Shown here: positions 1 through 64,000 of the stretch, piece after piece
How the letters are laid out: each line of letters begins with the position of its first letter
Numbering within the stretch: the stretch's first letter is position 1
Origin: Globisporangium splendens
Taxonomy: Eukaryota > Oomycota > Peronosporomycetes > Pythiales > Pythiaceae
Direction of reading: 5' to 3'
Assembly: GCA_006386115.1 (NCBI GenBank)
Contig: VFIW01000032.1
Location: 454,418-518,417 of the forward strand
DNA length: 64,000 nucleotides
Position numbers and translations under genes: made by a program
The notes under the pieces: generated by a model
Seen by the model: only the letters and a program-made list of their open reading frames with translations
Told to the model about the DNA's origin: nothing
Database searches by the model: none

Positions 1-1
1 G

Positions 2-466
2 ATCCAGGTCGTCAAGGACTGCAGTGCGTGCGTGAGCGCGTCTTCTGATGGCTCCTGTATCGTGTGGAACCTGGAGACGTTCGTGCGCACGCAGGCCATG
101 TTCGCGTCGACAGTGTTTCGCCGCATCCTGTATCACCCGGATGAAAGCCAAATGGTCACGTGCGGCTCGGACCGGCGGATCACGTACTTCGACTCGTTCG
201 ACGGCGAGGCGACCCGTGCGCTCGAAGAAGCGTCCGAGTCCGAGATGCTCGCAATGGACATCGAGCAGAGCGGGACGGCGTTTGTCACGGGCGGCCGCGA
301 TAGACTCTTGAAAGTGTGGCATTACGACAACGGCGAAACGATCGGCATCGGCAAGGGCCACAGCGAGGCTGTCAACGCGGTCAAGATCTCTCCCGACAGG
401 AAAGAAGTCGTGACGGTCGGGTCCGAAGGCGCGATCATGGTCTGGGACGATGCGGATGTGCTCTGA
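2..466 (+). CDS. CFAP52 (WDR16)-like WD40 protein, 3' end only
   Basis: C-terminal part of a WD40 beta-propeller protein. The frame is open from base 2 and ends in TGA at 464-466, so the gene starts before the window. WD-type repeats are visible: one ending in IVWNL, one around TGGRDRLLKVW, and a last one ending in IMVWD. The spacing and phrases such as VSASSDG, VTCGSDRRI and FVTGGRDRLLKVW match what I recall of the C-terminus of CFAP52, a doublet-microtubule protein of motile cilia and flagella. If right, the organism makes flagellated cells, as zoospore-forming oomycetes do. Another WD40 family cannot be fully excluded from the last 154 residues. Confidence 0.7.
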   Translation: MQVVKDCSACVSASSDGSCIVWNLETFVRTQAMFASTVFRRILYHPDESQMVTCGSDRRITYFDSFDGEATRALEEASESEMLAMDIEQSGTAFVTGGRDRLLKVWHYDNGETIGIGKGHSEAVNAVKISPDRKEVVTVGSEGAIMVWDDADVL

Positions 467-631
467 TAAGTACAAAACTTACCTCTTTGCGGCTCGGCTC
501 TTAGGCGTTCACTCTCCTTTTTCTATCAAATGCATCCCAAACTGTTGATTTGCCAAACCGTTTGGATTTGTTCTGCTTGCTGTTTGTCTACAATTATTGC
601 AACTTACACACCTCATAAATACTCAGCTCAC

Positions 632-3600
632 TCAACGGCGTGTGGTCAATCCATTCTTCAGGAGATCCAAAGTGCTGCTCGTGCTCGAAACTGGTCCACG
701 AGGAGTAAAACGTGAGGTCCCTGTCTGCCACGACGACGATCTTCCTCCACTTGTAGCGTTTTGTTGTTTCCCCTTGCATCGAATGCAGAATTGCGCCTCC
801 GGGTCGCGGATACGCACCATATCACAAAATGCACACGTATCTGCTGACTTCTTTGCCGACCGATCGTCCGATGCTTTAGGAGAAGAGCGTTGCGCCGCTT
901 TGCCGTCTATAATGAGTGTAAACAAGTCAGTACCACACGCTTTCTCGTTACCTATATAAGAAACGCAAACGCACCATCATCACTGATATCCATGTCTTCT
1001 TCCGTCACGCTATGGTCTGATTGCAGCACTGGAGAAAATGTCGCGTCGTTGTTACTACTGCTGAACGAATCCTCTCGCAGCCGGGAGACGGGAACGTCCG
1101 GTGCATCGACAACCTCGATTGCTGCTGGAACAGCCACGGTGCTGCTACGCAGAGTGGCTGAGGCATTGTTACTTGTCGCCGAAGCGGACGACGAATGCCC
1201 CCGTTCTTCTCGTCGCGGTGGCAGCTCGTGACGTGTTGATTGCTCGTGACGCCGGTCAGAATACTTTTGACTGTCGTTCAGGATATCTAAACTAAGTAAA
1301 AACCTCATCGCATCGTCAGCCGCGAGACGAATGGCTTCCTTCTTTTCCTCGTGACTCCCACTGCCAATCTCGACGTTGCCAATACTAAACGACCAGTGAT
1401 GCCGCTTGGCACCTCGAAAGTAAATCACTTGTCTCTCCGTCGGGAGCTCGTTGGCATTCGTGTGTTTCATGCCTTGCCACATGCGCATGAAGGATTCGCT
1501 GCGCTCGGCGCGACTCCCCAACTTTTGGACGGCATTCGCATACACGCGGTTCGAATCGTCAATTAGCTTCCGCCATGCGATTCCTTGCTGCAACAGCTTT
1601 TCAAGCACCAGCTTGTACAGCTCGACAGTTGACGAATTTTGCAGCAGGAGCCATACTCGGCCGCCCAACTTCACGATACCTTTGCCATCGCCAATTTGCA
1701 CTTCGAGGTTCGAACCCGAGAGCCGCTCCACTCGTTGCACATAATCGAGATAGAACCGCATTTTCCGCGGCTTAGTCGTCTTGTTCAGCACCGGCGACAG
1801 GGCTTGAGGAAAGAAGCTGGCAAACCGCGACAAGACGTTCTTCATGAATCGGTCGTGCTTGGAGAAAGTCGGTTGTTCAATCTCCGGGTGTGCCGGTTCC
1901 CGACGCGAGGCGACCTGCTGCTCGGTTTTCACGCGAGGAGTTGTTGTTGCTCCAGACGATTCGCGACTCGACGATCGATACGAGGAACTCGGCGGCATGT
2001 CGTCGCTTCGACGCTGCTGCCAATGCGAAGGAGGAGGATCGTGGGGGTGGTGTGATGATGATGAAGACGACGATGGGTGGCGATGATGATACTCTGACGG
2101 CTCGTACGAGTGGTCATTGTACCTATTCGGTGAAGGCGGGCGAGGTGGTAAGCAATCTCCTGATCGATAGGGATCATATCGTACGTCGGACTCGCGGCGA
2201 TCATCATACGACGATGGCGGCCTCCCATGGTACCCTGAGTCGTGGTGTTTTCGTGGGGATTCCCTTGCAACTCCATTGCTTGAGCTTGTACCGGTGTACG
2301 GGTCATGCGAAGGTGGGTTTCTGCGATTGGACTCGGAGTACCTAAAGTCGTACTCCTCACTTCGACTTCCACTTCCTCTGTAGCCAGTCAAATCAATGGG
2401 ATCACTCGTGCTTCTGGCAAATGTTCCCTCTCTCGCGGAACTCATAGATGGCGAACCAGACAAGTCGGACGCTGTGCGGCGGAGCTGCATCGGTGCAGGG
2501 TCCGTTGTGTTGGAGGGCGGTGGATTTGCTCGCACGCGAGGATCCTGTAGTTTCCGGCTGCTCAAATACTCGGAGGCTGATATAATTCTCGGCCGACCAT
2601 TCTGGGTGGTGGCTACTGCAGCTGCCGGTATGTGTGCTTCCTGGGCTCCGACTGGAGACGAAGACGGTGTCACGGCCATGCGAGCATCGGGCGCATTCGA
2701 AGAAGGTTCGCTGCGTCTTGGGTCCGTTGAGGCTGTTCGTTGAAGGCGCAGATCGCCTCTCTGTGCTGCTGCTGTCGAGGCGGAATTTGTATTATCCGCT
2801 GCTGGTACTGCTGAAACAGGCATGCGCGGTACACTTGGGGGTCGCGCGAGCGGATTCATGGACCTGAGTGTGTCCACCGTCGGCCGGTTCCCACTTTGGA
2901 CGTACCGGCTTCCCCCAAAACTGGAATGATGCCGCCCAGCGCCCAACGGAATCACTTCAATCCCTTGCACCTTGGAAGTAGGTGGTGGTTGCGATGGTGC
3001 TGCCGATGGCTTGAACGGGCCACTGCTGCCACTTTCGTCGGCGTCGATCCGACGTTTCTTCCCATTAGTGTGCTTTTCCGCATCGGACGCGTCCACGGGG
3101 CCTGGACCCGAACTCCATTCGCCAGTTGCCGCGCTCTGTTGTTGTTCCTCGAGCTGCCGTTTGAGTGTTCGCTGCGCTTTCCGTTCTACCTTCCCCAACA
3201 ATTGGTCGTCACTCTCATCGACTGCGGTAGTAGCACTGCTGTTTTGCTTCTCGGTGGCTTTTGTTGGTGCGAGCGGTACTTTCCGCTTCGGAATGGAAAA
3301 TGCCGCCGCACTTTCCGTCGTCGTTTCAGCGGCTCCATCTTTTTCTGTTGAGACTGCATCCTTCTCCACCTGCTGCTTGGTCTTGCTCTTCTTCTGCCGC
3401 TTCGCCTCGCGCAGCGCATCCAGTTCGGTGTCTACGGCAACTTTGGCGACCGACGCAAACGTGCCGCAATGCAGCACCACACCGCGGTACAACTGGCAGT
3501 ACGGCTTCTGCACGCAGTACTTTGCGCCGATGCTGTCCAGCGCAACCCCACAGAACGGATTGCGGCATGTATTCTTTCCAGCGTCTCCGGCTGCTGCTGA

Positions 3601-3753
3601 GGTGTTCAATCTCTGTTTTTGCTTGCTCTTGGCCTTGGGCGTGGGGCTGCGCTCGATCGTCGCCATGTACGAGTTCACGGCCGACGCGAACACGGACGGC
3701 TTCCCGCTGTGGCTGAGGTTGTGGCGCGACATCGCAGCTGCCGTTGCATACAC
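632..3753 (-). CDS. Large low-complexity protein with Cys motifs, two exons
   Basis: Unrecognised protein. Exon 1 runs 3753 to 975 and exon 2 906 to 632, joined in frame (GATG at 975, then AC at 906) by a 69-nt GT-AG intron, giving about 1,017 residues. Without the splice, translation stops at 952 (933 residues). Near the N-terminus is a Cys cluster, CRNPFCG then KYCVQKPYC, which could bind zinc. A Lys/Glu/Ala-rich helix follows, then about 450 residues rich in Ser, Pro, Arg and His. A conserved-looking globular part lies around residues 630-860 (for example RMWQGMKHTNANELPTERQ). Exon 2 adds a second Cys pair set, CAFC and CIRC. Starts at 3753, 3732 or 3666 are possible. The RS/His-rich middle suggests a nuclear or RNA-associated protein, but this is a guess. 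Confidence 0.7.
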
Positions 3754-4213
3754 CTGCGCGACGATAGTGATGAGTGTTCGCCCGTTTGTCTAATGCCACG
3801 CACACACACACGCCGAACGAGCAGTCACGGAGACTGCCTGCTTGGTGGCTGTGGCTATTGTCGCCTGGTATAAACACTCAATTCGGCGAGTGCGTAGACT
3901 AGAGGGGGAGATGTCGTTCAACTGCGGGAGGTGCAACCAGCATTCAAGTCTAGAAAACTAGAATCAATAAGGTGTTAGACAATATCACATACTATATGAT
4001 ATTTCATACTTGGATACAGTGAATCGAGTCTTGGAATGTGAGAACGGACATGTTGGAGGCGTTGTCGTATCCAATCATGTTGCACGAAGGTAGCGAAACA
4101 CCCGCTTCTGATTGGCTGAGATGGGTTTTCCTGGAACGTGTGGTGCAAACCCCAAACGATCGCCCCACTCGCACGAGATCCAAACGGACGAAGAAGAGAT
4201 CAACAGCAGCAGC
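3754..4213. other. Divergent intergenic region
   Basis: This spacer separates the minus-strand Cys-motif gene from CCT4 and should hold both promoters. The part at 3,950-4,030 is AT-rich. I see no further gene and no confident core-promoter match. Confidence 0.5.
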
Positions 4214-6017
4214 ATGGCGACCAAGACGGCGACGATCGCGCGGCCCGCGACGGGCGAGACGCTGCGTGGCAAGCAGAAGGAGAAGGACGTGCGCATGTCC
4301 AACATCATCGCTGCCAAAGGTGTGTCACCCCCTCTCCCCCCCCCCCCTTTTTTTTCCTCCTTTTGTGTGTGTTTCTTTTTGTCGTCCTTTCTCGGCATTT
4401 GCTTTGGTTGAAAGGAGAATGATGTATTTTCTCGCTGTCTTTCTGTGTGTGTGTGTGTGTTGCTGACGTTAATACTTGTTTCGTTCTTCATTTCCCTTCG
4501 CTGTTATCATATCAGCGATTGCGAATGCGATCCGCACGAGTCTCGGTCCGCGCGGCATGGACAAGATGATCCAGCAGGGCAACGGCGAAGTGATCATCTC
4601 GAACGATGGCGCGACGATCCTGTCGCAGATGCAAGTGTACCACCCGACGGCTAAGATGCTCGTGGACTTGTCCAAGTCGCAGGATATTGAGGCCGGTGAC
4701 GGAACGACGAGTGTGTGCGTCATGGCTGGCGCGCTGCTCGCTGCGTGTGAAGATCTGCTCTTGAAGGGGATCCACCCGACGCACATCTCGGAGGCGTTTG
4801 GTCTCGCGGCGATCAAGGCCGAAGAGATCTTGACGGAGATGGCGCGTCCTGTGGATTTAGCCAACCGTGAGGAACTGATCAACTGTGTCAACACGTCGTT
4901 GTCCTCGAAGGTGATTTCCGAATACGCCGACCGCCTGTCGCCAATTGCCGTGGACGCCGTGCTCAAGGTCATTGACATTGCGACTGCGACGAACGTCGAC
5001 CTTAACACCGTCAAGGTCGTCAAGCAGCTCGGCGGCACCATCGATGACTCGGAATTGATCACGGGTCTCGTGTTCAACAAGGGCTTCGACAAGGCCGCGT
5101 CGACAGAGGCACCGACGACGATCGAGAACGCCAAGATCGCGTTGATCCAGTTCTGTCTGTCGGCGCCCAAGTCCGACATGGAGAGCAACGTCGTGATCAA
5201 CGACTACGCGGCTATGGACCGCATCCTGCGCGAAGAGCGCAAGTACATTCTGAACCTGTGCAAGAAGGTGAAGAAGTCGGGTGCGAACGTGCTGCTGATC
5301 CAGAAGAGCATCCTGCGCGACGCCACGAACGATCTGTCGTTGCATTTCCTCGCCAAGATGGGCATCCGCGTGATCACGGACATCGAGCGCAATGACATTG
5401 AACACATCGCTACGACGCTCGGCTGCCTGCCCGTGGCCAACATCGACTACCTGACCCCGGAGAAGCTCGGTACGGCGGGCTTGGTGCAGGAAGAGACGCT
5501 CGGCGGCCACAAGGTCGTGAAGATCACGGAGGTCGTGAACCCGGGCAAGACGATGTCGATCCTCGTGCGCGGCTCCAACAAGCTCGTGCTCGAGGAGGCC
5601 GAGCGCTCGCTCCACGACGCGCTCTGTGTCGTGCGCTCGCTGGTGAAGAAACGCTTCCTGATCTGCGGTGGCGGTGCACCGGAGATCCAGGTCGCGCAGA
5701 AGCTCGCGGCGTACGGACGCACGCTCCACGGCACGGCGAGTTACTGCCTGCAGTCGTTCGCCGACGCCATGGAGATCATTCCGTACACGCTCGCGGAGAA
5801 CGCCGGGCTGCACCCGATCGGCATCGTGACGGAGCTGCGCGCCAAGCACGCGCAGGGCGAGACGAGTCAGGGCATCAACGTGCGCAAGGGCTCGATTAGT
5901 GATATGTATGAGCTCAACGTGCTGCAGCCGCTGCTGGTCAACACGAGCGAGATCGCACTCGCGACCGAATGCGTGCGCATGATCCTCAAGATCGACGACA
6001 TCGTCATGGTCCGATAA
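4214..6017 (+). CDS. CCT4: T-complex chaperonin subunit delta (CCT4)
   Basis: Subunit of the eukaryotic cytosolic chaperonin TRiC/CCT, which folds actin, tubulin and other proteins using ATP. Exon 1 is 4214-4319 and exon 2 4516-6017, joined as AAAG to CG across a 196-nt GT-AG intron. The product is 535 residues, the usual length for the family. Group II chaperonin motifs are clear: LGPRGMDKM near residue 45, SNDGATIL near 63, the ATP-site GDGTTS near 96, and GGGAPE in the C-terminal equatorial domain. The delta assignment rests on overall similarity, for instance [14 protein letters not shown] and ARPVDL. The start at 4214 gives a normal CCT4 N-terminus; an in-frame ATG at 4121 would add 31 unlikely residues. 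The intron holds C, T and GT runs. Confidence 0.93.
4320..4515 (+). other. CCT4 intron with homopolymer and GT runs
   Basis: A GT-AG intron with a C9-10/T8 pyrimidine run near 4339-4357 and a GT microsatellite near 4445-4460. The runs may be inaccurate in length. Confidence 0.8.
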
Positions 6018-6238
6018 GCGAGTTGCCGTGGAGAAGGAGTGATCATGAGAGGATGGATGGCGTTGCATAAACACAGACACACACACATTTAAACTACGTC
6101 CAAAGTATATTGCTGGTTCACTGACACAGATGATCTCTCGACACGATTTAAACTTTGACGCGAGAAGAACTCTATTTCACTGGACGCTTTGGACAATTAC
6201 TGGGTGAATATATATGGCTGGTGTGCTATGTTAATGGC
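6018..6238. other. Convergent 3' spacer
   Basis: This spacer lies between the stop codons of CCT4 and the histidine-phosphatase gene. It contains a short CA run (6071-6087) and no gene. Confidence 0.5.
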
Positions 6239-7027
6239 TTAGACAGTGAGCGACGTCGGCAAATGACTCGTGGAATTGAGCAACACGGGTGTATATGCAT
6301 GCGTGACGTGATCGTAGTCCACGACGTTGACGCATGTGTTGTCCTGCGTGAGGTTGTGCATTTTGCTGAGCTCGCCGTGCAGCATCTGCGCAAGCACGAC
6401 CTTGTTGAAGCGACCATGGGTCACGATGAGCACATGGTCTTGTGGCTGCAACGAGGTCATGATTGAATTGATCTTGGCGACCCCACGTGCCACGACCTCC
6501 AGCGGGTTCTCGCCGTTCGGGAATCGCGCCGCGTAGTCGCCATCGAGCCACTTGTGGTGGATCGCCTGCACCTGGTCGTCGTACAATTCGTGCGCGTTGC
6601 CTTCAAACACACCGAAGCTCATCTCTTCCAGGTCCTGGAAGTGCTGCAACTCGATCTTCTGGTGGAGCTGCGACACGATCGTCGCGGTCTCCCTTGCGCG
6701 CCGCAGCGTGCTGCTGTAGATCGCGCGCAATGGCACGTTGCGCATCGACTGCGCGAGGTATGACGCCTGCAGTTGGCCCGTCTCATTCAGCGCGGTGTTC
6801 ACTCCTCGTCCCTGGAACTTGTGCAGCCGGTTAAACTCGGTCTGCCCATGTCGACATAAATACAAGCGCGTGCAGCCTTCTGCGACCGGGGGCAGTTGCT
6901 GCACCAGCGACGGCGCCGTGAACATCTTGGTGGACGCAGCAGCAGTCGCCATGATCAGGTCTTGCACGCCAGCATCACTCACGGCCGAGACGGTCTGGTC
7001 GTCCATGGATTCGCGTCGAGGAGCCAT
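6239..7027 (-). CDS. Histidine phosphatase (phosphoglycerate mutase-like)
   Basis: Intron-free 262-residue protein of the histidine phosphatase superfamily, branch 1. The phospho-acceptor motif LYLCRHGQTEFN is near residues 55-66. The other expected elements follow: SSTLRRARETA (second Arg), an acidic EEMSFGVFEG segment, and VTHGRFNKV carrying the second catalytic His. Such enzymes remove phosphate from small metabolites or proteins; the substrate cannot be told from sequence. The first 50 residues are not part of the fold and have no clear targeting signal. A start at Met8 or Met26 is also possible. A GA/CT microsatellite lies about 80 bases upstream in the likely 5' UTR. Confidence 0.85.
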   Translation of the reverse strand: MAPRRESMDDQTVSAVSDAGVQDLIMATAAASTKMFTAPSLVQQLPPVAEGCTRLYLCRHGQTEFNRLHKFQGRGVNTALNETGQLQASYLAQSMRNVPLRAIYSSTLRRARETATIVSQLHQKIELQHFQDLEEMSFGVFEGNAHELYDDQVQAIHHKWLDGDYAARFPNGENPLEVVARGVAKINSIMTSLQPQDHVLIVTHGRFNKVVLAQMLHGELSKMHNLTQDNTCVNVVDYDHVTHAYTPVLLNSTSHLPTSLTV

Positions 7028-7099
7028 CGCTTTCGTTTACTGGATGAGACGAGACGAAGACAGGGAAGACGCACGACAGATGCAATCGAAGAGTGCGCG

Positions 7100-7139
<40 letters not shown>

Positions 7140-7469
7140 AGGGCACAAGCTGGTCGCTGAGGACGAGAGCACGCGGTACGAGAGTGTGTGCGGACGACGT
7201 GCGCAGTTAGCGGCAAATGCGTGAATGCGCGTCCTCGGCGCATGTGCGTCTGGCCATTTGCCGACTCCCTCCAATTGCGGGCTGGAGTGATGGTCACACT
7301 CAGTAACAGACAATCAATTGGACTGACTGGAAAAAGAAGCAGAGAGAGGAGGGAGGACATCTCTTGGAGATCGTAATCCGGTAACGTAACTCCGCCAAAG
7401 AGGTTACGATCCTCGTTCAAGTTGATGAGCTTGAAGCACTGAGCAGCTGCTTTTTAAGCCAAAGTGCCT
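7028..7469. other. 5' region of the phosphatase gene with (GA)n tract
   Basis: No gene is seen here. A pure GA dinucleotide tract of about 32 bases lies at 7105-7136 and would read CT in the minus-strand transcript direction. Confidence 0.5.
7105..7136. repeat. (GA)n microsatellite
   Basis: Uninterrupted GA dinucleotides, about 16 units, upstream of the histidine phosphatase start. CT-rich 5' leaders are common in eukaryotic genes, so it may simply be transcribed UTR. Confidence 0.9.
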
Positions 7470-8289
7470 TCAAGAACTGAGGATTGCAGTAACTTGAACG
7501 AAAAGGATGTGCTGTGCGGTTGATATGCATGAGGATGGAAGGAAAGAACCAATCAGCGATCGTGACGACCAACTTATCCAACGTGCCACTTTGTGTCCAC
7601 AGTAAAGCTGGTACAAGTCAACCTCCAAGTTATAGATCGGGGTAGGTGTATGGAAAAGACGAGACATGGCATGGAATGGATCAACAGTGTTTCTGCGACA
7701 CAGAAGTCTGAATCTATCGAATGCGGACTTAACGTCTGGCGTTTCTGATCACGAGTCGTCTGCTCCAGCTTTCGTCGCGTTCTCATTGCAGTACTTGTCC
7801 ACAATATTCTTCTCTACCGATTGTTGGTTTCTGAACGGAAATCGAACAAATAGTCGCTGTGTTATACACCTGCGAAGTGACTTGCACAAGCTTCTTTGGG
7901 ACAGAGTCGTAGTGCGCAATGATGTAGCTGTTGCAGCCAACGTCATGAATTGTTTGCGAAGTTAATGGATCTTCCTGGCTGACAACATCCAAGAAAGATC
8001 CATTAAGTTCGCCAACATTCTTTTGTCGAAAGTGGGTGTGATCAGTGTAACCCGACTCGTGCTCAATATGACGAAACACGGTGGGTTCAGTCTTTCTGAC
8101 GCGATTGGCGGCACTTTGCCCAATATCTTGAACCGTCGTGGCCTCCGTTTGCACAAACGCACTGAAAGTGGGCACAAACTCACTCAAAAGGTGCCAAACC
8201 TTAAATGCATCGAGGTAAAGCGAAGCAATGTTTATTTGAAACCTTTGAATGCCTTGGGTTCCACGCCAAAACAGAATGAATAAACACAC
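7470..8289 (-). pseudogene. Decayed or split unrecognised gene
   Basis: Protein-like sequence is spread over two minus-strand frames. The first frame runs from 8289 to 7783, with stretches such as SAANRVRKTEPTVFRHIEHE and NSYIIAHYDSVPKKLVQ. A second frame continues with VEKNIVDKYCNENATKAGAD near 7,830-7,760. It meets an in-frame TGA, then resumes as SETPDVKSAFDRFRLLC and YNLEVDLYQLYCGHKVARW (to about 7,570). This pattern suggests a gene broken by one frameshift and one stop; an unseen intron or sequencing errors could give the same picture. I do not recognise the family. Confidence 0.35.
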
Positions 8290-8395
8290 TCTCTGTGCAT
8301 CGAGGTTTCTCTCACTTTACGTGTTGTACCTCCTCAAGTAGTAAGTACCTGGGAAGTGGGTGGCAGTCGTAGCCCATTCGGTGGAGTACAAAAGC

Positions 8396-9109
8396 TTACA
8401 CCGGAGTGCTCAGCTCGACGCAACTGAGCACGCGCGACGAGTTGTCCTGGTTCTGACGCTTGTCACGGCGTCGCTTCATCACGCCAACCGCTGCGACCGC
8501 GACGACGACGACGGCGGCAGCGACGGCGACACTCAAGAGCGCTCCGAGACCTTTGCTGCCGTTGCCCTCGCTGTTGTTGTTGTTGTCGTCGCTGTTAGAA
8601 GCCGAGAACGTCGTCGCCATCATTGACGTTTCGACCGCAGACGGCGCGCTTGCAGTATTCGCTAACGCGTTGGTCCCAGCGTCGACAGGGGTGTTGGCGG
8701 GTGTCTGGGCTGTGACTGGCGCTACCGCGATGCTGGGGAACACGCAGCCCACCACTTCAGTCCCATTGATTGCCTTGCACTCGGCATCGGCGTGTGCAAA
8801 GCAGTTGTTGCGCACGGGGTCGTAGCTTGGGTGCGAGGTCCAGCAATTCGAGAGCGCAATGTCGCCTCGCTTGGGGCACTGACTGCCAACTAGAGTTCCG
8901 CTGCTGCACACGCGACCTTCAATGCAGTACGTTGCGTCACCCTCGACCTTAATGGGAGTGCAGTTGATGCCTTCAAACGGCGCCTTGTTGGTTGGTAGCT
9001 GAACTGCTGGAGCCTAGGTTGGACTAGCTGTCGAAGGAACATCCTCTGCGCGGACGGAGCCAGCAAGAAGCATCATGAAGAGCACGGCAAAACGAGGGGA
9101 CACTTGCAT
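8396..9109 (-). pseudogene. Membrane-anchored secreted protein, split by in-frame TAG
   Basis: The frame opens at ATG 9109-9107 with a clear signal peptide (MQVSPRFAVLFMMLLAGS, then VRA as likely cleavage site). It meets TAG at 9016-9014 (codon 32) and then stays open to 8396. After the TAG comes a Cys-rich ectodomain with about eight Cys (INCTP, DATYCIEGRVC, LSNCW, NNCF, DAECKAI, VGCVFP). A Ser/Thr/Ala/Asn-rich stalk, one transmembrane helix rich in Ala and Val, and a basic tail MKRRRDKR ending in STPV follow. Read through, this is a type I membrane protein of about 237 residues. The TAG may be a real disabling mutation, a CAG-to-TAG allele or a sequencing error. Its neighbour at 9936-11036 has the same layout. 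Family unknown. Confidence 0.65.
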
Positions 9110-9935
9110 GGTGCTGATGTGATACGTGGGAGGAGCTGTTGCTGTTGGTTGTGAGACGCTTGCTGCAAATTGTCGAGTGCCTTCGTGAAAGTCGATTGAA
9201 ATGGATGCGCTTGTCAGTCGAAGGGAAGCGTCTCATGGAAGGCAATTTGCACGATCGCATTCTCATGCCCAGCAGATATAAATGCTGCTTCAAACGTGTA
9301 GATCGTCTTGAGATGTGCAGGAAGGCAGAGAGAATGCGTTTGCTGAACTCACGCTCTCGGCCGCGTAACGACGGTGGCTGCTCGCTGCGTGGAGAGCTAT
9401 TTTCAGGCTTTCGTGCAGCCATGCCGATACGCAATCTCTCCAGTGACTTTGACGAAATAGACGCTGTTTGAGATTGGCGCTCACCACATTTATTTACCCG
9501 ACGAATAGATAGAGTGTGGGCTGATAATCATAGGCACTCGCCTTGAACGCATTCCATTCTTGATCCCGAAGTTCAGCAACATGAGAGCCAAATTTGGTCT
9601 CTAGATGTATAGATAAAGCGGTCCCCAATTCTCATGCGATTGCGCGTCGTATCTGCGTCCAGGTGAAGCCTCAAGGCAGGAAACATCGCGTGAGCATTAA
9701 ATAGCAACACTTGCTTCTCATTCATTTATGATGTTGAGGGAATACATAGAGCGTTTTTGCTGACACTAAGAGAATACTGGTACGGAGACGATAAAGACGC
9801 AGGCACATCTACACATGACACATGGACTGTACTTGGATTGGCAGGCGCCACGGGGCAGCATCTCTCTACAAAAGTTCGTTCCTTTTGTTATGCTGCGGAG
9901 CCGTCGACGCTTGACGAGATTGACGAACAAAGGAC
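9110..9935. other. Intergenic, no gene seen
   Basis: This spacer lies between two tandem minus-strand surface-protein genes. It should contain the promoter of the downstream gene and the 3' end of the upstream one. Short open frames here lack protein-like composition. Confidence 0.5.
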
Positions 9936-11036
9936 TTAGACTGGGGTGACCATTTGGTTGTTGTAGTCCACTTCGGCGCCGCCCGTTGGGAGCGCCGTGA
10001 TGGTCGAGTTGCTGCGCGCTCTCTTCTGCTTGATAAGCGCGACAACGGCGACGGCGAGCGCCGCGGCGACACAGCCAACCACAGCCATTGGGACAGCGAT
10101 ACTGGTCTTTTCGCCTTCAGCATCAGAGGCTGAGGCGGACAACGCCGTAGCGACCACTTCGCTGTCATGAAGAGGAGCCGATGTGGAGCTGCCATCGGTG
10201 GCTGGGCTGTCCGTTGCGAGCGTCGCCACTGGGGTCTCCGTTGGCACTTCGACCTGCTTGATGTATGGGTTGTTGCTGTCTGGGTTCGCACCACTTGGGG
10301 ACGCCTCGAAGTCCGTTGGAGCTGGGGTAGGCACCGTAGGTGCTGGAGTTGTGTACGTTGGAGCTGGAGTTGGTACCGTTGGTGCCGGAGTCGAGAAGAA
10401 GGTTGGCGCTGGTGTAGGACCCGTTGGAGCTGGAGTTGGTACCGTAGGTGCTGGGGTCGCGAAGAAGGTTGGCGCTGGAGTTGGACCCGTAGGCGCAGGA
10501 GTCGCAAACGTGGTTGGCGCTGGCGTGGCCAAATCGATCACCTTGTCTGGTTGGCCGTAAATGTGCACAACGGCTTCGCCAGCCTTCTCCTGCATGCTCC
10601 CTGGGGTCCAGCCAGACGACCCTCGGACGTGCTTCTTGTGGTGGTGCTTGTGGTGGTGTTTGCTTGGGAATTGAATCTCTTCGCTGCTCCCAAATCCAGA
10701 CGACGAAGACGCATCGTCGCTTGACGAAGAGCTGGCACTCTCCTGTTCAATCGAGATCGGAATGCCGAGCTTCACGAGCTCTTCTACAAGTGGAGAGTCC
10801 TTGGAGACGACAACAGGGACACCGAGTGCCGAATGCGAACCCGCGACGTCAGGGTTCACCATATGCACTGGCACGCCGAGCATCGTGGACTGGACGGCGC
10901 TGTCGCTGCCGCTCACGATCACCTCTGGGATGCCGACCGCTTCGGAGCTGCCCAAAGTGGAACCGCTCGCTTCTTCCGATGCCGAGACGCGGGAAGCAAC
11001 GGCCACGAGCGCAAACAGGACGGTAGCGAGCTTCAT
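9936..11036 (-). CDS. Mucin-like type I membrane protein with TPAPT repeats
   Basis: Predicted surface protein of 366 residues. The start at 11036 is chosen because it begins a signal peptide, MKLATVLFALVAVASRVSA; the frame extends upstream without one. The ectodomain has a region of short related phrases (for example LGVPV, LGIPI), a Ser-rich acidic patch and a His/Lys cluster (KHHHKHHHKKH). It then has ten TPAPT units spaced by two to four variable residues (DNA about 10,317-10,530). A Ser/Thr stalk, one transmembrane helix and a tail of about 30 residues ending in MVTPV complete it. Pro/Thr repeats of this type are probably heavily O-glycosylated, giving a stiff stalk or adhesive coat as in oomycete mucin-like surface proteins. 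That role is inferred from layout only. No introns are seen. Confidence 0.8.
   Translation of the reverse strand: MKLATVLFALVAVASRVSASEEASGSTLGSSEAVGIPEVIVSGSDSAVQSTMLGVPVHMVNPDVAGSHSALGVPVVVSKDSPLVEELVKLGIPISIEQESASSSSSDDASSSSGFGSSEEIQFPSKHHHKHHHKKHVRGSSGWTPGSMQEKAGEAVVHIYGQPDKVIDLATPAPTTFATPAPTGPTPAPTFFATPAPTVPTPAPTGPTPAPTFFSTPAPTVPTPAPTYTTPAPTVPTPAPTDFEASPSGANPDSNNPYIKQVEVPTETPVATLATDSPATDGSSTSAPLHDSEVVATALSASASDAEGEKTSIAVPMAVVGCVAAALAVAVVALIKQKRARSNSTITALPTGGAEVDYNNQMVTPV
10317..10530 (-). repeat. Coding tandem repeat (TPAPT units)
   Basis: Ten copies of a Thr-Pro-Ala-Pro-Thr unit are encoded here, with a higher-order pattern in which an FFATPAPTVPTPAPT block recurs. The DNA copies differ at third positions, so the array is not freshly expanded. 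Confidence 0.85.
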
Positions 11037-13517
11037 GATCGTAAAATGGTTAGAAGGAAAGAAGAAGCTGATGATTCGATGACCGCAAAATGGAGAATGA
11101 ATACGATCGCTGCCTGCTTCCACGATCAGCTCGCGCGAGACAGCGCATCCCACATGCCGCTGTTCTTTGTCGTGATCTCGTATCTCTTTCCATCCATGCG
11201 CACTCCCACTGCATAATCGCGACGGAAGCACATGGCGCACCCGCCTTTGCTATTGCAATGTATGACGTTTCGTTCGGAGAGTGGCGCCACGAGCGATTCG
11301 CCTTTACGTCGGAAAAGGATTGCCACAATGAAGTGACAGCTTGACGCGCCAGCTGGGAATGGAGGTTGTGGAAAACATCTTGGTTTTTGTAAGAGAAGCG
11401 CAGTGCGAGTCGGTCAATTGGCGCCCACCAGATGGCAACGTCATGTTGGTCAAGCAGCATATGGTCGGGTCATCAACATCCACCACAGAACCTCTTTATT
11501 TAATATAATGTAGCCTAATAAACTATCAAGTAAATGCAAAATACTTCTATAGAGAGGGTAACATGTGATTGTCAGCGGATGCAGTTATTAGAAGAGGGCG
11601 GTTGGTCCGACTCCTTCACCGAGAGTCGGAACTTGCCCATGCACACATGGCTACTCGGATAAAACGGATCTACACTCACAATCGGATACAAAATGACAGA
11701 AGCAATAGTGAGAGTGGCACTGCGTGTAAAGAGCCCAAAGCAGCAATTATCCCACAGCATGTAGAGTCCGTGAGAGGCACACGGAGTGATGGCGTCGGAG
11801 AGGAATTCCGTGGCACCGCCTGCTCCTCCGACTCTGTCTGCGTGTTTGGAACATGATGGGGGGCTTGCATGCAACTCACTATTGTCGATGCATTATGTTG
11901 CTATTGCTCAGCGAGCACAATGCAACGAAGATTTGTTCCATGTCCAATGAAAAAGCTCGGCATCATCACAATTGTTCACGTCGTATCTATGACGTCGGTG
12001 ATGTAGGCGACAATGTGACGAAGGTAGGGGCTTCGTAATGGATCGGCAAGAGCGTCCAAGATTGGAATTCCGCAGCGCCGACTGCGCCACCGACTCCGAG
12101 AAATGACAGGATCTCAGCAGTACTACTGACCCTGCTGGTGCATTACTTTGAGCTTTTGCAATGTAGCGAAAAGCTTATACCACGGTGGGTGGATGATGAG
12201 AGGTGACTCCAGCACTGTTTATTGAGCATCATTCTTCAAGCCTTATCTTTGTGTTCCTTGTACAATATTTTGGACTGCCACGGTAGTTGAAACGCGCGTC
12301 AGTGCCACCGCACCAGCGTCGAAGCCAATGCGACTCTCTCTCCATTTTCCAATTCCTCATCGCGGCTGCTGTCCTTTGCCCTCTGCTGGACATGCCCTCC
12401 GTCTCGGCCATTTACTGAGGAAAAGAGGTGCGTGCATTGGGCTTTACGTCCACCCGGAAAAAATCTGGTGGCAGGAAGTTTATTTTCCACAAACCAGTGG
12501 ATTGTTCGCCATCCAAGTGCACTTGATTTCTACCCCACAACAAAGAAAACACCAGCTGAGCAGTTTCCCAGCCACCTAGTGGAAACAATTGTTCAAAGCA
12601 GTTGCGGAGCTGCACCCTCACAGCCATCGACGCAATGCAGATGGCGAGCTGCCTATGCTCTAGGAATCAAAATTGCACTCATGCTGTGGGGCACAGAGAC
12701 AAGATAGGGGGCTGGCAATTCTCCATTATGGAAGGGCAGCAGATGCACACGCAACGCTATTGTACGAGATCGCGAGATTTGCCACTGTGGTGCTGCTGTT
12801 CGTAGTCGTCGACGAAAAAAACAGTGCGTAGGTGCGCTGTAGACCTCCTCCACCACACACAGACAGACCAGACTATGAACCAGCAATTCGCCATTGTCAC
12901 AGGACGTCACTGGAGAATGGGAGCATGTGCGACGCTATCGCTTGAGACCAAGAGAGTGACGAAACGGAGTCACCACCACTAAGTGTAAATGCAGTCGAAA
13001 TGCTACACCAGTAGACCTCCGGAATCTCGGTCGTGCATCAATGCAATGGGGGGTTGCTGGGAGTGAGGACCTCGCGCGATGAGGAGAGAGCGCTTGAAGA
13101 TCAGGTATTCATCCATGAAATCAAACGCCAGAGAGCAGTGCATGCATGCTGTGGACGACCACCACCACACAAAGAGAGACCAGATTATGGACTGGCAGAG
13201 CGCCATTGATAAAGGAGGCATCGCTGTTGCGCACAGGCCATCAGATGACGGCTTCAACATGGTGGGTGATGACACACTCGTACTTAATCGGAGATGTTGA
13301 CCACACCCCATGAGATTTTTCTTCTTGCTCCATCCAATCACGCAAAACTCATCTTTCTCTTTTCTACCAATCATATCCCTCAACTATCCAATCAGATAAG
13401 TTGATGACGCATATACAGCCAATCCGCAGCTCGAGTGATTGCATGTTCTACTCATGTCGCTTGGTGAGGCTTCCATTTCCAATCTCCTCCCATTTTCCAA
13501 CCACCGCCGCCAGCAGA
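11037..13517. other. Gene-poor 2.5 kb stretch with degenerate repeats
   Basis: I see no credible gene here. The 5' side of the mucin-like gene and the promoter of the HisHF gene must lie at its ends. Between about 12,697 and 13,216 three diverged copies of one motif occur (12,697-12,735; 12,869-12,905; 13,176-13,213). Each reads roughly GACCAGAxTATGGxCTGGCA followed by ATTCGCCATT, the last two preceded by CCACCACACA. This may be a remnant of an old repeat element. Confidence 0.4.
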
Positions 13518-15239
13518 ATGGTGCAAGTGACTGTGCTCGACTACGGCGCCGGCAACGTGCGCTCCGTGAAGAACGCGATCCGCGCCGCGGGCCACACGTT
13601 CAAGGACGCGCAGAGCGCCGACGACATCCGCAATGCCGAGGTGCTCGTGTTCCCGGGCGTGGGCCACTACCGTGAGGCCATGGCATTCCTCAACGCCAAG
13701 GGCTACACGGACGTGCTGCGCGAGTACATCCAGCAGGACAAGCGCTTCCTTGGCATCTGCTTGGGCATGCAGACGCTGTTCGAAGGCAGCGAGGAGTGTC
13801 CTGGTCTCAAGGGTCTTGGTGTGATCAAGGGCAAGGTGCAGGTGTTCCCGTCGGACAAGATCGCCGTGCCGCACATTGGCTGGAACGGCCTCAAGGTCTG
13901 GAAGAAGTCGTCGCTGTTCGCGCACTTGCCGCAGATCGAAGAGCACGATGCCACGAAGGTATACTTTGTGCACTCGTTCCGCGCAATCAAGACCGAGAAG
14001 AACGCGTCCTGGGTGCTGACGACGACCAACTACGGCGACTACGAGTTCATCAGCTCCGTGCAAAAGGGCAACGTGATGGCGACGCAGTTCCACCCGGAGA
14101 AGAGCAGCACGATCGGCATCAACATCTTGAAGGGCTTCTTGGAAAACATCCCGAAGGCGGATCACGACGCCCCAATTTCAGACGCCGCCGCGCAACCAGC
14201 GACCAAGCTGTCCAAGCGTGTCATTGCGTACGTCCTTGTTCTTATTGCTTTTATCTTGTTCGACGCATTAGCATAAGCTGACTTGAATTGTTTGGTTTGT
14301 TGTAGGTGCTTGGATGTGCGCACGAATGACCAGGGCGACTTGGTGGTTACCAAGGGCGATCAATACGATGTGCGTGAGACGTCGAACGATGGTGCCGTGC
14401 GCAACTTGGGCAAACCTGTCGACCTGTGCACGCGCTACTACAAGGAAGGCGCCGACGAAGTCACGTTCTTGAACATTTGCAGTTTCCGTGAGCAGCCGAT
14501 CGGGGACATGCCGATGCTCAAGGTGCTCGAAGCGAGTTCCCAGCAAGTCTTTGTGCCGTTGACTGTCGGCGGCGGCATTCGCGAGTACATTGACGACAAG
14601 CAGCAAAAGTTCTCGGCGCTGGACGTTGCGTCGCGCTATTTCCGATCAGGCGCGGACAAGGTCTCCATCGGCAGTGATGCCGTGTACGCCGCGGAAGCCT
14701 ACTACGCGCGTGGTAAGAAGGGCGACGGCGAAAGCGCCATCGAGACGATCTCTGCGGTGTACGGCAAGCAAGCTGTCGTCGTGTCCTTGGATCCGAAGCG
14801 TGTGTACGTCGCGTCGTTCTACGATGAAAACGCCAAGGGTCACACGGTGGTGAAACTCAACAAGCCTGGTCCAAATGGAGAAGAGTACTGCTGGTACCAA
14901 GCCACTGTGCGTGGCGGCCGTGAAGCCCGTGACATCGACGTGGTGCAGGTTGCCCAGGCCGTAGAAGCTCTTGGTGCCGGTGAGCTGTTGCTCAACCTCA
15001 TGGACATGGACGGCCAGAAGGATGGATACGACGTCAACTTGGTGAAGCTGGTCAAGGACGCGGTGACTATCCCAGTGATCGCATCCAGTGGCGCCGGCAA
15101 GCCTGAGCACTTCACTCAAGTGTTTAACGAGACGAACTGTGATGCTGCTCTTGCTGCTGGTATTTTCCACCGAAAAGAAATCTCGATCCAAGAAGTCAAG
15201 GACCAGTTGCACGCCGACTCGATCAGCGTTCGTTTATAA
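13518..15239 (+). CDS. HIS7: Imidazole glycerol-phosphate synthase, fused HisHF
   Basis: Bifunctional enzyme of histidine biosynthesis: a glutaminase half makes ammonia, which the cyclase half uses to turn PRFAR into imidazole glycerol phosphate and AICAR. Exon 1 is 13518-14227 and exon 2 14306-15239, joined as ATTGC to G across a 78-nt GT-AG intron, for 547 residues. The glutamine amidotransferase domain has the [11 protein letters not shown] nucleophile Cys near residue 82 and QFHPEKSS carrying the His/Glu pair near 193. The HisF barrel begins at KRVIACLDVR near 233, right at the splice join, and carries VGGGIREY and [13 protein letters not shown]. The fused form is typical of fungi, plants and oomycetes; bacteria keep two proteins. 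The intron falls between the two domains. Confidence 0.95.
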
Positions 15240-15541
15240 ATGCGGATGCACGCACTTCTCACCTGAACGAGAGCGTAGTTGGGATGTGGCACTTTGTCTG
15301 GCAATTCTCTTTGGACTCTGCATTCCATATAGATGATGCACAGTGAATGTGGTGCAAATTGCTGTGTTTGCTTGGCACTGCATACACTAGACAAGCCCTT
15401 TTATCGAGTGTAGTGAAATGGCAGCCATAACTTGGAAAGTACATGGCTTACTTCGGGTTTTTGGCCCCCATGCGATTGATTTACTTGCATGTTCGTAGGG
15501 CTTGTCTTTACCGTCTGTCGAGTTGTCAATCGTGTATCGTA
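15240..15541. other. Convergent 3' spacer
   Basis: This spacer lies between the stop codons of HIS7 and the coiled-coil gene. No gene is seen. Confidence 0.5.
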
Positions 15542-17459
15542 TCAATCCGTCTGAGGCACTTGGCTGCTTGATGATACTGTCCGAGAGCTATCTCCAATCT
15601 TCGACTCATCTCTAGGCTTCGACTCGTTGCCTATTGCCAGCATGTCTGACGGAAAGTAGAACATGGGTTCGCTCTCACTCGCTTCGTGCTTGTCATCCTC
15701 ATAGTTTGTGAGCAAACTCGTCTTTCTTGTTCCCCTCAACTTTGAGATTCGAGATGTGTCGATGGTGACAAGACTATTGTCACCAGTCATTGTCTGAGAG
15801 GGCAACTTTGACTTCTTCCGAATTGATCCGGCAGTTTGAGCTCGCGACGTTGTTATGACGTCGTTGCTGTTGTTGTTGGGCGACTGTGTCGATTTCGTTG
15901 GGGTGGACGCCCTCACAGTTGCGTTCGAGGTTTGCGGTCGAGGCGTATTCTTTCCCATCGAAAGCGTTTGATGCTTATGCTTTCGACTTGCATGCGCAGA
16001 AGAAACTCTCGTTGAAGCGCATGACGATGGGCGAGTTGGAATCGCTGACAACGGTAGCTGCTGCTCTTTTTCAAGAAGGATCTGGTAACCAAGCATGATG
16101 TCTCGAGATTCACTCTGTGATTGCACATTGCATACACAATTGACAAGTGACGTCACTCCTCTCAAGTTGACCAATACGCAGTTTCTGTTGTCTCTTACTT
16201 GGCTACACTGGATTTCTTGCAATATCGTAACATTTTCCTCACGTAAGTTGGTGGCAAGCGTTGCCAGCAGACCCTTTACCATGTTTAATTGATCGCTGAC
16301 ATCGTGGATGTGAGCACCAAGTTTTCGGACCCGCGAGTCCAGCAACGAGATTTGCTTCATTTGGTATTGCTGTTTTTCATTCGGTTTCCCCAGTTGTGCT
16401 GTTACAAGTTGTGCGTATTGTCGTTAAGAAGCACTGAGATCATCGATCCCGCGATGAAACTCATTGCTGAGCTGCTTCAACTTTGCGTCCATTGTTTTCA
16501 GAAGTGTATCGCGCGTGAACTGCTGGATTTGCTCAAGGCTCTGGGCCATCTTTTCACTCATACTTTGCAGTCCCTGCACATCGCGCACAATTTCGGCTTG
16601 CTTCTTTCCTTGGCTTTCTCTGTCAGCTACAATGTGAGCCTTGAAGGTTTGAAGCTCTTCCGTAATCGCTGCAACCTCACTCGTAAACCGGTCTCTACTT
16701 GTTTCCAGCCCTGTGATTTCTTCTTTGGTGGCGTCGACAGAGCTCATGAGCTGTGCAAGAGCATCTTGAGATACATTATGTTTCCTTGTGAGGTCCAACA
16801 CACTGGCATTCAGATCCGCAACTTTGTGTTGCCGTTGCCTGTCCGCATTCACATATTCTTGTAACGATTCCAGTTGATCTTTCATGCGCGAGATCCGTGT
16901 TGCTGCACTCTCAATGGCTTGCTTCTGGCCATTCGCTTCTGGATTGAAAATCAGGTTTAAATCTTCAATCGATACCTTTGAGTTGACTTGCGCTTCGATT
17001 TGGTGCGCAAATGCTGCAAACAGGTCGTGCATATTCTGCTCCAATGCAGCATGGTATTTCTTGATATCCCAGGCTGCCGATTCATACACAGAAACGTCGA
17101 GTTTCTTGGTCTGCAGGTTTTGCGCGATTTCTGAGTCTGCTTTTGCTGCAAGGCATTTGATCATTTCGGCACGCAATCTATCAACGGAGGCGGACACATT
17201 TGCCTGGGAAATCTACACCGCGCAACACAGCAATTGCACTCAGATACCCGCACAGCATAGATCACTGCGGTTAAGAAATATTTGGTACCTTGGTGCATAA
17301 CGCTGCGTCTAGTTGTGCATGGGTAACGAAGGACGCCACGTAATCCCGGATACACGATTGATCTTCAACAACCCGTTTTTCCGTGAGCTGAAGCTGCGCC
17401 ACTTGGGCTTTGAGCCGATCAACTTCGCTCCAGAGATAGTGCGCATCTGTAGATATCAT
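15542..17459 (-). CDS. Coiled-coil protein, three exons
   Basis: Unrecognised protein of about 598 residues. Exons are 17459-17289, 17203-16435 and 16398-15542. The first intron is 85 nt. The second is only 36 nt (16399-16434) but has GT-AG ends, and removing it joins GIDDL to TQLGKPNEK in frame past a TAA. The first 420 or so residues are heptad-rich helix (for example SEVDRLKAQVAQLQLTEKR and QNLQTKKLDVSVYESA), predicting a long coiled coil. The last 180 are Ser/Thr/Lys-rich and probably disordered. The start at 17459 is used because upstream frames close quickly. Such layout is common in cytoskeletal, basal-body or flagellar proteins, but no family is claimed. Confidence 0.7.
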
Positions 17460-18363
17460 CACCACATTGTCAGTGAGCTTACAGGCAGCGCACGGTGCCG
17501 AACGACTTCATCTCGCCAACAGCAGCCACGCACCTGCAATGGCCATCGACGTCGACATTGCCGCAAGCTGTATGCCCAGTATACGTAGTCAAAGACCTTT
17601 GTGCAAGGGACAGATAGCTTTCTTCGGAAAGAGTCCTGGCGCACTGCGCAGCTATTACTTTCACTCGCCGGCGGCATCCGCAATGCAGCTCTATTTCTGT
17701 CCAGATCGCGTAAGAAGAACCTCTGCAAGTACAAACATCATATAGCAGCAACTTTTAACACTTTTCTTCTTGCATCGCCTCACACCGCCAGGCAAATGAA
17801 CAAGTCCTTCACCAGCATCCACCACCCACATGCATATTGCGCGATAGGGTCAATCAATTGTTTGCGCCTGTAGCATTTGAAGATCACAGCAAATGACACC
17901 GCCCATGCATCCGATACGCGCAGCGCAGTAGCATCATCCTCTCCACCGACTTGCACTGCATACAGTCGCATAAACACACACGCCCACTTTCTCCGTGCGA
18001 ATGCAGCAAACCGTTAAGCACCGATTGCGGAATCCGCATCCATGCTGCAGGTGCAACCTCCAGTCCCAAATGCACCACGACCCCACACTGAAAAATGCAA
18101 CTCGTACTTAAATGGAGCATTCAATTCGTACTTTATAGGGTAGTTGCACCTCGCTCCTAAGGTTTTATGTAGTGTTGTTGTAAGGTTTTTTTTTTCTGTT
18201 GCTCTGCTCTCGCTCTCCCCGTATGGTGTGCCCTATAAAAACTCGGATTTTCTCTCGCTACCGCTGCGCCGAGCCTCGCCTTGCATCCGCTGACTGTATA
18301 TGCGCTCGGGAGCACGAGGTCAAAGGGGAAGCGCGCAGGACCAAGGGCGCTAGTTAAGACACG
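17460..18363. other. Divergent intergenic region
   Basis: This region lies between the coiled-coil gene and the PPP4R1-like gene. Several short frames overlap here without protein-like composition. Two similar phrases, CAACTCGTACTTAAATGGAGCA and CAATTCGTACTTTATAGGG (about 18,100-18,140), form a short direct repeat. No confident promoter element is called. Confidence 0.4.
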
Positions 18364-21121
18364 ATGAACTACGACGAGCTGGTACGTTTGCATGTATACA
18401 ATAGGGAACAATTGCACGTATGGCGTTGTATTAGCCCAGCGCATGGATCGTTCATGTCGCCGGACCCTTCTGCTGCAGAGAGACTGGACGTTTTTGGTCT
18501 GCGCGCCGACTACATGGTGAATATAGCGGGGGTGAGTGAATGAATGCATATGAGGCTAATGGATGAGTGTCTGTGTTTGTATGTTGTGATGGATATGCAG
18601 GATGAAGGCGATTTACGGAACGAGCTGGAGAATGGTCCGACGTTTGAAGATCTCGCGATCGATGACAGCCTGAGCGACGTCGACCGCGTGACCAAATACG
18701 TCTGCAGCAACATCGCGTTGCAGCGCGTGATGCACGTAAAGATGCTCCACGATACAGCGAAGTCGATTGGGTAAGTGAATGGCGCTATGTGCACAAAGGA
18801 AAAAGGGTTTTGATCGTCAGATGTGTCTGATGTATTTGGATGCGATTATTTCCATCTTTTTTTTATTTTATATGTGATCATTAGATTTCAAGCGACGTGT
18901 GACCGATTGATTCCGCTGCTGGAGCCACTTGTGTCGGATGTAGAGTACGTTGTGCGACAGCATGTTGCATTCCAGTTTCCTGCGCTGTGCCAGTTCCTCG
19001 TGAATGCTGGCGATGATGCAGGGTATCGCGTGATCTTGGACATTATGATTCCATTGATCACAAGATTGGTATCGGACGAACAGCACGACGTGCGCTCGGC
19101 TGCGAGCGAAAGTCTTGTTGAGATGGCGGCGTTGGTGAAAAACGAAGATCAGGGGCAGTACATCCTCACGATTGTACTCCCACTCGCGCATGATGACGAC
19201 AACGAGCAGTTTCGGATCTCAGCTGTAGCACTGTACAATGGTCTCGCGGAGTATTTCGGACCTGAGCTTTGCCAACAGTTTTGCGTGCCAGAATTGATCT
19301 CTTTGTCCGAAGATCCTGTATTCCGCGTGCGCAAGTCGACAGCTCAGAGCTTTTCGAATGTTTGCAAGATCGCAGGCCAAGAGCTCAGTCGGGAACGACT
19401 CGTGCCGTCCTTTCAACGGCTTGCGAGAGACGATATTTGGGGAGTGCGGAAAGCGTGTGCTGAATGCCTTGTCAACATTGCGCATGCACTGGCGCCGTCG
19501 GACCGTGGTCCATTGCTAATACCACTGTTCGATAGCTTCATCAAGGATACCTCCCGTTGGGTTCGCATGGCTGCATTCCAAAATCTGGGACCATTCTTGG
19601 CGGCGCTGGAGAAAGAGCATGTGACGGATGAGCTGATAGAGTATTTTTTGAGCATGGCGACAACGGCATCGCATCAACTTGGCGGCAGCGGTGAAGCGGA
19701 TATCAAGTTCCACTGCGCATTCAGTTTCCCAGCAATTGTAACTATCTTGGGTCCTTCGGAGTGGCATAGATTGTCGCCAACGTTTGAGCTGCTGAGCAAC
19801 GATACGTTCTGGAAGATCCGACGCACGTTTGCCCACTCACTGCATGAACTTGCCCGAGTGCTTGGTCAGGAGACAACGGAAAATCAGCTTTCGACTGCTT
19901 TCGACAGCTACCTCCATGATGTTAAAGATGTCAAACTTGGTGCGATGATGCATTTTGCTGACTTTTTGGAGCAAGTATCGCCGTCTTTTCGAGAGAGCTA
20001 CTTGCCCGTGCTGACCGAGCTCAACTCGCTCGACCAAGGCACCAAGTGGCGTTTTCGAGAAGTTCTCAGCTTACAGCTCGCGCAGTTGTGTCGCATCTTC
20101 ACAATGGAAGCGACGTTTTCAGTGATTTACCCGTTGGTGATGAAGTTGGTTACTGATCCTGTTGCTGTTGTGCGACAATCAAGTTTCCATGTGAGTCCTT
20201 GCCTCTGTTATTTTGTTTGTTTTGGGAAAATGATTTGCGTGCAACCTTGCTAATGTGCTGATTACATGGGTTTGAACAGGCATGCCCGCTGCTGATTGCA
20301 CGGCTTCGCGAAAATCCTGAGTGGTTAGAAGCTGTTGTGGCGAAATTTGTGAGCCTCGCGGTGACAAAGCACTTCACTGATAGACAAAGCTATTTGAAGA
20401 TTTGCGATACATTCCTATCTCCGCCTCCTGCGGCGACGGACGGAGATCCAGCAGGCTCTTCGTCGCCGTCTTTGCTGGAGCAAAACCGTGTGTTCTTTTG
20501 TACACAGCTTGCTGCTGTATTTTTTACGTTAGCGTCGGATCCTGTCTCCAACGTGCGCCTGATTTTTGCCGAGACAGTATTGGCACATCAAGGTGAGAAC
20601 AGAAGCGGTTTGTTTTGTTTGAATGGGGTAATTGCGTACTGATGAAACAAATGCGTGTTTTTTGTTTTTGGTTTTTTTTTCTATCTGTAGATTATTTAAA
20701 GGATTGCGATGTGTGTCCAGAAGACATCAAAGCACTTCTTTCAACTGAATACCATTCAGCTGACGAGCTGCTCGCTCTTTTACCAGCACGCGTTGAAGCA
20801 CCAGCTCCAGAGCCAGTAGTGACGGAATCTACTTCAACCGAAGAAGTAAAAGTCTCAGCTACCACGAGCACGCCTGAAGCAGCCATTGAACAAAACACAG
20901 TTGTGTCTGCTGATGCACCTGAATCAGAAAGCGCGACAGTGGCTGTGGAGAATGCAACAACACCGGCAATATCTGAATCGGAAACCAACAAAACACCTGA
21001 CACTCCAGCGGTCGATATCGTTGATGTCCAGGTGGACGTGTCGTCTTCGTCTGAACTCAGCGAAGCAGCAGCAAGTACAGCAAAAGACGTGGCGGACGTT
21101 TCCGTGGATCCTGTGGCGTGA
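18364..21121 (+). CDS. HEAT-repeat PP4 regulatory subunit 1-like protein
   Basis: Scaffold-type regulatory subunit of protein phosphatase 4. Exons are 18364-18381, 18601-18770, 18885-20190, 20280-20592 and 20691-21121; all joins are GT-AG and in frame, giving 745 residues. Residues about 40-600 are tandem HEAT repeats, with phrases such as DPVFRVRKSTAQSFSNVCK, DIWGVRKACAECLVNIAHA and DTSRWVRMAAFQNLGPF that match PPP4R1 closely as I recall it. The last 150 residues are acidic, Ser/Thr/Glu-rich and likely disordered. The PP2A scaffold A subunit is related, but the WGVRKACAEC and SRWVRxAAFQxLGPF phrases favour PPP4R1. The first intron could hide one more in-frame exon (18481-18531), so the N-terminus is less sure. 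Confidence 0.85.
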
Positions 21122-21709
21122 AACTCGTGACTTTGTGGATAGATAAAATAAAACGACAAACGATAGATGAAGAAAGCAACGACTACGAAAGCCGAGCATC
21201 AGCAACAAGACCAGGGATTTTGTAGGATAAAAAACAGACGATGACGACGAAATGAAACAAATGAGCGGCGAAAGAAAGAAGCCTTGAGTAAGTGTGCGGT
21301 GTGGATGTGAAGTTGGGAAGAAATCAGCGAGTGAAGGACTTCCAGTGTTGAGGCGCCATGTCTTTGCGTGTATCAGTGGTGTCCAAAAGATCATTCACCA
21401 AATCTTACACATAAGAACGCACATCTGGCAAGACACAGCTTCAAAATGGAGACAACAACACACACGGGGCACGTATATTCATCGGAGAATACCTCATGGC
21501 CATATAAAATAACATCTTTCTGCTTCAATTCCTTGCGCCTTGTTCGCTTTTTTCTTGTTCATCTTCTTCGCCAGTGATGCGTTTGTGAGGGCCATTTTCA
21601 GTGGTGGAGAGTCGATAAAAGCAAAATAAAGCACACACGAGCCGTACGAACGCCATCATAAGCTCTACAGAGCCCACAATGCGTCCGTACCCTTCAAAAT
21701 AACAACAGC
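21122..21709. other. Convergent 3' region
   Basis: This region lies between the stop of the PPP4R1-like gene and that of the PRELI-like gene. The first 150 bases downstream of the stop are A-rich. No gene is seen. Confidence 0.5.
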
Positions 21710-22291
21710 CTAGTGCTTCTTCTCCGTTGCAGATACAGGGGACGATGCGCCGCATGCTGGCTCGCAGTACGCAGGCTCAAACGTGCCTTCAAAGATGTCG
21801 TTGCAGATGGTCTCGACGGCGTGGATGCCCTTGGCCGCAGTCTCGGCACCGCGGCTCACCGAGAAGCTCTCGAGTTTCTTCGACAGCATCGGCACGAACG
21901 CCGTCACCTTCGCTTCTGCCTGGTAGAGCGTCATGTCGTTGTTCTCCGGATGCACCGAGTACACGCACGTCTCCTCGACGGTGGCGACAGATCGGAACGA
22001 CAGATTCGTGGACTTGAGCACCAGCGTCTTGGTCTTCGGGTCGCACACCGTTTCTTCAAACACGTAGGACGACGTGCCGAGCACGGACTTGGCCCAGGAC
22101 GGCAGGTTGCCCTGCGTGCACTTGGCGAGCCGACTCGTGCGCAGGCGGCCATGCTCGTCCACGCGGCGCTCGAGCACGTCCATGCGCTCGACGTGGCTCA
22201 GCAGCGAGTTCGGGTACTTGTTCCAGAACGCGCGCGTGACGACGTCCCAGTGGAACGGGTACGTGTGCTTCGTCTCGTTCGTGAGCACCAT
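21710..22291 (-). CDS. PRELI/MSF1-domain lipid transfer protein
   Basis: About 193 residues matching the PRELI/slowmo (Ups) family, which in mitochondria shuttles phosphatidic acid or phosphatidylserine across the intermembrane space with a small TRIAP1/Mdm35 partner. The domain spans nearly the whole protein. Visible elements are YPFHWDVVTRAFWNKYPN at the N-terminus, the MDVLERRVDEHGRLRTSRL strand, SSYVFEETVCDP, and LVLKSTNLSFRSVATVEE. Overall it looks closer to PRELID3/slowmo than to PRELID1, but the subfamily is uncertain. The annotated start at 22291 is 11 bases after a plausible splice acceptor (CTCTTCCAG at about 22303-22311), so a short upstream coding exon may exist. Confidence 0.85.
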   Translation of the reverse strand: MVLTNETKHTYPFHWDVVTRAFWNKYPNSLLSHVERMDVLERRVDEHGRLRTSRLAKCTQGNLPSWAKSVLGTSSYVFEETVCDPKTKTLVLKSTNLSFRSVATVEETCVYSVHPENNDMTLYQAEAKVTAFVPMLSKKLESFSVSRGAETAAKGIHAVETICNDIFEGTFEPAYCEPACGASSPVSATEKKH

Positions 22292-23483
22292 CGGAAGCGT
22301 CGCTGGAAGAGGAAATGGGAACCAGATGAGAGCTGCTTTGTCCCTTTATCAGTCTGTGATCGGTGTGTGGTCGGGCTCTCTTTTTGGCGTGTTATTCGCA
22401 AGTGAGTCTGAAATGGTTGAGACCAGGACTGTCGTCCTAGAGTAAGGTGGTTGAGCCGGTGTTTGGCCTGTTTGGAGACGTGAACTAGGGACATGTGCGC
22501 ACGACTGGACCTCGAATTTTCGATGTGGGACAAAGCCAAAATAGTATACGTATGATTGTGCTGGGTTATGAGAAAGTAGGCGTATAGTATACATAGGATG
22601 GTTTTATAGTTCAGTTAGACACATATGTGAGTGTACGGTGGACTGGCCACAAAAAGGGGTGAATTTGGGTGAGAAGGGGCAAAATCCGACTACAATCGAG
22701 CTGGAAACAGCCCGCGTAAACATCCACCACAGCTCCATGGGGTCGATTATGCGCGACGACAGTGTGAACTCAGCCTCCCAGTGCGAAATACTTGAGATTA
22801 CTGACGCCGCGCTTCGAGAACGAACCCGATCATTTCATGCTCCACGACTGGTGCTGGCTGGTTGCAGTCTCAGATGACCCATTGTTGTTGTAGAGAAACG
22901 ATGACGTGCGCTACCTTCAAGTTCCCTGCCCACTTGCCGTGAACTTGGTAGCTGAACTCGGTAGTCGTCTCATCTCGATAGGCTCTCACGTCGTAACAGT
23001 TCTTTACTTATGCAGTATCGAAATTCCGAGAGTCTGGTAGAAGTGTTTCGACTGCAGTTACCTGCATAGTGCAGCACCCGACACCATTTCGTCTGCAGGC
23101 GAAAACTAATGGCGGCGTCGATGTTTCCCATCGCTGGGTGTGTAGCGTTGCTTTTTTTCTCCCTCAAACAAGTGCGGCTACTGACTGCAACTTTTCCATA
23201 GTGGCATACTTTCAGTCGTGTTCAAGATGGGTAGCTCTACCGACTTGCTGTCGAGCAGAATGAGCACGTCACTTGTGTTTCGGATTTTCATTCGCGTTCC
23301 TGGTATACTCATTGCAAAAATGACTCCATCGCACAGTGTGACAGACTCATTTCATTCACACATGAAACATAAGATAAACTGGAATCTCTATTCAGAATCG
23401 CAATTATATGCATGAACGAAAAGGACGTTGACGACAGCTCGCAACAAGCACGAATTGCCACCACCGTCATACCCATCACGAGT
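22292..23483. other. Intergenic, no gene seen
   Basis: 1.2 kb without a credible coding region on either strand. It carries the 5' side of the PRELI-like gene and the 3' side of the zinc-finger gene. AT content is higher than in neighbouring coding DNA. Confidence 0.5.
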
Positions 23484-24068
23484 CTATAAATCATCCATGT
23501 CCGACTCCTTTGGATGCGCAGGCGTGTACTTTTCGACCGTCTTGCCAGCGCCGAGCTCGGCTTCCTTCTGTGTGTACTGCTTCTGCGCAACGTCTTTCAT
23601 TCGTCGCTTGTGCACCTTCGTCTTCAAGTGCACGTCGCGGGTCACCGCATCGATAAAGTGGCGCGCGCAAGGCGTGCAGTAGAACTGACCAAGACTACAA
23701 ATAAAGCAAGCATCCACATGCGCGCAGCACACGTTAGCAAAGCAAACGAAAAGCAACATTCCACACACAAGGTCAGCATTATCGCCTGCGATGCAAAACG
23801 CAAACGCACCCTGGCAGATCTTCGTCCTTCTCAAACTCCATTGGTTTTCCCTTCAACTGCTCCAGCTTCAGATCATCCTGCGAAAAGAAGAAAATAGTCA
23901 TTGGGAAGCACGTTAGTCAATGTCATCGTCAGTTCGTTCCGCTGTCTCGTGCAGAAAGCGCACCTGGATCTGGTCGATATCGCGCGCGCGGTTCTTGGTG
24001 GCGTGCGAGCGCTTGTAGCCCTTCTTCTTCGAGTGCAGGTTCTTCTTGCCCGTCGTGCGGCCACCCAT
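23484..24068 (-). CDS. C2H2 zinc finger of the Bud20/ZNF593 family
   Basis: Small nuclear protein of 127 residues in three exons: 24068-23964, 23877-23810 and 23694-23484, with GT-AG joins in frame. The basic N-terminus GGRTTGKKNLHSKKKGYKR is the ZNF593/Bud20 signature, followed by RARDIDQIQ and an acidic DEDLPG stretch. One zinc finger follows, YCTPCARHF to HLKTKVHKRRMK, with the Cys pair and His pair intact. In yeast Bud20 is a shuttling factor for export of the 60S pre-ribosome, so a role in ribosome biogenesis is likely here. Another ribosome-assembly gene (KRI1) is at 32.5-34.7 kb, but no operon-like link is implied. Confidence 0.9.
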
Positions 24069-24334
24069 CTTGCCTGCTTGTCTTGCTGCTTTAGTCTTCT
24101 GCTTGAGTTCTTCAGCCTTTGCGTCCTTTTGACATGCATTGGAGGCAAATGCAGAGCTCTGATTGGCTAAAATAGGAGTCGCACAGTTGTCCTCATCATT
24201 GGTTGGAGGAGAAACACCATTTCAAACTGTGAGGTTTGTATCGTTCAGTTATGTAGACTAGCATTCCAGTTGCATGCACATGTTAAGAACCTTTTCACTA
24301 AAAGCAAACTGCAGCCATTTTGGGGACCATGCAC

Positions 24335-25923
24335 TCAGTACTCGAACGAGCGCTTGACAAGCTCTTTGCGGATCGTTTTCTTGAGCGCATTGAAGATCGT
24401 TGGGAACGCCATCACGTCGCGCGGGTTCGAGTCCACCCAGAGTTTGTTGAAGCGCGTGAAGATCGTGCTGTAGAGCTCGTGGAGCTCCTCGAGTCCGTCG
24501 TTCTCGTTGCTGCTGTCGAGTGTGGCATTCTGCAGATTCGCGAACTTGTACAACTTGAAATCCACCAATCGTTCGTTGACGAGCTCAATGACAAAACTGC
24601 ACATGATTTAAGCAAACAGAGACGACGTACGATAGCGCTCGAAAAGTAGAATGTCAACCATATCAAGAATTCCAGCCATGGCTCGGACATACCTGGTGAT
24701 GTTGATCCCAGTCACCGAGAATGGGTACCACCGAGTTGGATGATTCGACTCCGCCAACGCACTGCAATGCCATAACACGATAGTCGCATGGTTAGCTGTC
24801 TTCAGATGATTTTACTATTGCACATATCACCAAGCAGCAAAATTGGGACGTACGCTTGAGCTTCAACTGGATATTTGCCAGTAAAGTGGAGAAGCTGGTA
24901 CAGCGAGAAGATGCCCATTCCGCGGAAATCCGACATTGGATCCGTTCCTAAAGTCGCAAGGAAGTCATGGAAAAGCAGCATTGTCAGCGCATGGGTTCGA
25001 TTGGAATGCAAGTCAAAGGCAGTGCGCATGTTACCTTGGAAGCCGATTTCACCCCACTCTTTCGTGATTCTGCCGCCACTGCGACGAACATTTGGCTTCA
25101 AGTTGGACCACAATTGCTCGAGCATTTCCTGAAAAAGCAAACATAGACAACGCGAATCAGAGCTTTTTATAATAGCAATATGCGCTTGGAAAGGGAGAGA
25201 AGTTCTCCTGCACCTCGTGCTTTGCGTTTTTAGAATCGAAAGCTTCGTCGCGTAGAGCATGCACGCGATTGTACACGCGATTCACATAGTTGCAGCGACC
25301 CAAACAGCCGCGTACGTTGGAGATCAGTCTGTTGTGTGAGCAAACACAGCATTGTAATTTAGCTCAAGAACCGTCTCCTTTTCGCGAAGGCAATAACAAA
25401 AGTGGATACGTACGATGTGTTCTTTGCGTCCAGACTCAATCGCTTGATCATCTCGGTCAAAATGGTCTCCATCTATTCTCCCACAACCAAACAGCAAGCA
25501 GCACAAACCAAAGTCAGCTTATCCTGCTGAAATACAACCACAGATAGCGCCAACAGCAGCAACTGCAAGAACGTACCGGAAACGCTTCAAAGTCAAACAC
25601 CGCATTGCAGATCTTCACCAGCGCATTCGAGAGCGCCAGACTCGTTCGGAAGCGCACGATGCGCGATTGCTCGTCCACCTGGTTCCCCATCGGCGTGCAG
25701 ATCCGCTGCACCTCGCTTTGCCCGAAAAACATTTGCCCTGCATGATGATAAGCAAAGCAAAACAGCGTCAGCACCAGTTCGCACGTCAACTCAGCACAAA
25801 ACATACACACAGGCGCGGGACACGCAAGGACGCACATATGGTGTTCTTGACCCAGCGCCAGACGCGGCGCACGAAGCCCTCGTTCTCCCTCGCGGCGCGG
25901 CGAACCACAGCGCTCGCCGTCAT
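24335..25923 (-). CDS. ELMO-domain protein, eight exons
   Basis: Protein of 313 residues with an ELMO/CED-12 domain, a family that acts with Arf-like or Rac small GTPases. Exons, all GT-AG and in frame: 25923-25836, 25737-25577, 25472-25414, 25328-25214, 25128-25035, 24947-24854, 24761-24693, 24596-24335. The ELMO core is plain: KEWGEIGFQG followed by TDPMSDFRGMGIFSLYQLL and ESNHPTRWYPFSVTGINIT. The conserved Arg of the ELMOD GAP motif (DFRGMG) is present, so an ELMOD-type Arf-family GAP activity is plausible. No PH domain or DOCK-binding tail is seen, favouring ELMOD over ELMO. The gene is unusually intron-rich for this window. Confidence 0.9.
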
Positions 25924-26272
25924 CCTGTTAACGTAATGCGCGCGCGGCAATCGGGAAATGAGATCCCCCCATCTGCATATTCAGCAGCAGCGTCATCAGA
26001 ATCTGCTGAAAAGCATAACCTCTTAAGTTGCATATTCCCAAACTCATCTGTGTTGGCACTTCCCCATTGGTGCCACCTCACACACCACCAGCGAACCTAT
26101 GTAATTGCATGTGTGAGTCCGGATGCTTCCGGATAATATTGACGCGCATAACAGTAGCCCCTGTATTTTATTCAAAAACCGCAACAGACCCTTGTTTTAG
26201 CGCGCAAGACAGAACGGCGGCGCGGAACGAACGACAAGAAGAAGAAGAAGGGAGCAAGGCGCGCTCATTAGG
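25924..26272. promoter_or_regulatory. Divergent promoter region
   Basis: This 349-base gap lies between the start codons of the ELMO-domain gene (-) and the CLASP-like gene (+), so it must hold both promoters. No specific element is identified. A short purine run (GAAGAAGAAGAAGGG) lies just before the CLASP-like start. Confidence 0.45.
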
Positions 26273-29200
26273 ATGGCGCTGGACGAGATAGCAGCGCTGC
26301 TGCGGTCCTCAGGTGTGGCTCCATACAAAGATCAGTATAAGCGCACGCCATCGCACTCTCTAACACTGTTTTCCCGACTTCTATGGGCGTCTCTCTGACC
26401 GTTTTCTGCAGCGATCAAGAAACGGCTCGTGGGCGTGACGTCGCTCGTCGAGTTTTTAAGGAAAGCGCACCCGAACGACGTGTCTGCGGAGGAGCTGGCG
26501 GCGCTGGTTCCCGATGTGCTGCCGTGTCTACGCGACCACAACTCGAAAGTGGTGAGCTCGGCGCTCGAAATCCTCGAGATCGTGCTCGAGAGCGCGTTGG
26601 AGCAAACGGTGCGCGCGTATTTCAAGCTGCTCTGGCTCAACCTCGTGGAAAAACTCGGAGACAGCAAGGTAAGATGCAGAAACTGCATGTTGGTGCTTAT
26701 GTGATCGTGAAGTGCTGTTTATTGATGAGTGGCTTGTGGTTGCGAATGACTTTTGGCAGCTCCCTGTGCGAGAGAAAGCCGTGGATGTCGTCGTGCAGCT
26801 CACCAACGTGCTCGATTTGGCGACCGTACTGGATAAACTGCTGGTACGTGTTGCTGTATATGAAAAGCGTATGCGTCGTGTGGAATTATGATGCTAACGT
26901 GCTTGCGATGCAAACGCTTTTGCTCGATGTGTAGCCATGTGCAGGACACAAGAATTGGCGCACCAGAGAACAGGTACGTACCAAGTGCATTAACTTTATC
27001 ACGAGTAAATGCGCTGGAAAGGAGTTGTGGTTGCTTACCGTATGGTTATATTCAATTGTGTGTCGTATGGTTCATGCGCATCCTGTAGACTCTTCATTGC
27101 ATTTGGCGCTGCCTGGAGAAGCACGATCAGTTCACCGCGATGAAAGACGAAGTGCTTGGCGATGTATGTTAAACAACCGTTCAGTGTGCTCAGTGACGAA
27201 ATGGCTACTCACACGTATGCGCTTCTGGTGTAACTTTTGCTGTATTCCTAGATCATCAAACTGCTCGAAGACTCGGCGAAAGAAGTTCGCGATGCCGCGA
27301 TCCAGACGCTCGAGAAATTCTACACCCACATCGGAAACTCGCTTCTGGTACCGTTTTCCCGTTATTTTTTCTCTGCTGTGCACGAATTTGACAGCAATTG
27401 CTAACCGAATCGAACCTTATCACTCGTGCTTGCATGCGTAGCGCGATCTGGAATCAAAGCACATTCGAAGTGCCCACATGAAGATGCTCACAGACAGGTT
27501 CCAAGGAATCCAGGGTCGCGACGACAGGGGAGCTGCTGCAACAACCTCAGCTACAGCGTATCCGTTATCTTCTTCGTCTTCGTTGACGTCGATTTTGTCG
27601 TCGTATGATCTCAAGCAACCTGCTTCTTCGTCGTCGATGGCGAGGTACCTCGAGTCGATCCGACAGCGCGAGTTGAGCAGTGCCGTGGCAGCAAAAGCCA
27701 TCGTCGGTGGCGAGTTTTCGCCGTCACAATCGTCGACAACCAGTACAAAAAGCGACAAGAGCTTGTGCGGGGGTGCCGAGCAAGCAAACAGCCAAAGCGG
27801 TGTATCAGAGAAGGACATCCAGCGAGAAATCGCGACGATCTTTGAGCAGCTTCAGTTGGACAACGACTGGTCCAAACGCGTGGATGGATTGAAGAAATTG
27901 CAGGAACTAGCACACACTTGCGGCCAAACGCAGGATGCCGCGACCCTGATGGCGTTGTCCCAAGGTGTTCGAACAGTTCGCGAACGTCTATGTGAACAAG
28001 TGGCTGATCTTCGGTCCTCGGTGTCTCGAGAAGCGTGCCAGACGATCCAAGTGCTCGCCAACGTGTTGCGCGATGATTTCAACTTGCATGCCGAGTACGT
28101 GCTCGGCACATTGCTGAAAGCGACGTACGTCACGATTCAGATCATTTCGACGTCTGCTGACACCTGCATCCGCGGAGTTATTGAGAGCACGAAGAACGGA
28201 TACGCAAGATTCATCTCCAAGTACGTGAGATTGGCTTGGTGCGTGTGGAAAGAAACGAGCAAGTGCTAACAATGTGTGTATCCTCCTTGCACTTGTGGTA
28301 TAGACTCATGGAAGGCGCGAAATCAAGAAACCAGGTGCTGCGTCTTCACTGTGTGAAATACTTGACGCTCACGCTGCAACGCTGGAGCTCCAGCCACCTA
28401 AGCAAGTATGTGATCATGCTGTGCGAATATTGCTGTTACTTTACGCTGACTGTGTCATTACTGCGTTTTTGTTTCTGGATAGGCATTCCGAAATGTTCTT
28501 GTCGATTTTGCCGGTGATTCTCCACGACGCATTAGCAGAAGTTCGTGCACAGTCGAGAAAGTGCTTCTGGGCATTCCATCGCGTCTTCAAGGTACGTGTG
28601 TGTAAATTGAACAGGACCCTACCTAGGTGGTAATGTGACTTTTGTGCTCACCCGGCTACCCTGTATGGTCCTTTTCGCTTGTCACGCAATAGGCCGAAGC
28701 CGATAACCTGTTCAATCGTCTAGATGCATCGACTCAGAAGAATTTGCGCGACGATGCTGCTCGAACAAGTGAAAATGAGCGACTGAAGGCCAACGAATCC
28801 GATCGATCGTCTGTTTCCCGTAAGCTAAAACTTAGCAGCAAACCTCCAACGCGTGACTCTGCTCAGGCGTCAACTTCAACCACTCCAGCGATGACGTCTG
28901 TACAAAGAGTGTTGCAGCATTCTACGTCGATGGATGGGTCCAGTGGCTCGAAAGCATCGTCAACTTCATCTGTTAGTGGCCCGCGACGAGTTCTCGGAGC
29001 AAGCTCTGGTTCGTTTTTGGCCTCAGATAGTTATGGCGACGGCAGTGAAAGCGGCCGCTTTCCTTCCAGGGTTCTCTCGCAAGGTGCACTGCGTGTTGGT
29101 TTTGATTCGCGTCAGAAAGCAAGTTCGTCCAATGAAGAAGCAGGAAATGACTGGAAGAAGCAGCACACACCAGTTCGACCTCTTCGTGTTCTAAGCTCTT

Positions 29201-31497
29201 CGGAGGTGACGTTGCCACCGAAGACTGCAGCAGATAATTTGTTCTCAACACGGCCAGGTGGCTTTCAAACCAGTCCACTCTCGGGAAAGCCGAAACGAGT
29301 GCAGATTGCTTCCGCAGATGTGAGTGTGTCCAGTCAGTCTAGTGTACCGGACCAGCAAGAAAGCGGACCGAGCGAAAAAGCGAAGCCAGTGGTGTCTCAG
29401 GCGTCTTCTTCGCTTGCATCTAACGTGGAAAAGAGATTAGAACCTTCTGTTGCAGCAAGTCTGCAAGCCAAGCCAGCCAGTGAACCTCCATCAGCAAAGC
29501 AAACTGTGAAGCAGGTGCCGATGCTTCCGACGAACGAGAAACTCGAGGACGCCATCTCGAGTTTGGAAAGCAACTCATGGTCGATCCGCATGGATGCAGT
29601 GGAGTACATTGGGCGAGTGCTTGTGCAAAAGAAGCAGAGTCAGCAACCGAACGATGCAACAAGAGTGGATGACCGGGTTTTGGTTGCGTTCATAAAGCAC
29701 ATGGGAGATGCTCACTATCGCGTGGCTCAAGCTGTGCACAAGAATTTTCTGTCGTTGCTTCAATTGGCCAGTCCCCAGCAGCTCCAGCCGCATCTGAAGG
29801 CGATTCTTCCCAAATTGTTCCAGAAACAGGTCGACACGAAGGAATCCATTCGCGCGATCGCGAAAGAAAACCTCGACTACCTTCTCAAGACCATGGACGC
29901 GTCAGTCCTGACGACGAGTGTCCTCCCGCTACTCATTGATGGAGGCAACATGAAAGTGAAAGCGGCTGTGTGCCATTACCTTCGCGAGCTGCTTCCAGGT
30001 GCAGATGCGTACATGCGACAAAGCAACAACAACAACAACCACATGCGATCGTTTCTCAGTAAGATGGCACAGCTTTTGGAAGGCGAGATGCCGGTTTCGG
30101 TGACGGCTGCGGTCGGAGAGCTCGTTCAAGTGTCTGCAAAGCTCTACGCGGCGGAAATGGAAGCCGCTTTACCGTTGCTGGCTCCGACCAAGCGAACGAG
30201 TCTGACAAAACTGCTCAAGTCCAGAGGCATTGTATTCAGCTTAAATCCTGCTCCGAGTGGGATTGCGTCAATATCTACCGGTGCATTGTCGTCGTCAGGT
30301 TCGTCGCGTGGGAGCAGTCGTGAGCAACAGCAGCAAAACGTTGGCAACCAGGCACCAGAACCTGTGTTCCTCGAGCGCTCCAATCGAAAGCGTTCGGAGT
30401 CGCCGAATGCGAACTCGGCAAGCCCCCAGCGCACGATTCAGAAGCGTAAGAGTGCTAACGACATTGTGAAAGGAGACAACAAAGCCGTAGCCCCGGTACT
30501 CGACTTTAATAAGGCAACCAGTGCTGACCTCTTTTCAAGCGCCAGCAGCAGCATGTTCGACACTCCAGTTTATCCTAGTTCCAGCAGCAGCAGCAATGCA
30601 CCAAAGCAAGCGATCCCATTTGAAGACTTAATCGACGTCGTTGCACAGAACAATGCGACGGAGCGCGAGCGTCGGACAGCTTTCCACAAGGTATGTTGTT
30701 TATGCTCTGATACGCTTTTCTCTGTTGGATGGCTGATTATTAGTTCGTCGTGTGGCTATCTCGTGTTACTGTGTAGATTCTTGGATATGTGAAGTCTGGC
30801 TCGCATGAGTTTTGGGATAAGCACTTCGGGCGTCTGCTGTTCCTCTTGCTGGATGCAGGTGCTGAAAAGGATGTGAGCGCGCTGAAGGTGCTGCAGGGAC
30901 TCGTGGAAATGCATTCGGGCCGCACGCATGGGTATGCGCACCCGATTTTGGTGCGGCTACTGGAATGCCTGGGCGACAAAGCCAACGTGGTGAGTAGTGA
31001 CATAAATGCAAAGTGTCATTGGAAGAGCTTGATTCGTTATATTTGACATTGTATGTTTTGATCCATAGGCAAGCCATCTCGCGGAGAACATCCTGTCTAC
31101 TCTTGTGAGTACAACGAAACAACCAGAGCAGCTTCTGGACATGCTCGCGCCATACCTCTCGAGCGCCGAGCCGCCTTTGCTTCAAGTCGTGCTCCGGTTG
31201 ATCAAGACTGGCCTCGAGGTTTGTGAGAAGAACGTGTCTCCAACGAGAGGGTTCCTTCGCGAAGAGCTCTGGATGGCGAAGCTCCTAGTTCCTGTTGCGC
31301 AGCACCTGACTCATCCCAGCTCCGATGTGCGCAAATGCAGCGTGGATGCGTTGGTCGCGTTCCATTTTGCGATTCTGGAAGACGGTGAGCTCATGTGGGG
31401 GTACCTCTCGAACATTGTGGACGCCACGAAGAAGAAACTGGTGCAGATCTTCATCGAACGTGCAAAGCTCGAACGCCGTCAAACAGCTGCTTCCTGA
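26273..31497 (+). CDS. CLASP-like microtubule-associated TOG protein, twelve exons
   Basis: Large microtubule regulator of about 1,406 residues. Exons: 26273-26312, 26412-26668, 26760-26843, 26935-26973, 27089-27163, 27252-27347, 27442-28220, 28304-28405, 28483-28591, 28693-30690, 30777-30989, 31069-31497; all GT-AG and in frame. An N-terminal TOG/HEAT array (DHNSKVVSSALEILEIVLES, LPVREKAVDVV, DSAKEVRDAAIQTLEKFY) is followed by a second TOG domain (NDWSKRVDGLKKLQELA onward, to AEVRAQSRKCFWAF). Then come a Ser/Pro-rich basic linker, a third TOG-type domain (NSWSIRMDAVEYIG) and a C-terminal HEAT domain with SSDVRKCSVDALVAFHF. This layout is that of CLASP/Stu1, which stabilises microtubule plus ends and spindle microtubules. 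An XMAP215-type protein is less likely. Confidence 0.85.
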
Positions 31498-31923
31498 TGA
31501 CCAAAGTCACACGCTAGAGCGAAATAGGGGGGACGACGAGAGATAGCGAATAGGCGCGAGCCTTCCGTGTGGGCAGCCTTCATGGAGAGAAGGAAGGCGA
31601 AGTTTTGTGCGATTTAGTTGTGATGTGGAGACCTAACTTATTCGAAAGCACCTGAAGTTTATTTGTTGCTTTATCTTGTATCATGCATCCTACTCTCTCA
31701 AACCAAGGTTGACTTAGCGTTTGAATTGTTGTTGTTTGTCAGAACTGACACCTTCGATTGTAACATGTATCCTGCAAATGACTTTCCTTGCTGTCGACTT
31801 CGTTGCTTTTTCATGCAACTAACTTGACAGCAAGAAACATTTTCAACAAACGTGTATTTGTCAACTTAGTGAAATTTCAGTGGTTGACTTTGCACAATCT
31901 TCTGCACAAAAGCTCAAGCAAGC
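31498..31923. other. Intergenic, no gene seen
   Basis: This region holds the 3' UTR of the CLASP-like gene and the promoter of CRIPT, which are in the same orientation. It is AT-rich from 31,610. Confidence 0.5.
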
Positions 31924-32398
31924 ATGGTGTGCGACAAATGCGAGGAGAAGCTCTCGAAGCTCGTGGTGCCCGACAAGTGGACCGACGGCGCGCGCAATAC
32001 GACGGGCGGCAAGGACGGCGGCCGCAAGATCGGCGGCAACCGCCTGCTCAAGAAGCGCGCGGAGCGGTACGTCGCCGCAAATTGTTTCTGCGAGGGACAG
32101 GAAGGAAGGGCATTTTTCAAAAGGAGATGAGTGCATTTGGTGCTATTCGCCGTAGATTCACGCCCATGGAGAGGAAATGCCGCATCTGTAAATGCAAGGC
32201 GGGGCAGCACTGCCACTACTGCAACCAGTGCGCATACAAGAAAGGTATGTGCATGTGTACACGTGTGCATCAACTGCATGGAGTGCAAGACAATGGACTG
32301 ATGGTCGCTGTGCGCTTTTGTATGGGGATGATGCAGGAATTTGCGCCATGTGCGGTCGCAAAGTGCTCGACACGAAGGAGTTCAACATGTCGTCCTAA
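31924..32398 (+). CDS. CRIPT: Cysteine-rich PDZ-binding protein (CRIPT)
   Basis: Very small conserved eukaryotic protein of 97 residues. Exons are 31924-32066, 32156-32244 and 32337-32398, all GT-AG and in frame. It starts MVCDKCEEKLSKLVVPDKW and contains the Cys-pair series CRICKCKAG, CHYCNQCAYKKG and CAMCGRKV, the usual CRIPT zinc-binding layout. Animal CRIPT was named for binding PSD-95 PDZ domains; it is also a component of the minor-spliceosome U12 snRNP, and the protein is far older than neurons. The C-terminus here is NMSS, not the PDZ-type end of the animal protein, so the conserved role is probably not PDZ binding. Confidence 0.95.
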
Positions 32399-32523
32399 AG
32401 ACTATTTATCAGGAAACAAAGCGCAAACTCAAACGCAAATGGAAATGGATGAGTTCGTAGCTGCATTCTCGATATAAAAGTGTGTTCTATTTTGTGCTAG
32501 TGACATTATGCTGTCTCGCCTAC

Positions 32524-34725
32524 TTACTTCTTGCTCGGTTTCATCAGTTTGTACGATTCCAGACGCGACGAGGACAGCCCCGTGGCTTTGTACGCGTTCG
32601 CGGCGTCGCTGTCGCCCTTCTTCTTGCTGCGGCGCTGCTTCTTCTTCAAGTCATTGCTGCTTTTCTCCTTTGTTGCCTTCTTGTCCTCGCTCTCGTTCTC
32701 ACTCTTTGGCTTTTTAGAGACTGGTGCGTCCTCCTCGTCTTCATTCTTCGTCTCAGTCTCCGCCGAAGCAGAAGCCTTGGACTTCTTGATGCGCTTTCGC
32801 TTCTTGCCTGCCGACTTGGCCACACCAGCTTCAGCAGCAGCCTCAATAGGTTCTTCAGCACCCTCGTTGCTGTCCTCGGTCTTCTTCTTGCGCTTCTCCA
32901 TGCGCTCGCGCTTGGCTTCCTCGAGTGATTTCTTGAACTGCTTGACGCGCTTGCGGTCGACCTTGTACTCCTCCTCGAGGTACGGCGCCAGCTTCTTGAG
33001 CGACACCAGCGCCTTCAGCTCCTTGTCGTCCGCGGTCATGATCTCATCGACCGTGAGCCCAAAGTCGTTGGTCTTGACCTGACGGTACTTGAAGCGGCAC
33101 TTGAGATCGCCGATCAGGTCCTCGTAGTCGAGACTGTAGAGCTCGTTCAGGTATTTCTGCGACGCGCGCTTCAGTTCCTGCTTGCTCATGTTCTTGTGGG
33201 TCACTTCAGCGTCCTCGTCTTCCTCGGCATCATCGCCTTCTATCGCTTCGTCATCGTCCTCTTCAGCCTCCTCGTCGTCGTCAGCCTCAATAATGTTGGA
33301 CGCTTGTTCCTGCTCTTCCTCATCATCTTCCTGCTCTTCTTCGTCCTCAGGATCCACTGGCAGACCGGCAAAGAGCTCCTTGTCTTCCTCTTCGTCCCAC
33401 GTCGGCTTCTCCATACCGTCGTCGTCTTCGTTGTAGTACTCTTCATCAAACACCTGCTGCATGCGCTTGTCGTACTCTTCGGGGTCGAATTCGCCTTCGA
33501 GGTCACTGGCCAACAGCTTCGCGTCGTCGCGGCCCATGAGCTTGGCGACCTTCTCCAACTTGCTTTGGATCTCGGCCTGCTTCAGGTTCTTCAGACGGCG
33601 CAGCTCTTCCTCCTTTTTCAGACGCTCGAGCGCCTTGCGCTCCTTGCGCTCGGTACGCTTGCGCTTGCGCGAATCGTCTTCGCGACGCATACTGTCTTCA
33701 ATGTGACGCGCGTGGGTCTGGATCATGCCGCTGCCTTCTTCCTCAAATCGGAAGTTGTAGTTGTGCTCAAACTCTTCGGCTTTCTCTAGTTCTTCCGCGT
33801 CTTCGTCGTCATTCACGATCTCGTCGTAGTGCGGGATCACATCGGACTTGTCCTTCCAGCCTTCACTGCTCAGGTAGTGCTCCAGAAAAGCCTCAGGGTT
33901 CATCTCGTTCTCCTTCAGCTTCGTCCCGTACTTGTTCGTGAACGACGCGTACTCTTCGTCCTCCTGTTTCTTTTCGTCGTCGGTCTTCTTGCGGATCGTA
34001 AAGAGTCCACCATCGAGATCTTCCTCGTCGTCGTCCTTGTCGTTCTCGTCGTCATCAGACGCAGTCGCCTGCTTGAGCGTCGAGAGGAATTCCTGCTTAA
34101 GCTTCGCCTGCTCTTCCCCGTAGGTCATCACGCGGCCGTTGTCGCGCTCATCGTCGCTGCTGTCGACGTCACCCGCGATCACTTGTTGCCGCACGAGGTC
34201 CTTGTAGTACAGCGGCGCCGACTCGCTCTTCTTTTTTTTCTTCTTGTTTTTCTTCTTACTACCGTCCTCACCATCGCTACCGTCGCTGTTATCACCGTCA
34301 TCATCGTCCTTCTTGAAAAACGCAATGGACTTGTCGTAAATCGCCGGGTCTTTCTTGCGGATCAGCTTGAGCGTCTTGCGGATGTCCGCGTCCAGCGCGC
34401 GCGTCAGCTGCTCGCCGTCTTCGTCCTCGGTCTCCGACTCGGAGTCGGATTCGTCGTCGTCGTCGCCATAGAGCTCGCGCTTCTTCTCGAGCCGCTGCAG
34501 CTCCTCCTTGCGCTTCTGCTCCAGGAACGTCTTGGCGAACTTCTCGTTCACCTTGAGCTCCACGGGCTCTTCCTCTTGCTCCTTCTCTTGCTGCTCCGCT
34601 TTCACTGTCTGCTTGCTGCCCTTGGGAGCGAAGAGCTCGTCGGCGGCGTCGTGCTCTTCTTTCGCAACGGGCGCCACGTTGACGCCGCCGCCGCTCTTCT
34701 TGCTGCGCTTCTTCTTGCCCGCCAT
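32524..34725 (-). CDS. KRI1: KRI1-like ribosome biogenesis protein
   Basis: Nucleolar factor for 40S ribosome assembly; yeast Kri1 works with Krr1 in 18S rRNA processing. One exon, 733 residues from Met at 34725; the frame extends to 34776 but the basic start MAGKKKRSKKSGGG suits the family better. The first 540 residues are highly charged, with long Asp/Glu runs and KKKKKK tracts. The Kri1 family signatures appear in order: SSEGWKD in the middle, FDEEYYNEDD, and the C-terminal domain CRFKYRQVKTNDFGLTVDEI with VSLKKLAPY. A Lys-rich tail ends it. The gene converges on CRIPT with 125 bases between stop codons. The long acidic runs make many spurious open frames on the other strand. Confidence 0.93.
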   Translation of the reverse strand: MAGKKKRSKKSGGGVNVAPVAKEEHDAADELFAPKGSKQTVKAEQQEKEQEEEPVELKVNEKFAKTFLEQKRKEELQRLEKKRELYGDDDDESDSESETEDEDGEQLTRALDADIRKTLKLIRKKDPAIYDKSIAFFKKDDDDGDNSDGSDGEDGSKKKNKKKKKKSESAPLYYKDLVRQQVIAGDVDSSDDERDNGRVMTYGEEQAKLKQEFLSTLKQATASDDDENDKDDDEEDLDGGLFTIRKKTDDEKKQEDEEYASFTNKYGTKLKENEMNPEAFLEHYLSSEGWKDKSDVIPHYDEIVNDDEDAEELEKAEEFEHNYNFRFEEEGSGMIQTHARHIEDSMRREDDSRKRKRTERKERKALERLKKEEELRRLKNLKQAEIQSKLEKVAKLMGRDDAKLLASDLEGEFDPEEYDKRMQQVFDEEYYNEDDDGMEKPTWDEEEDKELFAGLPVDPEDEEEQEDDEEEQEQASNIIEADDDEEAEEDDDEAIEGDDAEEDEDAEVTHKNMSKQELKRASQKYLNELYSLDYEDLIGDLKCRFKYRQVKTNDFGLTVDEIMTADDKELKALVSLKKLAPYLEEEYKVDRKRVKQFKKSLEEAKRERMEKRKKKTEDSNEGAEEPIEAAAEAGVAKSAGKKRKRIKKSKASASAETETKNEDEEDAPVSKKPKSENESEDKKATKEKSSNDLKKKQRRSKKKGDSDAANAYKATGLSSSRLESYKLMKPSKK

Positions 34726-37052
34726 TCCTGTCTGAAGAATGAGCCAAATGGCAATTGGAGCTCTTCGCTCAGCCATTGACCTTTTGCTTGTCTCTTTTTT
34801 GCATTGAGGGCGGACAGTATGCGTTCAAGTAAGTACGATATGGCATTTCATCATCTGAAAACGTACTTGAACGAAGTGCAATGGTCGCAGCGTATCAAAT
34901 GGGGGTACTAATCGAAGAGCAGTGGGGTATTATATTATAGTCTACGGTACTGCTTGTCAACAATTTGGGTTGCTGGTTGTTGCGATTGATGGACAGGATG
35001 GAATGGATAGACAAACGAACGAATATCCCGGTTCTTGAGAACACGTTTTCTCTCCTATTGCAGTACGCTGCTGATTGGATGGCAGCAGTGCGTGTTTCGA
35101 CAATCCATACTCGCAGAGTGAAATCAAACGCAGCCTACGGTATCGCCACAGGTGCGTGCGTCAGAAGAACATCAAACAGACAAGCAACATGAACTTAAAA
35201 CGATAGGCAAAAATGTACTATGACAGACAAATGACAAATGCATGCAAGTGACAAATCAACCAGCCATCAACAAATTCTTGCAGATGTGACACATACCTAC
35301 ACTTTTTGGGTTGCTTGCTTGCAGCAATTTCCACAAGCAGCAAACAGCAATTGCAAGCAAGGGAGGTTCGTGCTTCAAGAGAAAGAGCAGCTGGCGTGCT
35401 TGCTCTTGCATGTTCTTTCCTTCCGGTTCGCACTCGAACATTCAACAACAGTAGTACAGTAAGTGGCCAATTGCAAGGATCCCCAGTGGGCAGGATGACT
35501 GGCTGCGCCAAGCGACCCAGTACCGTTTATGACCCATTTCGGGTCTCCCTTCACAACGATCACAGCGATCGCAAGTGGTTAGGGATTTTGCGATTGGCCA
35601 TTTATAACAATCCTCACCACTCGCTTTAACGACTAAAACGGACCTTCGGAGCTTAAAAAGGTGTGAGAAGTGCAGCAAAGCATTGCGTAATCAAAAGGTG
35701 GGTGCAAGGAAGTGTGCGCTGCAGGTCTCTCCTGCAAGCTGAAAAAGACAGAAAGAAACGTTGGTGGCGGCACGTAATTCTTAGCATTCCCATCAAATTC
35801 ACTCTATTTCGGAGACTTTGGAAGTGTGCATGTGTCCATTTGCGCGCAGTGTATGTAGAAAGAATTGCGCGTTTTCGTTCATACCACTTTTGTGTGTGTG
35901 CGTCAACCAATTGTGTGACGGGGCCAACAGTGTCTTTTTCTCTATACGTTCTCGAGTGCCGACCGCGAATTTGAGTGGCCAGGAAGCACTGCCCTCATGC
36001 CGATCTTTTCGTTTGCAGCTTTTCTTTTTTTCTCGAACCGACCGTTTTTTCCGGATGTATTGTGCTGGGTTTGTTTCTCTGCACAAACGATATGGGATAA
36101 AAACACACACCGGTGAACGCTAAAACCTACGAGCGAATAGGGGACCTTGTGTTGCCTTTGCAGCGTTTGCGTAGTGGGCTTCTCTTTGAGTCCACAAAGA
36201 AGCATGGCCTTCAATAATCTCTATATGTGGCATAAACCATTTCTATAATGCGTAAATACTCATTTGAGATCATAAGAATCGTTCACATAAACTCTCAATT
36301 ACTGCATATTACTGTTTATTGTTGCTCGTACCTGCTATGAAGGGTTTTCTCAGCTTTTTTCCCCCCTTGTTTTTATCCTCAGCGGGTCTTTTTTGTGAGT
36401 GTGGGGCATTCTTCCCATACCAACGATCCCAGACGCCCACATTGACACCAAACGCTCAAGCCCCCGCCCGCTCCACACGCAGCCACGTCCACGCGCTTCC
36501 TTCTCTGCATCTCCATCTCTCTGTGAGAAGGACGGACTGCGAGTCTCCCTCCCTCTGTGCACATACGTCCGCAGCCGCCCTCCGCTGCCTTCTCTGCGCT
36601 GTCACAGCAGGTGACGCGTCCGTCTTCTTCCCCCATCCATCCATCCAATTGAACCGAGTGCAATTGGGAGAACCCCCCTTCTCTTCACAGACACGCACTG
36701 GCGAAAGCAGTGCGGCAATAAGAGAAGGAGAGAAGAGCGATCGCGTGGCTCAGCAGCAGCTACGGAAGTGCCGACTGCATTCTCGTGTTCCAAGAGCCCA
36801 GGTCGACGCCGCATTGGTTGCTCAAGTTGCCGATTATTGCCGCTATTGTCGCTGCAGGATTGAAGAGAAGCATCCTGTTTGACTCCTAGCGAGCTGCTAT
36901 ATCACACGTTGCGCTTCCTGTCAGCGTGATCCTCGCGTCCGTGTTCAAAGTAGCGCGACGTGAGTTCCTTACCAAGTCGAGTATTTTGAGCGCGCCGGTG
37001 AGGTTATCCGCATTGTGGCGGAGTGCAAGCAGACTAGGAACCGTACATTATA
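34726..37052. other. Intergenic 2.3 kb with pyrimidine-rich stretch
   Basis: No convincing gene is found. This region must hold the divergent promoters of KRI1 and the cyclin gene. From about 36,350 to 36,680 the plus strand is very C/T-rich (CTTTTTTCCCCCC, CCATCCATCCATCC), which suits a 5' UTR or promoter of the cyclin gene. An open frame at 36,319-36,882 is judged non-coding. Confidence 0.45.
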
Positions 37053-38090
37053 ATGATCGACACGAAGGAGAATGAAGAGCGCGGGCGCATGATCGCGCAT
37101 ACGCTGGCAGCCGTCGTGGACGATATCGTGCGCGAGAGCGGGTACGAGACGATGTCGTACGGGCAGCAGCAGCAGCCGTCCAAGTTCGAAGCGTTCCGCG
37201 CGCCCGGCATCTCGATCCGCGACTACCTCATGCGCATCCACAAGTACGCATCGTGCAGCCCCGAGTGTTTTGTGCTCGCGCTCGTGTACATTGACCGGCT
37301 GCAGCGCATGCAGGGCTTTGTGCTCACGCACCTGAACGTGCACCGCGTGGTGATTACGAGCGTCGTGCTCGCGGCCAAGTTCTTTGACGACCACTACTTC
37401 AACAACGCGTACTACGCCAAGGTCGGCGGCGTGCTGTGCAAGGAGATGAACGAGCTCGAGATCGAATACCTGCTGCTGATCAACTTCAGTCTCCACGTGA
37501 GCACGGACACGTACGCGCGGTTCTACAACGAGCTCGTGGGCCACTACAACCGCACGAGCAGCGGCGGCCGCCACAACCCGTACATGTCGCCGTCGCCGTA
37601 CTACGACGTGGAGCACTTCGTGGCCGAGGACCCGGAGAACGAGGGCCAGCTCATGTACGTGACCAACTACAATCAGCGCGTGCCGCCAGTGATCGACAAC
37701 TCGCGCCACAGCTACCACCACCGGGGGAGCAGCCACCACCACCACTACAGCAACCACAGCCACCATCCGCAGCAGCAGTACGGCTACCAGCAGCAGCAAC
37801 AGCCCTACCAGCAGCAGCATATGTATCAGAGCGAGCCGCAGCCGCAGTATGCGCCGCAGTATCAGCATCACTACCCTCCGCAGCAGCAGCAAGTCTACCA
37901 CCACCAGCAACAGCAGCCACAGCACTACCGTCGCCGTACAATAGAAGAAAATGACAAGTCCTACGCTGCGTCTGGCCACTCCACAAGCGCCAACGCCGCA
38001 TCCACAGCATCAGCAACGACAACAGCGACGGCAACGCGCGCGTCGGGGCAAAAGCGACGGAGTGCTGTCGCGCTCGGCGTCAATGCGTAA
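37053..38090 (+). CDS. PHO80-like cyclin with Gln/His-rich tail
   Basis: Single-exon protein of 345 residues. Residues about 10-170 form a cyclin fold of the PHO80/P-U type, with the phrases FRAPGISIRDYLMRIHKYAS, FVLALVYIDRLQ, NVHRVVITSVVLAAKFFDD and NNAYYAKVGGV. These cyclins pair with Pho85-like CDKs and link phosphate or nutrient status to the cell cycle; the actual CDK here is unknown. From about residue 210 the protein turns into His-, Gln-, Pro- and Tyr-rich sequence (HHRGSSHHHHYSNHSHH then repeated QQQ), ending in Ala/Thr repeats. Such tails are disordered and may vary in length between strains. A Gln run also sits inside the N-terminus (GQQQQPSK). Confidence 0.85.
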   Translation: MIDTKENEERGRMIAHTLAAVVDDIVRESGYETMSYGQQQQPSKFEAFRAPGISIRDYLMRIHKYASCSPECFVLALVYIDRLQRMQGFVLTHLNVHRVVITSVVLAAKFFDDHYFNNAYYAKVGGVLCKEMNELEIEYLLLINFSLHVSTDTYARFYNELVGHYNRTSSGGRHNPYMSPSPYYDVEHFVAEDPENEGQLMYVTNYNQRVPPVIDNSRHSYHHRGSSHHHHYSNHSHHPQQQYGYQQQQQPYQQQHMYQSEPQPQYAPQYQHHYPPQQQQVYHHQQQQPQHYRRRTIEENDKSYAASGHSTSANAASTASATTTATATRASGQKRRSAVALGVNA

Positions 38091-38344
38091 ACTGTTGAGA
38101 GAAGCCTGGCAGGGACCCAAGGATATAAGAAAACAATATTCAGATAGTAGGCAGCATGCGCAATGCGATGGAGCAAACGTGTGGCCTGGAGGCAAGGCGT
38201 TAGGTCAACAAAATCAACATAGTAGTCTTTCAATAGTGGATAGTCTTTTTTTTTTTCTCTTGTTGCTATTGATTTTTGTGGGGAAAAAATACTCAAAAAC
38301 AAAGCCTCAACACCTCATGCGCTTGTTGAATAATTTGCCATTTT

Positions 38345-39267
38345 CTATTTGCGCTGCCAGAAGGTGCCGTCCGAGACACCCCACTGGTACTTGCGCGCGT
38401 GCTCGCGGATCATGAACGGGTAGTCCTGGCGTTTGACGAGCGTGAAGTCCTTGCTCAGATGCTTCTCAATGACGCTAAAGCTGTCGACGGGTTTGCCCGT
38501 GGTTTCGTCCATGCGAGCGCCGATCCACTTGTCCTTGGCCGTGTACTCCTCGAGCCACGAGTACGGACTGATGAGCGCCAGCACGCCGCCCTGGTTCACG
38601 AAGCCGCCCACTTCGGTCAGGAACTTCTCCGGATCTGGCAGCCGACACAGCAGATTGGACGCGAACACGACGTCGAATTTGCCCAGCGACGGCGACAGAT
38701 TGCACGCGTCGCCCTGCTGGAAGCTCACGTTCGCAGGCTTGACGCCCTCAGGCAGCTTGGCTTTGCGGAGCTCGCGGATCTCGCCCTGGATGTGCGCCTC
38801 GTACTCGAGTTCACCCTGCGCCTTCATCTTGTTGGCCGTGTCGGCAAAGTGGTGCGAAAAGTCGATGCCCACGGCCTCGTCAAAGTGCTTGCTGAGCTCA
38901 AATGTGGCGCGACCGACGGCGCAACCGATGTCGAGTGCGCGGCGGCGGTGCGTCGCTGGCACGTGCTTGACGCACTCCTCCACCGTCAGCGGCAGAAACG
39001 CGAGCGCATCCTTCGGCGCAAAGCTGTACGGTACGACTTCAGACGGATCACCTGCATAAAGAAGCAAATGATGGCGCCACGTGGCATTTAGCACACACTT
39101 TTACGTAGCTCTTGGGAACGCAGATTGATTCGTCCATTGTAGAGAAACGTACCAAAGTGGAACTGCAGGTACTCGTGCACGGCGCGCTCGGACTCGTAGA
39201 CGACGGAGCCGCTGGCCGTGGTGCTGCGGACGACGGCGGCTTGCATGGCTTTCGTGGACGCGCGCAT
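38345..39267 (-). CDS. SAM methyltransferase, OvoA C-terminal type
   Basis: Class I SAM-dependent methyltransferase of 273 residues in two exons, 39267-39153 and 39051-38345, joined CACTTTG to GTGAT by a 101-nt GT-AG intron. The SAM-binding motif I is LDIGCAVGRATFEL, followed by the acidic GIDFS, then FQQGDACNL and FASNLLCRLPDPEKFL. These phrases resemble the methyltransferase domain of the ovothiol enzyme OvoA and the stand-alone family named putative 4-mercaptohistidine N1-methyltransferase. The likely reaction is methylation of the imidazole nitrogen of mercaptohistidine to give ovothiol, an antioxidant thiol. No OvoA sulfoxide synthase domain is in the window. Met at 39246 is an alternative start. 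Confidence 0.75.
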
Positions 39268-39640
39268 TCTACGAGGAGAGCGAATTGATCAATGCTGCTC
39301 CATGAGGATTGGCCATTTCAGATTGGGTAATCGTCGGATCCTGTTGCAACCCCCCCCACCCCCCCCCTCCACCGCCCCCCCCCGCTTCTGGCAACATGTT
39401 TTTCTTGTTTCTTGTCACTTGAAAAGACTAATAATATTACTTGATGTTGCGGTATCAAACGCTAGTAAAGAAAAGACACAACAAAGAGATTTTCTGCACA
39501 AACGTAAACAATTGACGCACTTTTCTCGCGCCCCTCGGACCGGGGAGAGAAAGGGGGGGGGGAAAAAAAGGGGGGGGGAGGGAGGGGGTGGACCAAGGGG
39601 GGGAAGGGGGGCAGAGGGGCGGGGACCGATGGTTCCAGTC
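39268..39640. other. Eukaryote-bacterium join with low-complexity C and G runs
   Basis: The segment opens as ordinary eukaryotic 5' flank, then has a C-rich block at about 39,350-39,385 (C runs broken by single A, T and G). AT-rich sequence resembling the eukaryote follows to about 39,540. Next come G and A homopolymers at about 39,550-39,612 (G10, A7, G9, G5, G7, G6) and bacterial rnhB from about 39,641. The homopolymer mixture looks like the miscalled tail of a sequencing read. The block is best treated as an assembly artefact. Confidence 0.85.
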
Positions 39641-39945
39641 CCCTGCACCGCGCGCTGCATCGCCAGCATGGTGGCGCGCAGGATGTTCAGGCTGTCGATT
39701 TCCGCGACCGTGGCGCTGGCGATGCACCAGGCAAGCGCCTGTTCCTTGATCTGCAGCGCCAATTCCTCGCGGCGCACGGCGGTGAGGACCTTGGAGTCGG
39801 CCAGGCCGTCAATGAAGCGTGATGGGTCCAGAATGACCGCCGCCGCGTAGACTTCGCCAGCTAGCGGGCCGCGGCCCGCCTCGTCGACGCCGGCGGTCAG
39901 CAGCGCGGGCTGCTCCGGCGCCACGAAAAGCTCAGGCTGCTCCAT
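39641..39945 (-). CDS. rnhB: Ribonuclease HII, 3' part missing at the join
   Basis: N-terminal half of RNase HII, which removes RNA from RNA-DNA hybrids and single ribonucleotides from DNA. Translation from 39945 gives the family motif [15 protein letters not shown] with its catalytic Asp-Glu, [15 protein letters not shown] and the helix [16 protein letters not shown]. After about 101 residues the sequence becomes Pro/Gly junk from the G-rich join; the family normally has about 200 residues, so the second catalytic half is absent. The gene overlaps the end of lpxB by 14 bases, the normal arrangement at the end of the lpx operon. Truncation is by assembly, not evolution, as far as can be judged. 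Confidence 0.92.
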
Positions 39946-41128
39946 CGGCCACCTCCAGGATCGCCTGCGCGGCCAGCGCCGGCGTATCGCGTAACAGGTC
40001 TTGGTGCATGGCGGTAAAACGGGCCTCCACGCGGGCAATCAGGGCGTCGTCGGTCAACGCCTGCCAGGTCGCTTCGGCCAGTTTATCGGGCGTCGCGTCA
40101 TCCTGCAAAAGCTCGGGAACGACGAAGTCGCGAAGCAGCACGTTGGGCAGGCCCACCCAGGGCAGGTACGGGCGCTGCTGACCAGACTTCCACGCCATGA
40201 TCCGCCGCATCCAGGGCGACAGGACGTATGAGATGACCATGGGCCGTTTGAACAGCGCCGTCTCCAGCGTGGCGGTGCCGCTTGCGACCAGGACGGCCGT
40301 GGCGGCTTCCATGACGGACCAGGCCACCGGCGCCTTGCGGTCCCCGCCCTCGCCGTGCAGATCGTGCGCGGTGACGCAGCGCAGACCGGGCACGGGGTAC
40401 TGGGCCAGGATTTCCAGGAACTCGGCCCGCCGCTGGTCATTGACCATGGGCACGATGCACTGCAGAGCCGGATCCTTCTTCAGCAGTTGCTGGGCCGCCT
40501 GCAGAAAGCGCGGCGCGAGCAGACGGATCTCCGAGGACCGGCTGCCGGGCAGGATCGCCAGCACACGGGCGTCTTGATCGATGCCCAGGCGCGCGCGGGC
40601 CGCCGCGCGGTCCGGCTGCATCGGCACGGCGCCGGCCAGCGGATGGCCCACGTACGTCACCGGTATGCGTTCCTTGCGGTAGATCTCTTCCTCGAACGGA
40701 AACAGCACCAGCATGTGCGAGACCGATTCGCGGATCTTGTGAATGCGCTCGTAGCGCCAGGCCCAGATCGAGGGGCCGACGAAATGCACCGTCGGCGTGC
40801 CCGCCTGGCGCAGCTGGTGCTCCAGCCGCAGATTGAAGTCGGGTGCGTCGATGCCCACGAAGACGGACGGCGGCTCGGCGAGCCAGCGGCGCTTGACGTC
40901 GCGGTAGGTGGCCAGCAGGCTCGGCAGGCGCTTGAGCGCGTCCACGTAGCCAAACACGGTCAGCGCGTGCATCGGATGCCAGGCGTCGAAGTCTCGCGCC
41001 TGCATCTGCGGTCCGCCGATGCCCTCGCAGCGCACGCCGCTGTCGCGCGCTTGCAGACCGGCAATGATGCGTCCGGCCAGCAGGTCGCCCGAAGGCTCGC
41101 CGGCCACCATGCCGATCCGAGTGCTCAT
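39932..41128 (-). CDS. lpxB: Lipid A disaccharide synthase
   Basis: Glycosyltransferase of 398 residues that joins UDP-2,3-diacylglucosamine and lipid X to make the lipid A disaccharide at the inner membrane. Family features: [20 protein letters not shown] at the N-terminus, [33 protein letters not shown] and LPGSRSSEI, ending with the ASGTATLE donor-site motif. Its start overlaps the stop of lpxA by 4 bases and its end overlaps rnhB, so translation is probably coupled across lpxA-lpxB-rnhB. Confidence 0.97.
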
Positions 41129-41919
41129 GGGCGGATGATGCCGCGGGAGGCGACGTCCAGGAAGTCCAGCAGCATCTGCAGATGTTCCGCGGCTTCAGGG
41201 GTGGATTGCTGGCGCTCGCGCAGTTCGGCGCGCGCCGCGTCCAGGGGCAGGCCCCGGCGGTAGATGATCTTGTAGGCTTCGCGAAGAGCCGAAATCGAGG
41301 CCGCGGAAAAACCGCGGCGTTTCAGGCCTTCGACGTTGATGCCCACCGGACGGCACGGGTTGCCGGCCGCCAGCACAAAAGGCGGGGTGTCCTGCATGAG
41401 GGAGCTGTTGCCGCCCGTCATGGTGTGCGCACCCACGCGCGAGAACTGGTGCACCCCGGTCAGGCCGCCGATGATCGCCCAGTCGCCCACGTGCACGTGG
41501 CCGCCAAGCTGCACTGAATTGGCCAGGATCGTGTTGCTGCCGATGTGGCAGTCATGGGCCACGTGAACGTAGGCCATGATCCAGTTGTCGTTGCCCAGCG
41601 TTGTTTCACCGCCATCCTGCGTCGTGCCGGTATTCAGCGTGACGAATTCGCGCACCGTGTTGCGGTCGCCGATCGTCAGGCGCGTGGGCTCGCCCGCGTA
41701 CTTCTTGTCCTGCGGCATGCCGCCAATGGAGCAATAACGATAGAAGCGGTTGTCGCGACCGATGGTGGTCACACCGTCGATCATGCAGTACGGGCCGATT
41801 TCGGTGCCCGCACCGATGGTCACATCAGGCCCCACCACTGCGAACGGGCCGATGACCACGGTCGGGTCGATTTTTGCCGCCGGATCGACAACAGCGGTGG
41901 GATGGATGTTTCCTGCCAT
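41125..41919 (-). CDS. lpxA: UDP-GlcNAc O-acyltransferase
   Basis: First enzyme of lipid A synthesis; moves a 3-hydroxyacyl chain from acyl carrier protein to UDP-GlcNAc in the cytosol. At 264 residues it has the family length. A left-handed beta-helix is shown by hexapeptide repeats (IHPTAVVDPAAKIDPTVVIG and onward). The catalytic-His segment MAYVHVAHDCHIGSNTI is present, and the C-terminal helical part follows from about residue 195. It sits one base after fabZ, giving a fabZ-lpxA-lpxB run with almost no gaps. Confidence 0.97.
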   Translation of the reverse strand: MAGNIHPTAVVDPAAKIDPTVVIGPFAVVGPDVTIGAGTEIGPYCMIDGVTTIGRDNRFYRYCSIGGMPQDKKYAGEPTRLTIGDRNTVREFVTLNTGTTQDGGETTLGNDNWIMAYVHVAHDCHIGSNTILANSVQLGGHVHVGDWAIIGGLTGVHQFSRVGAHTMTGGNSSLMQDTPPFVLAAGNPCRPVGINVEGLKRRGFSAASISALREAYKIIYRRGLPLDAARAELRERQQSTPEAAEHLQMLLDFLDVASRGIIRP

Positions 41920-42375
41920 TTACTCTTCCAGGCTGCGAATCGCGCACATCAGCTTGGCGGAAGCCACTTCCTGGCCGTCGACCGTCGCGCGTGCTTGATA
42001 CTTACAGATGCTGCGGCTCAGGCGTTCCGCTTCGACCTCGATGCGCAGCTGGTCACCCGGGACGACGGGGCGGCGAAAGCGCGCGCCGTCGATGCCGACC
42101 AGGTAATAGGCGGTCTTGGCGCCTTCACACTTGAGGCCGCCGTTCTCGTCCGTGAACGAGAACAGCGCCGAGGCCTGGGCCATGGCTTCGACGATGAGCA
42201 CGCCCGGCATCACCGGATGGTGAGGAAAGTGACCGTTGAAAAACGGCTCGTTGATCGAGACGTTCTTGATGGCGACGATGGACTTGCCAGGCACCATTTC
42301 CACGACACGGTCAATCAGCAGCATCGGGTAGCGATGCGGCAGCCTCTCCATGATCCCCTTGATGTCGAGTTCCAT
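41920..42375 (-). CDS. fabZ: 3-hydroxyacyl-ACP dehydratase
   Basis: Hot-dog fold dehydratase of fatty-acid elongation, 151 residues. The signature [20 protein letters not shown] is complete, with the active-site His and Glu; [13 protein letters not shown] marks the N-terminus. Its place between lpxD and lpxA is conserved in proteobacteria, where it balances the shared 3-hydroxyacyl-ACP pool between phospholipid and lipid A. Confidence 0.97.
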
Positions 42376-42442
42376 TTTTCTATGCGTTCCTGCGAAATTA
42401 AATAATGTGGCGGCGCGGGCGCGCCAGGGCGGCGAACGCGCC

Positions 42443-43539
42443 CTAGTCCTTTTCCAGCGTGCGCACGCGGCGGCGCAATTGCGCCAACTGTTGTATCACG
42501 GCGGCGTTGCGCTGCCATTCGCCATGCTCCGCGTACGGGAAGACCCCGGTGTAGCGGCCAGGCTTGGAAATATTGGACGTCACTGCCGTGCCGCCCGAGA
42601 TATGCACGTCGTCACCCAGCACCAGATGCCCCGAGAGCATCGCGGCGCCGCCGATGGTGCAGCGCTCGCCGATGGTGGTCGAGCCCGCCACACCCACGCA
42701 GGCCGCCATCGCGGTATGTGCGCCGATGCGGCAGTTGTGGCCGATCATGATCTGGTTGTCGAGCTTCACGCCGTCCGCGAGGACGGTGTCTTCAAGGGCG
42801 CCGCGGTCGACGGTGGTGTTGGCGCCGATTTCGACGTCATCGCCCAGCGAAACGCCGCCGAACTGCGGGATCTTGCCCCAGGCGCCCTTGCCCAGCGAAG
42901 GATCCGGCGCGAAGCCGAAACCATCGGCCCCCAGCACCGAACCGCTGTGCAGGATGACTCGGGCGCCGATCTTGACGCCTTCGTACAGCGTGACGTTGGC
43001 ATGCAGCCGGCCATCGGGCCCGATGGACGATCCGGCGCCGATGACGCAACCCGGACCCAGCACCGTGCCCCGTCCGATACGCACGCCGGCTTCGACGACG
43101 CAGTTCGGGCCGATACGCACGCCTTCTTCGATGATCGCGTCGGGCGCAACCACGGCGGAGGGATGGGTTTCAGCGGGCAAGGCGGGTCTGCGGCAGTGTC
43201 CGACCCACTGCGCGACGCGCGGTAGAGCAGTATAGGATTCTTGCAGATACATCGCAAATGGCGCGGTCGCTGGGGCCGCCCTGGCTTCGAGCGCCCTGCG
43301 ACGTCGTGGAGACGATGACGCGCCCCCGCTCCGGTTGCGCCAAGCTGGCTTTGGTAACGGGGATTGGACAGGAAAGTGATTTCCTGGGGGCCGGCCGAAG
43401 ACAGGGTCCCGATGCCGCAGACCCGCATGGGGTCTGCGCCGGGAACCGCACTGATACGCCAGTCCATACCCTGGGTATTGGCGGCGCTCAACAATGCTTC
43501 AAGTGTCGGCGCGCGGGCAAGATCCAGTAAAACCGGCAT
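42443..43539 (-). pseudogene. lpxD: UDP-3-O-acylglucosamine N-acyltransferase, frameshifted
   Basis: Third enzyme of lipid A synthesis, adding the N-linked acyl chain. The N-terminal domain is read from 43539 ([35 protein letters not shown]). At about 43,320 the frame breaks. A short stretch, [10 protein letters not shown], continues in a second frame, and from about 43,255 the hexapeptide-repeat domain runs in a third frame to 42443 ([20 protein letters not shown] onward, [11 protein letters not shown] with the active-site His). At least two small indels within about 120 bases are needed. The operon around it is intact and the gene is essential in most Gram-negatives, so sequencing errors are more likely than a true pseudogene. 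Confidence 0.9.
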
Positions 43540-43557
43540 GACTAGACGGGTATCGCT

Positions 43558-44118
43558 TTACTTGCCCAGGCTCTGGATCACCTTGTCGGTGATGTCGATG
43601 CGCGGGTTGACCGTCACCGCGTCCTGGATGATCAGGTCGTAGTTTTCCTGTTCGGCAATGCGCTTGATGGCGTCATTGGCCTTGGACACGATGCCCGAGA
43701 ATTCTTCGTTGCGGCGGCGGTTGAAGTCTTCCTGGAACTCGCGGCGCTTGCGCTGCAGGTCGGTGTCCAGGTTGGCCAGTTCGCGCTGGCGCTTGACGCG
43801 GTCGGATTCCGACAGGACGGGGGCGTCCTTGTCGAACTTCTCGGCTTGCGAGCGCAGGCTGTTGTTCAGGCGCTGGAGTTCGTCGTCGCGCTTCTTGAAT
43901 TCGGCTTCGATCTTGCTTTGGGCAGTCTTGGCCGGACCCGATTCGCGCAGGATGCGTTCGGTATTGACGAAACCGATCTTGGTGCCTTGCGCTTGCGCGG
44001 GGATCGCGGCAGCCGAACCGAGAATGAGCGCACCCACCAGGGCAATGGAGCCGCCCAGCTTGCCACGGCGCTTGGCGCCCAGCGTCTTCGATGATTTAAG
44101 TGCGAAATCAGACATCAT
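43558..44118 (-). CDS. skp: Periplasmic chaperone Skp/OmpH
   Basis: Periplasmic holdase of 186 residues that carries unfolded outer-membrane proteins to the BAM complex. A signal peptide (basic KRRGKLGG, hydrophobic core, then IPAQAQ) is followed by the mature start GTKIGFVNTERIL. The middle is a long charged coiled coil (EFKKRDDELQRLNNSLRSQ), matching the Skp tentacles. It has an unusually long cytosolic lead before the hydrophobic core; Met2 is an alternative start. It lies between bamA and lpxD, the usual order. Confidence 0.95.
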   Translation of the reverse strand: MMSDFALKSSKTLGAKRRGKLGGSIALVGALILGSAAAIPAQAQGTKIGFVNTERILRESGPAKTAQSKIEAEFKKRDDELQRLNNSLRSQAEKFDKDAPVLSESDRVKRQRELANLDTDLQRKRREFQEDFNRRRNEEFSGIVSKANDAIKRIAEQENYDLIIQDAVTVNPRIDITDKVIQSLGK

Positions 44119-44227
44119 GAAAATCTCACCTTCCAGTAAGGCAAAGCCAAAGTGTGTATTGTGCCACTAAACAGCAAGGACGCTGGACCAGGGGGCCGCG
44201 CCCTTGTTTTCAAGAGTAACGCCTCGC

Positions 44228-46561
44228 TTAGAATCCCGTTCCGATCTGGAACTGGAAGCTTTGCTTGTCGTCGCCCGGCTTGGAATTAAGCGGTCGCGCA
44301 TACGACAGCTGCAGCGGGCCCATCGGCGATTGCCAAGACAGGCCGATACCGGCCGAGAAACGCCAGCCGCACGGATCCTCGACCTCGGTGTTGTCGCGGC
44401 CACGGGTGCAGGACAGGCCGCTGCCCGCCGACACCTGACCGGCGTCGCTGAAGATGAACCAGCGCAGGGTGCGATCCTTCGAGGCGCCCGGGAATGGCAG
44501 GTACAGCTGGGCGTTGGCCACGATGCGGCGCGTGCCGCCCAGGTAATCGCCCGTCTTGACGTCGCGCGGACCCAGCGACGAGCCTTCGTAGCCGCGGACG
44601 GTGCCGATACCGCCGGCATAGACGTTCTTGATGACCGGGTAATCCTTGCTGCCGTAGCTCTGGCCCCAATCGACCATGCCGTTCAGCGCCAGGGTGTACG
44701 AGCCGCCCAGCGGCACGTAATACTGCTGTTGCGCCGTCAGCATCGTGTATTGCAGATCGATGGTCGACACGTCGGCCTTCAGGCGCGTGTACGAACCCTT
44801 GGTCGGCGCCAGCGCGCTGTCACGCGTGTCCTTGGACCAGCCGGCGCTCAGGATCACCGAGTTCGTCGCATCGCCATACTGGTCAACGAAACTTTCGTAG
44901 GCCGCCGGCGAGTTGTTGTACAGGTCGATCTGGTTGCGTTCGAAGTTGCCGCCCAGGAAGATGCGGTCGTACTCCGAGATCGGGATACCGAAGTTCATGC
45001 CCAGGCCCAAGGCCTTGACGCGGTAGTCACCGTCGTTGTTGTTCCAGGGCTCGGTCACGCGGTAGTACGCCGACGTGGTGCGGCTGATGCCGTCCTTGGT
45101 CCAGTACGGATCGGTATGCGACAGCACCACGGCGCGGTTCGTCTTGCTGGTGTTCAGTTGCAGCGTCAGGTTGGTGCCGCTGCCGAAGACGTTGTCTTCG
45201 CTGATACCGGCCGACAGAATGGCCTTTTCGGACGAGCCGTAGCCCACGCCCAGGTTGATCATGCCGGTGGGCTTTTCCTTCACGTCGACGTTGACGTCGA
45301 CCTGGTCAGGGGAGCCCGGGACCGGCTCGGTCTTGACGTTGACGTCGCTGAAGTAACCCAGACGGTCGACGCGATCGCGCGAGGTCTTGATGTCGCCGGC
45401 GTCGTACCAGGCAGCTTCCTGCTGGCGCATTTCGCGGCGCACGACTTCGTCGCGGGTACGGGTGTTGCCGCCGATCTGGATGCGGCGCACGTAGACGCGG
45501 CGGCTCGGGTCGACGTAGAACGTCAGGTCGGCTTCGTGCTTGGCGCGGTCCAGTTGCGGGTTCGGGTTGACGTTGGCGAACGCGTAGCCCAGCTCACCCA
45601 GGTAGTCGGTGATCGCCTTGGCGGAATCATTAGTCTTGGCGGCCGAGAAGGTCTCGCCTGCCTTGATCTGCACCAGGTCGTTGATTTCCTTGTCCAGGCC
45701 CAGCAGGTTGCCGGCCAGCTTGACGCTGCGCACCTTGTAGGGCTCGCCTTCGTGGACGGTGATCGTGATGCGGATGTCCTGGCGATCCGGCGAAATGGTG
45801 ACCTGCGGCGGCTCGACCGAGAACTCCAGGTAACCCTTGTCCAGGTAGAACGAGCGCAGGCGTTCGAGGTCGCCCTCGAGCTTTTCGCGCGAGTATTTAT
45901 CGGTATCGGTGTACCAGGTCAGCCAGCCGGGGGTGGTCAGCTTGAATTCGTCCAGCAGGTCGCTTTCGGAAAAGGCCTTGTTGCCGACGAAACGGATTTC
46001 CTGGATGCGCGCAACCGAGCCTTCGAACACGTCGAAGCTGACGCCGACGCGGTTACGCGGCAGCGGCGTGACGGTGGAAGTGACTTCGACGCCGTATTTG
46101 CCCTTGGACAGATACTGCTGCTTCAATTCGTATTCGGCGCGCTCGAGCATGGAGCGGTCGAAAATGCGGCCTTCCGCAAAACCGACCTGCGCCAGCGAGG
46201 TGGTGATGGCCTTGGAATCGAATTCGCGCATGCCGTTGAAGTTAACGGACGCGATGGTGGGACGTTCTTGAACGACCACGACGACGACATTATTGTCCGT
46301 CTGGATCTGAACGTCGGTGAAAAAGCCCGTGCCATACAAACGGCGGATGGCTTCGGTGGCTTCTTCTTCGGTGAATTTCTCGCCGACCTTGACAGGCAGA
46401 TAACCAAAGACGGTGCCGGCGTCGGTTCGTTGAATACCCTCCACGCGGATATCCCGCACGACAAAGGGTTCGAAGGCGTGGGCCAAGGCCGGCAACATCA
46501 GCGCGGCTACGAGACCCGGCAGTACACCCTTTTTGTGTTGAAACATCCGGCGAAAAGACAT
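44228..46561 (-). CDS. bamA: Outer membrane protein assembly factor BamA
   Basis: Central barrel protein of the BAM complex, which folds and inserts outer-membrane beta-barrels. The start at 46561 (MSFRRMFQHKKG) gives 777 residues with a signal peptide ending ALAHA. Five POTRA domains follow (VRDIRVEGIQRTDAGTVFGY opens the first). The C-terminal barrel has conserved VRGYEGSSLGPRD, whose VRGY/F motif on loop 6 is required for function, and ends with GTGF, an aromatic terminus as expected. The open frame extends to 46585 but lacks a fitting start. Sequence and context resemble Bordetella/Achromobacter Omp85. Confidence 0.97.
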   Translation of the reverse strand: MSFRRMFQHKKGVLPGLVAALMLPALAHAFEPFVVRDIRVEGIQRTDAGTVFGYLPVKVGEKFTEEEATEAIRRLYGTGFFTDVQIQTDNNVVVVVVQERPTIASVNFNGMREFDSKAITTSLAQVGFAEGRIFDRSMLERAEYELKQQYLSKGKYGVEVTSTVTPLPRNRVGVSFDVFEGSVARIQEIRFVGNKAFSESDLLDEFKLTTPGWLTWYTDTDKYSREKLEGDLERLRSFYLDKGYLEFSVEPPQVTISPDRQDIRITITVHEGEPYKVRSVKLAGNLLGLDKEINDLVQIKAGETFSAAKTNDSAKAITDYLGELGYAFANVNPNPQLDRAKHEADLTFYVDPSRRVYVRRIQIGGNTRTRDEVVRREMRQQEAAWYDAGDIKTSRDRVDRLGYFSDVNVKTEPVPGSPDQVDVNVDVKEKPTGMINLGVGYGSSEKAILSAGISEDNVFGSGTNLTLQLNTSKTNRAVVLSHTDPYWTKDGISRTTSAYYRVTEPWNNNDGDYRVKALGLGMNFGIPISEYDRIFLGGNFERNQIDLYNNSPAAYESFVDQYGDATNSVILSAGWSKDTRDSALAPTKGSYTRLKADVSTIDLQYTMLTAQQQYYVPLGGSYTLALNGMVDWGQSYGSKDYPVIKNVYAGGIGTVRGYEGSSLGPRDVKTGDYLGGTRRIVANAQLYLPFPGASKDRTLRWFIFSDAGQVSAGSGLSCTRGRDNTEVEDPCGWRFSAGIGLSWQSPMGPLQLSYARPLNSKPGDDKQSFQFQIGTGF

Positions 46562-46614
46562 CCTTGAGTATCCTCGGTCGTGCAAATGGCGGGGGATTTT
46601 ATGCTAAATGGCGT

Positions 46615-47946
46615 TCAAGTGAACAAACGCGTGAAATCGTTGAACAGCGCAAGCCCCATCAGGCTTGCCAATATGCCTATGCCGGCGCGTTGTCCGATGT
46701 CGATCCATCTTGCGGGCGGGGGGCTACCCCGCACAATTTCGACGAGATAGTACAGCAGATGGCCACCATCCAGCATAGGAATGGGGAGCAAATTTAAAAC
46801 GCCCAGGCTGATACTGATCAATGCGATATAGGCGATATACGCAACAATTCCGATCCGGGCGGTCTGGCCGGCGTAGTCCGCAATGGTGACCGGACCGCTT
46901 ACATTGCGCCACGACACGTCGCCCGTCACCATGCGGCCCATCATGCGCAGCGAAAACCAGGCGGTGTCCCAGGTGCGGACGGCGCCGCGCCAGAGGCTGT
47001 CGAAGACGCCATAGCGCACGGTCACCATCGGCACGTTGCCGCCCAGTTGCACGCCCAATCGGCCGATTTCCTGGCCGTTGACGACTTCAGGGCGAGGCGT
47101 GACATTCAGGGTGACGTTGGCACCATCCCGGACCACGGTCAGGGCGAGCGGCTTGCCGGCGCTTTCCTGGATCTGCTTGACGAGCGCGCCGGTGTCGGGC
47201 GCCGGCTGGCCATTGACGGCCACGACCAGGTCACCCGCGCGCAGGCCGGCGGCCTGCCCTTCTCCGCCGTCGATCACCGCGCGCACGGCGGGCTTGGGCT
47301 GGGCCAGACGCACGCCGGCCGCGGCAAGCGGGTCGCCCTCGGCCGGGTCCATCGTGTTGGGGGGAAGATCGAGTTCGCGCCGCTGGACGGCGCCGGACGG
47401 CGTGCTGACCTCGATGCTGGCGCGCCCGCCGGTGGACATGACGTCCATCAGACGCCAGCGGGCGTCGGACCACGAGGCGACCTCCTGGCCATCGATGGCC
47501 AGGATGCGGTCGCCGGCCAACAGGCCAGCCCGCGCTGCGGGGGTCTCGGCCGCGGGCGGCGCGATGATGGCGACGGGCTCCTCGGTGCCGGCCATGTTCA
47601 GGCACGCATACAGGAACACCGCGAGGATCAGATTGAAGATGGGGCCAGCGGCCACGATGGCGATGCGCTGGCCCACAGGCTTGGTGTTGAAGGCGGAAGC
47701 CGCCACGGCCGGCGAGGCCCCAGGCGGCGCATCGTCCAGCATCTTGACGTAGCCGCCCAGCGGCAGCGCGGATACCGCCCATTCGGTGCCGTGCCGGTCG
47801 GTGCGGCGCAGGATGACCTTGCCAAAGCCCACCGAGAAACGCAGGACCTTCACACCGCAAAGGCGGGCAACCCAATAGTGCCCGAGCTCATGGAAAATGA
47901 TCAGTGAGCCGAGCGCTACCGCAAAGGCCAGCAAGGTGAAAAGCAT
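46615..47946 (-). CDS. rseP: Site-2 metalloprotease RseP
   Basis: Inner-membrane zinc protease of 443 residues. It cleaves the anti-sigma factor RseA within the membrane to release sigma-E when outer-membrane assembly fails, and trims leftover signal peptides. The zinc site HELGHYWVARLCGVKV is in the first transmembrane helix and the second metal-site motif MLDGGHLLYYLVE is near the C-terminus. Two PDZ domains lie between (around VAIIAPPAAETPAARAGLLA and GGEGQAAGLRAGDLVV). It lies upstream of bamA in the same run, fitting its job in envelope stress. Confidence 0.97.
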   Translation of the reverse strand: MLFTLLAFAVALGSLIIFHELGHYWVARLCGVKVLRFSVGFGKVILRRTDRHGTEWAVSALPLGGYVKMLDDAPPGASPAVAASAFNTKPVGQRIAIVAAGPIFNLILAVFLYACLNMAGTEEPVAIIAPPAAETPAARAGLLAGDRILAIDGQEVASWSDARWRLMDVMSTGGRASIEVSTPSGAVQRRELDLPPNTMDPAEGDPLAAAGVRLAQPKPAVRAVIDGGEGQAAGLRAGDLVVAVNGQPAPDTGALVKQIQESAGKPLALTVVRDGANVTLNVTPRPEVVNGQEIGRLGVQLGGNVPMVTVRYGVFDSLWRGAVRTWDTAWFSLRMMGRMVTGDVSWRNVSGPVTIADYAGQTARIGIVAYIAYIALISISLGVLNLLPIPMLDGGHLLYYLVEIVRGSPPPARWIDIGQRAGIGILASLMGLALFNDFTRLFT

Positions 47947-48000
47947 GGGGTCGGAATCTAGGAAATCAGAGGCAAACGCAGAGGCAATCGCGGCCCGCCA

Positions 48001-49200
48001 TCAGGCCAGTCCGAGGTTGCCCGCAAAGGCGCGCGCCTCGGCGTCAAGCGCAAGTACGTCGTCAAGACTGCTGAGCGTAACAGATGCTTGCCGCGCCTGC
48101 CACTCGAGCGCAGCCTCGATGACCCGCGGAATCCAGGTGTAGGCCAGCCGCCCGTCCAAAAATGCGTCAACCGCCACCTCGTTGGCCGCATTGAGCACCA
48201 CGCAGGCGCCCTGCCCCGCCCGCATCGCGGCAAAGGAATGCGCCAGGCACGGAAAGCGGGTCAGATCCGGCTTTTCGAAGTCCAAGCGGCCATGCCGGGT
48301 CAAATCCAGCGGGCTTACGCCGCTCTCGATGCGGTCGGGAAAGCCAAGGCCGTACGCGATGGGCGTGCGCATGTCGGGCTGGCCCAGCTGCGCGAGCACC
48401 GAACCGTCGTCGTACTCGACCATCGAATGCACGACGCTCTGCGGGTGCACGACCACGTCGATCCGATCGGCCGGCATCGCGAACAACCAGTGCGCTTCGA
48501 TGACCTCAAGCCCCTTGTTCAGCATCGTGGCCGAATCGACAGAGATCTTGCGGCCCATGCTCCAGTTGGGGTGGGCGCAGGCCTGTTCGGGGGTGATGTC
48601 GTGCAGGTCTTCCAGGTCGCGGCCGCGGAAAGGCCCACCCGACGCGGTCAGCAGCAAACGGCGCACGCCCTTGGCCGGCTGCTGCGGCGCATCGGCACGG
48701 CCTTGGTGCGGCAGACATTGGAAGATGGCGTTGTGTTCGCTGTCGATGGGCAGCAATTCGGCGCCGTTGTCGCGGATGGCCTGCATGAAAAGCGTGCCGG
48801 CGGCGACCAGCGCCTCTTTGTTGGCGAGCAGCACGCGCTTGCCAGCACGCGCGGCGGCAAGCGCCGAAGGCAGGCCTGCGGCGCCCACGATGGCGGCCAT
48901 CACGGTGTCGCACTGCGAATCCGCGGCGGTGTCGGCCAGCGCCTGTGCGCCCACGCGGATTTCGGGCATGGCTTGCCCGCCCGTCCAGGCATCGATGAAT
49001 TTCTGGCGGGCGGCGGCGTCGGGCACCACGACGACCGCGGCCCGGCTGGCCAGCGCCTGCTCGGCCAGCCGTTGCATCCGGCTGTGGGCCGAAAGCGCGT
49101 AAACCGCCATCCGCTGCGGGTGGCGGGCAATCACGTCCAGCGTGCTTTCACCAATCGAACCGGTCGATCCCAGCACGACGACACGTTGAAAAGCCGTCAA
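48001..49200 (-). CDS. dxr: 1-deoxy-D-xylulose 5-phosphate reductoisomerase
   Basis: Second enzyme of the MEP isoprenoid pathway; converts DXP to MEP with NADPH. 399 residues. The NADPH-binding start [18 protein letters not shown] is complete. The metal- and substrate-site segments [15 protein letters not shown] and [20 protein letters not shown] are present. Its first codons overlap the end of cdsA by 4 bases. The pathway supplies the isoprenyl chain that UppS, encoded nearby, extends to undecaprenyl diphosphate. Confidence 0.97.
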
Positions 49201-50054
49201 AACAAGACTCCAGACAAAAGTAGCGCGAACGGCGCGACGGGAAGAATCGCATCGATCCGGTCATAGACGCCGCCATGGCCAGGCAAGAGTGTGCTGGAAT
49301 CCTTGCGGCCCGCGCGGCGCTTGAGCAGCGACTCGAACAGGTCTCCCACAATGGACAGCACGCCCAGCACCGCGGCGATCGGCAGGGCGAGCCAGAAAGC
49401 CCAGCGTTCCACCAGGGCGTGACCGAAGGTGCCGTCCCACAGGCTGGACAGCCCGATCCACACCACCGCGCCCAGGACGCCAGCGATGGCGCCTTCGATG
49501 GTCTTGCCCGGACTCACTCGCGGAGCCAGTTTACGCTTGCCGAAGGCCCGGCCGGCAAAGTAAGCGGCAATATCGGCCACCCAGACGAGGGCCAGCAGCG
49601 ACACGACGAACACGGCGCCGCGCGCCACGTACATCTGCGCCAGCACCGCCCAGGCGGCAAACGCGGCCGGGACGGAGAAGACCGACCACGCCAGACTGGC
49701 CGGCGGCGCGTCGGCGCGCCCGCGCACCACGGCGGCCACGCCGGCAAACAGCCAGACGGCGGACACGGCCGGCACCAGGTAGCGCAGCACCCAGCCGGGA
49801 TCGCCCGCGCCGGTCCGGTCACCCGCCAGCCACGCGGACGTCAGCACCAGCATGCCAGCGAACAGCAGGACGGCGACACCGATGGAGATGAGGGGGGAAG
49901 GCGGTTGCGGCAGCGTCAGGCGCAACCACTCCCAGTTGGCGCACGCGGCCGCAAGGGCCAGCAGCGCGACGAACCACCAGGGATTGGCGCTCGCCATGGC
50001 GGCGGCCAGAATGGCCAACAAAACGACGGCGGTAACGATACGCTGGCCCAGCAT
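49197..50054 (-). CDS. cdsA: Phosphatidate cytidylyltransferase
   Basis: Makes CDP-diacylglycerol from phosphatidic acid and CTP, the branch point of phospholipid synthesis, in the inner membrane. 285 residues with about eight hydrophobic helices. The family signature lies at the C-terminal end: [18 protein letters not shown], then [20 protein letters not shown] and [14 protein letters not shown], with the Lys and Asp pairs that bind metal and CTP. It is stop-to-start coupled to dxr downstream. Confidence 0.96.
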
Positions 50055-50105
50055 GTGACGGTCTCCTCTTGTGCAGCCTGGAAAGACGCGCGCGTCGCGT
50101 TCAGC

Positions 50106-50870
50106 TTACTTTGCAGCCGCTTCGCTGACTTGTGCGCTGGTGCGGCCGAAGCGGCGCTCGCGCGTGCGGTACCAATCAAAGGCGGCCATGAGTTCATTGG
50201 CGCCGAAATCCGGCCAGTAGCGATCCGTGAAGTAGAACTCCGCGTACGCCATCTGCCAGATCAGGAAATTGGAAATGCGCTGCTCACCGCCGGTGCGGAT
50301 GAACAGGTCGGGCTCGGGGGCCCATGCCATGGAAAGGTGCCGGGAAAGACGCTCCTCGTCCACCCGTTCTGGGTGCGCGGCCAGGTCGGGCTCGGCCGCC
50401 AGCATGGCGCGGGTGGCTTGCAGGATGTCCCAACGGCCGCCGTAGTTGGCGGCGACGGTCAGGTGCAGCCGGTCGTTATGCGCGGTGCGCTCTTGCGCAG
50501 CGGCGATCAGCTCGCGCAGGCGCGGCTCGAAGGCGCTCAGGTCGCCGATGACGTGCAGGCGCACGCCCTGCTCTTGCAGCTTGCCGACCTCGCGCTCGAG
50601 CGCCTGCACGAACAGGCGCATCAGGAGCGAGACTTCCTCGGCCGGACGGCGCCAGTTCTCGGAACTGAACGCAAACAGCGTCAGGTAGCGCACACCCGCG
50701 CGACCGCACGCCTCGACCACGCGGCGGACGGCCTGCACGCCTTTGGCGTGCCCGGCCGTGCGAGGCAGCAGACGCCGCGTCGCCCAGCGGCCGTTGCCAT
50801 CCATGATGATAGCGACGTGCTCGGGGATGTCGCGGATATCGGGAACCGCCTGAGTCGAACTTGTTGCCAT
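50106..50870 (-). CDS. uppS: Undecaprenyl diphosphate synthase
   Basis: Cis-prenyltransferase that extends farnesyl diphosphate to the C55 lipid carrier used for peptidoglycan and O-antigen. Active-site motif [16 protein letters not shown] near residues 18-33, then [20 protein letters not shown] and the C-terminal [19 protein letters not shown] with DRYWPDF. The start at 50870 (MATSSTQ) gives 254 residues; a farther start at 50909 is open but unlikely. It lies upstream of cdsA with a 51-base gap. Confidence 0.96.
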
Positions 50871-51046
50871 TAGTTTGGGGGCTGCGCGCGGCGGACCGGC
50901 GAAAGACACGAATACGGGAAAAAACCTGCGCCGTCGTTTCCATCGCTACGAGGAAGTACCGCGAGGCAATGGACAGGACGGCGCATGTGCAACGAAATCC
51001 TGACGCCACGCGGGCCGACAAAGCGGCGCCGCGTGGCGTGTTGGGA

Positions 51047-51607
51047 TTATACGGTCATGATTTCGGCTTCTTTCTGGACGACCATCTTGTCGATGTCGGC
51101 GACGGCGCGATCCGTCAGCTTCTGGACGTCGTCCTGCGAACGGCGTTCGTCGTCCTCGGAGATTTCCTTGTCCTTGACCAGCTTCTTGAGCGCTTCGTTG
51201 GCCTCACGGCGCAGGTTACGCACCGCGATCTTGGCGTCTTCGCCTTCGCTGCGCACGACCTTGGTCAGGTCGCGGCGGCGTTCTTCGGTCAGCGCGGGCA
51301 TCGGAACGCGGATCGTGTCGCCCATCGAGATGGGGTTCAGGCCCAGGTCCGACTCACGGATGGCCTTTTCGATCGGGCCGGCCATGTGCTTTTCGTACGG
51401 CTGCAGGCTGATGGTGCGGGCATCGACCAGGTTCACGTTGGCGACCTGGCCGACCGGCACGGGCGAGCCGTAGTATTCGACCTGCACGTGGTCCAGGATG
51501 CCGGTGTGGGCGCGGCCCGTGCGGATCTTGGCCAGGTTGGTCTTGAGCGTATCAAGCGACTTGGCCATCCTGGCTTCGGCGGATTTGCGGATTTCTGCTG
51601 CGCTCAT
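51047..51607 (-). CDS. frr: Ribosome recycling factor
   Basis: With EF-G, splits the 70S ribosome after termination. 186 residues, the standard length. Family phrases: [57 protein letters not shown] good Shine-Dalgarno (AAGGAA) lies 6 bases before the ATG. It follows pyrH by 15 bases. Confidence 0.98.
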
Positions 51608-51622
51608 GGAATTTCCTTTTCT

Positions 51623-52339
51623 TTAAACGTGTACCAACGTGCCTTCGTCCTCGCCGCTCACGACTCGCTTGAGCGCGCCGGACTTATTGATCGAAAACAC
51701 CTTGATCGGCAATTTCTGGTCGCGGCACAACGCGAAAGCGGTGGCGTCCATGACTTCAAGGCGGCGAACGATCGCCTCGTCGAAGCTGATGCGCGCGTAA
51801 CGCGTCGCGGTGGGATCCTTGTTGGGATCCGCACTGTAGATGCCGTCCACCTTGGTGGCCTTCAGCACGATCTCCGCGCCGATCTCGGCGCCGCGCAGTG
51901 CCGCAGCCGTGTCGGTGGTGAAGAAGGGATTGCCGGTACCCGCGGCGAAGATCACGACCTTGCCCTCTTCGAGGTAACGCAAGGCCTTCGGCCGGATGTA
52001 GGGCTCGACGACCTGATCGATATTCAGCGCGGATTGTACCCGGGTGTCGATACCCTTGTGCTTGAGCGCGTCTTGCAGCGCAAGCGCGTTCATGATGGTG
52101 GCCATCATGCCCATGTAGTCGGCGGTGGCGCGGTCCATGCCCTGCGCACCCGGGGCGACGCCACGGAAGATGTTGCCTCCGCCGATGACGATGGCCAATT
52201 CGACGCCTGCGGCGGCGACTTCAGCGATCTCATCGGTCATACGGACGATGGTGGAGCGATTGATGCCAAATGCATCGTCGCCCATCAGCGCCTCGCCGGA
52301 AAGTTTGAGAAGAACCCGTTTGTATGCCCTGCTGCTCAT
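51623..52339 (-). CDS. pyrH: UMP kinase
   Basis: Amino-acid-kinase-fold enzyme that phosphorylates UMP to UDP. The start at 52339 ([20 protein letters not shown]) gives 238 residues; the frame is open for 14 more codons upstream but these do not fit the family. Other motifs: [11 protein letters not shown] for phosphate binding, and [19 protein letters not shown]. The tsf-pyrH-frr order is highly conserved in bacteria. A terminator hairpin between tsf and pyrH suggests pyrH also has its own promoter. Confidence 0.97.
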
Positions 52340-52464
52340 AGGTGATATCCCGAAGAACAATCCGACGAAAGTGTAAGACAAGAATGGGGTTGACCCCCAG
52401 CACCGCGCCCGCCTGGCGGGTTGGCTGCCCCATCGGCGTCTGCCTTTGGGGGCCCATGCGGCGA

Positions 52465-52503
52465 AAAAGGCCGGACTAGAATTTAATCTAGCGCCGGCCT
52501 TTA
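52465..52503 (-). terminator. Rho-independent terminator after tsf
   Basis: Read on the minus strand: AAAGGCCGGCGCTAGAT, a short AT loop, then a near-complementary TCTAGTCCGGCCTTTTT ending in T's, just after the tsf stop. It should end the rpsB-tsf transcript, wholly or in part. Confidence 0.85.
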
Positions 52504-52518
52504 AGCACTACCTAGAGG

Positions 52519-53397
52519 TCAGGCGGCGCCAGCGGCGGCGGCGGCAACCTCAGCGGCAAAGTCGCTGGTCTTCTTCTCGATACCTTCGCCGACGACGAAC
52601 AGCACGAACTTGCTGATCGATGCGCCCTTTTCCTTCAGGTGCTGTTCGACCGTGTGCTTGTCGCTCTTGACGAACGGCTGCGACAGCAGCGTCACTTCCT
52701 TCAGGAACTTCACGACCGAGCCTTCGACCATCTTGGCGACGATGTCGGCCGGCTTGCCGGATTCGGCGGCCTTCTGCTCGGCAACCGAGCGCTCGGCGGC
52801 GATGTCGGCAGGGTTCACGCCGTCGGCGTTCAGGGCCTTGGGCTTGGTGGCGGCGATGTGCATCGCCAGGTCCTTGCCCACTTCCTCGGCGCCGGTGTAT
52901 TCGACCAGCACGCCGATCTTGCCGCCGTGCACGTAGCTGGCCAGCGAGTTGGCGGTCTCGATGCGCTCGAAGCGGCGGATCGAGATGTTTTCGCCGATCT
53001 TGCCGATCAGGGCGGTGCGGGTGGTTTCGACGGTGCCTTCACCGAAGGGCAGCGCCGACAGCGCGGCCACGTCGGCCGGGTTCTGCGTGGCGACCAGCTC
53101 AGCCAGCTTGTTCACGAAGCCGACGAAGTCGTCGTTCTTGGCGACGAAGTCGGTTTCGCAGTTGATTTCGATGACGGCGCCCTTCTTGGCGTCGGCGGAG
53201 ATGAACAGACCGATCAGGCCTTCGGCGGTGACGCGGGCGGCGGCCTTGCTGGCCTTGTTGCCCAGCTTGACGCGCAGGATTTCTTCAGCGCGGGCCAGGT
53301 CGCCTTCAGCTTCCGTCAGGGCCTTCTTGCATTCCATCATGGGCGCGTCAGTCTTTTCGCGCAGTTCCTTGACCAGGGCAGCGGTAATTTCAGCCAT
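52519..53397 (-). CDS. tsf: Elongation factor Ts
   Basis: Guanine-nucleotide exchange factor for EF-Tu, 292 residues. N-terminal domain with [19 protein letters not shown] and its [11 protein letters not shown] helix. The core has the [20 protein letters not shown] signature. The C-terminus ([20 protein letters not shown]) is typical. Shine-Dalgarno GGAG is 6 bases before the ATG. It follows rpsB after a 180-base spacer that contains two GC-rich hairpins. Confidence 0.98.
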
Positions 53398-53577
53398 GTT
53401 TGCTCCAAATTTTGCTAAGACACGCCCCGGCGGGCCGGGGCTGTGATTTGATTCGATGAGACGCCCGCACGTGGCGGGCCTGGAAGATGGGAGCCCAGCT
53501 TCGCAGCGCCGGCGGGGCGAAAGCGGACCAGATGCGGCGCCGCTTCCAGACCTTACCCGCCGGACATGACAACAGGC
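53398..53577 (-). other. rpsB-tsf spacer with two GC-rich hairpins
   Basis: One stem is GCCCCGG/CCGGGGC (53424-53441, 4-base loop) and another GCCCGC/GCGGGC (about 53463-53480). Neither is followed by a U run on the minus strand, so they are not plain terminators. They may tune tsf expression relative to rpsB. Confidence 0.5.
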
Positions 53578-54327
53578 TTAGGCCTGGTTGTCTTGCACTT
53601 CGACGAACTCTTCCTGACCTTCGCCCAGCTCTTCGACCAGACCGTTCAGGTTTTGCTCGCGGCCTTCCAGGACGGCGTCGGCGATGCCCTTGGCGTACAG
53701 CGCGATGGCCTTGGCCGAGTCGTCGTTGCCGGGGATCACGTAGTCGATGCCTTCGGGCGAGTGGTTGGTGTCAACCACGGCGACCACGGGGATGCCCAGG
53801 GTCTTGGCTTCGGCGATGGCGATCTTGTGGTAGCCGACGTCGATCACGAACATGGCATCGGGCAGACCGTTCATGTCCTTGATGCCGCCGATCGACTTGT
53901 TCAGCTTGTCCAGTTCGCGTTGGAACAGCAGGCCTTCCTTCTTGATCATGCGCTCGGCGCCGCCTTCGGCGACCACGGCTTCCATGTCCTTCAGGCGCTT
54001 GACCGAGGTCTTGACCGTCTTGAAGTTGGTCAGCATGCCGCCGAGCCAGCGGGCGTCGACGTAGGGCATGCCGCAACGGGCGGCTTCAGCAGCGACCAGC
54101 TCGCGAGCGGCGCGCTTCGTGCCGACGAACAGGATGTTGCCGCCGCGAGCAGCCAACTGCTTCACGAACTTGGTGGCTTCCTGGTACTTATCAACCGTCT
54201 TTTCGAGGTTGATGATGTGAATCTTGTTGCGGTGACCGAAGATGTACTGAGCCATCTTGGGGTTCCAGTAACGGGTTTGGTGACCAAAGTGGACACCCGC
54301 TTCCAGCATTTCGCGCATCAAAGACAT
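53578..54327 (-). CDS. rpsB: 30S ribosomal protein S2
   Basis: Small-subunit protein S2, 249 residues. Starts [20 protein letters not shown], with [20 protein letters not shown] and the C-terminal [20 protein letters not shown], all typical. An acidic tail ([12 protein letters not shown]) closes it. GGAGA Shine-Dalgarno precedes the ATG. First gene of the minus-strand cluster that runs to the contig join. Confidence 0.98.
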
Positions 54328-55226
54328 TTAATTCTCCAAGGGTTGGTTTCTTGCGCCGCACCTGCATCAGCATCTTGCTGACACCCTGGGTGGTGTTGCG
54401 CGCGATTTCCCGCAAAACGCGGGATGACAAAGATTTTAACCGGGCCGGCCGATCACTGCCGCAATAACTACGACGCTCCAGGCGCGTTGCCTGTAGCGGC
54501 TCGCCTTTAACGACTTCTACTACGCTGCCGCGATAAACCCAGACGGCCGCCACCACAAGATTCTTGCATTGCGTCTTTCCGACACTCCAGGAGACTCCTG
54601 GAAGTTTCTTCGAGACGCACCCGGAATTGTTTTGTTGGCGGCGAAATCCAGTTCTTCGCAAACCTGGCCGCTAGGCCAGCCCGCGCATCAGGCCGCTGTG
54701 GCAGTTCTTCAGGATCCTTTTCAGGAATGCCCTTTTCAGGGTGCGCTTTTCAGCGCATTTCCAAGAACTTAATCCAGCGCCCATACCGAACCTGCATCGC
54801 CGCTCGAAAACACTTCCGGGCTTGCAAGCACACCGCGCCCAGCTGGCGGCGGCATTCATGCCCCGAACGCATCCGGCTGGATCCCGATCGACGCCCGACT
54901 GCTTCCCAACACCCTGCGGCTTGCCCGAATTCGCTCCACAACCTTCGCTTGCGGTGAAACTTCAGGGCCTGCCGCGTGATCTTATGAAGAACCGCGCATG
55001 ACCGAATAATCCTGCCGGGTGTGCCCTGAACCCAAAGGCCAGCACCCGCCGGGTTTGGCTGGGGGTCAGACTGCCTGAGCGTTGGCTTTTGCCGAAGCTC
55101 TTGCCATGGCACTGGCGGTGCAGACCCTTCTTGCCGGTAACCCGATTGCTCCCCAAATTTTTAGGGAAGCCTATAATTCTACTATTCTTTCAAGCAGACA
55201 TTCAAGCGACATATCGCAAGCTTTCC
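54328..55226. promoter_or_regulatory. rpsB-map divergent regulatory region
   Basis: About 900 bases between two divergent starts. The rpsB side should contain the leader that S2 represses in other bacteria; no match is claimed. Features seen: a perfect hairpin TCCAGGA-GAC-TCCTGGA at 54586-54602; three spaced CTTTTCAG units near 54,717-54,760; and a TATAAT box at 55172-55177, 49 bases before the map ATG, that could be its -10. No gene is credible in this gap. Confidence 0.55.
55172..55177 (+). promoter_or_regulatory. Candidate -10 box for map
   Basis: Perfect TATAAT in an AT-rich patch within GC-rich DNA, 49 bases upstream of the map start. A weak -35 (TTGCTC) lies at an over-long 20-base spacing, so the promoter is only a candidate. 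Confidence 0.45.
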
Positions 55227-56048
55227 ATGGGCACAATCACTGATCCGGCCGACCTGGCCAAGATGCGCGCCGCCTGCCAGGACGCCGCCAAAGTTCTCGA
55301 TTTCATCACGCCGCACGTCAAACCGGGCGTTACCACCGGCGAACTCGACCGCCTCTGCCTGGAGTACCTGACCGACGAACTGAAGGTGAAGTCCGCCACG
55401 GTCGGCTACGCGCCCCCCGGCTACCCGCCCTTCCCCGGCGCCATCTGTACCTCCGTGAATCACCAGGTGTGCCATGGCATCCCTGGCGACAAGGTGCTGA
55501 AAAATGGGGACTCATTGAACATCGACGTCACCATCATCAAGGATGGCTGGTTCGGCGACACGAGCCGGATGTACACGGTGGGCGAACAGTCCATTTTGTC
55601 CCGGCGCCTGTCCGACATCACGTTCGAGTGCATGTGGAAGGGCATCCAGCAGGTCAGGAACGGCGCCACCCTGGGCGACATCGGCAACGCCATCCAGAAG
55701 CACGCCGAGTCCAACGGATTTTCGGTGGTGCGCGAATTCTGCGGCCACGGCATCGGGCAGCGCTTTCACGAAGATCCCCAGGTCCTGCACTACGGCAAGC
55801 CCGGCACGGGCGTCAAGCTGGTGACCGGCATGCTGTTCACGATCGAGCCGATGATCAACGCCGGGCGCCGCGAGATCCGCCAACTGGCCGACGGCTGGAC
55901 CGTGGTCACGCGCGACCACAGCCTGTCCGCGCAATGGGAACACGCCGTCTGCGTGACGGAGACCGGCTACGAGGTCCTGACCCTGTCGCCCGGCATGCCC
56001 CAGCCGCCCGCGTTCATCACCGAACCCATCGTCATCCCCGCCGTCTGA
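55227..56048 (+). CDS. map: Methionine aminopeptidase type I
   Basis: Removes the first Met from new proteins using two metal ions. The start at 55227 gives 273 residues. Metal ligands are seen in order: Asp in DSLNIDVTIIKDGW, Asp in FGDTSRMY, His in CGHGIGQRFHEDP, Glu in FTIEPMIN, and Glu in QWEHAVCVTETGYEVLT. A His in TSVNHQVCHGIP binds substrate. Upstream in-frame codons back to 55089 do not fit the family. glnD starts 16 bases downstream. Confidence 0.97.
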   Translation: MGTITDPADLAKMRAACQDAAKVLDFITPHVKPGVTTGELDRLCLEYLTDELKVKSATVGYAPPGYPPFPGAICTSVNHQVCHGIPGDKVLKNGDSLNIDVTIIKDGWFGDTSRMYTVGEQSILSRRLSDITFECMWKGIQQVRNGATLGDIGNAIQKHAESNGFSVVREFCGHGIGQRFHEDPQVLHYGKPGTGVKLVTGMLFTIEPMINAGRREIRQLADGWTVVTRDHSLSAQWEHAVCVTETGYEVLTLSPGMPQPPAFITEPIVIPAV

Positions 56049-56064
56049 AGCACCGCAGCCATCC

Positions 56065-58671
56065 ATGACCGCCGAAATCCTTACCCAGCTGCGCGAACGC
56101 ATTCAGGAATCCCGGCGGGCCGCGGTGGCCCAGTTCCGGGAACACGAACGCCCCGATATCCTGCTGACCGAGCTGCGGCGCATCGTGGATGCCGCCCTGC
56201 GGGATCTGGTCAAGCATTGCCCGCTGCCGGTCGGCGCCACGCTGGCGGCCGTGGGCGGCTATGGCCGCGGCGAGCTCTACCCCCACTCCGACGTCGATCT
56301 GCTGATCCTGCTGCCGCATGCGCCGACGCCCGACGAGGAAAGCGCGATCGAAAAGCTGGTGGCGTCGCTGTGGGATCTGGGACTGGAGCCGGGCCACAGC
56401 GTGCGCACCATCGAGGACTGCGAACGCGAGGCGGACGCCGACATCACCGTGGAAACCGCCCTGCTGGAATCCCGCTGGCTGGCCGGCAGCCGCGTGCTGA
56501 TGCGCAAGTTCGACGCGGCCACCAAGTCGCGGCTCGATCCGCAAGCTTTCTTTCTGGCCAAGCGCGTCGAAATGCAGCAGCGCCACGGGCGCTACCACGA
56601 CACGCCCTACGCGCTGGAACCCAATTGCAAGGAATCGCCCGGCGGGCTGCGCGATCTGCAGGTCATCCTGTGGATGGCCCGGGCCGCCGGGTTTGGCAAC
56701 AACTGGCGGTCGGTGGCGCAGGCGGGTCTGCTGACCTCGTCCGAGGCGCGCGACCTGCGCAAGGCCGAGCAAGCCTTCAAGCGCCTGCGCATCGAACTGC
56801 ACCTGCTGGCCAACCGGCGCGAAGACCGGGTGCTGTTCGACCTGCAGCCCGCGCTGGCCGAGGTCTACGGCATCCATGCGACTGCCACGCGGCGCGGCAG
56901 CGAACTGCTGATGCAGCGCTACTACTGGGCGGCACGGCTGGTGACGCAGCTGAACGGCATCCTGGTGCAGAACATCGAGGAGCGGCTGTTTCCCCGCCCC
57001 GACAGCGACGCGCGCGACATCGACGACGATTTCCGCAACCTGCGCGACCGCCTGGACATCATTCGGGACGACGGCTTCGAGCGCAATCCCACCCTGCTCC
57101 TGCGCGCCTTTTTGGTGATGCAGCAGCACCCCGAGCTGACGGGCATGTCTGCCCGCACGCTGCGCGCCATCTGGCATTCGCGACACCGCATCGACGCGCA
57201 GTTCCGCCGCAATCCGGTCAACCGCAAGCTGTTCCTGCAGATCCTGCAGCAGCCGCGCGGCATCGTCCACGAATTGCGGCGCATGACCATGCTGAACATC
57301 CTGCCGCGTTACCTGCCGGTGTTCCGCCGCATCGTGGGCCAGATGCAGCACGATCTTTTCCATGCCTATACGGTGGACCAGCACACGCTTGCGGTGGTGC
57401 GCAACCTGCGCCGTTTCACCATGCCCGAGCACGCGCAGGAATATCCGTTGGCCAGCCAGCTGATCGCAGGCCTGGACCGTCACTGGCTGCTGTACGTGGC
57501 CGCGCTGTTTCACGACATCGCCAAGGGCCGCGGCGGCGACCATTCTGAATTGGGCGCGCGCGAGGTGCGCAAGTTTGCCGCCGACCACGGCATGGATCCC
57601 GAAGACGCCAAGCTGGTGGAGTTCCTGGTGCGCCAGCATCTGCTGATGTCGGCGGTGGCGCAAAAGCGTGATCTGTCCGACCCAGACGTGGTGAAGGAGT
57701 TTGCCGCGACGGTCAAGGACGAACGCCATCTGACCGCGCTGTATCTGCTGACGGTGGCCGACATCCGCGGAACCAGCCCCAAGGTCTGGAACGCCTGGAA
57801 GGGCAAGCTGCTGGAAGACCTGTACAAGCTGACGCTGGCCGCGCTGGGCGGCGCCCACGCCGACGCCCATACGGTGCTGGCCGAACGCAAGGAAGAAGCG
57901 GCGCGGCTGACGCGCCTGGCCGGTCTGCGCGACGACGCGCGCGAAGCCTTCTGGAATCAGCTGGACGTGGCGTACTTCCTGCGGCACGACGCCTCGGACA
58001 TCGCCTGGCACACGCGCCATCTGTACCACCAGGTCGAGCCCGCACGGGCCGTGGTCAAGGCGCGCCCCACCGAGCAGGGCGAAGGCCTGCAGATCATGGT
58101 CTACACGCGCGATGCCCCCGACCTGTTCGTGGCGATCTGCGGCTATTTCGACGCCAAGTCCCTGTCCATTCAGGACGCCCGCATCCACACGACCCGTCAT
58201 GGCTGGGCGCTGGACAGCTTTATCGTGCTGCTGCCGGAAGGCGCCAGCGACCTGCGGGCGCAGGCCACGCTGGTCGAGCACGAACTGGCCGAGCGGCTGA
58301 AGGACCCGCAAGCAGCCGCGCAGGCCCAGCCCGGGCGCGGCGGATGGTACGGACGCGGCCGGCAGTCGCGCGTGTCTCGCGTGTTTCCGGTCATGCCGCA
58401 AGCCGAACTGCAGCCGGACGAGCGCAGCACATCGTGGCGCCTGTCCGTCACGGCGACCGACCGGCCGGGGCTGCTGCATGCCCTGGCGCGCGTCTTTGCC
58501 CGCCACGAGGTCAACCTGCTCATGGCCAAGATCATGACGCTGGGCGACCGCGTCGAGGACGTGTTCATCGTGGACGGGTCCGCCCTGGCGCGCCCCCGCA
58601 GCCAGATGCAGTTCGAACGCGACATCCTGGACGCGCTTTCCGGCGGCGAGGCCCAGCAGCGCGCCGCCTGA
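56065..58671 (+). CDS. glnD: PII uridylyltransferase/uridylyl-removing enzyme
   Basis: Nitrogen sensor that adds UMP to PII proteins when glutamine is low and removes it when glutamine is high. 868 residues. Domains in order: nucleotidyltransferase with GGYGRGELYPHSDVDLLIL near 70; the GlnD helical linker; an HD hydrolase with LFHDIAKGRGGDHSELGARE near 485; and two ACT glutamine-sensing domains from about 680 (VYTRDAPDLFVAICGYFDAK) and 790 (TDRPGLLHALARVFARHEVN). All key residues look intact. The map-glnD pair is common in betaproteobacteria. Confidence 0.97.
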   Translation: MTAEILTQLRERIQESRRAAVAQFREHERPDILLTELRRIVDAALRDLVKHCPLPVGATLAAVGGYGRGELYPHSDVDLLILLPHAPTPDEESAIEKLVASLWDLGLEPGHSVRTIEDCEREADADITVETALLESRWLAGSRVLMRKFDAATKSRLDPQAFFLAKRVEMQQRHGRYHDTPYALEPNCKESPGGLRDLQVILWMARAAGFGNNWRSVAQAGLLTSSEARDLRKAEQAFKRLRIELHLLANRREDRVLFDLQPALAEVYGIHATATRRGSELLMQRYYWAARLVTQLNGILVQNIEERLFPRPDSDARDIDDDFRNLRDRLDIIRDDGFERNPTLLLRAFLVMQQHPELTGMSARTLRAIWHSRHRIDAQFRRNPVNRKLFLQILQQPRGIVHELRRMTMLNILPRYLPVFRRIVGQMQHDLFHAYTVDQHTLAVVRNLRRFTMPEHAQEYPLASQLIAGLDRHWLLYVAALFHDIAKGRGGDHSELGAREVRKFAADHGMDPEDAKLVEFLVRQHLLMSAVAQKRDLSDPDVVKEFAATVKDERHLTALYLLTVADIRGTSPKVWNAWKGKLLEDLYKLTLAALGGAHADAHTVLAERKEEAARLTRLAGLRDDAREAFWNQLDVAYFLRHDASDIAWHTRHLYHQVEPARAVVKARPTEQGEGLQIMVYTRDAPDLFVAICGYFDAKSLSIQDARIHTTRHGWALDSFIVLLPEGASDLRAQATLVEHELAERLKDPQAAAQAQPGRGGWYGRGRQSRVSRVFPVMPQAELQPDERSTSWRLSVTATDRPGLLHALARVFARHEVNLLMAKIMTLGDRVEDVFIVDGSALARPRSQMQFERDILDALSGGEAQQRAA

Positions 58672-58739
58672 GCCCGCATCGCCAGACCCCGCCCGGACCG
58701 CATACAATCCGGGTTTTCGGCCAGGCGATGCTTGCTCCC

Positions 58740-59454
58740 ATGCAGCTCAATGACTATCTGCGCGTTTTCGGTGGCAGCTTTTTCTTTGCGCTGGCCACCC
58801 TGCTGCCGTTTCTGAACCCACCCGCGATCGCCCCCATCTTCCTCTCGCTGACCGAGGGCGCTTCGTCCGCCACGCGGGTGGTGCTGGCCAAGCGGGTCGC
58901 CACCAACGTGTGCCTGATGCTGATCGTGGCCATGGTGGCGGGCAACGTGCTTCTCAGCTTCTTTGGCATCTCGCTGTCGATCGTGCGCGTGGGCGGGGGC
59001 ATGCTGGTGATCGCCCAGCGCCTGGCGGCTGGTGAACTCGCCAGATGCCGACACCGAACGCGTCGCCCGCATGGCCGAATCGTTCACGCCCGAAATGGCC
59101 AAGGCCCGCGCGTTCTATCCGCTAACCTTTCCCATCAGTTGCGGTCCCGGCTCCATCGCGGCCGCCATCACGGTGGGGGTCTCGCTACGAGACCAGAATC
59201 ACGCATTGAGCCTGGTACGCCTGGCCGGCTCCATTCCTGGCATCATCGTCGTTTCGCTCACGCTGTATGTCTGCCTGCGCTTTGCGGCCCAGATGCTGCA
59301 CCGCCTGGGCGACAATGGCACCGCTGTCTTCATGCGGTTGTCGGCCTTCATCATGCTGTGCCTGGGGGTGCAGATCTTCTGGGAGGGCGCCCGGGAACTC
59401 CTTTTGGGCGTGCTGACCCAGGTGATGCAACCAATTCCCGTCCCGAAGGCCTAA
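58740..59454 (+). pseudogene. MarC-family membrane protein, single-base frameshift
   Basis: MarC/YchE-type inner-membrane protein with about six helices; function unsettled in the family. The first part runs from ATG 58740 (or 58728) to about 59,012 (FFFALATLLPFLNPPAIAPI, GISLSIVRVGGGMLVIA). At CCC 59013-59015 one extra C shifts the frame; dropping one C lets it continue as SAWRLVNSPDADTERVA and run to the TAA-type stop at 59452-59454, including PLTFPISCGPGSIAAAITVG. The rest is intact, so a homopolymer sequencing error is the likeliest cause. dsbB follows 49 bases later. Confidence 0.85.
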
Positions 59455-59503
59455 GCATGGCCGGCCGCCACGCCGGCCTCGTTTAACCCATTCCAACGCA
59501 ACA

Positions 59504-59986
59504 ATGACCTCTCGCTCAGAACGCCTGCTCCGCCTGATCGCCCTCTTCTCCTTCGGCGCCGTGGGCATCGCCCTCGTTTCCCAGCACGTCTTCGACATGC
59601 CGCCCTGCGCCTGGTGCGTGTTGCAGCGCCTGATTTACCTGGTGATCGGCGTCGTCGCCCTGGTGGGCGGCTTTGGCGGCGGACGCGCCCTGACGCGGAT
59701 CTGCGGCTTTCTGGCCGCCCTGCTGTCGCTGTCGGGCATCGTGGCCGCCTGGTACCAGTACACCGTGGCCGCCAACATGCTCTCGTGCGACCAGACCTTT
59801 GCCGATCGTTTCATGACCGGCATCGGCCTGGAAAGCGCCATCCCGTCGCTGTTCGGCATCTACGCCACCTGCATGGACGCCAAGGTGCCGGTGCTGGGCA
59901 TTGAATATGCCCTGTGGAGCCTGGCGCTCTTTGTGATTCTGTTCTTCATGGCGCTGCCGGTGGCGTTCAGGCGCGGCCGCGCGTGA
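59504..59986 (+). CDS. dsbB: Disulfide bond formation protein B
   Basis: Four-helix inner-membrane protein of 160 residues that reoxidises DsbA and passes electrons to quinone. The first redox pair is in DMPPCAWCVLQRLIYL (CxxC) and the second is formed by the Cys in MLSCDQTF and YATCMDAKVP. Helices flank both loops, and the conserved Arg after CVLQ is present. Length and topology are typical. Confidence 0.95.
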   Translation: MTSRSERLLRLIALFSFGAVGIALVSQHVFDMPPCAWCVLQRLIYLVIGVVALVGGFGGGRALTRICGFLAALLSLSGIVAAWYQYTVAANMLSCDQTFADRFMTGIGLESAIPSLFGIYATCMDAKVPVLGIEYALWSLALFVILFFMALPVAFRRGRA

Positions 59987-59999
59987 ACGCGGCGTGCAC

Positions 60000-60521
60000 A
60001 TGCAGACACTGAAATACCTGGCCGGCTATCCGGAACCGCTGCTGGCGCAGGCCCAGAAACTGCTCGACCAGGACAAGCTGGGCGCGGCCCTCCTGGCGCG
60101 CTATCCGGAAGGCGCGCACGACGTGCGCACCGACAAGGCGCTGTACCAGTACGTGACCGAGCTGAAGAACGCCCACATGCGCAATGGCGACCAGATCAAC
60201 AAGGTTGTGTTCGACAGCAAGATCCATGTGATTCAGCACGCGCTGGGCCAGCACACCTACATTTCGCGGGTGCAAGGCGGCAAGCTGAAGGCCAAGCACG
60301 AGATCCGCGTGGCGACGTTGTTCAAGAACGTGCCCGCGCCATTCCTGAAGATGATCACTGTGCACGAGCTGGCGCACCTGAAGGAGAAGGACCATAACAA
60401 AGCCTTCTACAACATGTGCCTGCGCATGGAGCCGCACTACCACCAGTACGAATTCGACCTGCGCCTATACCTGACGCACCTGGAGGCCACGCGCACGCCG
60501 CTGTGGGAAGCGAAAGGCTAG
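60000..60521 (+). CDS. YgjP-like zinc metallopeptidase (DUF45)
   Basis: 173-residue cytosolic protein with the gluzincin motif TVHELAHLKEKDHNKAFYN: HExxH plus a downstream His, as in the YgjP/SprT-like DUF45 family. Substrate and role are unknown. No signal peptide or membrane helix. It starts 14 bases after dsbB and ends just before a two-way terminator, so it is probably the last gene of the plus-strand run. An alternative start lies two codons upstream at 59994. Confidence 0.85.
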   Translation: MQTLKYLAGYPEPLLAQAQKLLDQDKLGAALLARYPEGAHDVRTDKALYQYVTELKNAHMRNGDQINKVVFDSKIHVIQHALGQHTYISRVQGGKLKAKHEIRVATLFKNVPAPFLKMITVHELAHLKEKDHNKAFYNMCLRMEPHYHQYEFDLRLYLTHLEATRTPLWEAKG

Positions 60522-60542
60522 ATCGCATCTTCAACGGGTAAA

Positions 60543-60570
60543 AAAATGCCGTCCCGAGGGACGGCATTTT
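60543..60570. terminator. Bidirectional rho-independent terminator
   Basis: Perfect stem AAAATGCCGTCCC / GGGACGGCATTTT with a two-base loop. A-T runs on both sides give a U tail on either strand. It separates the convergent ends of the metallopeptidase gene and purF. Confidence 0.93.
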
Positions 60571-60595
60571 GTTCTGCGCCAAACGCCGGCGGCGA

Positions 60596-62116
60596 TCAGG
60601 CGTCGTCGGAGGTGTGCCCCATGTTGAAGCGCAGGCCGCCCGCATCTTCGTCCTTGCCGGGCTCGGAGCGCGATTGCCCCAGGCGGGCCAGGTACTCGGG
60701 CGTGATGTCGCCGGTGATGTACTGGCCGTCGAAGCACGAGGCCTCGAAGCGCGTCAGCTTGGGATTGATGTCGCGCACGGCCTGCTGCATGTCGTGCAGG
60801 TCCTGGTAGACCAGGCTGTCGGCGCCGATGGCGCGGGCGATTTCCTCGTCGGTGCGGCCGGTGGCGATGAGCTCGCTCTGCGTGGGCATGTCGATGCCGT
60901 ACACGTTGGGGAAGCGCACCGGAGGCGCGGCCGAGGCGAAGTACACCTTGTTGGCGCCGGCGGCGCGGGCCATGTCGACGATCTCGCGGCTGGTCGTGCC
61001 GCGCACGATGGAGTCGTCGACCAGCAGCACGTTCTTGCCCTTGAATTCCATGCCGATGGCATTGAGCTTCTGGCGCACCGACTTCCGGCGCACGGCCTGG
61101 CCCGGCATGATGAACGTACGGCCCACGTAGCGGTTCTTGATGAGCCCTTCGCGATAGTCCAGGTTCAGGCGTGCGGCAAGCTGCATGGCGGCCGGGCGCG
61201 AGGAATCGGGAATCGGCATGACGACGTCGATGTCGCCCAGGCGCATGTTGCGCGCGACCTTGTCGGCCAGGTACTCACCCATGCGCAGGCGCGCGTCGTA
61301 CACCGACACGCCGTCGATCATCGAATCGGGGCGGGCGAAGTAGACGTATTCGAAAATGCACGGAACCAGCTGGGGGTTGTCGGCGCACTGGCGGGCCACC
61401 ATGCGGCCGTCCAGGTCGATGAAGACGGCTTCGCCGGGCTCCACGTCGCGCACGAACGTGAATCCGCTGCCTTCAAGCGCCACGGATTCCGAGGCAACCA
61501 TCCATTCCACACCCTCTTCGGTTTCCTGGCGGCCGATACACAGCGGGCGGATGCCGTTGGGATCGCGGAAGGCCAGCAGGCCGTAGCCGGAAATCTGGGC
61601 CACGACGGCATAGGCGCCGCGCACGCGCTTGTGCAGGGCGGACACGGCGCGGAACATGGCGTCCTCGTCGAGCGACACGCCGTTGGCGGCCGATTGCAGC
61701 TCGTGCGCCAGCACGTTCAGCAAGACTTCGGAATCGGAGTTCGTGTTGATGTGGCGGCGGTCGACGCGATAGAGCGACTCGCGCAGCTCACGCCAGTTGG
61801 TCAGGTTGCCGTTGTGGGACAACATGATGCCGAACGGGGCATTGACGTAGAACGGCTGGGCCTCTTCCTCGCTGGCGCTGGAGCCGGCGGTGGGATAGCG
61901 GACCTGGCCGACGCCCGACGTGCCGGGCAGCGCGCGCATGTTGCGCGTGCGGAAGACGTCGCGCACCAGGCCGTGCGCCTTGTACATATTGAACTGGTTG
62001 CCTTGCGACGTCGCAATGCCCGCGGCGTCCTGCCCGCGATGCTGCAACAGCAGCAAGCTGTCATAGAGCAGCTGGTTGACCGGCCCGCGCCCGATGACCC
62101 CTACGATTCCACACAT
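60596..62116 (-). CDS. purF: Amidophosphoribosyltransferase
   Basis: First committed enzyme of purine synthesis; makes phosphoribosylamine from PRPP and glutamine. 506 residues. The N-terminus MCGIVGVIG leaves Cys2 as the glutaminase nucleophile, and no propeptide is seen. [17 protein letters not shown] is the N-terminal nucleophile domain motif. The PRPP-binding loop [19 protein letters not shown] is intact. Shine-Dalgarno AGGAAA precedes the start. It lies 30 bases after cvpA. Confidence 0.98.
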
Positions 62117-62146
62117 GGTGAGATTTCCTGGTTGATTTGAAGCTAA

Positions 62147-62635
62147 TCAGTACGGCAGCCACGTCGCCAGGGTTGGCGGCAGCCACGTCTTGATATGTTT
62201 GATGGCCTCGATGGCCGAATGCGAAAACATGGCGTCCTGCCACCACGGCTCTTGCGGCAGCGGCGTATACCCTGCGGCGGCGACCAGCGCCAGCACGATC
62301 AATAGACCACGGGCCAGCCCGAACATTCCGCCCAGGCCGTGATCGGCGGGGCTGAGTCCGGTGCTGCGGATCAGGGCGGCAAGCGTCATATTGACCAACC
62401 CCACGCCGAGCAACACGATGATGAACACCGCCGCGTAGGAGACTCCCATGCGCAGCAGCGTCGTTTCAATATAGGGCTCCAGCCAGGTGTACACCGTGGG
62501 GCCCCACCATATCGCGGCCACGAAGGCCAGCAGATAGGCGACCAGCGACAGCACCTCTTTGAGCAGGCCGCGCACCAGGCCCAGCACACCCGATACCACC
62601 AGGATGGCCAGCACGACGAAGTCGAAGCCGGTCAC
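62147..62635 (-). CDS. cvpA: CvpA family membrane protein
   Basis: 162 residues with four predicted membrane helices, starting MTGFDFVVLAILVVSGVLGL. CvpA was linked in E. coli to colicin V production and more recently to envelope stability. It sits directly upstream of purF, as in many proteobacteria. Its ATG overlaps the SPOR gene's stop by one base. Confidence 0.93.
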   Translation of the reverse strand: MTGFDFVVLAILVVSGVLGLVRGLLKEVLSLVAYLLAFVAAIWWGPTVYTWLEPYIETTLLRMGVSYAAVFIIVLLGVGLVNMTLAALIRSTGLSPADHGLGGMFGLARGLLIVLALVAAAGYTPLPQEPWWQDAMFSHSAIEAIKHIKTWLPPTLATWLPY

Positions 62636-63468
62636 TATTGGGCGGCAATGAAACCATTGTCATAGCCCAGCGTGCGCAACCGCGCCTGGGCCGCCTGGGC
62701 CGCCTCGCGCGACGGGAACGGCCCCACGCGCAGACGGTACTGCTGCTTGCCATTGATCGTGGCCTGCTCGACGAAGGCGTTGGTGACGCCGGCCTGATGC
62801 AATTTGCCGCGGCGCGACTGGGCGTCTTCGGAAGTCGTGTAGGCAGCGATCTGCAGCACGAAATTGCCCTTCGCGGCGGCGGGTTTGGACGCTTCCGGCT
62901 TGGGCGCCGATGCCGGCGCACTGCGGCCCTCGAGCAGCGCCAGGGCGCGAGCGCCGTCGTCGGAACGCGTTTCAGGCTTGGCCGGCGTGGTCGACTTGGC
63001 GGGCTCGGGCTTGGGCTTGGTTTCGGGCTTGGGCGGCGTGGCCGGCGGGACGGCAGGCGTCGCGGGCGGGGTGGCCGGCTGCGTGGTGTGGGGCGTCGTG
63101 GGCGTGCCGGACGCGGCGGCCACGGGCGGCACGGAATTCACGGCGGGAGGCGTAGGCACCGCGGCCGGGTCGGTGGCCCCGGACGCCGAGGGGTCGGTGG
63201 GCGCGGCAACCTGGGGTTCGGAGACCTGAGGCTGGAACGGCGTCGTGCGTTCCGGCACCTTGATGGGGATGTTGTCGTCGACCGGGGCGGGCTGAGAGTC
63301 CAGCACCATGGGCAGGATGATGACTGCGGCCAGCACCAGCGCCACTGCGCCTGCAAGCCTGCGCCGCGCGCGGCCGCGCAACTCGGCCGCCTGGACCTCG
63401 CTGGGCACGGCAGCCCGTTTGGAGGCCTGCGCCTGCTCGGCAGGATCTTTGCGTTTGAAAAAACCCAT
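62635..63468 (-). CDS. SPOR-domain protein (DedD-like)
   Basis: 277-residue bitopic membrane protein. A basic cytosolic start (MGFFKRKDP) and one transmembrane helix (LAGAVALVLAAVIILPMVL) lead to a long Pro/Ala/Thr linker. The C-terminal SPOR domain (NFVLQIAAYTTSEDAQSRRG to the end) binds denuded peptidoglycan glycans at the septum. This matches DedD, whose gene is next to folC and cvpA in E. coli too. The linker of about 110 residues is low complexity. Confidence 0.9.
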   Translation of the reverse strand: MGFFKRKDPAEQAQASKRAAVPSEVQAAELRGRARRRLAGAVALVLAAVIILPMVLDSQPAPVDDNIPIKVPERTTPFQPQVSEPQVAAPTDPSASGATDPAAVPTPPAVNSVPPVAAASGTPTTPHTTQPATPPATPAVPPATPPKPETKPKPEPAKSTTPAKPETRSDDGARALALLEGRSAPASAPKPEASKPAAAKGNFVLQIAAYTTSEDAQSRRGKLHQAGVTNAFVEQATINGKQQYRLRVGPFPSREAAQAAQARLRTLGYDNGFIAAQ

Positions 63469-63541
63469 GGAAGAGAATTCCTTGCGGCGCCTTGCGGCAT
63501 TGCGGCGGCACGGCCGCCATGACGCGAATGGCCCGATTTGC

Positions 63542-64000
63542 CTATGCCTTGCGACCCAGAGCCTGCAAAACGGAGGCTACGGTGAGAAACGATCCGAATA
63601 CCACGATTCTATCATTCTCCCCTGCCCGTTCGCGCGCTGCCGCAAAGGCTTGGGCAGGATCGGCGTAGGCCTGGATGCCGGGGCTTTCGCTGCCGGCGGG
63701 CAGCGGCGGGAGCGCCGCGCCGACCTGGTCCGCGAGCGCCTGGCCCGGGGTGCCGCGCGGTCCGGGCAGGCCCGCGCAATACCAGTAGTCGATGCGGGAA
63801 CCGAGCTTGGCCACCACGCCGGCGAGGTCCTTGTCGTTCAGCATGCCGAACACCGCGTGGGTGTACGGATGAAAGCCCATGTTGTCCAGGTTCTGCGCCA
63901 GCACGGCGGCGGCGTGCGGGTTGTGCGCGACGTCCAGAATAACGGTGGGCTGGCCCGGCAGGATCTGGAAGCGGCCCGGCAGCGAAGCTTGCAGCAGCCC
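63542..64000 (-). CDS. folC: Folylpolyglutamate synthase, C-terminal part
   Basis: 3' end of folC, which adds glutamates to folates and in bacteria also makes dihydrofolate. The frame is open to base 64000, so the start lies beyond the window. The segment LPGRFQ followed by VILDVAHNPHAAAVLAQNL is the C-terminal domain signature. The end VVFGSFLTVASVLQALGRKA is also typical. Order folC-SPOR-cvpA-purF matches other proteobacteria. Confidence 0.95.
   Translation of the reverse strand, partial: GLLQASLPGRFQILPGQPTVILDVAHNPHAAAVLAQNLDNMGFHPYTHAVFGMLNDKDLAGVVAKLGSRIDYWYCAGLPGPRGTPGQALADQVGAALPPLPAGSESPGIQAYADPAQAFAAARERAGENDRIVVFGSFLTVASVLQALGRKA

Follow-up and report, generated by a model that had tools for sequence, protein, structure and literature searches.

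The abrupt change from eukaryotic to bacterial DNA within the window, the whole stretch of 64,000 bases analysed here (C124:454418-518417, from an assembly of 53.3 Mb in 195 contigs), is almost certainly a false join of an oomycete contig to DNA of a contaminating Achromobacter mucicolens, arising in library preparation or assembly. An earlier note, made from the letters alone, had proposed that a eukaryotic contig was here falsely joined to an Alcaligenaceae genome fragment, and this proposal is upheld: both partners can be named, two other contigs (C182 and C40) carry the oomycete locus on past the join without bacterial DNA, and C119 carries a second bacterial tail. The window ends with the last base of C124 (C124:518417), and the DNA ahead of the join comprises the following features.

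1..39270, no strand: oomycete nuclear DNA, recognised by Pfam matches, homologues of the methyltransferase and composition; its genes include those for a TCP-1/cpn60 chaperonin and for HisA-like, HEAT-repeat, CLASP-like, Kri1-like, cyclin and SAM methyltransferase proteins.
38345..39240, minus strand: SAM methyltransferase gene, the final gene ahead of the join (Pfam, homologues, tblastn).

Pfam matches were obtained in 8 of the 10 open reading frames scanned left of the join, and the closest named relatives of the SAM methyltransferase are oomycete proteins (Globisporangium at 83%, Phytophthora at 75%, and also Peronospora). The DNA left of the join is that of an oomycete close to Globisporangium. 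Introns had been described for many genes on this side; the methyltransferase, the sole gene tested for them, gave two exon matches in tblastn separated by a single 80-base gap at 39071-39150, and the description stands to that extent. In 3-kb bins, GC content spans 0.488-0.575 for the 13 whose starts lie at 1-36001 and 0.625-0.704 for the 9 whose starts lie at 39001-63001, the final bin (start 63001) containing 1000 bases only. Tetranucleotide profiles divide at the same place, such that 13/13 of the left-hand bins are closer to the body of the oomycete contig and 9/9 of the right-hand bins are closer to A. mucicolens. Composition thus changes at the join in all bins under the GC and k-mer comparison that the earlier note had proposed, and, with the BLASTN start points given below, bears out the sharp switch from eukaryote to bacterium.

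The limits of the join can be drawn from both sides. When the window was compared by BLASTN with 26 of the 80 relatives retrieved (25 Achromobacter and 1 Bordetella), the bacterial match began at 39641 in 21 of them, at 39647 in a further 3 and at 39635 in the remaining 2. From the oomycete side, BLASTN homology to the flank copies in C182 and C40 ends at 39522. The features around the join are as follows.

34500..39522, no strand: flank common to C124, C182 and C40 (BLASTN, per-bin comparison); its copies lie at C182:184370-187855, minus strand, and C40:56820-60316, plus strand (BLASTN).
39271..39522, no strand: degraded oomycete sequence (alignment with C40 and C182).
39523..39640, no strand: G/A-rich filler, the join proper (sequence and alignment; no counterpart in C40, C182 or A. 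mucicolens).
39641..64000, no strand: A. mucicolens chromosome fragment of 24,360 bases, reaching the contig end (alignment to a type-strain contig).
39641..39946, minus strand: rnhB, truncated by the join to its first 101 codons (frames of the window and a relative; named by sequence and position).

The filler consists of 118 bases, mainly G and A, and is assigned as the join proper because oomycete homology to the other copies stops at 39522. In the 252 bases of degraded sequence there are 73 alignment columns, C-rich insertions included, at which the window stands apart from a sequence shared by C40 and C182; a C-rich stretch at ~39350-39383 of the window is missing from both. These 73 differences and the filler resemble the product of a read tail losing quality or of a consensus lacking support. 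The switch had been placed at 39350..39645 in G and A homopolymers, which fits the filler, but the window departs from the other copies already at 39271. The claim that rnhB is cut after about 101 codons agrees with the frames of the window and of a relative.

A fundamental question is how does the oomycete locus continue without the bacterium? Both C182 and C40 run on past 39522 with neither G-rich filler nor bacterial DNA in the ~4.5 kb read in each, and a protein-kinase gene lies beyond the flank in both (profile match in C40); the C40 kinase presumably resembles casein kinase I, as judged by eye. Between C182 and C40, identity stands at 99.6% over the locus compared first and at 95.7% in the 3.2 kb that follow. 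Between 34500 and 39270 the window shows 1 difference from C182 and 27 from C40. A further match to C182 lies farther left in the window.

16754..24000, no strand: overlap with C182:199831-207077, minus strand, at 100% as rounded (1 of 3 candidates scored).

The final base of C182 (C182:207077) corresponds to window position 16754, and the bit score of the match up to 24000 is slightly under that of a perfect match. C182 would overlap C124 by ~22.8 kb, of which 24000-34500 rests on the matches either side; the coordinates of those matches imply a net length difference of 24 bases between C182 and C124. Because identity is 100% (rounded) over 16754-24000 and there is one difference in 34500-39270, C182 is probably the true continuation of C124, left unmerged with it. 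The alignments suggest that C40 represents another allele or a second copy; within 34500-39270 its 27 differing columns are confined to 37300-38100, against both C124 and C182. A stretch ~75% identical to the cyclin gene of the window (37092-37324) was also observed ~3 kb farther along, at L096:1501-1724 in C40 and L095:1501-1725 in C182, and probably represents an additional cyclin copy in the true locus.

It is conceivable that C182 and C40 are alleles lacking the insertion. A recent heterozygous or copy-specific transfer, by which 24 kb or more of Achromobacter DNA entered one copy, leaving C182 and C40 as the empty copies, would account for the presence of more than one copy of the locus and for bacterial genes that are nearly intact, as expected if it were very recent. 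This reading is nevertheless highly improbable. Over the stretches compared, C182 is closer to C124 than C40 is and so would seem to be the same copy rather than the other allele; C124 runs out within bacterial DNA, with no right-hand oomycete flank; the flank consensus is degraded exactly at the join; C119 closes with another piece of this bacterium; and the changes relative to the type strain are those of purifying selection in a bacterium. Host DNA on both sides of the bacterial block, the mark of a transfer, was not found, since C124 ends inside bacterial DNA. A real insertion is very unlikely because the near-identical C182 would have to be a separate empty copy, the consensus to have degraded by chance precisely at the join, the right flank to be missing, and C119 to hold a further, unrelated insertion. 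In the form that this would have to take, with 24 kb or more of A. mucicolens DNA inserted very recently into one copy of the locus and C119 as a second such case, we give it next to no credence. The judgement in the earlier note that a true transfer was very unlikely is supported by the continuations in C182 and C40, the degraded consensus and the C119 tail.

The false join requires a bacterial source, and this can be named from the block itself. The 24,360 bases of 39641-64000 align to a type-strain contig of A. mucicolens as a single alignment at 97.8%, the outcome of the search against bacterial genomes that had been put forward as a check, and BamA is 100% identical to that of A. mucicolens LMG 26685 (top of the best 80 loci kept). 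The bacterial partner is A. mucicolens or a strain very near it. The 5.4 kb that lie just past the join of the window in A. mucicolens had no match anywhere in the assembly. A mitochondrial or plastid origin of the block was rejected, as its matches are to Achromobacter. Besides the truncated rnhB, the block contains the following genes.

39932..42375, minus strand: lpxB, lpxA and fabZ, intact (NCBIfam, Pfam; no gaps against the type strain).
42443..43539, minus strand: lpxD, broken frame (two overlapping frames; error-dense patch at ~43150-43350).
43558..54327, minus strand: ompH-like, bamA, rseP, dxr, cdsA, uppS, frr, pyrH (profile match only as amino-acid kinase), tsf and rpsB, intact (NCBIfam, Pfam, comparison with the type strain).
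56065..58671, plus strand: glnD, intact (NCBIfam; type-strain comparison).
58671..59486, plus strand: marC-family membrane protein gene, its frame interrupted near 59016 (type-strain alignment, frames).
60596..62116, minus strand: purF, intact (NCBIfam; type-strain comparison).
62635..63468, minus strand: SPOR-domain protein gene (Pfam PF05036).

All 10 of the proteins compared with NCBIfam (lpxB to purF) were matched, 9 above the curated cut-off and cdsA below it, and Pfam matches were found in 9 of 10 further open reading frames of the block. The 15 intact genes all align gap-free to the type strain, with 295 synonymous and 17 nonsynonymous changes (pN/pS 0.019). Given this ratio and the lack of gaps, these genes therefore evolved in a bacterium under purifying selection. 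The absence of gaps or decay claimed by the earlier note holds for these 15 genes but not for lpxD (~43150-43350) and marC (near 59016), whose frames are broken. Compared with 28 Achromobacter rows, lpxD has 34 columns unique to the window at 43150-43350 and 0 in the rest of 42400-43600, and 12 of the 21 gap openings of the whole bacterial block in the type-strain alignment fall at 43194-43320. This distribution points to a local consensus error in lpxD rather than gradual decay, and both broken frames would appear to lie in local consensus errors or to be indistinguishable from them.

The same data bear on an ancient horizontal transfer fixed in the lineage, in favor of which there is nothing beyond physical linkage within the contig. 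The block is 97.8% identical along its length to a living bacterial species, its composition is bacterial in 9/9 bins, 15/15 intact genes are gap-free, and two copies of the locus lack it; identity and empty copies contradict such a transfer, the probability of which is vanishingly small. Signs of residence in a host (introns, shifted composition, relaxed selection) were not found in the block, as its bins are bacterial and its genes gap-free.

Contaminant DNA is also found at a second, unrelated contig end.

C119:1227465-1241525: A. mucicolens tail at the end of C119, 14,061 bases, equal to L097 from 1326, and L100.

Over this tail, 10,450 of 10,846 compared bases match one A. mucicolens place at 97-98%, on a contig that differs from the one matching the window and is thus another locus. 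A truncated retroelement frame with integrase and RNase H matches (two of the C119 retroelement matches being just below the Pfam cut-off) ends at L097:1298, and A. mucicolens DNA begins at L097:1326. No G-rich filler was seen at the C119 join, unlike the C124 join, and this dissimilarity of the two joins was counted against the false join. Within the tail, a segment at L100:2123-2447 was observed of which ~300 bases are missing at the corresponding place of the type strain and which occurs at 9 other places there at 88-93%; it is a predicted dispersed repeat of Achromobacter.

Further bacterial traces are few. C94 has five bacterial transporter family matches at 273-2128, 6026-6850 and 14886-16090 (family matches only), and its start is probably a further contaminant stretch, or C94 is wholly bacterial. 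A single match to BPD_transp_1, a bacterial ABC permease family, was also noted at C100:637652-638203. LysR, TctC, BPD_transp_1 and BPD_transp_2 are numerous families in Achromobacter. Profile counts over the whole assembly are 1, 2, 3 and 2, respectively, the one LysR occurrence being at C119:1227640, 14 kb before the contig end. Given so few matches, the idea of an entire bacterial genome hidden in the assembly is unsupported. These counts also bear on whether the bacterium was a true associate of the oomycete, as an endosymbiont or hyphal partner, that was sequenced with it and then mis-joined, which agrees with the preferred explanation on the join and differs only on the origin of the bacterium. 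At least two contig ends (C124 and C119) carry the same species, as an associate might leave. Against this, the block is near a cultured type strain and shows no gene decay outside the two local frame breaks, and the assembly has few bacterial marker matches and no bacterial genome, although filtering before deposition could explain the latter. We consider a true associate unlikely.

The false join to a contaminant shows the features by which a chimera is recognised: the block is near-identical to a living bacterium throughout, the host flank continues elsewhere in the assembly, the consensus at the join is poor, and the contaminant lies at unrelated places (C119 by DNA, C94 by family matches). 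In the preferred explanation, the DNA that was sequenced contained A. mucicolens, or a strain very near it, and C124 entered a stretch with weak or single-read support, over which the consensus collapsed (39271-39522). The G/A-rich filler would have been called after this degraded consensus, and a bacterial read or contig of 24.4 kb would then have been attached to C124, while the oomycete locus itself probably goes on in C182, overlapping C124 but unmerged. The step producing the join would have been a chimeric molecule, a read-end error or scaffolding.

The feature is an ordinary assembly chimera involving a contaminant. Conterminator has been used to survey public assemblies of eukaryotes for contamination across kingdoms (Steinegger and Salzberg 2020, PMC7218494). 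As in the cases taken from that survey, sequence of one kingdom stands in the record of another and is near-identical to a living source; unlike in those cases, the contaminant does not form a contig of its own but is attached to one of the host, and the same assembly also yields the probable true continuation of the host DNA. In the assembly of the tardigrade Hypsibius dujardini (Delmont and Eren 2016, PMC4824900), bacterial scaffolds from organisms sequenced along with the animal could likewise be mistaken for gene transfer; the raw assembly there contained near-complete bacterial genomes, whereas here there are pieces on few contigs. A literature search for Pythium with Achromobacter contamination showed no matching report among the papers listed. 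If true, the join would be a remarkable bulk transfer, and the evidence speaks against this. Uncorrected annotation would assign lipid A, Bam-complex and bacterial translation genes to an oomycete, and the misassigned proteins could enter protein databases under an oomycete label. The practical gain is a cut point for C124 near 39270, with C182 as its probable continuation, and two further contigs that need cleaning, C119 from 1227465 and C94 at its start.

A search for 16S sequences gave 4 of its 5 scored matches on C48 (among 807 first-look candidates, so that bacterial 16S elsewhere is possible). This contig of 98,337 bases has a GC content of 25.5% and contains cob- and nad9-like frames recognised by eye. 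Its four 16S copies are arranged as two inverted pairs ~59.35 kb apart, and C48 is probably the mitochondrial genome assembled more than once around.
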